Below are positions 1 to 64,000 of a DNA stretch of 64,000 nucleotides, in pieces. The notes below the pieces were generated by a model that did not search any database, was not told the origin of the DNA, and worked only from the letters and a program-made list of their open reading frames with translations. The stretch spans positions 1,029,640 through 1,093,639 of the forward strand of contig JAWWNJ010000092.1 of the NCBI GenBank assembly GCA_037176885.1, read 5' to 3'. Numbering within the stretch: the first letter of the stretch is position 1; every line of letters begins with the position of its first letter. The DNA comes from Favolaschia claudopus. Taxonomy: Eukaryota > Basidiomycota > Agaricomycetes > Agaricales > Mycenaceae. The position numbers were made by a program, and so were the translations under genes.

Positions 1-1439
1 TACACATACAATGCGTGTCCGATGCATATAGCGTGCCCGAAACAGCATACCCTTGGGCGTTGGATATCAGGTGTTCATTCGCATAGGCATTGAAGAGAAG
101 AAGCACCAGACAAACGCAACCTAGACACGTTGAGATGAAGATGTTAGGACTCGAATCGTTCTGGGGACATGTCGTACCAATGCTTTCAGTCTGCCTGGAT
201 CGTCCGGAAACCGGGCGAAAGTAAATCTTCGCCTGGTGGCTCATGGTTTCGAATAGAAAATAAGAGACCAAGACGCCTATAAAAAAGCACCTAAATCATT
301 TGTCAACCTCGTCAGCCACGAGTCTGGAGCAACAATCTCACAAACGCACCGATCGTCGAGTCGGGATTGAAAGAGACCACTGACATCGCGGGCAAGCCAA
401 CTGAAAGACCGAACGGCCGTACGGCCTATATACTGCGAAAATATATCTAGTAAGCGCGGATAACGGATCATACGAAAATTAGATGCGCGTATGAATAAGT
501 GAATACAGCGCGATTGAAACCAATTTTGGAACCTGTGTTGGAGTTGTGCGATGCAGTCAATTAGCCCTGATCGATTTCACCGACCATGAGGATTCTGGGC
601 GCCTGGCAGCTGAAACGATATGTTAACATAAGTTGTGGGGTAAACGGTGACCCGAGTCGCTGAAATCAGTTTCCCCGGGAGTACAAGCAGGTGGAAAGTT
701 GCGAAGGGAACTGACGTGGCGCGATTGGGAAAAGGGAGTCAGTATTGAGCATCATCTGGATTCTGCAAGAAGCAGATCGGCGTAATTGGCGCGAACCTCT
801 AGCACTTCAAGGTGCGTTGTGTCGGCCTGGTGCGGAAGGGGCGATTCTTACCACACAACAAACTTTCAAATAAATGCCGCTTTGACATGCGCTGAACTCG
901 GCATAGCGAGCTTGAGGTATCAAGCATCCTGGCTATTAGGAAGACTCGGGCTTGCGATTGAGTGTTCCGAGTCTGTCATGGACAACGACGTGCATTGAAT
1001 TCGAATTCTAATTCTCGATCCACAGAAAACATGCTTACCAGCATTCAGCGCCTTCCTGTGATACAACTGAACTCTATGGCGCGGAAATTCGAGTTCGAAC
1101 GCCCATAGCAAGAGCCTGGTGATACATACTTATAGCCTGGCGGGAAGCTGTAATTTTAAAAAATTTCCCAGCAGAGGCAAATTTATCATGCCGATATTTC
1201 ATTACGGCGAAATCTTGACACAATTCTAACGTCGAGGATCGACTCGAGATACGAGAGAAGACCAGGCATACCCTTCCCTGACTTCCCTCCATGGTGGCGC
1301 AATGGTCCATCGATGGAAATCGCCGGAAACAAGAAGAATCGAAGACGCGCGCCTGTGATTAGCGGGATCGGTAAATTCGGCCCGGCATACCCGCAACCGT
1401 TGCCCACCGTCTCCCTCGTCCCGCTCGCCCATATTGACG
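1..1439. other. No recognisable gene
   Basis: Reading both strands I found no ORF with a recognisable family, no consistent exon chain and no RNA gene. Short ORFs here overlap each other in several frames, as expected by chance. The last part, from about 1370, is C-rich and probably carries the 5' UTR or promoter of the phosphatase gene starting at 1440. Confidence 0.5.
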
Positions 1440-3614
1440 ATGGCCCCGGCGCAGCATGGCCCAGACGGCGCTATACGGCCAAAGCAAGTTAGCTTCACCC
1501 TCTCAGGGCCGACTACCGCGTCCTCGTCGGCGGCATCCTCGCCATCGGCAACCCCGCCTCCCATATCTTTGCGGGACGAGTATTTCCTTGCAAAAGCTGC
1601 CCAGAACGACGACGACGTCGGATGCAGGCCGATGGACGTGTATGACGCTACTCTGCCTGCTTGGCGCGCTGCGGTCCGCAGGGTTTTGGTCACCCAAATT
1701 CGTATCGAGTCTGTATTGGTAGCGAAGATGCAGGTAGGTTGCAGGCAATTGAGAAAAGCCGCTGTATCCTAGGCTGGAATCGGGCTTTGCCAGAAGACCC
1801 GCTGGATCTGGAGCGCACCAACTTGACGCATCGGGGTACTCCAAGCTCGCTGCCTGTTCGGTCGACGCGAATAGACGAGCGCTGCGCGTATCGTGAATCG
1901 AGGCGCATCGCGTCTTCTGGCTGCGCTTTTGGTCAACATGCTCTAAAAGTGTAGAACGAAGATCCATTTTTTTTCACGCGTTTTTTGATCGATTTGCTCG
2001 TCGTACTAACCTCTTCGGCCAGGATGCCATCCGAACACCATTCCTCGACTCCTACTTTGTCTACTCGTCTGCACTGGGAACTCACACGTTCTTCATGACC
2101 TTCCTCCCAATGCTTTTCTTCTTCGGGTATCCCGAGCTGGGTCGCGGGTGGGTGATCTCTTTCTTGTACTACCAACTAGCACTAACCCACTCTGCAAATT
2201 TATAGCCTGATAGTAGTCCTGTGTCTCGGAATCTGGTTCACCTCCGTCGTCAAGGATCTGTTCTGTGCACCGAGGCCCTTTGCACCACCCGTTACTCGCC
2301 TTAGTATGTTTTCCTTATCTCTGAACGCGCATATAATAATGCCGCCGTCAGCCATGGGCACCCATCATCTAGAATATGGCATGCCTTCGACGCACAGCGC
2401 CAACGCCGTCTCCCTCGCCCTCCTTTTCTGGGCCTATATCCACGAGCTCGCGTTCCCCCCTTCCACTACCCAGTCACCATCCGTCTCTTACCCGGCCTAC
2501 GTCGCGCTCACAATCAGCCTCGCCGTCTACGCGACCTCCATAGTCTTCGGCCGTCTCTACACTGGAATGCACTCCGTCTCCGACTGCATCGTCGGTGTCC
2601 TCGTTGGCGCCTTCTTCTGGCTCGCACACACCTCCTTCCCCGGCATCCCCTTCAGCCTAACCCTCCCCCTCCCCACGCCCTTCACCCTCAACGCAACTCT
2701 CCTGCGCGGCTGGGGCTGCGGCGCGCTCCTCGACGAATGGGTCCTCCGCACGCCCTCCTCCCTCCGTGTCCCGTTCACAATCATCCCTCTCGCCCTCCTC
2801 GCGGTGAACCAGCACCCGCAGCCCGTCGACGACTGCCCGTGCTTCGAAGATGCCATTGCTTTGGGTAGCGTCGTGCTTGGGATGTTCCTTGGCCGGTGGG
2901 GCGCCGTCCGCTGGGCAGGACACGTCCCTGGCGCGAGCATCATCATGCCCGGCAGCGGGTGGGTACTCAGTGACGAGGGTTGGACCCCCATCGAGCGTGA
3001 TTGGAGTGACATCGGAATCTGGTGGGCCGCCGCTATCGCGAAAATGGTCTTCGGTCTGTTTCTCTTCCGTCTCTCTCGTGCAATATATCATCATAACTAA
3101 CAATCCTCTATACCTACCAGGCATCCTCGTCATCTTCGCCTGGCGCCTCCTCGCCAAAGCCGCATTGCATCGCACCCTCCCGCCCACCTTCCGCTTCCTC
3201 GCGACACTCATGCGCCTCCCGCACCGCCGGTTCTACACCCCCGCAACAGACTACACCGCAGTACCCCCCGTCGACGCCCTGCGCCGCCCCATCCCCTCCG
3301 TCATCGACCTCCCCAGCACGGCGGTCGGCGTTGAGGTTGGGGGCATTGGCAGCGGTGCCGCGCCTCTGAGCAATGGGGACGTGAACGGTAAGCCGCGCCG
3401 ACGAAAGGCGGAGGCGGTGGAAGCGGCGCGTGGTGGGGGTGCGCATGTCCAGGAAAGCGAGGGGGTGGATGATGTGAATGGGGGCGAGGTGAAGCACTAC
3501 GATGCAGCGGTGTTGACGAAGGTATTTGTGTATGCAGGGATTGGGCTGCTTGCGTGTGAGGTGATGCCGGTGTTGTTTGAGAAGTTTGGGTGGGGGGTGA
3601 GGTGGTGGCCGTAG
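1440..3614 (+). CDS. LCB3: Sphingoid long-chain-base-1-phosphate phosphatase (PAP2 family)
   Basis: An integral membrane PAP2-family phosphatase that should dephosphorylate sphingoid base 1-phosphates in the endoplasmic reticulum, like yeast Lcb3/Ysr3 and mammalian SGPP. Five exons (1440-1733, 2023-2147, 2206-2303, 2352-3053, 3121-3614) join without a frame break into 570 codons; the first intron has a TACTAAC branch point. The three catalytic PAP2 blocks appear in order: KDLFCAPRP (K-x6-RP), GMPSTHSA, and GRLYTGMHSVSD (R-x5-H). Hydrophobic segments before and after them fit a multi-span protein. The substrate assignment rests on the context around these blocks, for example RLTMGTHHLEYGMPSTH, where the second splice junction restores the expected residues. 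The C-terminal tail after about residue 480 is polar and low complexity. ATG 1440 is the first start in the exon; a TTG six bases upstream was not used. Confidence 0.9.
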
Positions 3615-3863
3615 ACCAGCTAGGACCCTGAGAGGTGAGACGGCGATGGTTAGATGTATGACCTTTAAAAGATTCGGCTGCTAACGATCCGTCATCTAAC
3701 TTATGATTTAACGCAGTTGTAAATACAGTACTGAATTATTGGAAATCGCGCGCTCGTTGACCATTCCTAACAAGCTGAGCTTAAGGAAATTCTTATGATT
3801 CCGCCGCCGCGCATCCAAGCAAGATATGCCTTGTAGTTGGGTTTCCGGGACAACTCGAAAGCA

Positions 3864-5964
3864 TCAAGCTATCGCGTGCGCAGCGACTTCATAAAGGTAT
3901 GTCCCAAGGAGCTTCGTCTGAAACCACATTTTACGGCGTTAGCATGACTCAAGACACAACGATGCCTAGCAACCCACCCCTTCAATGTAATTGCTCGTGT
4001 CAATCTTCTCGTTTGTCGAGCTGGACCAAGATGAATGAGAAAGCTTTTCAAATGGTATGAAACAATTTACTGGGCTCCATCATCCCCACGGCCCATGGGT
4101 AACAGCAAGACGTTGACGTTCAGCGTCTCCGCAAAGGTAAGAGTAACGGGTATGGACCCGCCCTCGCGCATTAGATCGGGTGTCTGTTTGTAAATTGCCT
4201 GAAAGCTTCAAGTCAGTGGCGAGACATGGACGATTGATTGAAAGTTATGGGGTACGCACTTCCGTTGCTGTCTTCGCCGCCTCGTAGTTCCAGTGCTTCC
4301 AGTCTGCGACCCAAGGCCTGGCATCGTTGAGGAGCTCTAGTTGCCTGGGGGTATGGGTCAGTATGACGTCGAGAATAGAAAGGTAGACTTCACATAGTAT
4401 TTTTCGTTCCGAGCTTTGCAAACTCGTTATCGATATAGGTTCGCACCAGCTTCTCGACAGCTGCAGGCGTTTGGGGTGGTACGAGGCTGTCATGCGAGCG
4501 GATGAACACAAGAGACACAGACGGCAGGACAGGCATAAATGTTGGCGACAAAGGTCGTTCTAACATAAGCCAGGAGCATTGGGGTATATCATGCTCGGGG
4601 ATGTAGGCGGCATATTTCTACTCTCTGGGCCATCGAAGAACACTTACCGAATGCTAAATTTGCCCCCTACCTTGGCGGGGATCACAGTCTTCGCACCCGG
4701 TCCCGCAAAGGCGCCTTCAATGCCGTGAAGGGATAGCGAAGGTAGACGCATGCGGCCCATGAGAACGGTGGCCTGCGCGAGTGTTAGTCAAGGTGTTGAA
4801 GAGCCTAGAGGACACGAAGGAGGGATAGCAGAGGCTGTAGGCAGTCGAAACAACAAGTTCCAAGGCGTAATAAGGGTGAGGTCAATCGCAGGATAGCACA
4901 CCTTATCGTCGCTCAACGCGATTTTGCCCCCCGCAGCAGACTCCACGTCGTCAATCGAATAGTCGAGCTTTTCGTACAGGGCTCTGGTTATTCCAGCTAA
5001 TTGAAGGCATTGCAATTGAGATAAAGAAGACGACGTACAATTCCTCCGCTCCAGCAGGGCCAATCATATCGTCTACGCCGGGAATGAGGATATTGCCGCT
5101 CTGGTCCACGAGCCGAGACATAAGAGAAATGAGGTCGGTCATTGGCTCGTGAACTGTACGACCAAACACGCCTGTAACGAGTGAACATTGAGTTGTTTCA
5201 AAGGCGAGGGCATCTCAGTACCGACCCGAGTGAAGATCGCGTCCGGGACCGGAGATGCTGAGCCTGAAGTACACGAGACCACGGAGACCGTAGGTGAGTG
5301 CCGGGGTACGGGTATTGAGCCAATAGTTGTCGCTCTTTGGGCTGGGTGAGTATACAGAGATTAAACGGATGACAGATGGACTCACAATGCAAACGCAGTC
5401 AACGCCTTTGAACCATCCATCTCGTTCCCTTACTACCAGGTCATCCAGCCCCTCACTATCCATTTCTTCCATCCCCTCGAAGCAAAACACCAGATTAACA
5501 GGCAAAGGTGTCTGCGTTTCGTGATGCCACTGCAGCACATTCACCCACCCCATGATCGGACCCTTGTCGTCGGTACTCCCCCTTCCAATCAACCTCCCGT
5601 CTTCATGCTTCGTGAGGACAAAGGGATCGGTATCCCACCCATCGCTCTTCGACGCGGGCTGCACATCGAAGTGTCCGTATACGAGAACGGTTTTCTTGCT
5701 GCTATCCTCACCGATTCGGCCGAGGATGGCAGGAGGGATGGGTAAAGTCTCCCCATCCATAACATGAGTTCCCAGGTCAACTTGTTTGGTGGTAACCCCC
5801 ACGGCCTGAAGCTCGGCGTTCAGCCAATTTGACATTTCGACGACCTTGGGGCGGTAATCGGCATCGCCGGAGATGCTGGCGATGGACACAGCATCCGAAA
5901 GACGCCCAATGAACGCGTCCGACTGCGAGTCGACGTATTTCAGAAATTCGGCGGGGGCAGGCAT
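3864..5964 (-). CDS. DUG1: Cys-Gly metallodipeptidase, M20 family (DUG1/CNDP2 type)
   Basis: A cytosolic zinc or manganese dipeptidase of the M20A family; the yeast homologue Dug1 hydrolyses Cys-Gly in glutathione turnover. Ten exons on the minus strand (5386-5964, 5226-5334, 5039-5171, 4902-4983, 4648-4772, 4394-4486, 4260-4344, 4071-4198, 3978-4020, 3864-3917) sum to exactly 477 codons, 476 residues, close to the yeast length of about 480. Metal and catalytic blocks are visible: [29 protein letters not shown] and DLHSG, followed by SLHGIEGAF and [10 protein letters not shown]. The C-terminal GAHSTNEK block is created only by splicing the last introns; without them the frame would end early at GDDGAQ. 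The acceptor of the second exon is AAAG, a little weak, but gives the conserved VCISDNYWL junction. It lies tail-to-tail with the phosphatase gene, about 250 bp away. Confidence 0.93.
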
Positions 5965-6684
5965 GAAGGGAAGAGCAGAACGCGATCAGATAATCTTTTT
6001 CGCCCCGGCACCGAACTTTGAAAATAGGGAGTGCTTACGTCATCGACAAATTCGCCAGTTGCAAGCTCTGTCTGACGAAGCCAAGGTTGTGGAGGGGATC
6101 ATCTCCAGCAGGTGTCGCAAAGCGAGCAGGCAAGACGCTGGCGTAGACGATGTGGTTCAAAAGAGAAAGTTACGAATCCTGAGTTTACGAAGGTTCGTCT
6201 TTGTTTTCTTTACCTAGGCTTTCCCGTCAATTCAATCACTGGGAAAATCACATCATTTCCTTTTATAGTAGGAGATCAACAGTTGTGTATGCCGTTATGC
6301 TCCTTAAGGCTATACTCCTTCCTGATCGAATTTGATTCGTGAAATTGTATTTTCCTCATTGAGCTTTGATGTCTATCTTTTCCCTTCTTTAGTAATATAT
6401 ATTCAAAACGTAGGCGCATTTGGCAGGTCCTTCGCCTTTTCTGTCCTCCCTCTAAGTCCATATATGGTGATGCTTCTCTCTAGGTCTCTTTTTGATCTCA
6501 TTGATGATCTCTATTTTTCCTTTTCTGCAAAATGGTTCCAGCAATTGAGGGCCACATATTGGCAGCTCTCTGTAGTACAGTAGTGATCACTGTGTGGCGC
6601 ATGAGAGCTTTGGCCCGCCTTGTCCGAAATATTGACTACTACAAGTTGACAATTCATTCGTTATATAGCTATAAAGACACACCG
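5965..6684. other. Intergenic region upstream of DUG1-like gene
   Basis: I see no gene here. The first hundred bases are the likely promoter and 5' UTR of the minus-strand dipeptidase gene. A partial relative of the downstream 49-bp repeat (bases reading GAGAGCTTTGGCCCGCC near 6603) suggests an older, internally deleted copy. Confidence 0.45.
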
Positions 6685-6814
6685 GCCAATGAGAGCTGGT
6701 CGGCGCGCAAGCGTCGACCGAGCGAGCTTTGGCAGTCTTGCACACCAAAAATTTAAACCTCACCTGCCAATGAGAGCTGGTCGACGCGCAAGCGTCGACC
6801 GAGCGAGCTTTGGC
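6685..6814. repeat. Two direct copies of a 49-bp unit that folds into a GCAA-loop hairpin
   Basis: Copies at 6685-6733 and 6766-6814 are almost identical. Each holds a hairpin: in the second copy positions 6779-6800 form a perfect 9-bp stem closed by GCAA, a GNRA-type tetraloop; the first copy has one G-T wobble in the stem. The unit ends are also partly complementary (GCCAA...TTGGC), so the whole unit is an imperfect palindrome. No coding function is visible. It could be a tiny foldback element or a structured RNA segment. Confidence 0.7.
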
Positions 6815-7481
6815 CTGCCCGCCTTGGTATACATTACATAAAACTTGGTATATCTCTCTCTTTTTTACTGACACCTTATATATCAGAGTAGGGGACCGGT
6901 GCTTGCATACTGCTTGCATCGATACTTAGTACTTAATTGTGATATTTCGCTAGATTGTTCTCGGATCAAATCGGAGCGGATTCGTACTGCCATGCGAAGC
7001 AATGGCCTCAACGCCGAAGTTTTAGCGATCAAATTTCCAAAACGGGACATTTCGACCTGCGCTCCTCAGGCTCCTTTGCTACTCATCGTCACGAATCCGA
7101 GGTCTCCGTTGTCGACTCACCTCTCAAATTATGGCCACTGTTATATTGATTGTGGCGGCCTACCGAACCGTCAACGATACAGCCTTGAGTCTTCAACTGG
7201 AACCTCGAGAGTCGAAGTCAAGTCGAAAATCGAAATCGCTGATCCAAAGACGGACAGTCGGAATTGCTGGTCATTTTTCTTGTTCAGTCAACTAGGTTAC
7301 CTCAACACGATATTAGGTGGTAGAAATCCTGCTCGATGATTCACTTGTATCGCCTCTCCAACTCGAAGATGCAACACCGCTTCACATAGCCATTGACATT
7401 CAGTAGTCAAGCTATAATCTGGGATGAACCCAGAGCATATATATACGGCCTCCATTAATTCATGCTTCAGCCTGCACACAT
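6815..7481. other. No recognisable gene
   Basis: AT-richer intergenic DNA between the hairpin repeats and the next gene. A short open frame at 6899-7339 has no recognisable motif and no typical intron context. I regard it as chance. Confidence 0.4.
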
Positions 7482-9672
7482 ATGAGCCCCGAAGATCTCA
7501 AGAATCGCTCACTCGGGCCCTGCGGCGCTTTTATCTCCAACGCAAAAGACTTCACAATATCAGGTGGAGTTTTCAACTATTCCCCAGCGACTATTCCCTC
7601 CGGTAAGTACTGCATACGCAATTCACGCTCTAACAACGTTCGATAACTTTCAGACTTTCGCAAAATCTGGCTGGGAGATATACACCTGAAGCGCGAAATC
7701 TGCAGCCCCGATGTCTCTGGTCTTAGCATCCGTTCCGACGGCTACAGGAGACTAAACGGCGTTCGGAAAGTTTATTCCGCCAGAATTGAGGGTAATAAGT
7801 CTACTTTTGCGGTGGCGATGTATCAAGGAAACGGCGCGGAAGAGGTTTGCCTACGCTGGGTCAGTCCGAGGGTGTTCTCACTCCGTTTTTAGCAATGGCG
7901 GGAGGATATTGTGCAATACATGGCCGTTCGGTAAGCCCCACCATTTTCTTCTAATCAACGTGAATTTTTAGTTTTTAGCCACCCGAGTATTGTTCAAGTT
8001 TATGCCATAGCATGCTCGGATAGCATCCACGCCATGATATTTCACGACGGTGCGCAGCAGGGTCCCTTCAGAATTTAAGGCGCTGAACCCAGAAATGATA
8101 AGATTTGATTCCGTTCCGGAATTTTCTGGACCTCTACGACAAGTCTCCAATCGCGACGGTTTTCATCTATGCACATTATCAATTTCTCAGCCAAACTTAA
8201 TTTCTTCAGACTGCCGAGCTACAAGTCTGCGTCCCTTCATGCTTGTAGTGCTATGTTAACCATCTCTCAGCAAGTTCGAAACTACCTCTCTGTGAAGTTT
8301 GAATACCTCCTGGTAAGTACATCCTTTGAGATTCTTGTTTGTTACGATCTGCATGAAACTAGTACAATTGCGATTGCACCCTACTCATCCGTCGCGCAAC
8401 TGGCGGACTCTGTGCAGACGTCTTTCATGGGGACTCACTCACATACATTGGCGCTCCTCTGGAACCTATACCTCTGGCGGAGACAATAACACCTTCGCTA
8501 GATGCCCCAGGCCAAGAAACCCGATTCCTAGAATTCCTGACATTAAGAGAATACCACAGAATTTGTTCTCTGCATCTCACGAAGTTCCGATCTCTAAGAT
8601 GCTCCTCCTTCGAAGCAGCACACCTCGGTGCGATGGTGTAATTCTGGCAGCACAAACAACCAGGTCATGAAGAACTGTTTCAAACGCAAATTAAAATGGC
8701 CTACCTGCCAGACGCAGGTCTTGAACCCGATCTATCGGGTTGGTGTGATATCGAGGGACAAGAGGTCGATGTCATGCAGAATGGTTGGACTCGGTAAGAC
8801 GCCAGATATGTTTTTTCTCATCAAATCTATTCACATGTTTGACCACTCAGTATTCCTCACAATGAAGCAGGAAACGTCATGATAACTCGTTGGGTGTCGG
8901 CACACTGGCAGCATGATGCACTGTGGCTCAGTCAAGCAAATCATATATTCAATCGATCAGGAATATCGTCTAATTTTACCGACTACGGTTCGCCTTCAAT
9001 ATTTTAAATGCGGCCAAAATCTGATATCTTCATTCCAACAGTCATTCTGACGGATGCGATCTTCGAGCTTAAAATCTCTCCCACCAGTTCAGACAATGAA
9101 TACCACAAGGGCTTCCTCTTTCTCTGCCCACCACAAGACTTTCAAATCGAACCAACCGTATTCAGATGGCCTGAATGTCCGGCATACTGGTCTCTCGACC
9201 CACGGGGCGTTGAGCGACTCACAATGGAGGAAGCTGCGGCTCTCGGATTTCCTTCGTTCATCTTGTCCACAGATATTTTGGGTAGCTGCTGGTCTGAGAG
9301 TGTTTACACCGGTCTGCGGGACTTCCACCAGGGAAAAGGTTTCGCTTCAGATAACTCGGATGTGGCTCTCCATCTGGGAGAACCGCTCTATGAATCAGTA
9401 CCTTCGGTGGAAGCTACTACGTTGGCCGACGATATACCGCAGGTTCGGAAATCCAGACCAGGTAGGTATTGATTCAGTTCCCATGGCCATTGCATTCCAC
9501 TCATCAATTGCGCGCAGTGGTTTGCAACGAAATTGGCGTCGAATTTCCAGATGCAATCGATTTTTCGAGCACGATGAAAATACAGCTGTTCTTGATTCTG
9601 CTGCTTATCCTGGTTCAACTGTACGAGCTCGTGTCGGAAAGCCTCTTGATACCCGTACATAAATTCAGCTGA
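7482..9672 (+). pseudogene. Agaric-specific multicopy family protein with C-terminal membrane anchor, carrying a nonsense codon
   Basis: This matches from memory a large uncharacterised family of agaric fungi whose members open with a short N-terminal exon, then a divergent protein-kinase-like section (RRLNGVRKVYSARIEG, then AMYQGNGAEEQWREDIVQY), and end with a conserved block around FLFLCPPQDF and CPAYWSLDP. The function is unknown. Exons 7482-7602, 7654-7844, 7893-7930, 7979-8049 and one from 8103 join in frame; the exon from 8103 gives LIPFRNFLDLY. Later introns end near 9051 and span 9462-9517. The last exon encodes a hydrophobic anchor (IQLFLILLLILVQLY) before the stop at 9670. Two faults: an in-frame TAA at 8639-8641 with clear homology on both sides, and an unresolved join at about 8190-8272. 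It is therefore probably a recent pseudogene; a sequencing error cannot be excluded. Confidence 0.7.
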
Positions 9673-11053
9673 ATTCATGGCATCATAACCAGTCTCACAA
9701 GAGACGGAAAGCTAGTCCATAGTTCCAGGGATTTCGGTTTAGTCGAAGCATCTTCGCATGCGACGGAAGAGATACGCTTCAAGGCAAACAGGTTGCCAGA
9801 TATTGTCCGCTTTCTTTGGCGCATCATCCAAAGCAACTTTGCTCTGCGGACGAACGAACCTTGCCTCAACGGAGTAATATTGTCAAATAAATGCTCGAGA
9901 ACTTGTTCTGGGAGCTACAACAAAGCTCCAACGGCATTGGTAGCATTTACTTATCGTCAAAGCGAGACAGTGTGCGAATTTATTCGGGAAAGGCCGAGAT
10001 GACTCGGTCGTTGTACGGTGACGTGGCCTTGACCTCAAGAGTCAGATTCAGCTGGTTTACTTACCTCTTGTGCTCCCCATGTCTGGTCGTACGCTCGCTG
10101 CGTATCGATATGTGTCAAGGCTTCTTGATACTACGCGCACATCGTCTAAAACCGTCCAGAACAATACCGAGTCAAAAAAAAACAGCTCAAAGCCTCACAG
10201 CTGCGTGTGCTTGCGTGTGCGAATGCGCTAGATCCCTCAAATCAACGGCCACAAAAGGGGCGGAACCCGACTTCGACTCATATCTGCGTCGGATGGCTTT
10301 TTACTTGTGCTCTGAGTCTTGGATAAAGTCGTTCTTGCGAAAAGCATCGATATTCTGACTGATGGCTGGCCGCAAAACAACTCTCAAAGCTCCAAGAATT
10401 GAAGCTTCAATCCATCCTTGTATTGCAGAGCTGGCTGCTCCCTAAAAGCTTTTGCCCGTTGGCGCCGTGTGATGGCTTAAAGGAATGAATTTTCTGCGAT
10501 GACATGTCACGGTTTTTTCTCAAAAGGACCGAGGCTGAGCATACTGCGCCTTCTCAATGGCACCAACATGGTCGCTTTCAAGGTCTCAACGCCCCCCTGA
10601 AACTTCTCTTCAATAGTTTCGCAAATCGAGGCATAGGGCCAAATTCAAGAATTTTTTCTGCTGTTTTCGTCAATGCAAAATTACCCCGGGAGACATCGTT
10701 TTTTGTGCTCTGGAATCGTCCTGGCAGCTTTATCTGACACCACTCCCAAAGATTCTTGAAGTTACAGCGCAAAAATGGTCTACAATGAGCTTCAGAAGTC
10801 GCACGCTGCAAAGCGACTTCCCAATGTAGCAATGATTCCAAGCGTCCGGACTGACGCATTGACCCTTCGCCGATTTTTCTGAAGGGATAAAGAACATCCA
10901 CGTGTAAACAATCGACAACTTCGGTTTCTCTTCCACCACCACTTGCCCTGCTTTTCCTCACAAAAGCTTTGACTGCAGTCGAGCTTGCCAACAACCCTGA
11001 GCTTCTCAAGCATTCCCCTCGCGTTGTCCTCTATCTAACATCACCATCACCTG
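9673..11053. other. No recognisable gene
   Basis: Short ORFs on both strands overlap in different frames and I recognise none of them. The region from about 10,950 on becomes pyrimidine-rich and probably forms the promoter and 5' UTR of the next gene. Confidence 0.4.
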
Positions 11054-11119
11054 GTAAGTCTTCGCCACTTGGATGCTTTAGCTAGTGGCATTGACCGTCA
11101 TGCAGTTTCACGACCCCAA

Positions 11120-12175
11120 ATGCCAGCAGTATTCTCGCGGGTTTCTTCCTCTCCCTCATCCACCGGCGGTCTTGCGATGCAAACTTCCGCCACCGCGTCG
11201 TCCGAAGCTTGGGATGTTCAGGCGCTTCCCATCTCCGACAAGGATGTTCTCAACAGGGCCGCTTCGACCATCGATCTTAACACGGACGGGGACGCGTCGG
11301 GTGGCTCCCCACTCGGTGGTTCGCGTTCTAATGCCTCTGACGCGACCAACCCCCAGCCGGAGGAGCACGCGTCCTCACACCCCTCCTCCTCATTCACCGT
11401 TTCAGGCGATGGACGACGCGTCTCGGCACGCGCTACCGAGGTCCTCGACAGTCCCCCTCGTCCTGCCGCTACTCCTGATGCCACCACGGAGCCATGGATC
11501 TTCGGGATCCTCGATGAGGACGCGCTCGACGCGGCTGAGAAGGGCTGTGGCTCGGATGACCTCACCGCGCGCAAAGCCAAGCACGCTGCGCAGCGGCGAT
11601 TTCCTCAACGCAGCCTTTGGACACCCCCTGCTCAATTCGTACCCCCAGTAGACGAATTTTGGATGCCGGACGCGCTCGATGCGGCTGTCAATAAGATCGC
11701 ACCCCTCGAGAAGGTCTGTGACTCGGATGACCTCACCACGCGCAAAGTCAAGCACGCCGCGGAACGGCGGTTTCCTCAACGCAGTCTCTGGACGCCCCCT
11801 GCTCAATCCGTACCCCCAGTAGATGACTTTTGGATGCCGCAGAGCTTTTCGATGACGGCGTGGCCGACCGTTTCGTCTCCCCCTCACTCACGCGCACCTG
11901 CGTTAGCGCAGAGCGAGGACGAAGACGAGGATTCCGACAAGGAAAATCAAGCCCCTGTGCAAAACATTGTAACCTTCGTCCCTGCACAAAGGCAGGCATC
12001 GCGCCACTTCACTCACCGACGCGTCTTGTCTGCGCTCACTGCTGGCTCAAACTCCACTCGCACCTACCTCGATGCGAGCACGGCCGTGGCGTCGCCGTCT
12101 GTGTTCCCATTTGCGCTGCTCACGGAGAAAGTGTTGGTGTCGCGGTATGAGGGGGGCGACGTGGACGGGTTTTGA
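11120..12175 (+). CDS. Hypothetical Ser/Pro/Asp-rich protein with tandem internal repeat
   Basis: I do not recognise the family. A likely 5' UTR intron (11054-11105, GTAAGT...CAG) ends just before ATG 11120, which I prefer over an ATG inside the intron at 11069. The single coding exon gives 351 residues, rich in Ser, Pro, Ala and Asp, and so probably largely disordered. Residues about 134-240 hold two copies of a unit containing SDDLT(A/T)RK, then (R/E)RRFPQRSLWTPPAQ, then PPVD(E/D)FWMP; the strict conservation suggests a short linear motif that is selected. A further acidic patch (DEDEDSDKENQAP) precedes a basic C-terminal part (RHFTHRRVLSAL). There is no signal peptide or membrane segment. 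Confidence 0.7.
   Translation: MPAVFSRVSSSPSSTGGLAMQTSATASSEAWDVQALPISDKDVLNRAASTIDLNTDGDASGGSPLGGSRSNASDATNPQPEEHASSHPSSSFTVSGDGRRVSARATEVLDSPPRPAATPDATTEPWIFGILDEDALDAAEKGCGSDDLTARKAKHAAQRRFPQRSLWTPPAQFVPPVDEFWMPDALDAAVNKIAPLEKVCDSDDLTTRKVKHAAERRFPQRSLWTPPAQSVPPVDDFWMPQSFSMTAWPTVSSPPHSRAPALAQSEDEDEDSDKENQAPVQNIVTFVPAQRQASRHFTHRRVLSALTAGSNSTRTYLDASTAVASPSVFPFALLTEKVLVSRYEGGDVDGF
11519..11840 (+). repeat. In-gene tandem duplication (about 150-170 bp unit)
   Basis: Two adjacent copies, about 11519-11666 and 11668-11840, align over most of their length; both start GACGCGCTCGA and end TTTTGGATGCCG. The second copy has a short in-frame insertion after its first 20 bases. The repeat keeps the reading frame and ends on FWMP in both copies. 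Confidence 0.85.
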
Positions 12176-13094
12176 TCCCGAGGAGGACATCGAGGCAGTT
12201 CTCTGGAGCTTTCAGTGAGATATATGAAAAGCTTTCGACGATGTATGAATCTTCTGTATTTGTATTGACTGTATACCCTCTCTTTATGACCTTTTGTGGA
12301 ATCTAATACTCGACCGTGCTATTCGTACTTGAGTAAAGTAAATGTTCTTCTTCGTATGCCTACTCCGTCCATCCCAATCACCAAGATATCCTGGGCAGGT
12401 TTTCAATCAAGAAAGATCGGCGGTGAGGTAGAGTTGGAGATGGGAAGGAAGGTGCCACGAAACCATGCAGCTCTTCGAGGGCGGTGGCAGTGGAATGGGC
12501 ATGAGTTATAACGCACCAGTGGTCTCGTCGGACGCGCCCAACCGTGCCGAGGCTTGGAGATCAGACAAATATTCGGTGAAAGCAGCATATCGTCTCTTCC
12601 TTTCTTCACCTAGATTAGTAGATACGCGTACTCGGTGTAGACAGGAAAGGGGCAGGACGGGAGGCTTCGCATACGATACCAGCCTGGTTCTGTTCACGAT
12701 GCACGCGATTGAAACCGGAACGCAATGCCCTGCCTGGACTCTCGTCATGGACTGGAATGATCTCACCTTGAAGTCGAACGCGACAAGGGCTGATCGAGTC
12801 TGGACAATTCTGGTGCTATAATCCGTGATTGCAATATTTGGAAGAGTGGATCGAGGTATCAAGTAGATGCGTGTAGAAGAGAAAGGTATGATTCGGGATC
12901 GAGGCCGACTGATATGGATACATTGTGTGCTTGCGTGTATAATTAAGTGATGGTATGACGAATGGACAAGTGGGTGAGGATACAGTGAAGCGAGAAGACA
13001 TGCGGAGAACTTGATGAGCGAAAAAATGCGGAATAACGACATCACATGGGAAACCCAGAAAAGAATTCGCAAGGAGCAAGCAAGGAACTAGTCG
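12176..13094. other. Convergent 3' flanks, no recognisable gene
   Basis: This lies between the ends of a plus-strand gene and a minus-strand gene. A 188-codon minus-strand ORF (12506-13072) is present but has no motif, biased composition and no intron context, so I do not call it a gene. Confidence 0.45.
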
Positions 13095-14120
13095 TCACCG
13101 AACGGTGACCACGGAGGCACGAGAACTGGGCTCCGAGTCGGGGGAAAGTAGATTGGCGAGAGAACGAGGGTTCGTCCTCTTCAACGCAGAATTGTTCCCA
13201 GCACCCGGATCGCAGACCCCCTTCAGCTGGCTGTCCGCGCGTCTCGTCAGAGAGTCAGACGGACCTAGGTGGCATCGCTCCATGTCCGCGGGGTCTTTGT
13301 AGTACTGCTCCGGACGCTGCCACTGCATCAGGTATGCAGGCAGGCCGACACGCGGTACAAGGATTTTTGCTTTCACTATCTCCTCGTGTTTGACCTTCTT
13401 AGTGGCGGTGAACGGGGACTCCTCCGGTCTGCAGCTGGATTCAGAATCGAGCGATCATGGTGGTGATTTCGGATGAACGTACATGAGTTCCCCGAGCTTC
13501 CGTTTCAGGAGGACGGATTGTGAGCGCTCCGCGTCTCGTTCGGCGCGCATGCGCAAGGCACAGTCTTTTGTGGCGCGTACGAACCCGAGAAGGGTCGAGT
13601 TGCCAGCAGCTTGAGTCTCTGCGCGCCGCCGCCAGAGCGCGCAATGCGTCCGGAGAGTGTTGAGTTCTGCGAGAGCACGTTCGAGTTCGTCTGGAGGGGT
13701 TTGTGCAGACGTGGTCGCAGCGGAAGTGGATGTGGATGCAAGTGGTGAAGAGGCAGGCGACGAGTTGTCGATGAAGACGGGGCGTATGGAAGGTAGGACG
13801 TGCGGGCGGAGATGATAAGGTACCAAGGCTGGGTCAATGGCCACTATGATAGCATCGACCGTTAGTGTTGGCCTTCAGAAACGACAAGCACGTTCACGCA
13901 CCAACGCTGTACGGACCCCGACAAGTTGGACATGATTGCGGGATGTTACGAGGTTTGTTCGAGCCTACAGCCCGGCGGATGCACTCGCGACAAAATACAT
14001 GACCTATGCAAAAGCCGACATTTAGTTCCACCACAGGACGACGCACAAAAGATACTTACCGCAAGGCAGAGAGACAGGGGATGTAAAAGCTTCAAGGCAG
14101 ATACTGCAGGTCGCAGGCAT
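13095..14120 (-). CDS. RING-finger protein, probable E3 ubiquitin ligase
   Basis: Four exons on the minus strand (14060-14120, 13902-14003, 13483-13843, 13095-13434) sum to exactly 288 codons, 287 residues. A C3HC4 RING finger lies at residues about 5-50: CSICLEAF, then CGHVFCREC, then CPTCRGPY. The RING is split over two short exons, so it is invisible in unspliced reading. It is followed by a short helical, Arg-rich section (LERALAELNTLRTHCALWRRR). The C-terminal 110 residues are polar with no recognised domain. RING proteins of this type usually recruit ubiquitin-conjugating enzymes; the substrate is unknown. The start is the ATG at 14118-14120 directly before the RING (MPATCSIC). Confidence 0.85.
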
Positions 14121-15609
14121 TGTTTTCTGAAGAATTTGAGGAGGTGCAGCCACGGTGATATTTATACCGAGGCGTGATAAGAGAAAGGATCCAGTCAGCA
14201 GCAGTCAGCGGAAGGACCTAGCCTCAGACATCGGAAGTGCTTAAATCTCGTTCCGCCCAGCTCATCCTTGGCTCAGCCTTTTAAGCCGGGCCCGATCCCG
14301 GGCCCGGTGGGAGCATGGGCGATTCAGGCGCATCGCGGGGTAAAGACAAGGCGAAAGAATCCAGTGCGAATCCATCGGGCGCCACTGCGCTACGGCATAG
14401 CCCGACCCGGGAACTTGAGCCGGTTATGCCGGAATGACTTGGCGGGAGCCCGACCCGACCGAATGCGATGCGCGTCAGCCCAATTGGTCAGCTTCGTCAG
14501 CTAAGATTCGGAAAAAGGTGAGCGCCTTCCAGTGCATCTTAGTGAGTAGTTTGCATCGGAAAGAATAGCCCCTAGCGTCTGGCCTGAGTAATTAACGATA
14601 TAGCAGAACGTGGTTCACGCACACGACTTTTCCGTGCGTTTTTCACGTCGATTTTCACGTTGCATTCCATCCTTGAGGTCCGCCTCGGAATGTTTCTTGG
14701 AACGAATAGTTGATAGCAAAATCAGCATGAAAGGCTCAGCTTGACCGTCGTCGACGCAAAAGCTCATGTCAAGCAGGACCCGGGTACTATCAGTTTGCCA
14801 CACCACCGGCTTGGACGTACTTCAGAGGATATCGGGGAGCAAGGATCTCAAGGGTGTCGTCGTGCAGCTCCGTTGCCCCAAGCATCCTCTAAAGCATCGA
14901 GTTCTCTCGTGCCATGGAGCGAGATGCTGCCTCCGAGTTCGGATACCTGATCAAGGTCAACCACCAGAGCTCCACTTCCGAGGAGGGTGGTAGTGGAAAT
15001 TTGTAAGGATCGCGCGGTAGCACAGTGACTGCGAGCCCTGCGCTAACAAGCAACAAACATTCGATCGGAATTTGGAAGAGCCAAAACTTGCCGGTGAACA
15101 TTTCAGTCGTTGGGAGCCACCGCAGCCACCGCCAGTTCTGCCTCGCAAGACAGAGGCAGTACGCGCAGACGCGTAACTGAATAACGAGACTTTTCGTAGA
15201 CGTTATCGGAGGACTACTAGTACATTGTCGGAGAGACAGAGAATCGTATGCCTCGGGATCCATTTGTACGGTACCTACACCAAGTGGTGGCTGGACGCGG
15301 CGCGTAACGCGTTGACCCAGTTCCAAGTTTCAACTAGTCGAAGGCGGCTTGGAAGCGTATACAAGGACAGAGATCACGTTCAAAGTATCCAAAGGCATGA
15401 GTAGTAGTATTCATGAGCCGCAAGTAGGGGAGCAGGGAGAATCAGCGAAACTGAGATGAGGGACAAAGGCAAGGGGGAATTTCCTTTTTGGGAATTCTGA
15501 TCACGACGTCCTCTTTTTTTCCCAAACCACATCGTACACAATTTTTGCTTAGGCAATAGACTTTCTTAGCCTCCCTGGGTGCTCTCTCGTGCTTCTCTAA
15601 CTCAATACT
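14121..15609. other. Intergenic region with GC-rich palindromes, no gene recognised
   Basis: A GC-rich patch at about 14280-14480 holds two adjacent palindromic words (CCGGGCCCG at 14286-14294 and CCGGGCCCGG at 14298-14307) and several CCCGACCCG words. ORFs at 14741-15326 overlap on both strands and have no recognised content. I see no RNA gene. Confidence 0.4.
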
Positions 15610-16010
15610 CTGGGCTGCTTGACTTTCTGCTGGTCTTTGCACGACAAATTCTCGATCTTTGAGCGGTCTTCCCGGGACGCAATTGCAACTGAGACTCGTT
15701 CTCTACATACAGCGGAACAACGATGGATTTGCTTTTCTATGTCTGAAATAACGGTTCTCAAGTCACTCCCCGGCGCCCAAATGCATACAATTACGCAGCT
15801 ATACGCGTTTTGAATCTCTCGAGCTTTTTTATCGTGCTGCATCCTTTCGATATTTTGCGCTGCTTGGCTTTTTGCTGGTCTTTGTACGATAATTTCTCGA
15901 GCTTTGAGTGGTATTCACGGCACGCAATTACAACTGAGACCGGTTCTCTGCAGCGGAACAATTCACGAATTTGCTTTTCGATGTCTGAGATAACGGTTCT
16001 CATGTCACCC
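15610..16010 (-). repeat. Two diverged copies of a ~155-bp unit with a shared minus-strand reading frame
   Basis: Segments at about 15610-15770 and 15856-16010 are direct repeats of roughly 80 percent identity, each running from a GGCTGCTTG or CGCTGCTTG start to ACGGTTCTCA. Read on the minus strand both encode a similar peptide beginning TVISDIEKQI and ending with KDQQKVK or KDQQKAK. The shared peptide suggests the remains of a repeated protein or a duplicated exon. No complete gene can be built around it. Confidence 0.6.
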
Positions 16011-16069
16011 TCCAAATGTATAAATCTAACAAGACCCATGGGCTAAGGGCATCCAGTTTCGCCTCCAAG

Positions 16070-17220
16070 ATGCCGTCGATGCCATCTTCGCCTCTTAGCG
16101 CTCCAACCTTCCTCCCTTCCCCGCTCGTGGGGTTGGGTTGTACTTTGGCCCTTCTTGTCGTAGTCACTTCGGCGTATGCCATATACCTCAAAATTGGCCA
16201 TGTCCTCGCAGCTCGTTCTGCTCATAGGTCCGATATCGAGGTGTGTTTCAATGAATCCAATCAAGACCTCCTTCTAATTCTCTTTTGCCTGATAGCGCCC
16301 CGCCGATCCCTCGACCACCGAATGCAATGCCGAGCCTAAGAACTCCGTATGTTTCTCCTATCCATGTCTTGCTGTTTTCTGACCCCTTTGCAAAGAGTTC
16401 CGCGGATGTTCTTGCGGCCGCCAAAGCTGCCCTCGTGCAGCAAAAGGTGCGTTCTGTCCTCCTCTTTGCCCATCGCTCGCTGATGATATGTTTCTCTTCA
16501 GCGCAAGTATCACAAAAAGAAGGAACTTGTCGCTACACATAAAGCGCTGATGGCTCAGGTAGGTTTCTTCAACTATTTTTCAGTTTCCCGACTCTGATCA
16601 ATCTATACGTGCAGCCCCCGGCTCCGTCAAAGCAGTCTATCTATCTCGCAACCCACACACGCCGCTTCCTCGTCAAGAACGGATCGGTTTACAATCCCGG
16701 ACGCATCGCGACCGCTCGGCCGACACGCGTTCCCTCTGGGCCCTCGCCGTTGCGCGCTGTCTTCACCGCACCGCAAATCGTCGACATCCCCGCGGTGCTC
16801 GCGCCAATCCCTGAGCCCGCTTCGTCTCCGATGGCCGTCATCATCCCCGTCATCGCTGTCCCCGCGCCCGTCTTCCACCCCGCCGTCACTCGCACCCGCA
16901 CCGTCGCTCTACTCGAGGCGATCGCTCGCGACGAGGACACCGACTCCGGCTCGGAGTACTCTGACAGTGACGACGATAACGACCACGACCACGACGGCAA
17001 CGAGCTTTCCTTCAGCCTCGACGCCAAGCGCGGCGTTTCGTGCCCTCCCATGCCCATCCCCGACGGCGCCAACCCCAAGCGGATCTCCTGCCCGGTCATC
17101 GCACGCCCCAAGCCGCTCGTGGACTCGCGTCTACGCAACATTCGCGCCAAGCGCAACGCTGCGTCGGAGAAAAGGATGTCGAAGAAGCAGGACAAGGAGA
17201 ACGGCGGGGTTATCGCTTGA
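16070..17220 (+). CDS. Hypothetical single-pass membrane protein
   Basis: I do not recognise the family. Five exons (16070-16240, 16296-16346, 16396-16446, 16502-16558, 16615-17220) join in frame to exactly 312 codons, 311 residues. One hydrophobic segment near residues 17-42 (LGCTLALLVVVTSAYAIYL) is a likely signal anchor. The next part is basic (QQKRKYHKKKELVATH), then comes a Pro/Ala/Val-rich stretch, an acidic Ser/Asp cluster (SGSEYSDSDDDNDHDHD) and a basic C-terminus (RAKRNAASEKRMSKKQDKE). Two of the internal exons are only 51 bp. An in-frame ATG at 16016 exists upstream, but it overlaps a TATAAAT element at about 16019 that may be the TATA box, so I chose 16070. Confidence 0.75.
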
Positions 17221-17631
17221 TTGGGTTTCTCTCTCTCTCTCTCTCGGTTTCATCTCGCTGTTTGTCACGTCATAATGGTGCTCGCAACCTTACTACCCAT
17301 ACCTAATACCCACACCTACTCCTTACACTATATACCTCACGGACGTTGGCTCTTCGCTCTTCTTGCCTTACTGTCCTAACGTATTTATATCGGGTTTTTT
17401 GAATGTTATTCACTGGGTTTCGTGGTTACAGCGCGCGATGTCGAGCTGACTGTTCTGTGGAACGATGCATAGTTTTAATTGGCTTTGACGCCGTCAGTCG
17501 ACGTATTTCGATCTACGGGTTCGATGCGTTCTACATGATTACAATGTGAGGGATGAATGTAGCATTGGGATTGAGGGTATACGAGTTACGCTTGGGGGTA
17601 TCATTGTAGCGTTACTACAAGCGAGAGTAGG
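17221..17631. other. Convergent 3' flanks with short CT microsatellite
   Basis: This lies between the stop codons of two convergent genes. A (CT)n run lies at about 17228-17245. I see no gene. Confidence 0.6.
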
Positions 17632-18519
17632 TTACGATTCCACCACCTCTTCGACATAGGCGGGCCCATTGGCAGCCGCGAGCTTGGACTCAAAAGAGTA
17701 GCGCCAAGGAATCTCCTTGCCACCATATCCCGGGTCCACTTCGTCTTCGTCTTCCCCGTCCCACGTCCTATCGCTCCCTGAATCATACTCATACTCATCC
17801 CCCTCCCCCTCTACGAATCTGCAGTGACATCGAACTGCATGGTCGAATTCCTCCTCGTCCGAATCATCACCGTCGTGGACCCTGCAGCGATGTTTGACGG
17901 CGTGTTCGTCGTCGGATTCAGATTCAGAGTCGGAGGAGTCCCACTTGTTGAAGTCGAAGTACTGGGTGTTGGATTGGGATCTATAATTGGGGTCGAAGAG
18001 GGCTTTGAAGTCAGAGCAAAGGTTAGATTCGGAGTCGTCGTCGTCATCCGCGTCGTCTTCGTGCAACCCAGCCTTGTCGAATCCCTCCAATGCGGAGGCG
18101 TAGTGCGCGAGCATGGAGTCGCCGAAGTATTCGTGTGGGCGTGGGACGGCCGGATAGCTGAAGATCGACGCGGGTTGGTTGAATGGATCTTCAGGAAAAT
18201 CGTGAGTGGAAATGGGCGGAGAGGCATCATGATGTTGTGCATCGGGAGATTCAGGGTTGGGGAGGTAGGGAAGAGTGGATCCACGGAACGCGTCGTATGC
18301 GCATGCGTCTGGGCTGGCGTAGTCCGCCGGGTTCTCGTACGCGTACAAGTCCTCGTCGTCCGTGTCCGCTTCGATGTCAATATCGATGTAGTCGTCGTCA
18401 GGGAAAGATTTTCTTCCAGGGTGATAGAGGCCCTCGACCTCGTACGACGGGTCGGTGGCATCGTCGGGGGGGTAGGGGTGTACGAGATGGTGGTACGACA
18501 TGGGAGACACTTGGTGCAT
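17632..18519 (-). CDS. Hypothetical highly acidic protein
   Basis: One exon of 295 codons on the minus strand. I do not recognise it. The product is strongly acidic, with Asp/Glu runs (HEDDADDDDDSESN, DSSDSESESDDE, DGDDSDEEEFDH), and rich in Tyr and Pro near the N-terminus (YHHLVHPYPP). Two short Cys-His groups flank the second acidic stretch (HRCRVHDG and RCHCRF). There is no membrane segment. Overlapping ORFs on the plus strand are mirror images of the Asp/Glu codon runs. It shares an upstream GCACGTGAGCGCG word with the genes at 24537 and 29871, which are also partly acidic. The start ATG at 18519 is the first in the frame; a second ATG follows six codons later. Confidence 0.65.
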   Translation of the reverse strand: MHQVSPMSYHHLVHPYPPDDATDPSYEVEGLYHPGRKSFPDDDYIDIDIEADTDDEDLYAYENPADYASPDACAYDAFRGSTLPYLPNPESPDAQHHDASPPISTHDFPEDPFNQPASIFSYPAVPRPHEYFGDSMLAHYASALEGFDKAGLHEDDADDDDDSESNLCSDFKALFDPNYRSQSNTQYFDFNKWDSSDSESESDDEHAVKHRCRVHDGDDSDEEEFDHAVRCHCRFVEGEGDEYEYDSGSDRTWDGEDEDEVDPGYGGKEIPWRYSFESKLAAANGPAYVEEVVES

Positions 18520-18848
18520 CTTGTGTGGTTATAAGAGCTGGTTAGTGGCACGGAAGTTAAAAGAGCGATGAAGGACTGACTGGACTAGAGGTGGGAGGGG
18601 ATGAGGAGCGGGAGCGGTCTGTAAAGCTCGATAGAGGAGGACGCGTGAGGTTTTTAATGTGTGAAGGAGAGGAACGAGTGGCACGGTGCGACCACTGGAA
18701 GTTCCGATGTGTTTAGTGCAGGAAGAGAGGAAGATGAACCGTGGAGCTTGATGGCTCGACGCGGTATAGTTTAAGTTAGTGATGAGATGGAATTGAGAGT
18801 TATGGTGGGTGAAGGGGAGTGAGACTCAGAGAGATAAAGGGAAGGATA

Positions 18849-18861
18849 GCACGTGAGCGCG
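18849..18861. promoter_or_regulatory. Shared upstream motif GCACGTGAGCGCG (copy 1)
   Basis: This lies 330 bp upstream of the start codon of the minus-strand gene at 17632-18519. The same 13-mer occurs at 25881 and 30818 at nearly equal spacing from two other minus-strand genes. It contains an E-box palindrome (CACGTG), a site for bHLH factors in fungi. Confidence 0.55.
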
Positions 18862-19470
18862 CTTCAAGAGTCCATTTGGCCTCGATGGACAAACAACGGT
18901 GGGTGCGTTCGGAAAAATGCGTGCTTGAGCGCTTTGTCGTCCGGTCCTGCAAGCGCCTTTCATATACAGCCCAGGGCTAGGAGCGCCAATAGTTGTCAGT
19001 CAGCACGGATAGCGTTCGTGGAGTTTTTGTCTGGCAGCAGAAGCGAGTCAACGAAGGCTAGATCTTGCGTATCGGCGCTAGCTGAAGAGCGCTGTTTTAC
19101 TTTTCTCTTCTTGGCGAGCAACGGACTTGAGTTTTAAAGCGTTGTCTACTACTTAGCGTTGTGAAGGAACTCGGCGGCAAGCCCCGCTTCGAGTCATCAG
19201 GACACTTAGTCTACAGTTCTTGACAGTCTAAAATCATAGTCGTCGTCGGCATTCACAGAGACGCGATCGACAGGTAGCCGTCCACAACGACGGTGCAGTA
19301 GGCTTTTGAAGTGTGATTGGAGAAGACAAGCTGAGAGTAGCTGGGAGCTAGGGTTAGGGTTTGTCAGTGATTCTTCGACTTGTCTTGGACTCCGACTATC
19401 GCCGATAAGTTACAAGCCAGATAGAATCTCTCCGCGTCTACTCGACAATTCTCCTCATCGTCGTACTCTC

Positions 19471-20592
19471 ATGCTGGACTTCTTAGCTGCAGATCGCGCT
19501 TTACTAGCAAAAAAAGACGCGGAAATCCAAGAACTTGAGGCGCAAGTCTCAGCTCTCGAGCGGTCGCTTTCCTTGCTACATGCAGCTCGGAGAATCGTGC
19601 AGCAGCGCCTGTCCTCCTACAAGTACCCAGTTCTGACTCTGCCCAACGAAATCGTCGCGGAAATTTTTCTTCACTTCTTGCCACCTTACCCAGACGTGCC
19701 GCCACCTCTGAGCGCTCTTTCGCCCATACATCTCACGCATATTTGTCACCAATGGCGTGAAATTGCGCACAAAACCCCGGGACTTTGGAGAGCCATCGAT
19801 CTGAGTCCTAGGAATGCTGACAGGCTGCTCCTCAGTTCGGAGCGAACTATCTCGTTGACTGGTTTGTGGGTGTCAAGGTCAGGAAATTGCCCGCTTTCCA
19901 TTCGTATGGAATCGGACCGTGACCCGCTCGCCATCCTTGCACCTCTCATTCCTCATCGCGACCGATGGGAGCACCTCACTTTGAGGCTTGAGACCACTCA
20001 GGCGCTGAGCTCAATACAAGGCTCATTTCCATTGCTCAAGAGCCTCGACTTGCAATTTGGCTCCACTGTCTCTGACGATGAAGTTGTCACCCTCCAGGCT
20101 GAGGATCTCCCTCTCTTGTCCACCGTCGTCCTTGACGACTTTGGTATCCCTCACATCAGCCTTCCATGGTCCCAATTGACGTCCATAACTTTGATGTGGA
20201 TATACTCCGAGGACTGCATGTCAATCTTACGACAAACAACTCATTTGGTGCGATGTACACTTCATCTTTGGATCCAGCATGGACCAGAGAATAATGTCGT
20301 GGACCTCGTGCTCCCACATTTGGAAACCTTGGACGTCGAGGCAGACGATACCCTGCACACCAATTTTCTGCAGTGTCTCGTCGCTCCTGCGCTTCACTAC
20401 TTGCGCCTGCCGGAGCACCTTCTCCAGCCGAATGTCATCGAGTCTCTCAACTCATTCATTTCGAGGTCTGTATGTCACCTTGATGAGCTAAAAATCACCA
20501 CCGGATCTGTTTCTCGGAATGCATACCGCAATGCATTTCCTGCCATCGCCGATGTCTGGGTGGACATAGATAGTGATTCCGATTCCAATTAG
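19471..20592 (+). CDS. F-box protein of the agaric-expanded type
   Basis: A single exon of 373 codons. It has the layout common to the expanded F-box family of agarics: an N-terminal coiled coil (LAAKK-like heptads, with KDAEIQELEAQVSALERSL), then the F-box at residues about 50-100 (LTLPNEIVAEIFLHFLP, then ICHQWREIAHKTPGLWRAI), then a leucine-rich repeat-like C-terminal part. F-box proteins link substrates to SCF ubiquitin ligases through Skp1. The open frame extends upstream to 19306, but ATG 19471 fits the family N-terminus. The C-terminus ends in a short acidic run (DIDSDSDSN). Confidence 0.85.
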   Translation: MLDFLAADRALLAKKDAEIQELEAQVSALERSLSLLHAARRIVQQRLSSYKYPVLTLPNEIVAEIFLHFLPPYPDVPPPLSALSPIHLTHICHQWREIAHKTPGLWRAIDLSPRNADRLLLSSERTISLTGLWVSRSGNCPLSIRMESDRDPLAILAPLIPHRDRWEHLTLRLETTQALSSIQGSFPLLKSLDLQFGSTVSDDEVVTLQAEDLPLLSTVVLDDFGIPHISLPWSQLTSITLMWIYSEDCMSILRQTTHLVRCTLHLWIQHGPENNVVDLVLPHLETLDVEADDTLHTNFLQCLVAPALHYLRLPEHLLQPNVIESLNSFISRSVCHLDELKITTGSVSRNAYRNAFPAIADVWVDIDSDSDSN

Positions 20593-21178
20593 CCACTTAC
20601 AGCGATACTGCACTCTTGTAGAACGCCGGAAGACCCGAGCACACACCAAGCCCAAATTCAATCATTTCCGTCTCTTCCTTCAATGGTACTTCAAGCTTCA
20701 AGCCTATTGCACCGTCGCCGTCGTTGGAGACGGCCACACCGTTTATGAGCGCACTATCGTTGATCGCGGCCCTCCTAAGCCTCTGTGACGAGTATGAATT
20801 CAGACTGAAGAACCTTCAGAGTTTCCTGATGACTAAAGCGGGGCTTGCCGCCGACATCTCTCTCCACGGCCCTCCGTCTAAGCACTCCGACACCCCGCAC
20901 TCAGGCTCCGGCATCCGCAATCTATGTCACCCCTTCGGCTGAAGTGCATGTACAGCACAATGGTCACCGCAGTAGCTGTTCATCTACGCACCAACTTCAC
21001 GGACTTTCTGCTCTTCCAAAACGGCTTGGGGTAATATGTGTATGAATGTGATGAGCGTGCAGTCCGCCCGGGCTCACGAGCGCGGATTCGGCGACTGCAT
21101 CGAATATATTACATTGGAATACTCTAGGTAATTATGCTGGAGTACATTATATTAAAGAAATGAGCGAGTCAAAAATCA
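20593..21178. other. Convergent 3' flanks, no gene recognised
   Basis: Only short ORFs without motifs. It includes the 3' ends of the F-box gene and of the minus-strand membrane oxidoreductase. Confidence 0.5.
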
Positions 21179-23421
21179 TCATGAGTCCCAGATAGCACCA
21201 AACGCAGGAATGCCTCGGCTCATCATGCCTGTACGAGAGATGAGTCCTGTATAGCAGCATTCGAAAACAGCTCGCGCACCGTAAACAAGTTTCTGCGTCA
21301 ATTTCTGGTTGGAGATTACGCAGACGGCTTCTGCATCGAATTCTTTGACCAGACGCAGGGTCAACTGAAGGAGATACGTGTCAAGATCAGTGCAGAGATG
21401 AACTCCTTAGAACTCACCTTGACCATATCAGGTTTTCCGTGCTTGCGTGTGTCTGTCGTAGTTATGAGACAAATGTCTTTGCATCAAGAAAATACACCCA
21501 CCATAAATCACCGCACCAGGCGACGCCGCCAAGATTTCGTCGACAAACTTGTCTCCAAACGTCTCCCGAACATCCGGAGAAGTCCAGAGGAGACGGATCG
21601 GAATCTGCTGCTCAAACAGAGTGTTCGCACAAGGACCGATTCCGCTTCCTATTCCAGTACGTGAGCCACGACCGCGGTATTTGCAAAAAGCGAAGTCACT
21701 CGCCGGTCGCAACCAACACCACCCGGCGGAACAAAGGCGCGATTCGAAGCAGCCCGTAGCAAGGCGCCCCGCGAACCCAGATATGGGTAGGTGCGTCCAT
21801 TATGCGTGATTTTGTCCAGTTTCCGGCGTTTGATACCACGAGCGAGAATCCCTTTTCGTTCGGAACAGGAATGGTCGCAAAGGCGTGCCAGTCTTTCAAT
21901 GGGTGCATTGCGAGACGGATGAAACTGCCGGATTTAGTGGTGGTATGCGTGAAATACAGACGCACTTTCGAATTCGAAGAAAAGAAAATATCAATGAAAA
22001 TCAGGGCGAACTTGAAGATTCCAACTCACCAGCGTGTTTCGACAACACTTCTGCTCGGACGGGCACCTTCCGTAGCCGCAGCCAAGGCAGAATTATGGAG
22101 ACTGCCAAGGCGAAGAAATGAGTAGTGAGTTTGAGTCAATGTGAGACGATAAATACCTGTCATGATGAGGAGCATCCAAAACGGGGCCGAGTGCACCAAT
22201 GCCCTTGAAAGCGAGATCTCTCCGCGATAATCATTGGTGAGAAGGACAACCTGTGCCCAGACGAGAATGATACTCGTCCACCCCAGGTATCGATGAACGC
22301 GTTCGAAGGTGTCGTGTCGTTTAGTCCTAAATGCTGGGTACGCAAATACCACCATGCCGAATAGGAGGAGGAGAATTGAGTAGGAGACGGCGACAGTCGC
22401 CACAGATGCCTGTTCAGGGTTGAGTATTCATTGGGTGAAACAGGAAGCCGGCGCTAGGCGTACGTGAGGAAAGTTGCCTCCTTTGACCGCTTCCTTCGTT
22501 GCTTGCCCACAAAACCACGCCAGCCATACCACACCCGACGTCGCACATCCACTATGCAGCCCGCCAATATGATATACACTTCGAGAAAGAGATCAACAAG
22601 GTTCGGGTAAAGCAAGAAATCCTTACCGAGCGCAGACCCGCCGGATGGCAAGTGGCCATCTGTGACAGCATCGTCAGTTAGTAAATCGTTCAGGAAAGGA
22701 AAACGTACGAAGAGGGAACAGCGCAGAAAACACTGAAAAAAATGTTGACTACATAGTCTTGCCTCATGAGACTAGATATATAGTCTGTTCAGACACAAGG
22801 AAATTCACGGAAAAGAATTTCGACGCACATTGCAACGAACAGATTGGCTAGCGTAATGAGCCCAAGACGCTGCGCATGGACGTCTCCCCGGACGAGCAAT
22901 GTGATGAATACGGCGATATTGGTCAAGAAGACGACACTGAAAAGGCGGCGGTACAAGCTGAGGACCTGGTGTCGTAGATTTCGAATAGCTTTTCCTTGCG
23001 TTTTGTCGGGAAGTGCATCCTTCTCGTATTCATGCCATGCTTCCCGGACTACGCCTGTCTCGAGGTCTGGGGGCGTCGGTACAAGCGCAACTGGTAGATC
23101 GGAGCCTTTCCCGAGTTTGACCTGCTCCGTTGAGGTAGCTACGGTGAGCGTGCTGGTGGACGAGGTGTTCGAGTGCGCGCCCGGGCCGGCTCTAGTCGGG
23201 ATCAGGGAGCTAACTACGCCCGTCTTATCGACCTCCTTCTGAACACGGGACACCATTGAGTCTCCAGCGTCTTCCAGATTACAAGGAACGTACCTTGATT
23301 GTGACTTGGTCCACTCGATGCTCCAGAGATTTCTCCGGAAGCCCAGCTCTGCGTTGTAGTCAGGCTGCAATCCAAACGAGAGTAATAGATTTACGAACCC
23401 TGGATTACCCTTGTTGGACAT
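21179..23421 (-). CDS. TmpA-like integral membrane flavoprotein (ferric-reductase-like)
   Basis: Eleven minus-strand exons (22829-23421, 22709-22771, 22627-22659, 22464-22578, 22157-22409, 22030-22101, 21704-21964, 21502-21648, 21418-21452, 21280-21364, 21179-21228) sum to exactly 569 codons. The product matches an agaric family often labelled NRPS-like or TmpA-like: about six membrane segments (for example ATVAVSYSILLLLFGMVVF), then an FNR-like flavin and NAD(P)H half with ATGSGIGPC and a C-terminal FGAIWDS. TmpA of Aspergillus acts in developmental signalling; the role here is unknown. The intron before the GSGIG block starts with GC (GCGAGT) rather than GT. The N-terminal 100 residues are Ser/Thr-rich and cytosolic. 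I chose the ATG at 23421 (MSNKGNPGF); an upstream in-frame ATG would lie in the pyrimidine-rich leader. Confidence 0.85.
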
Positions 23422-24536
23422 GATGAATTTGAAAGAAAAAAAGGAAGAAGAAGAAGAAGAAGAAGAATGAAGAAAAGCAGCAAGCTGAATAGCGAAAGGG
23501 AACAACAAAAACTCAGCCTGCTGGACAGAGAAAAAGAAAAGAGCTGGATAGCCGTGCGGAAGAAACGGATCCACTTTATAATTGGTTCACTTTCCACAGT
23601 CCAGATGCCCTGGGAAGACGCAGCCATGTCCAGCCCGCGCTTAACGGTGCGACATAATCCGGTAGGAGAGCGGAGGTATATTCAGTCTCGGTAGCAGGTA
23701 ACATAGGTCGAGAGTTGCGGAACAATTTAACTTTCATGTTAGCGTTTATAGATTTAGATTACCGAAAAACGGAAGCAAATCGAGATCGCTGTTCGGATGG
23801 ATATGCGTTCATGATAAGCGGTTTGTCTGCTAGCAGTTCTGTAGCAATTTGCGATTCATCTTGCACAGAATCAAGGCATATTCTGAACTTGAATCCGATA
23901 CGAAACCATGAAAAAACTGGAAAAGACGGAGTATCGGTCGCCAAAGCCATAGCCAGTCGAGATAAGAACGTTAATAGAATGAGTAGCCAGGTCTATGATG
24001 ACGCGTAAGAGCCAATCCCGAAGCAAAAAATAAACGAGATGGTGGTTGGGAAGAAAGCCGTTTGCGATCATCGTCAGTTTCCAAAACGGGAAAGTGGCAT
24101 ACTTGCCAAGTACGCTCTTGTTGAATTCTCAACTTCGGGTAGTCCTAGGCCTACTCAGAGAACCGGAAAAAGCGGATGGCGAGTGATTCACCAACGGAAT
24201 TTTACAGCAAGTTACGATACACGTTATAACATAAGTAATCCAAATTAGAAAATTAGTCCGCAACCCAAGTATTTGCTGGGCCAGCACACTACCCAACTGA
24301 CACCTACAGACACCCACACCCAAAAGAATCGCCGCTGCTTCAGCCACGCTCAGCTCCGCGGTATCCCAGAACCTCCCAGAACCCGTTTTGAAACGGTGTT
24401 CGCACACACCGTGTACACTCGATGTGAACGGCCATGATCGCAAGTTGCGAGGTATAACAGTGGGAAAGACAGCCGTAAAAACGTCCTCGGTTCCCGACGT
24501 CTCAATGAATGAGTGGGACGTGGATCTTGTCTACGC
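23422..24536. other. Intergenic, GAA microsatellite near the 5' end
   Basis: A GAA/GAAGAA run at about 23446-23468 forms the pyrimidine tract in the leader of the minus-strand oxidoreductase gene. The rest, up to 24536, shows no gene I can support on either strand. Confidence 0.5.
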
Positions 24537-25561
24537 CTAGAGCTCCTGGAGCCCGACTATCAGTGCTGCCGTCCGCCTGCGCCATTGGATCCTGTTACCA
24601 AGGGGCAACTGGGCGTCTAGAGCTACGGAACTGACGTTGCTTTGGCTGTCAAGTCCAGCGTATTCCGGCGCTTCAGCCGCAAATATGTAGTCGAGAAACG
24701 GAGACATCCCATCCGACCGTGCGACCATCAAATCGTCTTCCTCGTCTCCAGCTTCAGCAGCCTCCTCATCATCGAGCCCATCCCACCCCATCGCTCTCGC
24801 TTGCCGCAGCAGAAAGGTACCATGGCCCCGCGGCTATCTGGGATGCAGACGCTGACGTAGGAGAAACATCGTCCACCTCGTACGCGGCCGAAAGAGGCGG
24901 TATCTTCCTAATGGCCCTCCTGATGTGGTAAAAGTGGTACCCCGGTTGCATAGACCACGATGTGTAGACACTGGTCTGCGGGAGTTGGGAGAGAATTTGG
25001 TGAAACAGCTGGATTGATCGTTCTGTAGAATGGATAGAGATGAACTCGTCAGGGCTAGCTGCATAGTGGAATAGGAGTGATATGTTTCTCACCATCGCTT
25101 TCGCTTTCACTTTCACTGGAGGAGTCGAGGTCATGATTATTGCGGAAGAAAATTTTGTAGGGATTCGGCGGAGGTACGATGAGATCGAGAGGCTTGGACG
25201 GCCATACCCGTTCTGCAAGTTGGGACGGGTCGGTTATGCGTGAGAGGACCCTCCGCGGCGGGGGAGCCTGCGTTTGCACGGAGGATGTGGAAGCCACCAA
25301 AGCGAGTGGCACCTGCTGTTCCGGAGACGATTCTGCCCCGAGTGCCTGCTGTTCTGGGCTCGGTGACTTCAACGAAAGTGTTTCTTCCGTTGCCATTGGG
25401 TCCAGGATGTGATCGATGCTCATGATCCCCTGTTTCCTCCGTTTCTCTGCCCTGAGGGACGCGAGCCAATTTTCGAACGAGGGGGTCTCATCGGTCGGGT
25501 TCATCAAATGCTCCATTCCTCGAGGGCAGCGTTTGCTGCTGCTGGAAGGGGTGTCTGACAT
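24537..25561 (-). CDS. Hypothetical protein with acidic and Pro-rich segments
   Basis: I do not recognise the family. Exons 25093-25561, 24877-25058 and 24537-24833 join in frame to 316 codons. The second intron (24834-24876, 43 bp) is short, but splicing it gives a sensible C-terminus (GTFLLRQARAMGWDGLDDEE) with acidic character; if it is retained, the protein ends at 24769. The N-terminal 150 residues hold WLASLRAEKRRKQG, a repeated SPEQQ, PPPRRVLSRI and a Ser/Glu run (SSSESESESDG). The middle exon is well ordered (FISIHSTERSIQLFHQILSQ, then YHFYHIRRAIRKIPPL) and may be a small folded unit. The E-box-containing shared motif lies 320 bp upstream. Confidence 0.6.
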
Positions 25562-25880
25562 CGAATTCAAGATTGACTGTGTTTGGAGGTCAGTGGCACG
25601 GATCACGACGTCAAGGAAGGAGACTCACAGTTATGAAGGATCAAGAGAAGCACCGGTGGGGATTCCGGAGCGCGAAGGAGAAGGGAGAAGACGCGAAGTG
25701 GCACACGCTGTGAGACGGCCACTGCGAGAATCGAGGAAGAGATAGGTTTCGAATTCGAAGGGGACGCGGTGGGCAGGGGAAGGTCGTCTTATTTGCAAGG
25801 TATCGCGTGTAAGGAGTTGGGAGGTAAACTTCGGATGATGGTCGTAGTGGTCAGAAGAGTCAAGAGGAAACGAGCTGACG

Positions 25881-25893
25881 GCACGTGAGCGCG
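25881..25893. promoter_or_regulatory. Shared upstream motif GCACGTGAGCGCG (copy 2)
   Basis: This lies 320 bp upstream of the start codon at 25561 of the minus-strand gene, and the following CTTT also matches copy 1 in its first bases. See the copies at 18849 and 30818. Confidence 0.55.
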
Positions 25894-27794
25894 CTTTGGC
25901 CCGTTTGAATTGGAAAAGGATAAATTGACAACAACACTGGTCATGGACGCTTTGGCCAACAGGTTGCTTTCACTCGTACGTGAGCGTCGTGGGCCACAGC
26001 GCGGCCCAAGGAAACTATTTCCGCAAATGCCAGTCGATATATATGATGAGCTTGTGTGGTGACGACGAATTGCTTTGATTGACACTTTGAGCGGCAAGAT
26101 CATGCTAGAATTGTACTCAGGCTGGCGCATATTACACCGATTCGGACTGTCTTGTCTACAGCTACACTTGAATTAATGCGCTGGAAGAAGAGGAGGAGGA
26201 CGCGTACGTTTCGACGGCTCTGTTAGGGGCTGGATTACGAGCTGCCTCCATGCCTCAGACCATTTGGCGAGGTTATCTTGTGCTGTATGCATGTAGATTC
26301 GAGGCTGCCGTCAATGGCTGTTCACGACGGATTTCTGGCGTGCATATTCGATGCCGCTGGCAACAACCCTTCATGGGGGGTTGCTGCTTCGGCTGATGTA
26401 CAGGGACCCGGAGGTTCTAAGCAATCTGTGCAGCCTGAGCTACAGCTGCACTTGAGTGAATTAGATGAAGAGGCGATAGTGGTAGGTAGGGAGAGGGGAA
26501 CGAGTACCATATATCACAATACTCTAGCATGTGTCGCGTAGAGTACCAGTCACCAAGAATGCATAAGCCTTTAGACTCGGAGAAAAGCGAGCGTAATCGA
26601 GCGCACAATCGAGATTCTACGCGGCCGACCTGAAAGATATGGGGAGACTGTTATATGACGGAGCGGACACATACCTTCGCCCAATGGTCCACGGGATACA
26701 AGTATCTTGCATACTACATCCTGGCGCGCATCATGTAGCCAATCGCGCAAAGGAGCTCGAGGTTGCTGACGACGCCCAAAAGAACTACACAATTGCTTTG
26801 TGCTAATTACGATGCTCCGCAGCCAAGGAATACGCTGAGAGCAGTGCTAGTGATATGCTTCAAAGAGTCTCGCAACAACGCGTTGACGCCAACGGCGCGA
26901 TCTTCTCAAATCGACACGATTCCGAGCCCAGAGTGTATCGTCTACGAGAGAGCGCGGCTCCTCAACATAGCCATTAGCCAGCACCAGAGTAAGAGTCCCT
27001 TGAACACGAGCCGCGAGCGAATCCGGGTTCTATCTACGAGGTTTGCGACGAAAGAGGCAGGTGAACCCGTTTTGGACCGAAATTTGATGGCATAGCTTTT
27101 CTTCTCATCCTCTCGTGCGCTCTGCTCCTGGCAGCCTGCTGCTCCTACATACGCTCTCGAGACATCCAACGGACGTCTAGCACTGTCGATGGTCACCGCG
27201 TAATCTAGGCTACTGGTCGGACCAGTGCTTTTATCGAAACAACGTCTTTCAAGTTCGCCTCTAAAACTCGAATTCCGAACGACACGTCAAGTTTTCTGCG
27301 CAATATGAGCAAGTTCTGGCACACCAAGAACGGCCTGGGAGCTTGAGGCCTTGGTGCTTTCATATCTGGTCATGGCTAATACAGCAACGAAGAAAGCGAA
27401 AGCTGACTTGACCCATTTCACCTTCCACTCAAGCACATAATCGGAGTCTGTTCCGCGCCATATCGACTCAACTGCCCACGCGTGTACACCGAGAAGCCCA
27501 AACATCGGCCGACTCTCCCGAGCGCTTTTCAAATTGCACGCCCTTTGTCTCGCGGAAGCGCTCTCCGTATCTCTCAGACTTCCCTGTCTCAGGCTCTCTG
27601 TGGGCGTATATATGCTCCAAGGCGAATACCATTAGACACAACATATCTTTCTCTCTTACTTCCAGCTGCCAGGCGCAGAGTGCATTCAAAGCTTTACTTC
27701 CTTCGCAATTTCTGCTTGCCTACTTGCCTTGCTCTTATCTGCTTTCTTCCTCTCATCCTTCTTCGCCTCTTCATCCTTCCCTCCCCACTTCATA
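25894..27794. other. Mostly unassigned sequence
   Basis: Scattered small ORFs on both strands; none has a recognised motif except the weak candidate at 27287-27532. The last 300 bases are pyrimidine-rich (CTTCTTCCTCTC words) and look like promoter and leader for the gene at 27795. Confidence 0.4.
27287..27532 (-). CDS. Possible membrane-protein fragment
   Basis: An 81-codon minus-strand ORF reads smoothly (WKVKWVKSAFAFFVAVLAM is a likely membrane segment with flanking basic residues) and ends in a polar tail. I cannot connect it to upstream exons, so it may be a gene remnant or chance. The composition differs from shadows elsewhere in the window. Confidence 0.25.
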   Translation of the reverse strand: MKSARESRPMFGLLGVHAWAVESIWRGTDSDYVLEWKVKWVKSAFAFFVAVLAMTRYESTKASSSQAVLGVPELAHIAQKT

Positions 27795-29018
27795 ATGTTT
27801 GAAAACGTCCGGCTTTCCTCTTCCTATGCCTGGGTCGCCGAGTTGCCCAACAGCGACCGTCTGATTTTGGTGAGATTTTACGTCTCTGTCATCGACTGTC
27901 ACTAACTTTCCACGCGCAGACTACTACTCGTAATAACAATGCACGCGGTGCCGCCGAAGCCCTTCCCCGCCTCTCACACAAACTCCTGTCCGATATCTCA
28001 TTGCCCAACACCGATCGGTTGAATCGTGTAAGCTATTATACGCCTCTCACATGGACTTTCGCTAACCTTAGACCTCCAGGCTACAAATCATAATGATAAT
28101 ACCAGCGGCACTGCCCTTGACGTCCTTCCCCGCCTCACACACAAAACCCTCCCCGAGCCCGATGTCTCACTTACCCTCGTCGTCGGCCAATCTTCTGCAA
28201 TCGGCCTCGGCCACCCCTCGAGCTCTAAACGTCGTCTTGCGTCGGTGGAGTTGAAAACCACCGCAGGACCTACCTCCTCTATCGGTCTCGGTCACCCCTC
28301 GAAACGCCGTATCTCGTACATGGAGGCGGATACTGCTGCATGCCCTAAACAGACAGCCTCCACTAAGCGCGCGCGGATTCAATCCTCCACTGTCAAGTGC
28401 CGTACGAAGTGTTTCCCCCGTCGCGAGCTCTTCGACATCCTGGAAGACTTAGAAGAAGCTGAGCAATCGTACGCCCCGGTGGCTGCGAGCGAAGCCCACT
28501 CTGGATCTACTTCTGATTTTGCTGAGTGAGTCCTCACCGCCCCAGCCCATGATGATGCTGATCTCTAACTGACGTCTCTTTTCTCCCATCACAGATGCGC
28601 TCTCCCCACTTTTCCCGCCTCTGCTCGCTGCGCGAGCTCTCAATTCTTCGCCACATCTTTCAATATCGCGGCGCTGGCGCCCCGCTCTTCATCGACAGGT
28701 CAACCGCTAGCCGGCCCGACGCAAGTCCTCTCCCCCCGCCTCCTGTTCCCGGCGAGCATGGCAGGCGCACCCAATTTCCAGTGCCTTAACGGTGCTATGA
28801 TGTGTTTCGTTTCGGTTATGGCCGAAGTGACGGCGGCGGCGGCGGAGGATGGGGATGAAGGGCAGAGTGAGCTTGGGTTCGGGGAGACTGAGGGGAAGGC
28901 GAGGGTGACGCAGGCGAAGTGGGAGGCGATGTACGCGCAGGACAAATGGGGGAAGTGGAGGTATGAGATGGGGTGGAAGGTGTATTTTGCAGTGCAGCGT
29001 GCGCGGGGGTTGTTTTGA
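27795..29018 (+). CDS. Hypothetical protein with duplicated exon-intron unit
   Basis: I do not recognise the family. Four exons (27795-27869, 27920-28027, 28080-28525, 28595-29018) join in frame to exactly 351 codons. Residues about 17-65 and 66-120 repeat the same pattern: LPN(S/T)DRL, then an Asn-rich stretch, then LPRL(S/T)HK. The repeat spans the intron position, so introns 1 and 2 occupy equivalent sites. Two GLGHPS motifs follow, each leading into a basic segment (KRRLASV, KRRISYM), then a longer basic region (KRARIQSS). The last exon encodes a more ordered C-terminal part (MAGAPNFQCLNGAMMCFVSV, later WEAMYAQDKWGKWRYEMGWK). No membrane helix or signal peptide is evident. Confidence 0.7.
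27843..28169 (+). repeat. Tandem duplication that includes an intron
   Basis: Unit 1 (27843-28000) and unit 2 (28001-28169) both start TTGCCCAACA and both contain exon end, intron and following exon up to a T(C)TCA end. The exon parts align clearly; the introns (50 and 52 bp) have diverged except at the splice sites. Confidence 0.75.
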
Positions 29019-29870
29019 TTGGCTTTCTTGCTCTTTCGCTTTCAACTTCTGTTTGGACTGTTCATTTTCGACTTCACTACCTGGACTGCTTATTTGTTTT
29101 CTTGCGTGGCTCATGGACCTTTTACTTCTCTTTCTTTGTACGGACTTGCCTTTTTCTATAACTTTACATTCGATACATAAAGGCAGGGGAGTTATGAAGC
29201 ATGTATGCTTGTCACGTAGATAGAGCAATGGACTATGTTCGATGGTTTCTCGCACTATTGCAGCTCGAAGGTGGATGACAAGCCGTTCACAAGACCGCGT
29301 TCTCAAACATGGTCGGAAAAAGAATTCGGAAATTCCCGGACGACATCTATCAGCTCTTGCCTCTTGATTTCACTTCCACTCTGCACGCGCGCCCCTGCAC
29401 CCTGAGGAAGCTTCAGTACTAGCTTCAGTAACTGTCAAGTTTTAGCCCCGCACCCCTCCTCGTATATCGCCGTTCTCCTATAGTCTCGTAAACCAGACTT
29501 GACTCCGGTCGATGACAAGATTTCAAACTCTCTGCTCTTCGACGGCCACGCGCACGCGCTAGGGTCTTGTATTCTTTCGCCGCTCTCGACTGCTCTTCAA
29601 CTGCCTTAATCGTATCGCAAGGAGTACCGATATTGGGGCATGGGCGTCGGGCTTTCTCTCTGCCGCAGTTGGGCAGATTCTAACCGGATATCTTTCCGCC
29701 GCAAGAACTGCCAGCAATGATTCTTGGGCACAAATCTTGCTTTTCTGCCTCCAAGACTTCATCCACAATCCCCAAAACAAGAAGCCTATTCAATTTCGAC
29801 ATCTTACAGCAAGCTATTCCTACTATTCGTTACAATACAGCGAAATGATTTACAAAGGCGCGGAAATTCG
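29019..29870. other. Convergent 3' flanks, no gene recognised
   Basis: This lies between the stop codons of two convergent genes. A long minus-strand ORF over 28707-29306 overlaps the plus-strand coding exon and is a shadow. Confidence 0.5.
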
Positions 29871-30431
29871 TCAACGGCAGGAAATCCGCACACGGATGGA
29901 GCCAGTCTCGCTGTCTACGTAGACTCCGTCCTCCTCCGAGTCATCGGACTCGTCCTCATCAGACTCCTCCAAGTCATCATCGTTGCTGTGCTCGGACCAG
30001 GCGCCGCTATTTAGGAGATCAGCGAAAAGCTTATCCCTCTCCTCATCCCCCACGTCTGGAAAGTCGTTGTAAATCTGCTGCTGCAACCAGCGCTCGATTC
30101 CGGATCCGGAACCAGCTCGTGGCATGCCCGGGCCTTTGGCGGGGGCGTGCTGCACATGGGTGGGTGAAGACGCGCGAGACTCGAGGTCGGTGGTGGGGAC
30201 GTTTGACGAATCAGAGTCGGTGTCTGCGCCGTCCTCGGAGTCGTCGCCTTCGACGAATGCTGCCGAGGCCTGCCCCACCCCTTCGGTGGCGGTGGGCTTA
30301 CATTCGACTCGGTCGTGGGTAGAAGCATCGTGTCCGCCGACTAGGGGCGACATATGAGCGACGAGAGCCGGTGATGGAAGGACAGTGTGCTCCTCAGCGG
30401 TGGCACTGTATGAGAGGGTGGCGTTTGACAT
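29871..30431 (-). CDS. Hypothetical acidic protein
   Basis: A single coding exon of 187 codons, with a likely 5' UTR intron (30461-30519, GTGAGT...CCATAG). The start is the ATG at 30431 (MSNATLSY), just after that intron; the ORF stays open upstream only by reading through the intron. The product has Ser/Asp clusters (DDSEDGADTDSDSS), one likely helical segment (IERWLQQQIYNDFPDVGDEE) and a long acidic stretch (DDDLEESDEDESDDSEEDG), ending in basic residues (RVRISCR). I recognise no family. The shared GCACGTGAGCGCG word lies 387 bp upstream of the ATG, or 328 bp once the leader intron is removed. Confidence 0.65.
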   Translation of the reverse strand: MSNATLSYSATAEEHTVLPSPALVAHMSPLVGGHDASTHDRVECKPTATEGVGQASAAFVEGDDSEDGADTDSDSSNVPTTDLESRASSPTHVQHAPAKGPGMPRAGSGSGIERWLQQQIYNDFPDVGDEERDKLFADLLNSGAWSEHSNDDDLEESDEDESDDSEEDGVYVDSETGSIRVRISCR

Positions 30432-30817
30432 TGTGTATGTGTATGGGGGATTGGGGGTTTCTATGGGTCGAAAAGCGAGGGTCAGTGCCACCCAGAGGAT
30501 TAGAGCTGCGCACACTCACGGAGGGATGGGATTTTGGAGAAGACGAATCTGATAGCTGCTCGGTCTGAATCTGGGGATGAGGGTTTCACTAAAGCGGGTG
30601 CTCTCTGCGCGTAGGGGATCACGAAAATAATGTCTATGCCACCGAGGGGATCCGATTCCGATGGGCTCAGTCGACAATGAAGAAGGTCCACTGGGGAACG
30701 CGTTTGGTGTTTGAGAACGTGTAAACCGGATTGTGGTATGTCGTTCTGAGTTATCGTGTCACGATGGGAGAGTGGTGATGATGGTAGATGGAAAAGAAAG
30801 TAGGGAGAGTGTCCACC

Positions 30818-30830
30818 GCACGTGAGCGCG
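30818..30830. promoter_or_regulatory. Shared upstream motif GCACGTGAGCGCG (copy 3)
   Basis: The third copy of the 13-mer, upstream of the minus-strand gene at 29871-30431. See the copies at 18849 and 25881. Confidence 0.55.
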
Positions 30831-31576
30831 TTTTATACCGCATTCCGATTCGATGACCAAACTCGCGCAAACCCGCTCGCGAACAATGGTGGCCACGCGA
30901 CAGACGCTTGGTATGTTGACGCGCTAACACGTAGACGCTAATAGACGGCTTTTAGCATTCCGCAGAAAATAAGACTTGAATTGGTTGCAGGAAAGCTCAG
31001 GAGGATTGGCTTTGGATGGGCTTCGCCGGAAGCTCATGCAGATTCAGAACTCACGATCAGTCACTCCCAAAACAAATCAGCTAAGTAATAGTCTTTTATC
31101 GAGCGCGGAGCTTGCTATGTAAATACTACATGAACTGATAACGACTCCGGCTTGTGCGCTTCATGATCTATGAACAAGAGCTTGAACGTGTTTCACTTGG
31201 CCATTACTTAGTGGTTCTGGTATTACCACGAACATCGAAAGGTCGAACGCGAGTTGGAACGACTGAAGAGAATGAAATTACTCTATAAGAAAAATAACCA
31301 GATTCCAACAACGGAAACACGGTGTTGGTCTCAAGAGGACAACGAGCAAGTAGTTGTACTGATGTAAAGTTACCTAACAAACAAGTCGGTCCAAGCTTTT
31401 CAAAAAACAAGGTATTTGCAAGCGATTGAATCCTAACGGTCGCCCTTTGGTTTACTCGAAGTATTATTGATTTTTGCCAGAAAAAACTCTGGTTCTATCT
31501 GATTGTCCATCGTATTTTGAGGTATAATTACTTCGATATAAAGGTACAACATGCAATGTCATGATTCTCATCTTGG
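30831..31576. other. Intergenic, AT-rich, no gene recognised
   Basis: No ORF with recognisable content. The sequence from about 31,000 on is clearly more AT-rich than the gene space to the left, which may mark the edge of the transposon-rich part of the window. Confidence 0.45.
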
Positions 31577-32470
31577 CTACACCGGACCCTCAGCCTGTCC
31601 AAGGGCTGCTTCTTCTGCGGAAGACTCTAGATCCCACGAGGCGTCCGATTCAGATGATGTCGGCGTCGGCGGACGTCTGAATCGCCATGGTCGCTGAACG
31701 ACGGGTTCTTCCAGAAGCAGAACGTGGCGTGTGTATGTTCTCCAGGACGTCCGCACATGAGGGTCATACCAGGTGTGCGCCGTATGGCGCCAGTTATGAT
31801 AAGTAAACGAAATCGTCCGTAATAAGGGCAGACGATTGAAAAACCATCGGGCGGCCTTGACATGATGTGTCGTCTGCATCATGTCAGGATCTCTGTATTC
31901 GAAGTCGAGAGAGATGCGGAGACGTTGTAACCGACAAAGTCGGGCCAGAGAGTCCAGCATTGCTTCCTTTGACTGCAATGAGAACGATAATTCAACAAGA
32001 GATTGAAAACTTACATTGTGCAGGTCATTGTGATCAACATCGCCACGCCAATATTCTGGATATCCGACCTCAAGGAATTCCAGATTGGGGAATGCGGCAG
32101 CGATCACGTTGAGAAGAGCAAGTGTGGGGAAGTGATTGAGCGTTAGGGTGAGCTTTGCGAGGTCCGTCAGACGTGAAATGCGTTCAATGACAGCGAGGAC
32201 GTCTGCCGGACTGAGCGGCCGCTCGAGAGAAGGTTTAGGATTATCTACGTGAGGTCGATAGAGATCCTTGGCAGCATCGATGTGCATTCCAGTTAACGCA
32301 TCAGGCAGCTGAACAAAAATGGGATCATCGGGAGTGCAGTTGGAGAGACGTATAGAGGAAAGCCGAGGGGCTATGGAAGCAAGTCGCTTTCCATCCGATG
32401 AGCCCAAGGTGAAGGGTGGTTGAAGTTGACCGTCGCTTCAAGTTAAATTTGCAGTAAATAGCATCTCGAG

Positions 32471-35400
32471 GGATTAATCTATTGGGAACAGCCCAGGTAC
32501 CGACGTTTTGATGACAAATCGACCTTCAAGGTGGGGTTAATCGGGTCAGTTAAACTGACCTTCAAGCTCCCAGCAACGGCGTCGAGCTTACGTATTAGCC
32601 TTACCTCCGAGGCCTTACCCTACTTTGGGACCGCGTCGATGTCGGCGGTGGCGCCTGGGTGTGGGCGGCTTGTTTGGTCGTGTTATGATCAGATCACAGT
32701 GACCTCCGTCGTCGTTCCCTCCTCACTGCAGTCTCGTTACTCTGTCTATCCCTCTACTCCTCGCTGCTTGGGCATATGTCGAGGGTCTGGGCTATCCACA
32801 TGGCGCTTTCTTGGGTCTTTGGGGAGGAGATAGCGGTGTTGGGAGTGGAAACATTCGGCCGCCGACCGTCGACGGTACTACGCTTATCCACCTCCGCGTT
32901 GAATGACGGGGTATTCAATCGACTCAAATGTTCTACAGCAAGTTTCTGTCTATGTAATGAACACACCTGCGAACTCTTAGACCATGATCATCACCCTAGC
33001 ATCTGCTGCCGTCGATCACCCCCGCAACGTAGATTGCTCTCCCTTCGCCTCCCACCTGCCTTACGGGTCTGAAACTATATCAGCAACATCCGGCGACTCT
33101 CCACTTCCTTCTACTTGAGTCTGCAGTACGCAGCATGCCTCCTTGTATCACACCGCCCGTTCTGCGCCGCCGCCGCCGCTTGTTATATACCCCTTGCCCC
33201 CTTCTCTTCCTGACTAACGGACGCAAAGGCAGCTTCACCACCGTCATAAACGTCGCCCGCATACCCTCCTCAACTCTTGCGGCCTATGTCTACTTTGTCA
33301 GCTTGCACCGTCGGTTCCACCCCTTGACCATCGATTTTCGTTATACCGTCCTCCTCGCGCCCTCTAAACATCCCCCGGCAGCATACCCACCTTCAGTTAA
33401 GACTTGTCTTCGACCTCCGTTGAACTTTTGGCCCGCCCACTGCCACTGCACGCTCCATCACATTGTACCGCCGTTGCTGTCCGCCGCCGTCGGTTCCATA
33501 TACCTCGCCCCTCGCGCCCTATAGGATTTGATCAGTATGTCTCAATACCTCAGGGTATGCTGCATCTTGATCCTATGGCGTCTTCGGGGTGCTCACGCGC
33601 TTCCTTGGCTCGTGCCGTCGTTTCGGCTCCACCGCCGTTGTTTCCGCCCATCCTGTTTCCGTCTCGGTCTGCAATAACCTAAACACAGACCCACCATGCA
33701 TAGGTAGATCGTTGCCTTTATTCTTGTTTTCGTGGTTGCCTCATACTTCGTGGTCTTGCATCGTGGATTCAACCTGCCGCTGCCATCCCGCCTCGCTTGT
33801 TTCCCCGCCAATTCTGGACACCTCACAAGACACCTCACCAACGCCTTGCCCCGTCGATGCCGCGCATTTCGCTGTCAACTGCAGCCGATGCATCCATCGG
33901 CACTTCTGTCGCTCGCCGTCCTTTCATCTACAGTACTGCTTTCACTTTACAGCCAACGGCGGCCGTCAATCCGTCCTCCAATGTGATGGTTTCAGCGCTT
34001 TCCGCCAAATTCAACGCTCTGCTCATCCGCTGCCAGCATCTGCATCACCAACTTCTTCGTATCCACTGCCGCCGTCGTCGCACTTGCCGCCGTCGTCGCC
34101 GTTGTTCTTGACTGGAGGCTCACTCCTCTCATGTTGGGGTCATGTAAACTGATTTGTTGTCGCCTCTGTAACATTCTGTAGTATAATCAATTGATCTAAC
34201 TTTGTTCTGCAATCACATTCGTCGTTTTCACTGCTGTTGTTGTCTGTGTTGTAAGTATCTTGAAATAAGGGAAACAGTGGATATTTATTGAACCATGCAG
34301 AGGCCAGCCACATCACTAGTTGAATACAGTCTTCTTGCATGTTGCTGTATTTTGTAAAGTGAAAGGGTGTTCAGAATACTTTGCTTTGTGAGTTCAAAGC
34401 CCTTAATCCGCACTATGAACTAGAGCATCTTTCAGGCCATCTTGTGCATCCGAGCTAAAAGGTCGGAAACCTACATATATTTTTATATAGAAAGTTTCGG
34501 GGATGTCGCTGGAACAAATTCCGATGATTTTGACGGGATTTCCTTGAGAAAAGAGAGGACGGTAAGCAAAATGGGAGACGACGAGATTTATTCGTCTCAC
34601 CATTGGCTGGCTTTAAAGCGGCATTTTACGTCTGTGGCTGTCGGCGCGACAATGCCGTGGGTGTTAAGACGGCTTAAACGCGGCGGGACGTCGGGTCGGC
34701 CATGCCGTCACAACCCCGCCCTTCTTGGTCGACTCTCGGGGCGCTCTCAACATAGGCTGTTCCCGCAAACTTATTTTAGTCAAACTGACCGCCACTGGCG
34801 TCCTCGGTTACCCCCGCATTTTGTTGAACTGACTGGAAGAAAAGCCATCACCGCCGTCGCCGACACTTCTGGACCGCTGTTTCTTTTGCGCGGTTCAAGT
34901 CTCAAGATCAACGCGGTCTTCTGCTAGTTTACTCATGGCCTAGGTAAGCTTTCGCGGTTAATTTCTCATAAGTAAGTGGTTTGTTTTTGCGCAAAAATTC
35001 GATTTATTCAATCTCTGGTGTACATTCTCTGTCCATGCACAAAGATGTCACCTCTTACCCTGCTCCCGCGATGTCCAACGACATCACAACTTGTCACCCC
35101 CAATGCCGCTGTCATCACTTTCAACACCGTCGTTTCCACCGCCGTCGCTTCCACCGCCGTCGTCGACGTCGCTTTCAACCCCATCGTCGCAACCTCGTGA
35201 TGTCTAGACCAGGATTATCTCTGACAAGACCTGGCTTCTGAACTTCAAGCCCCCGTTAACAGTTGGAGCGCCGGTTCCGTCGTTTCCATTAGTGACGGCG
35301 GCGGCGGACCGCCGGCGGTGCTGACGACGGCAATGGAGAAGACTTGCGGGTACCGGGCGAACGAAGCATATATTGCTTCGATGGGGTATAATAGCACATG

Positions 35401-36924
35401 GACCACTTGAGAGGGGGATGGCGGAGCTGAAGCTGGGATGCCAGCAACGGCGACGCCGGCGGGGGGAATAGGTGGATGGAGGAGGTGGAGAGTGTACTTA
35501 TGAAACAAGGATTTGATTGGGTGGACAGAGGTGAAATTGAAGGCCCTTCTGTAGGATGACGAATGGTTTTCGCTACGCTATAAAGTCAACGGAGGCGACG
35601 GTGACGGCGACGACAACGACGACGGTCGACGGCCGACGGCGCAAGATCACCTAGTGCACCATTTCAAGCATATTGTTGGGGCCTTCGAAGACGAGAAATC
35701 CGAAGTGGATGAGATTGGAGGCTTTGGAAGGAGGCGGAAAGTTCGACGACGGCGACCGTCGACGGCGGCGCAGAATGTCGCCGCATTGTCGCGGCGCGGC
35801 GGTAACGAAGCGGAAGCGCACTTGAAAGGATGGTGGGTGATTGCGAGGCCGTAGATGAGCGGATTTGAGAGGAATCCAAGGAGGAATGTGGATTTGCCAG
35901 CGTGGTGGAGGCGACGTCGGCGCTGTTGACAGACTGATCGCGCAGATCAATTGGACAAACAAGAATGGGCCGGAAACGGCACGTACCGGCGCCCATCAAA
36001 CTTCGGTTAAACACCGAACACCGACGCAATTGGATCGACCAACGACGATACCGACGTCGACGCCCACCCGCCACCAACCCGCCGCAACAACAGCGCTCCC
36101 AATTAGGCTAAATGCGCTGAGGACGTAAACATTAGGTGATGTCGACGCCGGTGCCTTGAGCTTCAGGTAGGGTTTTACGCACCCTCAAAACCCGACCTTG
36201 AAGGTCGATTTGTCAGCAAAACGTTGGTCCCCCAGGTGATTGGGAAACCCGGTTTCTCGAGAAACCCTCCCATATAAGGAAATTTTCGAGAAACCCGCGG
36301 ACAATCCTAATAAGAAACCCCAGTTTGCCGCACCGGCAAACTGAGTTTGGCTGGAGGTCATTCTGCCGTTAAGAAGTCCATTAAAGATTCAGACACATAC
36401 TAGAATGATATTCAAGGGCATTCCAGCTTCAAGGAGAGTGTTGTGCAGGTTAATGGGCTTGCCGGGCAATGCCGCACAGTAGATGTTGATCTAATCAACC
36501 TTCAGTCTGAGCGTAACAACAGTTGTGTATGTTGAGGGTCAAACTACAGCTGTGTGTGTCAGGAGGGGTTTTACCCCCAGCCTTCCAGAAACGTTACCTA
36601 GAGTTTTTGAGACCACCATTTGCTAAATCAAGATAGGCCGCTTTGAAGAGGAATTTCGGCATCACGGCCGGCGCTCGAACAGTAATCGTCTAATTATCGT
36701 ACTCTAGACGTAGAAGAATATTCACCTCTCATTGGAAAGTAGTCTTCAACTGCTTTATTCTGTTTCTCTTGTGCTCTCAACTGATGCAGGCTTGCTGTGG
36801 GCATACAGAATTCATGCCGGGACCTCGGCCGTCCGTCAGCATCAGTTCCGTTGGCGGGGTTTCTTCGAGAAACCCGGGTGCTTAGCAACGGACCGAGAAA
36901 CCGGGTTTCTCAATAGATTCATCC
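32471..36924. mobile_element. MULE-like MITE (about 696 bp) interrupted by a hAT-like element
   Basis: The ends are inverted repeats of each other: GGATTAATCTATTGGGAAAC at the left and, on the minus strand, GGATGAATCTATTGAGAAAC at the right, both continuing into CCGGTTTCTCG. The element is flanked by identical 9-bp duplications, CATCTCGAG at 32462-32470 and 36925-36933. A 9-bp duplication is typical of Mutator-like elements. Removing the nested element leaves about 696 bp (32471-32488 plus 36247-36924) with several inner GAGAAACCC words and no transposase, so it is non-autonomous. It sits in the coding frame of the F-box gene. Confidence 0.8.
32489..36238. mobile_element. hAT-like non-autonomous element, 3,750 bp, nested in the MITE
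   Basis: Flanked by an 8-bp duplication ATTGGGAA (32481-32488 and 36239-36246). The termini begin with CA and form long imperfect terminal inverted repeats of about 115 bp, with a conserved core TGACAAATCGACCTTCAAGG (32512-32531 and, inverted, 36195-36214). An 8-bp duplication and CA ends fit the hAT superfamily. No transposase can be read. The interior is full of CCG/GTC triplet words (for example around 33165, 34065, 35130, 35290 and 35590), CCG-rich in the left half and CGG-rich in the right half. Short ORFs inside (33135-34152, 34442-34927) are low-complexity and unconvincing. Confidence 0.7.
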
Positions 36925-37402
36925 CATCTCGAGCTGCCGAAGACGCGGCATATGCGATATCAGTCGAGGAACGGCATAGTAAGGGGAGGGGGTGTGTTCG
37001 GTGACAGTGAAGCCTTCCAACCGCAACCAAAAGATGGCCAAAAACATCGAGGAGATGAGGTCGCCCGAGATTTTCAGAGCCTTGAGCCTGGGGCTCACAC
37101 ATTGTAGAAGGAGCATTACATTGTGGAACTCCCTTTCGATTTTGGTTACTCGAACAGTCGCTTTTGTGGTGATGGTCAGTGTTTCGAGCTGCGGAAATGA
37201 TGTTTGAGAAAAGCATAAACCAATATCGTCAAGCTTGGTCTGCTGTATTTCTAGCTCGTTGAGCTGAGACGCTTGCGACAGTGCGATGAGAATTTGGGTG
37301 GGGATGGTTTCGTCGATCACCAGCGTAACCTTGGTCAGAGCGGGTAGTCGAGGCAGGGCGTCAAACAAGGCCGAACCGAGCTCTATCGGCTGCGGATAGC
37401 GT

Positions 37403-38765
37403 TGACAGACCTGGTATTGGGCTACGCCTGAATTTATTCATTTTAAGGCTAGTTACAACGGTACTATTAATAAAGTACTACAATACTCAGCGAATGGGTC
37501 TCAATAAGGACTGGGGTCTGCCTGGGCGGTCAGTCAAAGGAGAATACACAGGTGGGAGCTCTGGGGTTCGTTTACGATGGCACTGCAAAGTGTCAGAGTT
37601 ACAATAAGTCGGACATGAGCTTCCGCGATAGGTCTCTTACCATCCGGAATAGGATTGGGAGCTACCTAGTGCTCCAGGAACAAAGGCGTACATTAAAGGA
37701 CATTCCATTTGGGACTCGTTGGAACTCGAGAGGTGTTACCAGGAGCAGGAGGCTTCCGCGGAAAGGTCTAAGACAGGACTATAACTCAGGAACGTTGGCG
37801 ACCTGTAGGAAGAATATTCCTTATTCACGCAGTGCTATTTGGAGCAAGTAGATCATCGATTGGATAGCAAGAGGGCTATTGATTCATGACCGGAGATATC
37901 AGTACAAACGGGGAAGATCTACGCTGGCCAAGCCAGGAGAACAATGGTATCCAAGAGGGTGCCGGAGGTAGAACAATGGTATCTAGTGGGCGCCGGAGGT
38001 AAAGGCGTAAATCCCTCACCAGTACCGGAGGAAAGCCTTTAACAAGTAAAACTGAATGAGGTCTGGACCAAGAGGGTCCGGAGATACCAATATTATACCC
38101 ATAAGATTGTTTGTTTATCGTCTCATATTTATTGCTGTGAATGTATATAAAGCATTGTATCATGTACTGGAGCTCTAGTGGATTCCCCCCTCTCGTTGTG
38201 AGCGTCAAGCCAGTGTTGGCTTCGTGAATAACTAGACGTTGGACTTCATTCGAGATAAACTCCAGAAGCTTATTTGTTTCTTTTGTTTGTTTTCGTTGCA
38301 ATATACTGTCTGTTGGATCATATCTTGAATTATACGCGTGAACATATTATTGAGAATCAGTACCAACGCGTGGAATTATAAGAGCCTGACACGGACCTTT
38401 TGAGAGAACGGAATCAGTTCAAACATACTTTCCGCGGAAACTCATTTTGCGAACGAGCACACACAACTTAAACCTCTAAACCTCTACCAAAGAGTAACAT
38501 CTCAATTACCTGTCTGAACGCACCTTCCTGTGTCAAGACTAGGATAGTTAGTATAAGAACGGTCAGAACGAGCTATCGCGAAAGCCTCGAACTAGTATAT
38601 TTTGAAGATAGTATTGGTTGAATTGCAACAGTCTATACTGGACTGGAACCCCGAACCTCGCACGTCGATTAGAAGTGGTTAGGATTTATATTAGGATTTT
38701 GTGTGGATTAGATTCTGCGCATTTTCTTGGTTTATTTCCACCGTAGCCCCATAGTCAGCGTTTCA
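37403..38765 (+). repeat. 5' LTR of element 1
   Basis: 1,363 bp, almost identical to 53456-54823. It contains two TTCCGCGGAA palindromes (37754-37763 and 38430-38439), both preserved in the 3' LTR. Differences from the 3' LTR are few and many are one-base indels. Confidence 0.92.
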
Positions 38766-38767
38766 TC

Positions 38768-38790
38768 TGGAGCCCACCGCGAGGGGTTCA
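38768..38790 (+). other. Primer-binding site of element 1
   Basis: TGGAGCCCACCGCGAGG starts two bases after the LTR end and begins with TGG, as expected for pairing with the CCA end of a tRNA primer. The second element has the same site with one extra C (58645-58668). I cannot name the tRNA. Confidence 0.7.
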
Positions 38791-39297
38791 TTCAACCAGT
38801 TACTAGTTCAAAGTAGAAAACTTCGTACTATCGTTGGAACTGCTTAGTTCTAAAACTGGTCTTTCTACACTTCCTATAACAGGATTATACCTTGGAATTA
38901 CTCCAGGAAGAACGAAATTCGTTAAAACCCAAAAGCACCGTTGACTTAGTTCAACATTTCGGTGCAACCAGAGTCAGAAGAAATATCTGCGGACGGTGAA
39001 CTTGCTTCCACTTCGTTTGAAAGACCCAGAGTGCGGAGGTCTAGTCGGTTGAAAACACCAGCTGATCTATCTCCTCTTCCTAAAAAGAAAAGGAGTAGTG
39101 CAACTGAAGCCGGCAGAGCTCAGTCCAAGGCTAGAACAAAAGCCAGGGTTACAGCATTTAAGTCGAAGCAGAAAGCTATCGCGGAAAGACAGACGGCTTC
39201 GCAAACCTTATCAGAAGAAGAAGAAGAGGATAAAACCCCTTCTCCTACTTCTCCTACCTCCTCACAAACCTTACCATCTCAACCGTCGACTAGTACG
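38791..39297 (+). other. Leader region before gag ATG
   Basis: No ATG start in the gag frame, but the frame is open from about 38962 and reads a basic segment (RPRVRRSSRLKT, KKKRSS). It may be translated from a non-ATG start, or it may be leader RNA only. Confidence 0.4.
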
Positions 39298-40878
39298 ATG
39301 GCAGATCAGAACCAAAACCAAAATCAAGGACCTAAGGTCGCTAGTTTCAAAGTTCCATATGCATGGGACTCTAACGCGCCTAAGTTCACGACTGAAGACT
39401 ATGAGGATTTAAAAACCTTCATAGATCACGTAGATCAAATCCTAGAGTTGGCTGGAATAACAGATGACCAAACGCGGAAGGTCCATCTGACAAATTATCT
39501 CAGTGCCAAGAAGAAGGAGCAATGGAGATCTCTTGCAACATACCTAGCTGGGTCATACGATGACTTTTTGGCTGAAGTGTACAAGAGTTATCCTGAGATT
39601 AAGACGGACCGAGCAGGAACCGTTGAAAATCTTAAGAGACTCTGCAAGCGTAATAAAGGAATTACGGTATACGAGGAAGGGAAACTCCGACGGTTCAACT
39701 TAGAGTATCTCACAGAGGTCAAAAAGTTGTATAAAGCACCGGCGTTGTTAACCAACCAAGTTGCTTGCAAGCAGTATCTTGACACCCTGGAAATTGCTTT
39801 CAAAAATATACTAGAAGTAGCAATCGCGAATTCGGTATTAATGAAAGCACAATTTCCGAATCTGGCAAAGAAACCCGCAGCAGCAGTAGCTGGCGCGGAA
39901 GCAGCTAAGCCAGACGCAAGGAAAGAAGATCCAATAGAGTTGGAGGATCTTATCCAATTGGCGGAAACGTTGGCCGCAAGCCAACATGAAGCACCAAGTG
40001 TGACGATTGAGCAGGAAACTAGGGTTACTCCTGGGGTACATCTTGTTCCTCCTAACACCGTTGTGAAGAGCGAGCCACTGGATGAGAAATTTGAGATCAT
40101 AGAAGGTGCTATAGCCCAGCTGAGGGACCAGTACTCTCTAACTCAAAAGACGTACGACGAAAGGCATAACGAGTTGCTTAAGTCGATGCAACAACTCACA
40201 AAGGATCCTCCGCCTCATTTTGGTGGAAACAGGGATTACAACCGTTCCAGTTTCGCCTACAATTCTCAGGGCCCTAGTCAGAAGGCTGGTGGACCAGAAA
40301 GAAATGAGAGGCGGAGCTTCCGCGAAAACGACAGAGAATGTTTTTACTGCGAAGAAGCAGGGCATTACTCTCGCGAATGTCCGTATAAGGATGAACACAT
40401 CCAAAAGGGACACTTAGTAGTTGAAAATGGGAAGCATAAGCTAGGAGATGGGAACTGGATTCCTTCCGGAACCGGTAGCCAGAGAGTTCGAGTGGAGAAC
40501 TACTGGAAGAGTAAGTCTACTAGCCAAAACTGGAATGTAGTAGACTCCTACTATAACGGCGAAGGAGAAGGGAGTCATTATGACCCTGAGCTTCAAGCTG
40601 ATGAGATAAAGACTCTGAAAGTACGGCTCAGAAGAGCTGAGCAGTATAATCAGATCCAGCAAACTCATCAGGCTAACCAAGTGGTTCAACCCACTTTTAT
40701 GGCACAGATGCAACCAATCGCGGCTGCTCAACCAGCCGCTGGCCCAGCCGATTTAACTAACGCCTTACATGCGTTACTGTTAAAAGGACTGAGTGCTGTG
40801 GATGCTCAGCCACAAGAGCAGTTCGCGGTTACTAGGAATGTGTCTAGACAAGGTGGAGGTTCGCCTTCAAATTTCTAA
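39298..40878 (+). CDS. gag: Gag of element 1
   Basis: Structural nucleocapsid and capsid protein. From ATG 39298 (MADQNQNQ) it has 526 residues; the second element's gag also starts at the matching ATG (MADQQDR), which supports this start. A capsid-like helical region covers residues about 20-170 (DYEDLKTFIDHVDQIL, then LRRFNLEYLTEVKKLY). A CCHC zinc knuckle (CFYCEEAGHYSREC) lies in the second half, followed by a Gln-rich C-terminus. The frame is intact. The stop at 40876 is followed 11 bases later by the protease ORF in another frame. Confidence 0.88.
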   Translation: MADQNQNQNQGPKVASFKVPYAWDSNAPKFTTEDYEDLKTFIDHVDQILELAGITDDQTRKVHLTNYLSAKKKEQWRSLATYLAGSYDDFLAEVYKSYPEIKTDRAGTVENLKRLCKRNKGITVYEEGKLRRFNLEYLTEVKKLYKAPALLTNQVACKQYLDTLEIAFKNILEVAIANSVLMKAQFPNLAKKPAAAVAGAEAAKPDARKEDPIELEDLIQLAETLAASQHEAPSVTIEQETRVTPGVHLVPPNTVVKSEPLDEKFEIIEGAIAQLRDQYSLTQKTYDERHNELLKSMQQLTKDPPPHFGGNRDYNRSSFAYNSQGPSQKAGGPERNERRSFRENDRECFYCEEAGHYSRECPYKDEHIQKGHLVVENGKHKLGDGNWIPSGTGSQRVRVENYWKSKSTSQNWNVVDSYYNGEGEGSHYDPELQADEIKTLKVRLRRAEQYNQIQQTHQANQVVQPTFMAQMQPIAAAQPAAGPADLTNALHALLLKGLSAVDAQPQEQFAVTRNVSRQGGGSPSNF

Positions 40879-40889
40879 AGGGTTCAGGG

Positions 40890-42110
40890 ATGGAGGCAAT
40901 CTCGCGGACCAAACAATTAGAAAAGCCTCCTGAGGACCGTACCGATAAAAGTGCCGCAGACAATAGTAGAGATTGGAGGGCAAGAGCTGCCGACGATGTA
41001 GAAAAGTCTCAGGCCTTGGAAAAGGGAGAGCCACGGCCAAGACGAGAAATCGCGATTGGTGTTGAACTTCCATATAGACAGGTGAAGCCAGTAATAAACC
41101 GGCAGAGAGACCAAAATGTTGATGAGGTGAAAGAGAATAAAGAAGCAGACGAGAGGGCATACCAGCTGAAAGCTCCAGTACAGAAAGATGGACTGGGAAG
41201 AGCAATCGCGGATGCTGTTCTAAACTCGGAAGTCACTTTGGGTGTTAAGGACTTGGTTGGAGTATCCCCAGAAGTCAGAGAAACACTTAAACGTGACTTC
41301 ACAAAGATAAGAAGGATAGTGAAAGCTCCAGGAGCTAAGCAGGTTATGTTCGAAGAAGAACTAGACCTACCCTTCCCAGAAGAGGAAGAGGAAAATCTGG
41401 AGTATGACGCACTCAACTTGGATGAACTTCCAAAAATCTCCTCTGTTTACGTCAATACGATTGAAACAGACGAATTACCGGAAGGAGCGGTGTCAATTCC
41501 GGATCCATTTGTTCAGTACTTAGAATCCCTGAGTCCTGATGAAAAACCTAAACAGGTATATATGGATCCGAGAAATTCAACCGTGGGAAGAGACTCGGCT
41601 AATCTACGAGTACTATTTCCGTCCATAAATAAGCAAGGACGGGTAGAGTGTGTATTAGACTCTGGCTCACAAATTGTGTCCATGTCTCTTGAGCAAGCGG
41701 TTCAGCTGAAGCTTAGCTGGGACCCTGACGTAAGAGTATGGATGCAGAGCGCCAATAGTACAATGGAAAGAGCCGTTGGCTTGGCAAGGAACGTACCTTT
41801 CAAATTTGGGGACATAACGGTGTACCTGCAGGTCCATATTATTAAAGGACCAGCATATAAGGTGCTACTAGGTCGACCATTTGAGGTATTAACCGAATGC
41901 CAAGTCAATAACAGTCGAGACGAGACCCAAACCATCACTATCAGAGACCCTAACACAGGCAAGCGTTGCACCCTGACAACTATCCAAAGAGGAAAGGAGA
42001 CAGAGCAATCGCGGAAGCCCACTGTAACGGTTGAAGAGGAAGATGAGCGTCCAGAAAAGACTGCTGACCCAGAATCAAAGCAGGGTTTTCGTCAAACTTC
42101 GAGGACTTAA
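40890..42110 (+). CDS. Aspartic protease ORF of element 1
   Basis: 406 codons. A retropepsin-type active site (ECVLDSGSQIVSMS) lies at residues about 252-265, followed by the flap-like and second conserved stretch (ITVYLQVHIIKGPAYKVLLG). The first 200 residues are charged and unassigned. The ORF ends TAA at 42108-42110, and the pol ATG starts on the last A (TAATG), so the two ORFs overlap by one base. In many Ty3 elements these proteins are fused with gag or pol; three separate ORFs are less usual. Confidence 0.85.
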   Translation: MEAISRTKQLEKPPEDRTDKSAADNSRDWRARAADDVEKSQALEKGEPRPRREIAIGVELPYRQVKPVINRQRDQNVDEVKENKEADERAYQLKAPVQKDGLGRAIADAVLNSEVTLGVKDLVGVSPEVRETLKRDFTKIRRIVKAPGAKQVMFEEELDLPFPEEEEENLEYDALNLDELPKISSVYVNTIETDELPEGAVSIPDPFVQYLESLSPDEKPKQVYMDPRNSTVGRDSANLRVLFPSINKQGRVECVLDSGSQIVSMSLEQAVQLKLSWDPDVRVWMQSANSTMERAVGLARNVPFKFGDITVYLQVHIIKGPAYKVLLGRPFEVLTECQVNNSRDETQTITIRDPNTGKRCTLTTIQRGKETEQSRKPTVTVEEEDERPEKTADPESKQGFRQTSRT

Positions 42111-45100
42111 TGCAATTGCATGAACGAGGAGAGTTGGCGTTGAAATTTGGCTTTAATGAAGATAAAGAGTTAGAGATTGAAGGATATTACAAGCCAAAAG
42201 GAGTGGCGTTCACGGAGACAGAAGTTCTTGAGGCCTATGTTAGTGCCTCCACGGGAACAAGGAATATGAGAAAAGACAAGAAAGCTAGAGTCTTGTTCAA
42301 CGAATTCCGCGAAAAGTCTAAGAAGACAACTGGGAAACGTAAGCCGTATGGTGTCTTCACTTGGAGCATGAGTGAGGGACCAGTGGAGGCAGGAAAAGGG
42401 AAGAATAAACCTGGGGAATTTATCCCTCCCGCACCTCGATATACTCGGAATGAAGTCAGAACTATGCATGTCCTAAATCAAGGAGTTCATTGCCCTTGTT
42501 GCGACTCAGCGGAGTTCATTCATCCGACTCTTTCTCAAGAGATATCGGAAGAACCACCTTCCGCGGAAGATCAGGAGGATCAAGATGATCCTGTTTCGGT
42601 GTTCGCTGGCAAAAAGTACAAGCCAGTAGGGTTGAAGATTCGTCCTGTATATACTGAACTACCTGAAAAGTTCAGAATAAAACGTGAAATTACGGGCGAT
42701 CCTTTAGCAGAAATGCCTGAACTAAACCCTGTACCAGGGGAGTTCAAACCCACAGGACGTTACACCGAGGAGAGAAAAGCTATCATCGATGGACTGCATG
42801 ATGGGGACTTCTTGTGGCCTGAAGAAAGGAAATTGATGCATGAATTCATGATGAGGCAAGAACAAGCCTTTGCTTGGGATGATTCAGAGAGGGGCAGCTT
42901 CAGGCATGATTTCTTTCCTCCAGTTGAATTCCCTGTTGTGGAACATGAGACGTGGGTAGAGAGGAGTATTCCAATTCCAAGGGGACAGCTGGAAGAATTC
43001 TGCAAAGTAATTAAGAAGAAAATAGACGCTGGAGTCTATGAGCCATCGAATGCTTCTTATAGAAGCAAGTTCTTTGGAGTTGTAAAGAAAGATGGAAAAA
43101 GTATTCGGCTGGTGCATGCGCTAGAACCTTTGAATGCAGTCACTATCGCTCATTCTGGGGTTCCACCAGCTACGGATGAGTTGGCCAACCATTTCGCGGG
43201 AAGAGCCTGCGGTGCCAGTTTGGATCTCTACTCAGGTTATGATCACAGGGATATCGCGGAAGGTTCAAGGGACTATACGACGTTCCAGACACCTTATGGG
43301 GCACTACGCTTAGTAAAGCTACCCCAAGGTTGGACAAATTCGGTTCCCATCTTTCACGATGATGTGACTTTCATCTTAAGAGACGAAATTCCACATGTAA
43401 CTATACCCTATATTGATGATGTACCTATAAGGGGACCTGGTACGAGGTATCAGAATAAACATGGCACGTATGAGACCATCCGCGAAAACTCCGGAATAAG
43501 GAGATTTGTCTGGGAGCACTTTCAGAATTTGAACAGAGTAGTTCAGAGAATCAAATATTGTGGGGGAACCTTTTCTGGAGCTAAATCAGTACTGTGCTGG
43601 GATGTATTCCCAGTAGTAGGACATATTTGCTCTTATGAAGGTCGCCGTCCTAGTACGGATAGAGTTGGTGTTATCATCCGCTGGGGACCCCTCAAAGATG
43701 TTTCTGGAGTCAGACAATTCCTTGGAGTAGTTGGAGTCTTGCGGATGTTTATAAAAGGATTTGGGGATATGAGTAGGCCTATTGCGAAGTTAACTCGAAA
43801 CGATGAAGAATTCGTTTGGGGGCCTGAACAAGAGGCAGCCATGGAGGTAATAAAGCATGCGGTGCGGACCTGTCCAGCCCTACGGCCGTTAAATTACGAC
43901 TGGGATACGGACATAGTTCTCGCGGTTGATACTTCTTGGATGGCCGTTGGGATTCAAATATATCAGATAGATATAATTGATAAGTTGAAAAGGCATTACG
44001 CAAAGTTTGCTTCAATCACACTCAACAGGCGAGAATCCAGATTTTCACAACCCAAGAGGGAGTTGTACGGGCTAAAGAGGGCCTTGGAAGCAATGCAGTA
44101 CTGGCTGCTGGGGTGTAGAAGGCTAGTTGTGGAAACTGATGCGCTGTATATCAAAGGAATGTTGAACAATCCCGGTATGGGCCCGAATGCCACAATCAAC
44201 CGTTGGATTGAACAAATCCTGATGTTCCATTTCAAGTTGAAACACGTAAAAGGAGCCACTTTTCCTCCTGATGGCCTCTCGAGACGGGAATATCAGCCAG
44301 GGGATGAAGAATTCCCAAACAATGAAGAGGGTTTGGATGAGAACCCTATTCCGGGGAACCATGAAGATTGGGACTATGACTGTGAGCAGCCTTTGGATTT
44401 CGACGAATTCAAGGACGAAATAGACGAAAGGGGTGGATACCTGCAGTCTATGGCTGGCACAGCAAGCAGTATTGATGAATTCGCGGAAGAACTACTTTCC
44501 GCGGAAGCTCAGGAGAAAGTGATTTCTGACCGGGTGAAAGAGGTATACGTTGGAGAAGGACTAGTAGTGCCTCAATACATTAATGTGAACGTTGCGGAGC
44601 CTACAGAACCCCTGCTACCAAGCAGAGAATTCAGAGATAGTCCAGATAAACGGGAACCTTACCCGGAGGAGCATCGTACAGGTGCGGGGATAGCACAGGA
44701 CGAGCGGATTGAATTAGTGAAGATATGGCTCAAGAATCCCATGGTTAGGCCAGAAGGGATGATGGTCAATAAGGACTTCAAGAGGTTCATGAAGTTCGCA
44801 AGATATTTCTTCTTGAGTAAAGAAGGAAAGTTATACCGTAGAGGGGAAGGTTCTATGCATAAGCTAGTAATCGCGAAAGAGCATAGAATGTACATGATGA
44901 GGGCGGCACATAATTCCTTGGGTCATAAGGGCATATTTGCAACCAAGTCTCTATTAGAACTGCGTTTCTGGTGGCCAGAAATGGAAAGAGACGTTAAATG
45001 GTTCATAGACACTTGCAAGATATGCCAACATCGACAAAAGACCTTGCTCAGAATCCCACCAAGACCTACGCATACTCCAAGCTTGTTCCAAAAAGTACAT

Positions 45101-46255
45101 GCAGACGCTATGGTCATGGGGGTAGTATCCAACGGGTACAGGAATGTCGTCGCAGCGAGAGATTCGCTTTCGCGGTATGTCGAAGGGAGACCTTTGCGGT
45201 CGGAGAACGCGGAATCCATTGGGAAATTCCTATTGGAGGAAGTGATTTGTAGATGGGGGTGTCCAGAGACAATAGTCACTGACAATGGACCAGCATTTGT
45301 GGCTGCTCTAAAATGGCTAGCGTCTAAATATGGGATTAGAGGAATAAAGATATCTCCTTATAATTCCCAGGCGAATGGTCCTGTAGAGAGGGGACACTGG
45401 GATTTGAGACAGTCGTTATACAAAGCAACGGGAGGTGATACTAAGAAATGGTACTGGTTTTTCCACCAAGTATTATGGGCAGATAGAATAACTATAAGGA
45501 AAGGGATGGGTTGTTCCCCTTTCTTTGCGGTCTCAGGAGCCCATCCTATTCTACCTCTTGATGTGGAAGAAGCGACCTGGCTTGTCGAATACCCTGGTGA
45601 ACCTATTACCACTGCCGAACTCATTGGCCTAAGGGCAAAAGCCCTTGCAAAACACTCTCAACACGTAGAAGAAATGAGGATTCGTGTTAGTGAGGAAAAG
45701 AGGAAGTTAGTGCGACGGTACATTGATATCCATAAGAACACCATAAAGGATTTCAATTTCAAACCAGGGGCACTCGTTCTAGTAAGGAACACAGAGACGG
45801 AGAAGTCTTTGAATAGCAAAATGGATCCTAGATATTTAGGGCCGTACATTGTGGTGCGCCGTACAAAGGGAGGAGCGTATCTGCTCTGCGAGCTAGATGG
45901 TTCTATGTTACAAGGGAGAATTGCTCAGTTCAGAGTAATACCTTTTGAACAAAGACAAGCAATACAACTCCCAGAAAATATACTAGATCTCATCGACTTG
46001 TCGCAGGAAACACTCGATGAGATGGCTGAGGACGATGCTGAGGAAGATCCATTCCTAGGGAAGGACTTACAATTCCATAAAATTCGTCTTAATGATCAAC
46101 TGGAACCTTCCGCGGAAACCAATGATGGCTCCGAGGAATCAGAGTCGGACGGTTATGAAAGTGATGAAGTTCCTGATTTGGACTTAGACGAGATAAGGAA
46201 GGAGACTTCCTATAAAGAGGAACCCAGGCGGTCAAAGAGGAATAAAGCCACATAA
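42110..46255 (+). CDS. pol: Reverse transcriptase, RNase H and integrase polyprotein of element 1
   Basis: 1,381 codons, intact. The RT domain covers residues about 300-480, with the catalytic PYIDDVPI near residue 433. RNase H starts near residue 600 (LAVDTSW), with ETDAL near 676. Integrase follows: the HHCC zinc-binding part (HNSLGHKG, CKICQH) near residues 930-970, then the DDE core (HADAMVMG, TDNGPAF, GPVERG), whose last two acids lie about 35 residues apart, then a GPY/F module (LGPYIVVRR) near 1243. No chromodomain is seen; the C-terminus is acidic (SEESESDGYESDEVPDLDLD) and then basic (RRSKRNKAT). Confidence 0.93.
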   Translation: MQLHERGELALKFGFNEDKELEIEGYYKPKGVAFTETEVLEAYVSASTGTRNMRKDKKARVLFNEFREKSKKTTGKRKPYGVFTWSMSEGPVEAGKGKNKPGEFIPPAPRYTRNEVRTMHVLNQGVHCPCCDSAEFIHPTLSQEISEEPPSAEDQEDQDDPVSVFAGKKYKPVGLKIRPVYTELPEKFRIKREITGDPLAEMPELNPVPGEFKPTGRYTEERKAIIDGLHDGDFLWPEERKLMHEFMMRQEQAFAWDDSERGSFRHDFFPPVEFPVVEHETWVERSIPIPRGQLEEFCKVIKKKIDAGVYEPSNASYRSKFFGVVKKDGKSIRLVHALEPLNAVTIAHSGVPPATDELANHFAGRACGASLDLYSGYDHRDIAEGSRDYTTFQTPYGALRLVKLPQGWTNSVPIFHDDVTFILRDEIPHVTIPYIDDVPIRGPGTRYQNKHGTYETIRENSGIRRFVWEHFQNLNRVVQRIKYCGGTFSGAKSVLCWDVFPVVGHICSYEGRRPSTDRVGVIIRWGPLKDVSGVRQFLGVVGVLRMFIKGFGDMSRPIAKLTRNDEEFVWGPEQEAAMEVIKHAVRTCPALRPLNYDWDTDIVLAVDTSWMAVGIQIYQIDIIDKLKRHYAKFASITLNRRESRFSQPKRELYGLKRALEAMQYWLLGCRRLVVETDALYIKGMLNNPGMGPNATINRWIEQILMFHFKLKHVKGATFPPDGLSRREYQPGDEEFPNNEEGLDENPIPGNHEDWDYDCEQPLDFDEFKDEIDERGGYLQSMAGTASSIDEFAEELLSAEAQEKVISDRVKEVYVGEGLVVPQYINVNVAEPTEPLLPSREFRDSPDKREPYPEEHRTGAGIAQDERIELVKIWLKNPMVRPEGMMVNKDFKRFMKFARYFFLSKEGKLYRRGEGSMHKLVIAKEHRMYMMRAAHNSLGHKGIFATKSLLELRFWWPEMERDVKWFIDTCKICQHRQKTLLRIPPRPTHTPSLFQKVHADAMVMGVVSNGYRNVVAARDSLSRYVEGRPLRSENAESIGKFLLEEVICRWGCPETIVTDNGPAFVAALKWLASKYGIRGIKISPYNSQANGPVERGHWDLRQSLYKATGGDTKKWYWFFHQVLWADRITIRKGMGCSPFFAVSGAHPILPLDVEEATWLVEYPGEPITTAELIGLRAKALAKHSQHVEEMRIRVSEEKRKLVRRYIDIHKNTIKDFNFKPGALVLVRNTETEKSLNSKMDPRYLGPYIVVRRTKGGAYLLCELDGSMLQGRIAQFRVIPFEQRQAIQLPENILDLIDLSQETLDEMAEDDAEEDPFLGKDLQFHKIRLNDQLEPSAETNDGSEESESDGYESDEVPDLDLDEIRKETSYKEEPRRSKRNKAT

Positions 46256-46492
46256 AGTTGATTAAAAGGAACGTGGAATAGCATTTACAGAATAGTAACG
46301 CTAAGTTGGAGGAGAGTAAAGACAGACGATGAGTTGGACTAAAAGAACGGGGTATATGCTAAGAAAGGGACATAACCCTAAAAGCAAGAAGTAGAAGGAT
46401 GGGTATGGCTAGCGCAATGGGGACATTCTGCAGTGGGGCGTTGGATTCCAAAGAAGGCATCCAGATCGCGCTCGGCGAGTTCGGCTAGAGAA

Positions 46493-47919
46493 TCACTGAA
46501 AAATTAGGTCAGGGGTTTTCCGCGGAAGCTAAAATCTGGCTTACCTGCGACGATGGCTGGGCACTTGCTGCTGCGGGGGGTTGTTCGCGCGTGTGTTGAA
46601 GGTCGAGAACCCGCCGAAGGTCGGTGAGGAGGTACTCGCGATGCTCGAGGTGGTATCGAAGTTGGGCATTCTCGAACCCGACGCGGGACCGGAGGTCCGC
46701 CTCTTGGAGACGAAGGGAACCGATCGAATCGGCCGGGGCGCCTTTGACGGCATTGCGCGCTTCGGTAACAGTTTGGCGGATTGCTTCATTGTTAACCGAT
46801 AAGTCTGTGGCTGTACGATTGTTAATTAAGATGAGATTAGCAATCGCGGAAGCTAACTCACCTGCGTATTGGTCTGCAGAGTCTTCGTGGGCGAAGTTTT
46901 GCGATGGCCGAGCCCGTTTTCTGGGAGGTGGGACTGGGAAGTCCTCAACGACGGGTCCTGACGCTGATTTAGGGTCAGTACGAGCGAGAATTGCCATAGC
47001 CTTAAGATATTGGGGCGCTCTTCGGTCAAGGCCTTTTATGCGAAGGAAGGAAAGGCGTACCGAGGAAGGACGCGTACTGCCGGGTTGGGATTGACTCTAA
47101 AAGGAAGAAGTCAACAATAATAACAACCATGGATAGTATCCGCGGAAAGTCAAAGTTGGACTCACCGCACTGTTACGGTCGTCGAGAGATTGAGTCGACC
47201 GATGGCCTGAAGGACCTGCGTCATTCTATAAGTCCCAATCAGAGAAAAAGGAGAAAAGCGAGTTGCAAAACTCACTGAGTCGTCGACGACCATAGCATCG
47301 TCTTGCTCAGCGGGCAACTCAGAATCATCGAAGGGAGATTCATCTCCGTCCTCAATAATGGCCTTAGACTTCTTGGCCTTGGGTTCCTTCTAAAAATAGG
47401 CATAATCAGGCGAGAGATAAGCAAAAGAGGCGAGAACGTACGCGGGGTTTAGGAGTGGCCTTGGCCTTGCGAGATGAGCGAGACTCCTGGTCCTCCGCCT
47501 GCGCACGAGCATCTTCCAGCTCCGTACGATGCGCCTGCTGACCAGCAACGACGTTAGCACGAAGGAGTTCGCGCTCGCTCCTGATCTTGGCACAAAGATC
47601 AAGGATAACGGGATAGCGCCCGCCAATTACACCATTTGCGCCGACAGCGCTTTGGTGGTAGCTGTTCTTGACGCTGTAGAAAGCATCATAGAGAGCTTTG
47701 TCCTTGGCAATTTCGCCGATAAGTGGCGCAAACGCTTCCTAAAGTCCGGTTCAGAGCATCTGCGGAAAGTCCAAATACGGAATTTACCAAGGACACAGCC
47801 TGTTGATCAAGGAAAGCGCGCTGCTTGTTGCGGTCGGGGTATTTGGTGGCCGAAACGATGTCGGCGACGCCCAATATAGCATCATGCTGGGCTTTTGTAA
47901 GAGAAGCGCGAGGAGCCAT
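46493..47919 (-). CDS. Antisense gene 5 of element 1: eight-exon protein, intact
   Basis: I do not know its function. Eight minus-strand exons (47779-47919, 47442-47738, 47276-47389, 47166-47225, 47061-47096, 46862-47000, 46545-46810, stop codon in 46493-46495) join with no frame conflict to 351 codons. Without splicing, every frame is closed. The N-terminal third is helical (ASLTKAQHDAILGVADIVSA, then FAPLIGEIAKDKALYDAFYS); a basic patch follows (RSSRKAKATPKPR, KEPKAKKSKA), then an acidic, Gln/Ser-rich linker, then a second basic patch (PPPRKRARPSQ), and finally a long coiled coil (QEADLRSRVGFENAQLRYHL). Several introns contain CCGCGGAA or CGCGGAAG words. It is opposite in strand to gag-pol, after the pol stop. 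Its product could bind nucleic acid; that is inference. Confidence 0.75.
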
Positions 47920-48516
47920 GTTAAGGAGTGTGGGGTATTCAGCGAATGTACTGGTAAAAGGCGTATAATACAGGAAGGTTTTATACGTCGGTACTGTAGC
48001 AGCGGGCGCCATATTGAAGTACGACTCTCGTTCAAAGAAATTAACTGGGGACAGTTTAAAATCTATGAAAAGGGGAGGAATATAGTACAGAGGCCCTGAC
48101 ACAACAAATTACCAAGACATTCCGGAGATACGAAAGGAGAAGAGAACAATGGGAGAATTGAAGGCAGCAAAAATAGCGCAACAAGAATCCATTGTTCTCG
48201 GATTTAACTCCGAAAGATGTGGATGAAGTCGTGATAGATCGTCCGGGCTTCAGTCTAAAAGGGGAAATTTCCATGAGGACCGCACCAGCCGTCGGGATTA
48301 TGACTTAACGACAGAAACACGAGCGCGGGAATAGGGATAAAAGGAGTAATTGGGCCATAGGCCCAAGAGCGGGCATGAATAGAAAGCGAAAGAGAGCTTT
48401 CGCGATTGCTCACTTAATCGATAGATTATGGGTCTTAAAGGAGTAATTGATTCCACAAGGACAAAAGTGTCTAAGGAACGTTACTAAGTAAACTAAGCCT
48501 AAGACCATAAGCTAAT

Positions 48517-49211
48517 TCAAGCTAAGGAGAGCTTGTGAAACTCGTCAATCGCTAGTTCAGTTCTGAGGAAGGCATTAACAGCGGAGAAAGCGTTTAGTCT
48601 AGTATGAACGACAGTCTGAACTTCGACTGGGAAGTGGTAGAAAGGGAAAAGACCAGCAAGGTAGCTAAGGCGATCTTCGTCAAAGATAGCTTCGACCTGG
48701 CTAAGAAGGGAGATGCGAGGGTTCCTCCAAGGAGATACTCGCGAGTCAAACTTGCGAAAGGCCGCTTGGCAGCTAGCAAAGAACGTGGGCCTCTTGCCTA
48801 GCATAGGTCAGGACTGCGAAAGGACGAAAATGAGCTTCCGCGGATGCTAAGAAATAAGCAAAACACACCTGGATCAATGGGGTCTTGCAAGGCGAGACGT
48901 TCCATTTGAAGCCTATCGCTTTCCAAAAGCTCGACGAAGGCCAAGCGACTGCAGAAGGAGCAAGCAGTGCTGGTACCAGAGGCGACACAAGTCAAGCAAG
49001 GAATCCCCCATTGAACGAAGCTGTTGGAACGACGACAGTTGTCTTTGATAACAACGTCGAGTGGTCGTTGAACAGGGTTCTGAATAACAGGATGAGAAAT
49101 ACGAAGTAGACAGAGAGAAAGGGGACTTACCCAATGAGAGAAGTCTTTCTCGACCAGCAAGGCTGGGAAAAACCCGATAGGAATAAGGCGATAGGATAGG
49201 AAAGTCGTCAT
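48517..49211 (-). CDS. Antisense gene 4 of element 1: Cys-motif protein, intact
   Basis: Three minus-strand exons (49131-49211, 48869-49079, 48517-48797) join to 190 codons plus stop. A cysteine motif spans residues about 53-70, CLTCVASGTSTACSFC (C-x2-C-x8-C-x2-C), preceded by KDNC, so it could bind zinc. The first exon is hydrophobic (LSYRLIPIGFFPALLV). The C-terminal part is helical (PRISLLSQVEAIFDEDRLSY, VVHTRLNAFSAVNAFLRTEL). From memory, similar Cys-containing proteins occur in many agaric genomes beside retroelements. An overlapping start at 49260 leads into another frame and was not used. The intron at 48798-48868 contains a CCGCGGAAG word. Confidence 0.7.
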
Positions 49212-49647
49212 CCGTCGCAGTTCCAAGAAGGAGAGGAAGAGCAGGAGCTACGTCCGACATAGTGGTGGAAGACAAGCTGGAAATCCAAGTATTCGCGGAA
49301 GCCTCTTAAATAGAGTTTCTGTGGGAAAAATTCCCGATATAGAAGCTCGGTGCGGAAAGAGCCGGTCTATATCGATAACTCTGGACGATGGCTTATCAGA
49401 CGGAGATAAACCAGCCACGAGGGAGAGACGGTAGTCTGTTGCTTGAATTACTCAGGTCACACGAGGTAGGAGCAGGATAGCGTGATCACATTGCGACTAT
49501 TCGAAGTACAAAAGTAATAAGAGAAATTGAAAGAAAATCAGATACGAGTGGTATCTAAGAAGAGTCATTGCAAGTATTCGCGACGTTTACTGAAATTATC
49601 TAAGTAAAACGGAGTCAGCGAGTAAATAGCAATGAAAAGGGGACTAA

Positions 49648-51333
49648 TTACGGGTCACCACGAGGCTTGGATGGACCAGCCACGGGAGCAGATGGAACAG
49701 GAGGAAGAAGAGAACCTTCCGCGGAAGCGTCAGTTTCCTGAAAATCAAGGAAAGGAAAGAGCTTACCTGGGGGAGCGGTATCTAAAGACTCAAGAATGGT
49801 CTGCTGAGTGTCGACATCCATGTCAGGATGAGCATCAACGACCATATCAGGATGAGCCTCGCGGAACCGGGCGAAAGCTTCATCCTCCGAGTCCTCGGAA
49901 TCCACCAAGTCGTAATACTCGTCGGCGCGGGTGCCCGTCCTCCATCCAGAAGTTCTTCCGCAGCCCCTCACGCCAGTGCTGATAGACCACCTCGAACGAC
50001 TGTCGGTCGCCCTCCTCGAGGTCTTCCACGCCAGCAATACCAGGGACAGCTTCAGGACCCATGGCAGAGGCATAGCCGGGTCATAAGCGACAAGAGTTCG
50101 TCGCGAGCACGAAAGAGGCGGCGGTTGGCGATGGCATACTGAGCATGGCTCACGATTTGAGCCTGGCGGGCCTCCACCAACTCGAGTGAACACACGATTC
50201 CAGCCTAAAGAGAGGTTTGAACATAAGAAATGCTCAAGTAGAAAATTGGTTACACATACCAGCATTGGAGAAAGCAGTGATTGGGGCAAACCCCTCAATC
50301 ATTCGTATAACGTCCATTTGAGTGAACTTATGCGAGCAATGGAGAGTTTCCCTCGTTTGCAAGCACGACAGTCCTTGTTGAACTTTGAACGGTGGCACTT
50401 GCGATTGCGAAGGATGCAATTCCCGCATCCCGCCAATTGCTAGGAAAAGAGATAAGGGACACGGGATGCGGAGGAAAAACAAGAAAAGGGGACGTACCAA
50501 GACATTGTTCCCATCTTTGAACAATGTGCGGAAGTCAGTCTCTAGTTTGGACAAAGCAACCGCGGCGAATTCTTGATCAAAGATGACGGGGTCGAAGTTG
50601 GGGACGTAAGGGGCTTCCTTGTTCTTCTGGGACACCCCACGAGTCTTCTTGACGAGTTTGGGGACTTGGGAAACGTACCCGTCGTCCGACTCTTCAGATT
50701 TCGCTCTTCCTTTACCTTTCGCGGAAGCCTTTTCGGAGACCTTGCGACGTTTAGGTGGCGGGGAAACCTCAGGTTCACCCTCCTCGTCAGAGCTGGACTC
50801 CTCGTCATCGGCTTCCTCGAGTTCCGCGCGACGGCGCTTCGAGAGACGAGCGGGCTTGGTTTCCGCGGAAGACTCGTCTGGGTCGAGACCAGTCGCAACG
50901 GCCTCGAGAGTGTTGTCAGGCTAATTAAAGATGGATAAGGAAATCTTCCAAAGAAGGAAGGTAATAATAACGTACTTTGATCTTGGTACGGGTGCTCCGA
51001 CGGGTAGCGACGGAAGTACCTCGGCTACCGCGACCACGTGAGCGAGATGACGAACGGCCTCTGGACTATAAAAAAGTCTAAGTCAGTAACTAGCAAAAAT
51101 AAGGAAGAGAGAACGCTTACAGACGAAGCTGTTGGGGCAGCGGGAGGTTCATCAACGTAAGAATCAGCGCCGCCTCCTCCACCTCCTCCTCCGCCAGAAA
51201 GCGACTCGTGAGCAGCTAGCTCAGGAACGCTCGACTCAGGCTCGGGTTGGGGAGGGTCGACCTGAATGGGCGATGCAGGCCCTGGAGAACTCGCGCTAGG
51301 CGCCGTTTGAGTTGATAAAGTGAGCGCGGCCAT
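49648..51333 (-). pseudogene. Antisense gene 3 of element 1: probable Zn2Cys6-type protein, frameshifted
   Basis: The start is ATG 51333 (MAALTLSTQTAPSASS). Clean exons: 51121-51333, 50976-51065, 50498-50920 (141 codons) and 50260-50439, all phase 0 at first. The order is Pro/Ser/Gly-rich, Arg/Ser-rich (SRGRSSSRSRGRGSRG), acidic, then a basic segment (PPPKRRKVSEKASAKGKGR). The 50260-50439 exon opens with CGNCILRNRKC followed, after eight residues, by CRACKRGKLS. If a single missing base near 50345 is allowed, a sixth Cys follows, giving C-x2-C-x6-C-x8-C-x2-C-x7-C, the Zn2Cys6 pattern. Further exons (about 49880-50200 and 49648-49720) need at least two more one-base shifts. Confidence 0.6.
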
Positions 51334-52345
51334 GACTAGCGCCGCGGGTAGCAGAAGAAGCGGGCGTAGGATCCACAAAGGGATCTTCCGCGGAAGCGTT
51401 CCCTTCGCCCGATGGACCAGATTCCGCGTTCCCAGTGGATGGAATAACGGTCTTCCCTGGAGAAATAATAAGCGGAGGTCCATCGGAACGATACCAGTTC
51501 GGAACTGGAGAGAAACGACTTATACCTTCTAAAATAGATGCCGCTGAAGCATCTGCGGGGTGAGAAACGGATGGTGTGGATACCGCTGACTTCGGAGGAG
51601 AGGAGTGCGGGGCCAGGCGTGCCAAAAGAAAGTCCGCTAGCAGGTATCCCTGGGCCAGATAAAGCACTGGGACCAGCGCGGGGAGTTTCCGCGATTGCTG
51701 GCGTAGACGGCGCAACTCGAGGAGTTTGGAGACCAGAACCAATGGGGCTAGCAGGCGAATCAGGAGGGTTGTGGTGACGCCACGCGTTCTACCACAGGGG
51801 TCCTCCTGGCCGACTTGAGTCCAAGGAAGAAACTGGCCTTGAGGAATAAACTCGGCGTCTGGATACGAAAAGAAGACAGGGATCAACAGATGTTGACGTT
51901 CAGGAATGGGGAAGAACGCGGTCCCAAGCCTTGGGACGCTCATCCTCAGGAATCCGCGATGCCAACAGGACAACGGAAGTGAGGATGGCATCCGCGAAAG
52001 GTCGGTCCTGGACGTCGCCAACTGCTTCGTGGAATTCGTTCTGCGAAACGAATAAGTTGAAGTTGGAGAACGAGTATTTGGAGAAAGAACACTTACCAGG
52101 GTCATGGCGGAGCGGCTAATTAGCTGACGAATATCCGAACGACGAGAAACGTCGAGCGGCGTTCTCACATCCGCTCCAGCCGCTGAGCTAGCGTTCTCGA
52201 CACATGCCTCGAGGAGAGCGGGAAAGTTGGGGTCGTCACGAAGGTCGTAGAGAGCCTTGTGTTCTGTGGCGTTAGGCTTTAACACCTCGCGAGGAAAATC
52301 TGAGTAGAATTCCAACGAGTCCGGAATCGTGAAACTCTGATCCAT
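51296..52345 (-). pseudogene. Antisense gene 2 of element 1: unassigned protein, frameshifted
   Basis: The start is ATG 52345 (MDQSFTIPDSLEFYSDFP). Exon 1 (52097-52345) and exon 2 (from 52040) join in phase, giving AMTL then NEFHEAVGDVQDRPF. After PKAWDRVLP the reading shifts to other frames that look coding (RQHLLIPVFFSYPDAEF, then a Pro/Ser/Gly-rich stretch, then PPLIISPGKTVIP), so two or three one-base changes are present. The last frame ends at 51296 and overlaps the start of antisense gene 3 by 38 bases in a different frame. I recognise no domain. Confidence 0.5.
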
Positions 52346-52418
52346 GATGGAGAGCTGGAAAGGATGAGTCCTGAAAAGTCTAGACGAGTAAAAAGACGAC
52401 GTACGGAAGCAACCTTGT

Positions 52419-52990
52419 TCAAGTCAAACCTTGGGGGAGGACTTCGTACGGTTCAGCCCAGACGTCGGGGAAGTTGGTTTGAAGCCAGAGAGCAATTGAG
52501 CTCACACCGACCAAGACACGGTCGAAGGCGGGCGTAATCTCCATGTGGTGATAGAAACGTTTGATGAGTTGCTAAAGAAAACATCAGGACTTCAGAAATG
52601 GAGGACTGGTACCTTCCGCGGTAGCTTACCGAGACGGGTTTGAACTGCTCAAGGAGATAAACGATGTAGGTGGGGTTGGAGTTCGATAGACGCGATGGAA
52701 TGCGTATGAACTGCATTAGGCGCACAGTTGAGATGTGCTGAAGGAGGATTAAACACTCCAAATCAGCGCGGGGAGAGAACGTCGGCCTGTCCATCAGCTC
52801 GGTGCGAGCCAACGGGATGAAAGGGGCGCGACATATGGTTAACGACGTGGGCATCGTTAACCTTGTAAGGGATGACACGAATGCCAGCCTTACGAGCCTG
52901 GGTATACTCGTCGACGGAGAGGTCCTCCATGACAAGCGTGCCCGTCATCATCTTGAGGAAACTGAAGTACTGGGAAATTGGAGACGACAT
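52419..52990 (-). pseudogene. Antisense gene 1 of element 1: unassigned ~170-residue protein, two frameshifts
   Basis: A 5' UTR intron ends just before ATG 52990 (MSSPISQYFSFLKMM). Exon 1 is 52630-52990, exon 2 is 52419-52572, with the intron between them containing a CCGCGGAAG word. The reading frame shifts once after VVNHM (about 52830) and once in a run of A at about 52560; otherwise the protein reads well (DRPTFSPRADLECLILLQHI, SNSNPTYIVYLLEQF, LWLQTNFPDVWAEPYEVLP). Both faults are single extra bases. I know no function. Confidence 0.55.
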
Positions 52991-53443
52991 CTTGTCTGTG
53001 AAACAGTCAAGATGGTCGAATCGTGAGCCCAGGAGCACCCGTATAGCTCCTACACGCACCTAGGGTGTTAGTTGAAGGAGTTTGAGTAATCGCGGTAGCT
53101 GGTTGTTGTGGGAGGAAGCAAGAGAAAAGTGGGCGGAAAGCGCTGCAAAACCAACATAAATCACGTGTCCCGCAGTCTAACGCACGGACCACTTACAAAT
53201 TCTCGAGCAAACAAAGGCGCAGAGTTGCGCTGGGATAAGGGCAATAGCGGAAACGTTTTATAGGGGATCTCTCGTCATTTAGCGAAGATCCCGCTGTCCA
53301 TCAACGGAACCAAATTTCCAGGTGGCGGACGCCCAATCGGGAATTATATCCGAGATAGCCGAATGATTGTGGGAAGCACCACGAATAAAGAGATAAAATG
53401 AGTCCTGATAAAAGACATGGTTGAGTGGGGACACTCAATTTAT

Positions 53444-53455
53444 GAAAAGGGGAGA
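53444..53455 (+). other. Polypurine tract of element 1
   Basis: GAAAAGGGGAGA lies directly before the 3' LTR, as expected for the plus-strand primer. Confidence 0.75.
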
Positions 53456-54823
53456 TGACAGACCTGGTATTGGGCTACGCCTGAATTTATTCATTTTAAG
53501 GCTAGTTACAACGGTACTATTAATAAAGTACTACAATACTCAGCGAATGAGTCTCAATAAGGACTGAGGTCTGCCTGGGCGGTCAGTCAAAGGAGAATAC
53601 ACAGGTGGGAGCTCTGGGGTCCGTTTACGATGGCACTGCAAAGTGTCAGAGTTACAATAAGTCGGACATGAGCTTCCGCGATAGGTCTCTTACCATCCGG
53701 AATAGGATTGGGAGTTACCTGGTGCTCCAGGAACAAAGGCGTACATTGAAGGACATTCCATTTGGGACTCGTTGGAACTCGAGAGGTGTTACCAGGAGCA
53801 GGAGGCTTCCGCGGAAAGGTTCTAAGACAGGACTATAACTCAGGAACGTTGGCGACCTGTAGGAAGAGAATATTCCTTATTCACGCAGTGCTACTTGGAG
53901 CAAGTAGATCATCGATTGGATAGCAAGAGGGCTATTGATTCATGACCGGAGATATCAGTACAAACGGGGAAGATCTACGTTGGCCAAGCCAGGAGAACAA
54001 TGGTATCCAAGAGGATGCCGGAGGTAGAACAATGGTATCTAGTGGGCGCCGGAGGTAAAGGCGGTAAATCCCTCACCAGTACCGGAGGAAAGCCTTTAAC
54101 AAGTAAAACTGAATGAGGTCTGGACCAAGAGGGTCCGGAGTTACCAATATTATACCCATAAGATGGTTTGTTTATCGTCTCATATTTATTGCTGTGAATG
54201 TATATAAAGCACTGTATCATGTACTGGAGCTCTAGTGGATTCCCCCCTCTCGTTGTGAGCGTCAAGCCAGTATCGGCTTCGTGAATAACCTAGACGTTGG
54301 ATTTCATTCGAGATAAACTCCAGAAGCTTATTTGTTTCTTTTGTTTGTTTTCGTTGCAATATATTGTCTGTTGGATCATATCTTGAATTATACGCGTGAA
54401 CATCTTATTGAGATCAGTACCAACGCGTGGAATTATAAGAGCCTGACACGGACCTTTTGAGAGAACGGAATCAGTTCAAACATACTTTCCGCGGAAACTC
54501 ATTTTGCGAACGAGCACACACAACTTAAACCTCTAAACCTCTACCAAAGAGTAACATCTCAATTACCTGTCGGAACGCACCTTCCTGTGTCAAGACTAGG
54601 ATAGTTAGTATAAGAACGGTCGGAACGAGCTATCGCGAAAGCCTCGAACTAGTATATTTTGAAGATAGTATTGGTTGAATTGCAACAGTCCTATACTGGA
54701 CTGGAACCCCGAACCTCGCACGTCGATTAGAAGTGGTTAGGATTTATATTGGGATTTTGTGTGGATTTGATTCTGCGCATTTTCTTGGTTTATTTCCACC
54801 GTAGCCCCATAGTCAGTGTTTCA
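53456..54823 (+). repeat. 3' LTR of element 1
   Basis: 1,368 bp, nearly identical to the 5' LTR. TTCCGCGGAA palindromes at 53807-53816 and 54487-54496. The end TTTCA abuts the truncated minus-strand gene on the right. Confidence 0.92.
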
Positions 54824-55609
54824 CCGTTGACCCAGACACCGAGGAAGCGCTCGTCCGCCCGAGGGAATTGGACTCCTCGCAGCTGGTCCATGGTCGCTCG
54901 ACCCAAGACACGCCGCGCATGAGTCATGGAGAGCCATGCCTCCTTCTCCCGTAGTCCTCGTTGTGCTGCCACGCCTCGGTCCACCGCGTCTCCCCAAGTC
55001 CTCACTCCCATCAGTTCAGTGATGACCGTCGAAGTCGTGTATTGAGGGTGATTGGCCCAGGTTGTCGATCCACCGCGAAGTCGGGTTCTCGTGTCTTCCA
55101 TCCGACCATCCAATTCGCTCCGTAGTGTACTCATGCGATGTATGAATTCGAGGCGGAAAGATCCCTTGCGAGGGTCCCGCGAGTCCACGTCCCATTGGTT
55201 CATGAGCGGTTCGTAGGCGACGTAAGCGAAGTCGTCGGAGGTGACGGAGTAGGGGCGGCGTAGGTACGGCCAGTGCGCAATGAATTCCCCAGAGTTGTGA
55301 GGGGAGAAGAGGCAATCCATCCGCCCGATGTGCCCGTCGTAACGACGCTCCTCCTCCAAAGCGGGGAATCATAGGCAGAGGCCCAGGTGCTCTCCATCCC
55401 GGCAGGAAGGGAGTCTGCATTGAGTTGGGAGACCATAACTCCCATCGTCGCCCTTGTCCATCCTTTACCACTCTAGAGTTCACTTGCGGGATTCGACGCA
55501 ATTCGAACTTCATCTTCGAATACACTTGCGGAGGAAGGTAGTACCCCGCTGTGCAGCTCAGTCGGGAGCCCCAGTAGCGCGGAAATTCGGGATTCGGAGC
55601 AGTAGACAT
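54824..55609 (-). pseudogene. Transposon-associated agaric gene, truncated by the LTR
   Basis: The start is ATG 55609 (MSTAPNPEFPRYWG). The reading (YYLPPQVYSKMKFELRR, RRWELWSPNSMQTPFLPGW) moves by one base at about 55360 into EEERRYDGHIGRMD, then stays open to ERFLGVWVNG, where the LTR begins. From memory this protein type is multicopy in agarics and is normally longer at the C-terminus; its function is unknown to me. The rest of the gene is not on the other side of the LTR element, where an F-box gene lies instead. Confidence 0.65.
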
Positions 55610-55621
55610 GCTCGTTTGCAA

Positions 55622-56185
55622 GAAGAGGTTGAGTCGAAGGGAAAGGGATGTTCCACCGGTCGAAGATTCCGAGCCCCAGCCAAGATCGCGTCGGAACGCG
55701 CGTCAAGGCCGAGCAATGAGAGGAAGGGGGTCGAGAGAGGAGATAGTTAGAAGAAGATAGTAAGCAGCTAAGTAGTACACAGGAACACTGCAGCAAGATT
55801 GCGTCGAAACGCGCGTCCAGCCGTAGTGGTGAATGAAGAAGAGTGTACGAAAACTACAAGGTACAAATTCACACGTACGTAACTCTATCGGTCGCCTCGG
55901 CCGATAGTCCGAGTACTAAACAAAAGGTAATTTATGCATATTTAAATACTCCGTTTGAGTTCTGGAGCATTTCTGAGGTCCAGCTCGGAAACCCAGGTGT
56001 CGTCCGCAGGTCCAAATCCTCGCCAGCGAATTCTGAACATTCTCTGGTTACCCTTCTTTCTTGACTTCGTCTTATGACCCAATATGGCCTCCACAACATA
56101 TTCCTCCGTCGCACTGAGATAGTCGCGAGTATCCGGGAGGACTGTACGCTCCCCGAATTCATCCTTGGATACGTGATATATGGCT
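55622..56185. other. No recognisable gene
   Basis: Small ORFs on both strands without motifs. This is likely the promoter region of the truncated gene on the left, followed by unassigned DNA up to the MITE. Confidence 0.4.
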
Positions 56186-56962
56186 GTAATACTGGGGCAT
56201 AATTATTTTGCGCTCAGCTTTGTGAAAATTCTCACAGGTCGAGTGCCAATCAGCACAAAAATACACAGCTGTCAAGGGTGCAGCAAAACACACACCTTTT
56301 GTGCAGGAACAAAGGACACAGCCACGTGTCCCTGCAGAAACCCACACAGCTAGCAGTTGGCGTTCAAAATCGGGCAAGTCAAAGGGCTGACGGATCACAC
56401 GGATCAAAAGAATATCCTGCGGCATCACAAAGGGCATCACAAATCCGCTCACCAAACACACTCAGTGCCCCAGCTGAGCACTACCAGGTTCATTTTAGAC
56501 CATAATGATAGCTTTGACTTTGGCTAGAGACAATCACACTTCCGACAGCTCTGCATTAATGATACTACCTGATCTGTAAAAATATGAGGAAGTACTTGGT
56601 GGGTACTTATTTGCAGATTACTTCTTCGTCGTATTTGGCTGGCCATAAGATATTCAGTTTCAAAAACCAAAGTCTACCATCTCAAAAACCATACATCTTC
56701 AAGGAATTATAACTGCAAAGATCGAAGACACATCACAAATATGCCCAGGCCATCACTTCGGCAACAGTCAGTACATCGGCAATCTGACGAACTTTGAACT
56801 TGTGCGTTTTTCCTAATTTTCAAAGGTGTGCATTTTTTGTGTGGTGTGTATTTTTGCGGCCCATGCACACACCTGTGTATTTCTCTTGTGTCAGCTGTGT
56901 GTTTTTTGTGCTCGGTTGTGCGTTTTTCATCGAAATTGGACATAATTATGCCCCAGTATTAC
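56186..56962. mobile_element. Palindromic MITE, about 777 bp
   Basis: Perfect 20-bp terminal inverted repeats: GTAATACTGGGGCATAATTA at 56186-56205 and its complement at 56943-56962. The arms continue as imperfect inverted repeats rich in CACA/TGTG words (for example near 56250-56300 and 56830-56930), so the whole element can fold back. No coding content is convincing. I see no clear target duplication. Confidence 0.7.
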
Positions 56963-56999
56963 CCCCCAAAGTGATATTTCCGAAGGTGTTCCAGATTAA

Positions 57000-57225
57000 T
57001 CACAGGATGCATCGGGTAAGTGTCGGGGAGGCGGAGTCGATAGACGACGGGGTTGACTTTCTCCAGTACTTCAAACGGCCCAATGGTGCGCGTGCACCAA
57101 CTTCTTCCCCGTTCCTTCCACATCTACTAACTCCAGCGAGTGGGGGGTTGACCAGAACATAATCCCCTTCCTCGATAGGCTCCACAGGACGCCGTTTCTT
57201 GTTGTAAGCGCGGTGATAGGCCTGG
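57000..57225 (-). pseudogene. Scrap of a Ty3-type integrase C-terminus
   Basis: Minus-strand reading gives YNKKRRPVEPIEEGDYVLVNP, the typical segment before the GPY/F module, then a diverged continuation. It is a different family from the two elements in this window and belongs to an older insertion cut by the second LTR element. Confidence 0.55.
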
Positions 57226-57228
57226 GGA

Positions 57229-58642
57229 TGAAAACACCCCGTGTTTTCTCAATTTTTGAACATGTTTAATATTATATAACGTGTGTTTGAACTAAGAGGA
57301 ATAAAGGGACATCTCTAGGATATATCTCAGAGGGTTAAAGCGTACCCGCGCTGTTAACTAAATGATGCAAGGGAAAGCTAGACTCGTCTACGACTTATGA
57401 TTATCCAGAAATGAATACTCATACACGGTAGTCGAGGATAACAATCCTCTTCTAAGTCCAACCATTCTACCAATTGAATTGGGACCTAAGGGGACATCAA
57501 GGAACATGGGATAACATTGAAGGAATACTTAGGCAGCGCGCCTAGACCAAGATCAAGGGATTCGAGTCGCGGAACGACGAACCAAGGGGAAACCGAAGTA
57601 GCGGCATAAGGATTGCCGAAGATGCCGAAGAGCGGATCATCATAGGATCATGATCTTGAGGAGATTTCTCTACTCAAGGACGAATTAGAAGTTCTGGCAA
57701 GAGCCGGAAGGACCTTACCTCGAGGCGAGGCATGAAGCAGGAACATTCGTATCCTCGAAAGGCTAGCCGCGATGAGTGGGATAGAAGCCAGTATCAAGTC
57801 AAGGATCGGGAGGATCCATCACGCACACGTGACCATCACGAGGGATCGACGCGATAGATGCGATAATGACTCCTCGTGTGTTTACACGTTACTCGCGCGT
57901 GCAACCACAACACACAGGCGTGACTTAACAGCCTCGTCTGCTAAATAAGGACAATACACGTACCAGGACACGTAGGTAGATACCCAATTAAGATGTAAAT
58001 ATTTATTCGAGCGTAGTATATAAAGCCTGTAAATTATTAGCTGGCATCCAGTGGATTGCTCCCTCCTTGATTGTCCGTGTAAGCTATCAGCCGCACGTTC
58101 AGTAAAGAGTGTTCACATCCAGTGGGACAACCCAGGGAACTTACTTAGTTTTTCTGTTTTGTTTTCAATCTATAAATTGGACTTGTGATTTGATCAGAGA
58201 ATTGTTAAACGCGTGAAATAAGTGAACTTGAACGGGAATCAGGACGCGTGAAACGTAATTCTGAGATAAGAGAAACGCGAGTACAAGGGATATAAGCGCG
58301 ACTTAACAGTCTAGTGCCATATTCCATCGGATTGAAAGGAAACTTGAACAAGATAAATTACCTAGACTCCTACAACCAACCGACACAGCGAAAAACTAAG
58401 TCCTGAGTTCGAAAGACTCAAATAGGATCGAGTCGCGCCAACTCAAAGCAAGTTTTATCGAGTCAAGACACCTCGAATTGTATAACATATATCCTCGGAT
58501 TGGGGAATATAGTCAGATTGCCACAGTAGATACGTTACTGGAACCCCGACTCGCACGCGAAGCTGAAGTTGTGGATTTTGTTTGAAGGGATTTATTATCT
58601 CAACGAATAAAGTTATACAATAAACATATAGCAAGCGTTTCA
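57229..58642 (+). repeat. 5' LTR of element 2
   Basis: The start TGAAAACACC is inferred from the TG and the end of the older integrase scrap; the end GTTTCA is fixed by the primer-binding site. Length about 1,414 bp, similar to element 1. The 3' LTR is outside the window, so the left boundary is approximate. Confidence 0.65.
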
Positions 58643-58644
58643 TC

Positions 58645-58668
58645 TGGAGCCCCACCGCGAGGGGTTCA
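58645..58668 (+). other. Primer-binding site of element 2
   Basis: TGGAGCCCCACCGCGAGG, two bases after the LTR end. It matches element 1 except for one extra C, so both elements use the same or a very similar tRNA primer. Confidence 0.7.
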
Positions 58669-59201
58669 TTTGGCTATTACTTCATAGAAGTAATTTATAC
58701 ATTCAAGGTCTATTGGCTTTTGGAACTAGATTTGCTACAAAGGCGCGCTAAATTCTAGCCGCGACTCGGGCATATCCTTCGAAGAGCTCTTAAGGCTTCG
58801 AAGCGCGACTTGGACAAGAAAAGTCGCAACTGGATCTTAGATTCAGTAAAACTAGAACACAGACACTTTGTAACTGGAGTCTTTCGAGATTTCGGGAGAC
58901 GGGGAACAATCTTCAACTGGTTTTCCAAACCACTACACAGACGTTCCGACAGGCATAAAACTCCACAAGAGTTACCTCGCCTGCCTTCGAAGAAGAAGGC
59001 AAATCACAAACGCCTGCTGAACAAGGTAGAGCCGAAGTTAAAGGCAAAACCTCTGCTCGAGCAAAAGTGTATCAAGAAATAAGCACGGCTTCTTCTCACA
59101 ACCACAATCGAGCCAGGAACCTATAATTGAGAGAAGAGAAAATCTCGACTCGCAAAAACAGTTCTCAGACTCTAGGTTCAGAAGATTTAAGTCGAGGCAG
59201 A

Positions 59202-60713
59202 ATGGCGGATCAACAAGATAGAACGGAAAGACGGATCACGAGTTTCAAAGTCCCTCATGCCTGGGATTCCAATGCTCCGAAATTTACAACAGACGACTAT
59301 GAAGATCTTATGACCTTCGTGGACCATGTTGGACAAATCTTCGAGTTAGGAGGAATCACGGATGACAAGGAAAAGAAACTCCAGATCACCAATTACTTGC
59401 CTAAGAAAAAGAAAGACGTCTGGCGGACGCTCAGTAAATATGAGACTGGTACCTACGATGACTTCCCTTAGCGAAGTCTATCTCAGTTATCCAGAGATCA
59501 AATCGGGAGCGCGCTGGAACTGTTGAACTTTTGAGGCAATTATGTCGACGCAACCGTGGGATAGCGGTTACCGAAGAAGGACGTCTTAGACGATTCGGCA
59601 TAGAATTCTTGAGAGAAGTCAAGAAATTATATGTCGCGCCTGCGTTAATGACTAACCAGGTAGCATGCGAGCAATATTTGGGAACTCTAGAATCGAGCTT
59701 TGCTACGACTCTTCGAGGATCAATTGACAGCACTATGTTAATTAAGACTCAATTCCCGGCGCTTGCAGGAGTCGTGGACAAGGATAATGATGACCGCAAG
59801 GAGGATCCAATAAAAATTGGAGGAGTTGATAAAGCTCGCCGAAACGTTGGCCTCTAAACAGCACAAAGCTCCGTCGTTGAAAATAGACTCGGAAGCTAGG
59901 CAAACGGCGATAACCCCAATGGTTAAAGGTCGAGCCGTATGAAGAGAAGATCGAGGAGATTAATGGAGCCATCGCTCAACTCCGAGATCAATATGCTCTC
60001 ATACAGAGGTCGGGAGAGTTGCGACACGAGGAAGTGTTGAAGACTTTGCAGAATTTTGTAAAGGACCCTCCCCCTCATCAAACTCAACGCGAATACCCGC
60101 GACAGAGTTACGCGTATAACACGCAACCCCCAATCTCGACAAGGTCCACCGGGTGAAAGACAGGAACGTAGGGGTGAGAGTAAATGTTTCTATTGCGAGG
60201 AAAACGGACACTATTCGCGCGATTGCCATTATAAAGATGAACACATCAAGAAGGGGCATCTAGTGATAGAGAACGGAAGCCATAAGCTAGGAGACGGAAA
60301 TTTCATTCCTCACGGACAAGGAAGTCAGAAACTGAGAGTAGAGAACTATTGGAAGAACAAGGTGGTTGGCCAAAATTGGCAAGCTACCTACGAATCGTTT
60401 CTATAATTCCGAGAATGATACCTCTACCGGTTGGGACCAAGAGTTGGCTATGGACGAGATAAAGACTCTGAAGGTAAAACTTCAGAAAGCTGAACAACAG
60501 CTTACTGGTCAAAATCAAGTCCCACAGGTGGTTCAACCCACCTATATGGCCCAAAGTCAGTCAATGCCTTTGGCAGGAAATAATCTCGACATGAACGGGA
60601 TATTTCAGACCTTGATAATGAGAGGTTTACAAGCAGGAGAGCTTCCCGCGACTCAAGAGCAATTTGCTCAGACGAGGAATCAGAGTCAAGGAAAGCCCGG
60701 ACCAAATTTTTGA
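59202..60713 (+). pseudogene. gag: Gag of element 2, frameshifted
   Basis: ATG 59202 (MADQQDRTERR). The same capsid-like region and CCHC knuckle (CFYCEENGHYSRDC) as element 1. Single extra bases shift the frame near 59467, 59510, 59820, 59925 and 60130, and again near 60390. After each, the reading resumes with clear homology. Confidence 0.75.
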
Positions 60714-60724
60714 AGAGCTCAGGG

Positions 60725-61959
60725 ATAGGGGCGAGCCATCAAAAATCCGACAGTGCTAAGCCCCTTGAGAGCCGGAAAGAAAAGGGTCGGGCTGATAAAA
60801 ACAAAGATTGGAGAAGCAAAGCGGCTGAGGAAAGTCGAGTCTGAAGATAGGCGCGACAAAGACAAAAGACCTGTAGAAAACAGGGCTTATATTGAACTTC
60901 CTTATGTATCGGTTCCACCGGTTAGAAATCGAACAGAAAATCAACTGGTTGATTTAGAACAACAGACCACGGAACTCGAGCCGCGGGAGTATCAAGTCAG
61001 GGCCCCTGTCCAGAGGGGAAGGTCTAGGAAGGAAGGTCGCGGATAAGATACTTCGTACAGAAGTAACCTTGGATGTGCGGGACTTAGTAGGAGTTTCGCC
61101 AGAGGTTAGGGCAAATATTAAACGCGACGTAACTAAAGTTAGAAAGCCAGTTCCCAGGGACGCGGTTAAGAAAGTTATGTTCGCAGATGAAGTTGAACAA
61201 GCCCTACCTTTCGAGGACGAGGAAGAGGAACCGCGACTGGAGTATGACGCACTTAGCCTGAGCGAACTACCTCCGTTGAACTCTGTGTTTATTCAAAACC
61301 AGACCACAGAAGAAGTACCACAAGGAGCGGTCACTGTGTTGGACCCCTACCTTCAATATTTGGAGAATCTCGAGCCGGGTGAAAGGCCTAGGCAAATCTA
61401 TACAGACGAGAAGAGACCAATATCGTAGCGCGCGACTCTGCCAATTTAAGGGTAATATTCCCCGACTATAAATAAGCAGGCGCGAGTAGAATGTGTTATG
61501 GACTCGGGATCGCAGGTTGTGTCAATGTCTCTCGAGACAGCTAATCTGTTGAAATTATCCTGGGACCCAGACATTATTGTACATATGGAAAGCGCGAATA
61601 AAAGTATTGAAAGAACGGTTGGTTTAGCCAAGAATGTTCCCTTCAAATTTGGGGACATGACTGTCTATCTACAAGTACATATAATTCGAGGTCCGGCGTA
61701 TAAGGTTCTTCTGGGGAGGCCCTTTGAGATTCTGACTGAATGCCAAGTCAATAATGGCAGGAATGATTCTCAGACGGTTACCTTGAAGGATCCCAACACG
61801 GGAAAGAGGTGTTCGATGCCTACGTTTCCTCGTGGACGAGAGAAAAGCTCATCAAAGCAATCTCGAGTCACGGTTGAGGAAGTCGAGGATGAGGAATCGG
61901 GTGGAACTGCTGACCCAGATAAAGCGGAGCAGGTTTTTCGCCATGCTTCGATGAATTAG
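60725..61959 (+). pseudogene. Protease ORF of element 2, frameshifted
   Basis: The start codon of element 1's ORF is ATA here (60725-60727). Frameshifts occur near 61015 and in 61420-61470. The protease core (MDSGSQVVSMSLETANLLKL, ITVY-like MTVYLQVHIIRGPAYKVLLG) is intact. The ORF ends TAG at 61957-61959. Confidence 0.72.
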
Positions 61960-64000
61960 TGCATCTGCAAGAACGAGGAGAAGTGGCGCTAAAACTTGGA
62001 TTTAATGAGAATAAGGAGTTAGAGATCGAGGGATATTTTAAGCCGAGGAGGGCTTACATTCGATGAAACAGAGATTCAGGAGGCATATAATTAGTGCGTC
62101 AACTGGATCAAGAGCATTAAAGAGGGATAGGAGGGGCGCAGACCTTGTTCCAAGAGTTTAGGCAGAAGACCCGCAAGGGTAAGAAGCTTGAAAAGAATAA
62201 GACAACCAAGAAGTACGGTGTCTTTACTTGGAGTACCAGGGAAGGACCGGAAGTCGAGGTACAAGGGGAATCGAACATCCCCGAGAAGCCCGAAGAAGGT
62301 CCACGCACCAAAACACCAGTCGAGATAAGGAAAGTACACTCCTTCACTCAAGGGATAAGGTGTAGGGTGTTGCGCCTCAGCGGATTTTTATATCTCCAGA
62401 ACCTTGTAGCACTTGTCCTGAGGAAGTCAAGGAAGAAGTACCAAAGGTTTCGGTTCTCGCGGGCAAGAAGTATAAACCAGTAGGATTGAAAATCCGACCA
62501 GTATACACGGAACTCCCGGAGAAATATAGAATCAAACGCGAGATAATTGGAGATCCCTCTAGCAGACATGCCGCCATTAAATCCCAAACCAGCGGACTTC
62601 GTACCTACTGGAAGGTATACCCGCTGAGCGAAAGGAAATGATAGACAAACAGCATGAAGGGGATTTTCTTTGGGAAGAAGAGAGGAAACTCATGCACGAC
62701 TTAATGATGAAGCAAGAGGCAGGATTTGCATGGGACGATTCGGAACGAGGCAGTTTCAAACATGAATTCTTCCCTCCAGTTGAGTTCCCTGTGATCGAGC
62801 ATGAAACTTGGGTAGAAAGAAGTATCCCAATTCCGCGCGGGCAGCTCGAGGAATTTTGTAAGGTTATAAAGAAGAAGCTAGACGCGGGGGTCTATGAGCC
62901 TTCAAATTCCTCGTACCGGAGTAAATTCTTCGGAGTAGTGAAGAAGGATGGGAAGAGCATTCGCTTGGTACATGCCTTGGAACCGCTAAACGCGGGTAAC
63001 CATTGCTCACTCAGGAGTGCCTCCCGCGACAGATGAACTGGCAGACCACTTCGCTGGAAGGCATGTGGAGGATGCCTCGACTTGTACTCAGGATATGACC
63101 ATCGAGACATAGCAGAGGGATCTAGGGACTTCACAACGTTCCAAACACCTTTTGGCGCGCTTCGATTGGTCAAGCTTCCTCAAGGGTGGGACGAACTCGG
63201 TTCCAATATTTCATGACGACGTCACATATATTCTAAGGGATGAAATCCCGCATGTAACAATTCCCTACATCGATGATGTACCAATCAGAGGAGGGGGAAC
63301 TCGATATCAGGATAAAGACGGAAATTATGAAACTATACCCGAGAACCCCGGAATTAGGAGGTTTATCTGGGAGCACTTCCTGAACTTGAACCGTGTAATT
63401 CAACGGCTCAAGTATAGCGGAGGAACGTTCTCAGGTATGAAGAGTATACTATGTTGGGATGTCTTCGCAGTAGTTGGGCACATTTGCTCGTTTGAAGGCA
63501 GAAGACCAGGAACCGACCGTATTGGAGTTATTGTTCGATGGGGACCTCTCGAGGATGTCTCTGGCGTAAGACAATTCCTAGGTACAACTGGAGTTCTGCG
63601 AATGTTCATAGATGGCTACGCAAAAATTTGTAGACCTATTACGAAGTTATTAAGGAATGATGTTGAATTCGTATGGGGTCCAGAACAAGTCGCGGCTATG
63701 AATGCACTCAAGGAAGCGATAAAAGTATGTCCCGCGCTGAAACCTTTGAATTACGATTGGGACTCCGATATCGTACTTGCTGTGGACACTTCATGGATGG
63801 CAATTGGGATTCAAATTTATCAACATGATGTTATTGATAAACTGAAGAAGTATTACGCTAAGTTTGCGTCAATAACTTTGAACCAAAGGGGAAAGCAGGT
63901 TCTCCCAGCCGAAGCGCGAGTTGTATGGATTAAAGCGGGCATTAGAGGCAATGCAATATTGGCTTCTGGGATGCAGGAAGTTTAGTAGTTGAGACTGACG
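61959..64000 (+). pseudogene. pol: Pol of element 2 (5' part), frameshifted
   Basis: Where element 1 has TAATG, element 2 has TAGTG, so its pol frame would start at GTG 61959. RT with PYIDDVPI (about 63265) and RNase H (LAVDTSW, about 63777) are readable. Frameshifts lie near 62045, 62090-62130, 62365, 62560, 62620, 62995, 63060, 63190 and 63890. The window ends inside RNase H. Confidence 0.75.

Follow-up and report, generated by a model that had tools for sequence, protein, structure and literature searches.

How can a retroelement carry several intron-containing genes, and what would such genes do for it? The question is raised by a 64-kb stretch of DNA (the window) from the genome of Favolaschia claudopus (Mycenaceae), a wood-rotting mushroom for whose annotation RNA-seq was produced (PMC10905254). 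A Ty3/gypsy element spans positions 37403-54823 of the window, and the 7.2 kb that separate its pol from its 3' LTR are occupied by antisense genes. The first-pass annotation had described 46256-53455 as part of an LTR retrotransposon with minus-strand, intron-containing genes, and the LTRs, the plus-strand gag, protease and pol, and the antisense block were all confirmed:

37403..38765, plus strand: 5' LTR (TGACAG...TTTCA), with 98-99% identity to 53456-54823 in a blockwise comparison
38768..38786, plus strand: primer binding site (PBS) TGGAGCCCACCGCGAGGGG, the same in all copies of families A, B, C and D read
38962..40878, plus strand: gag ORF with a CCHC zinc knuckle
40890..42110, plus strand: aspartyl protease ORF
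42110..46255, plus strand: pol ORF with reverse transcriptase (RT), RNase H and integrase in gypsy order
53444..53455, plus strand: polypurine tract (PPT) GAAAAGGGGAGA
53456..54823, plus strand: 3' LTR, partner of 37403-38765

The TG...CA LTRs, the PBS, the PPT, the RT-RNase H-integrase order and the target-site duplication place the element in Ty3/gypsy (Metaviridae). The RNase H, H2C2 and rve domains scored above cutoff and RVT_1 below it (25.7 vs 29.6). Pol is intact without stops and 100% identical in amino acids in seven copies, including that of the window; an eighth copy has 92% identity and contains stops. The window element is flanked by GCGT and CCGT, which differ by one base. Perfect 4-bp target-site duplications were found in six of the eight copies with both flanks read (C143, C26, C7, C154, C132 and C66, the last judged by eye), and CG is central in all six; among the same eight, copy C163 gave no clean target-site pair. 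No Rfam families were found in the window.

The block had been said to hold at least five genes, but the comparison of copies reduces the count to three:

46493..48012, minus strand: G1, 399 aa, 7 exons (48012-47788, 47738-47442, 47389-47276, 47225-47166, 47096-46862, 46810-46545, 46495-46493)
48517..49260, minus strand: G2, exons 49260-49131, 49079-48869 and 48813-48517; intact, 211 aa, in copy C97
49648..52990, minus strand: G3, about 980 aa, 8 exons, Zn2Cys6-like cluster; intact in C97
50330..50442, minus strand: cluster region of G3, C-x2-C-x6-C-x8-C-x2-C-x7-C (pattern from C97)

The higher count arose from private indels that split a single gene, G3. Between 53300 and 49600, no substitution separates the window from its sister copy C97, but 13 short indels do, of which 12 are single-base and one is three bases long. 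Twelve of these 13 lie inside G3, and copy C143 agrees with C97 at every one. G3 is open through its eight exons in C97, while its frame in the window is disturbed by the private indels. A 29-nt "intron" near the end of G3 was rejected as too short, the frame being open without splicing. The gene formerly drawn as three exons and 190 codons at 48517-49211 was mis-modelled: the G2 frame of the window is broken by two extra single bases that are absent from seven other near-identical copies and from C143, and G2 of C97 has its start at the place matching 49260 and a different 3' splice site. The earlier G2 model and the split of G3 are thus attributed to short indels private to the window copy, which are probably assembly errors.

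An eight-exon gene of 351 codons at 46493-47919 was remodelled as G1, with seven exons and 399 codons. Its start is most likely 48012, not 47919, because the N-terminal extension is conserved in the related family B and in two Mycena homologs (P0010 and P0018). G1 is open across its seven exons in 9/9 aligned copies of the window's family, family A (the window, L002-L008 and C143), and all indels among these copies fall inside predicted introns. The view of the spliced antisense genes as a lasting part of the retroelement is upheld. Introns were present in every copy aligned, which is what reverse transcription of the sense RNA alone would leave. Three features had escaped the first-pass annotation, namely the Zn2Cys6 pattern, a family consisting of the block between LTRs, and a dispersed family-specific palindrome.

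Between the window-type A element and C143, omega was 0.12 for G1, 0.08 for G2 and 0.13 for G3, and it exceeded 1.8 in both other frames of each gene. Gap columns in the same comparison numbered 0, 0 and 1 in the exons of G1, G2 and G3 and 7, 2 and 33 in their introns. These patterns indicate that G1-G3 are under frame-specific purifying selection. Between families A and B, dS reached 1.5 for G1 and 3.0 for G3 and was saturated for G2.

Versions of the block occur in the related young families B, C and D, and related zinc-cluster genes also occur in family E. A, B and D share the same genes G1-G3, and in family C (one copy read) only G3 of the three is kept. Family B has no gag-pol and keeps the PBS, the leader and the block, with G1-G3 between its LTRs; none of the seven B copies fetched has room for gag-pol between the 5' LTR and the block. 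Both LTRs were recovered in six of them, with pairs 98-100% identical, and a second LTR was not found in copy C127. Identity between the B LTRs and those flanking C pol copies reaches 97%. The G1 exon was detected at 77 places (84 match rows), which fall into three main sequence groups. A count over all 34 pol rows and 55 of these 84 rows placed it no more than 3 kb 3' of pol in 8/8 A, 10/11 D and 0/15 C copies, and its orientation was antisense in 18/18 such cases. Antisense placement was seen in many copies of A and D and in the copies read of B, C and E.

A search with the G1 protein, as had been proposed, returned homologs in eight Mycena species besides those in F. claudopus, and an IMG/VR scan with G1 found no relative. 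Pfam gave no family above cutoff for G1 or G2, and neither PDB sequence searches nor a fold search of the G1 model gave anything significant. G1 is predicted to have a helical N-terminal domain and a C-terminal coiled-coil-like helix (model mean pLDDT, 63), and a basic, nuclear-localisation-like stretch was noted by eye.

Gal4-type Zn2Cys6 factors have the spacing C-x2-C-x6-C-x8-C-x2-C-x6/7-C and CGG half-sites. G3 resembles them in its cysteine spacing and in the CGG half-sites contained in CCGCGG, the core of the family A palindrome, but differs in its Pfam score, which stayed below gathering for Zn_clus (PF00172; 10 and 13.1 bits vs 21). Sub-threshold matches to PF00172 were obtained for 6/7 members (best E, 0.05) and for one of two full-length G3 proteins. 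The six cysteines occur with similar spacing in G3 of A (C97 and C143), B (C7, C66 and C127), C, D and E, and a scan of the incomplete copy C46 found no zinc cluster. Seven of eight G3 relatives are labelled Zn(2)-C6 fungal-type in UniRef. Residues 1-360 of family B G3 had no homolog at an E value of 0.001 among 1577 candidates, and a profile of the C-terminal half matched eight proteins, all from F. claudopus; the AlphaFold model of this half (mean pLDDT, 40) was too low for use. G2 of family A retains C-x2-C / C-x2-C remnants of a zinc cluster, and the G2-like genes of D and E have the six-cysteine Zn2Cys6 spacing.

The candidate target of such a protein is a short palindrome:

37754..54496, no strand assigned: dispersed palindrome TTCCGCGGAA, 11 exact sites (starts 37754, 38430, 42559, 44497, 46108, 46518, 49717, 50861, 51386, 53807 and 54487); 0 exact sites in 26.6 kb of flank

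The sites lie in LTRs, introns, exons and gag-pol and are not concentrated in promoters. The core is mainly CCGCGG in A (14 vs 2.6 expected) and E (41 vs 2.6) and mainly TCGCGA in B (19 vs 3.7 in copy C7) and C (20 vs 2.4). Motifs found by EM carried 16.1 bits in A, 14.3 in B and 13.4 in C, against shuffle maxima of 11.2, 9.9 and 9.9 (five shuffles per family with 25 seeds; 40 seeds for the real data). Family D yielded no convincing motif, with 11.8 bits against a shuffle maximum of 10.8 and a flank control at 11.3 against 10.4; its candidate tcgAGTCGaGg (CTCGAG 16 times by plain count) was rejected as no better than the flank control. In a 9-mer test, simple repeats in the window flank also beat the shuffles. 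The partition of motifs between families is not clean: TCGCGA is also enriched in A (11 vs 3.7 expected, shuffle maximum 8) and in C143 (9 vs 3.8, shuffle maximum 8), as is a mixed core in A.

Of 13 A sites in alignable stretches, 10 have a B/C-type core within the corresponding 18 columns of the alignment. Site 38430 was compared with B, where it matched, and with C, where it did not; the core at 47147 is displaced by a few columns. A CGG triplet of A had become CGA in B/C at 10/18 motif triplets (0/18 unchanged), compared with 12/132 outside the motif (37/132 unchanged; Fisher p 1.2e-5, in which palindrome halves and an LTR part present in two segments are not independent). The switch is weaker when B/C sites are taken as the starting point (10/34 vs 12/223). 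B and C share their motif type and have 88.5% identity over a 61-aa cluster stretch, whereas A and C are identical at 42% of 59 aa. Judged by these alignments, motif type tracks G3 in A versus B/C. Family E has A's core CCGCGG despite a distant zinc cluster, so overall similarity by itself does not predict the motif type. An RNRK stretch within the cluster occurs alike in A, in C and in most of the B copies read, and therefore does not show where a change of specificity would come from.

On balance, we consider it probable that the block consists of antisense regulator genes that act on their own element through the family palindrome. The block would be a resident module of a Mycenaceae Ty3/gypsy lineage, with its minus-strand genes presumably transcribed and spliced by the host. 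The antisense introns would persist because the RNA that is packaged and reverse transcribed is the sense RNA, in which they are unspliceable. G3, and G2 in D and E, may be nuclear Zn2Cys6-type DNA-binding proteins, and the G3-type protein would most likely recognise the CG-containing palindrome of its own family and may keep the element transcribed or unsilenced. G1 could be a partner protein. Such action would extend in trans to other members of the family, among them the non-autonomous family B, which, having the block only, must borrow gag-pol, perhaps from C-like elements as helpers.

The block might instead be passive cargo of no use to the element, derived from host genes that it captured or from another mobile element that inserted once in reverse orientation. 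The lack of a Pfam family for G1 and G2 would suit such an origin, as would four fragmentary G1 matches (C166:50086, C394, C143:589610 and C9). This reading is strongly disfavoured by the purifying selection on G1-G3, by the sharing of the same genes among A, B and D and of related zinc-cluster genes by C and E at high or saturated divergence, by the Mycena homologs, and by family B, which has the block without gag-pol. Host DNA captured once, raised initially as the refuting case, is likewise very unlikely given the 77 G1 places, the antisense placement in all 18 cases close to pol, the family without gag-pol and the homologs in eight Mycena species. That the antisense transcripts act as RNA, by forming dsRNA or by interfering with the sense transcript, while the proteins are secondary, seems improbable. 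Antisense transcription across the region from pol to the 3' LTR can yield dsRNA, as the available text of PMC7264820 discusses for plant elements, but codon-level constraint and indel avoidance in exons indicate that protein function is needed.

The proteins might instead serve replication (nuclear import, packaging or integration targeting), with the palindrome being an enhancer bound by a transcription factor or chromatin protein of the host. The partly coiled-coil-like, helical prediction for G1 with its basic stretch is compatible with this, family B retains the PBS, leader and block, so that the genes could act in replication, and the central CG in six identical duplications could mean a guided integrase. 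A concerted change from CCGCGG to TCGCGA is, however, unexpected for a host site in one genome when both families are young, and the palindromes extend over coding and non-coding parts, not promoters; we regard this alternative as rather unlikely. The same data, with a self-encoded putative DNA-binding protein, sites throughout the element and other sites in rival families, could also reflect repression of own or rival copies, as in copy-number control. We find this unlikely, since family B has moved recently (LTR pairs 98-100% identical) although its interior is mostly block genes, which is more in keeping with a benefit in cis than with self-repression.

The plant Ty3-gypsy elements Retand, Grande and RIRE2 carry antisense additional ORFs (PMC11963269 and PMC7264820). 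According to the available text of these sources, they are like the present element in having a long region between pol and the 3' LTR with conserved antisense genes and in including some non-autonomous members; TRP28 in Retand is a putative DNA-binding domain and the gene23 product of Grande is a nuclear protein, to which the block proteins can be likened. G1-G3 of A and B gave no match to TRP28 (PF04195) at E values up to 1. The F. claudopus block differs in its three many-intron genes, its Zn2Cys6 pattern and its basidiomycete host; the word "intron" is absent from the main text of PMC11963269 and PMC7264820. An additional antisense gene is also present in a fungal gypsy element, Boty/BcGypsy1 of Botrytis cinerea, where it is the single gene brtn (Zhao et al. 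2011, as cited in PMC8365987, partial text), compared with three here. Tandem repeats are described, in the text available, for about half of Retand elements, whereas the palindromes here are dispersed.

VANDALs are DNA transposons, and HBZ is a spliced bZIP protein. HBZ of HTLV-1, mentioned in the accessible part of PMC11963269, parallels the role proposed for the block, being a nuclear regulator that is encoded antisense towards the 3' side of a retroelement, although it is a single gene of a virus. For VANC of Arabidopsis VANDAL elements, a TE-encoded anti-silencing protein, binding and loss of methylation have been shown (PMC5735166). As far as the available text describes, both systems have a short family-specific motif dense in the own element (here A, B, C and E) and altered in related families; VANC motifs lie chiefly in non-coding DNA and have spread through tandem repeats, unlike the dispersed sites here, which also occupy exons and gag-pol. 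In the preferred reading, the antisense genes would be comparable to VANC as putative DNA-binding regulators of their own element. We tentatively propose, as a possibility short of probable, that self-encoded, sequence-specific anti-silencing or self-activation evolved in this fungal lineage independently of the plant VANDALs, and that motif and reader switch together at family splits, with half-sites going from CGG to CGA, partitioning the genome into regulatory clubs that include members without gag-pol.

A literature search of titles and abstract openings, with most subscription journals uncovered, found no description of the block or the motif. The roles of antisense genes of LTR elements are called unknown in the available text of PMC7264820 and PMC11963269. 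Such genes were already known, but in this element they form a set of several spliced genes kept by selection, persist in a family that lacks the enzymes, and are linked to a motif whose changes are concerted. With a DNA-binding-like domain and a predicted target in two versions within one genome, their role becomes directly testable, with a clear prediction of cross-specificity. The finding would further illustrate a way for a retroelement to maintain genes with introns.

The searched genome comprised 264,566,041 bases in 460 contigs, in which the window lies at G000:C92:1029640-1093639. The antisense genes were modeled from reading frames and comparison between copies, giving the following features of the element, a member of family A:

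37403-54823, pol on the plus strand: whole Ty3/gypsy element with two LTRs, PBS, gag, protease, pol and PPT
Minus strand: G1, 399 aa, 7 exons
Minus strand: G2, 211 aa, 3 exons
Minus strand: G3, 981 aa, 8 exons in the family A copy C97

The two LTRs were each about 1.36 kb long and 98-99% identical. The gag gene contained a CCHC knuckle, pol encoded RT, RNase H and integrase, and the minus-strand coding region occupied 7.2 kb between pol and the 3' LTR. A 4-bp target site duplication with a central CG was found in all six copies having an identical pair (CCGT, ACGC, GCGC, CCGT, ACGT and GCGG; loci L009-L028, L030 and L032). The window flanks at 37399-37402 and 54824-54827 (GCGT, CCGT) fit this pattern, as did the 3' flanks of C86 (family C) and C205 (family D); the flanks read at the C163 copy gave no clean pair. 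The central CG suggests a CpG-preferring integrase. The window's right-hand end (60958-63982) contained protease and RT/RNase H fragments from another, degraded gypsy relative, and the family D-like word AAGTCGAGG occurred four times in 55500-64000.

G1 was open in all nine aligned family A copies, and every indel between them fell inside a predicted intron. In the window copy, G2 carried two private single-base insertions and G3 twelve short indels absent from C97 and C143, both of family A; the G3 stretch showed 0 substitutions between the window and C97. Because the assembly is described as 20x PacBio polished with Arrow (PMC10905254), these private indels were read as assembly errors, which is probable rather than proven. 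The first-pass annotation had counted at least five antisense genes, including a G2 of 190 codons (48517-49211). Three genes were resolved; the private indels of the window copy account for the surplus and for the shorter G2, whose full product is 211 aa. Just downstream of G1, the minus strand at 46380-46480 reads CPHCASHTHP. This stretch was well conserved in the C46 copy but in several frames, and its coding is only putative.

Between window-type A and C143, omega was 0.124 for G1 (398 codons), 0.077 for G2 (210 codons), 0.127 for G3 (979 codons) and 0.028 for pol, and exceeded 1.8 for the exons of each antisense gene in both other frames. Gap columns in G1, G2 and G3 numbered 0, 0 and 1 in exons versus 7, 2 and 33 in introns. 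In family B (C7 versus C127), omega was 0.078 for G1, 0.261 for G2 and 0.221 for G3; the G3 comparison included 605 gap columns in exons and 2 stop-containing codons, the C127 G3 being incomplete or misaligned there. The proteins of A and B shared 74% (G1), 42% (G2) and 33% (G3) identity; dS was 1.5 for G1, saturated for G2 and 3.0 for G3. Synonymous divergence between the window element and C143 was 0.14 in G1, 0.24 in gag, 0.42 in pol, 0.44 in G2, 0.49 in PR and 0.63 in G3. This several-fold spread along the element suggests that recombination between families may have occurred.

Five related families (A to E) were distinguished in the genome. The pol search scored 34 of 2212 candidates, so that family pol counts are lower bounds: at least 8 copies for A at 92-100% (one with stops; C143 in addition), at least 15 for C at 85-86% and at least 11 for D at 75%. 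The LTR pairs of C143 and of C86, the sole fetched family C copy, were each 99.9% identical. C86 had G3 in antisense orientation, and the 8.4 kb 3' of its pol yielded no match to G1 or G2. The sole fetched family D copy, C205, had 1330 of 1330 identical LTR bases and carried antisense G1 together with a weak G2 and with Zn-cluster genes. In the one family E copy read (C1:4778200-4794200), the pol of A matched at about 64-74% in pieces, and, 3' of pol, two Zn-cluster genes in antisense orientation gave weak matches to G2 and G3 (E 0.001). Over the G1 region, family B copies were about 70-71% identical at the DNA level. None of the seven fetched copies of this family had room for gag-pol between the 5' LTR and the block, and six had a second LTR, the pairs being 98-100% identical. 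The C86 LTR was 94.6% identical to that of the B copy C7, and LTRs near other family C pol copies were 96-97% identical to that of the B copy C26. The copies on C46 and C363 (L011, L013) were A-like with insertions and had no match to pol at about 44746-46198; many CCGGACCCCGGAAATA-like repeats were present in C46.

The G1-exon search returned 84 rows at 77 places, 81 of them without a stop. Identity was 95-100% in 11 rows, 76-78% in 26 and 59-63% in 33; the remaining 14 were fragments or came from three near-identical copies with a stop. All 18 cases of a G1 no more than 3 kb 3' of pol were antisense; they fell on 8/8 A, 10/11 D and 0/15 C pol copies, a count that took in all 34 pol rows and 55 of the 84 G1 rows.

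The G1 protein search (7997 candidates scored) gave 27 proteins, from F. claudopus and eight Mycena species (albidolilacea, epipterygia, leptocephala, olivaceomarginata, filopes, latifolia, rosella and vulgaris). Homologs from Mycena were 36-56% identical and all annotated as hypothetical. Among the matches listed (P0007-P0027), four of the eight species had two to six each; these multiple homologs are probably genes of TEs that were mistaken for host genes. The C half of G3 matched eight F. claudopus proteins, and two pairs of G1 and G3 models (P0015/P0034, P0003/P0029) carried consecutive or near-consecutive gene numbers, each pair on one contig.

G3 contained C-x2-C-x6-C-x8-C-x2-C-x7-C in the copies read from families A, B and C, and similar spacings in those from D and E. 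Among G2-like genes, the cluster pattern was full in D and E and reduced to remnants in A and B. Seven of eight G3 relatives were labeled Zn(2)-C6 fungal-type in UniRef; Pfam matches of the antisense proteins for the zinc cluster stayed below the gathering score, and the fold prediction for the C half of G3 was of unusable quality. For G1 (B protein P0001), the predicted structure (mean pLDDT 63) combined a helical domain at residues 39-163 with a long helix at the C terminus, and the fold search found no PDB match to this model.

The window element contained 11 copies of the palindrome-containing word TTCCGCGGAA, and 26.6 kb of flank contained none. Over the whole genome, this word outnumbered its reversed control 3.5-fold (584 versus 166), and the motif is therefore common to other families too. 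Four TTCCGCGGAA pairs about 5.3 kb apart, among the matches listed, led to family E. CCGCGG numbered 14 in A (expectation 2.6; highest of 60 shuffles 7), 15 in C143 (3.0; 6) and 41 in the 14.9 kb of E (2.6; 7), with 1 and 0 in two B copies, 2 in C and 1 in D. TCGCGA numbered 19 (3.7; 9) and 15 (4.0; 10) in two B copies, 20 in C (2.4; 6), and also 11 in A (3.7; 8) and 9 in C143 (3.8; 8), with 2 in E and 5 in D; the C and D counts of both motifs exclude the middle of pol. In the flanks, both motifs were inside the shuffle range.

The consensus was AGCTTCCGCGGAAGCT in A and AGCnnTCGCGAnnGCT in B and C. In alignable stretches, 10 of 13 A sites had a B/C site at the same 18 columns (site 38430 was compared with both B and C). 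Inside A sites, CGG/CCG had become CGA/TCG in 10 of 18 triplets and was unchanged in none, versus 12 and 37 of 132 outside; counted from the B/C side, the switch affected 10 of 34 triplets inside and 12 of 223 outside, the motif triplets being not fully independent. From these alignments, the recognition sequence is read as having changed in a coordinated way and not by drift.

Beyond the gene structures, we infer every step of the mechanism proposed here. Sense RNA from the LTR would serve as the replication template, and transcripts of the antisense genes would come from the integrated copy and undergo splicing and translation. The G3 protein, together with G2 and possibly partnered by G1, would enter the nucleus and bind the palindrome of its own family, where it may counter silencing or activate transcription. 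Family B, which has LTR, PBS and motif in common with C-like elements, would use the same antisense proteins and borrow gag-pol from those elements. The main gaps are family D, which lacks a convincing motif, and the TCGCGA surplus in A.

Antisense additional genes, as here, are described for the plant elements Retand and Grande (PMC11963269, PMC7264820) and for Botrytis Boty, with its gene brtn (PMC8365987). For VANDALs, a reader protein encoded by the TE and a family-specific motif are described (PMC5735166); here the reader role is proposed. Several genes with many introns, a block-based family devoid of gag-pol and an in-place motif switch were not found together in a basidiomycete retroelement in the literature searched.
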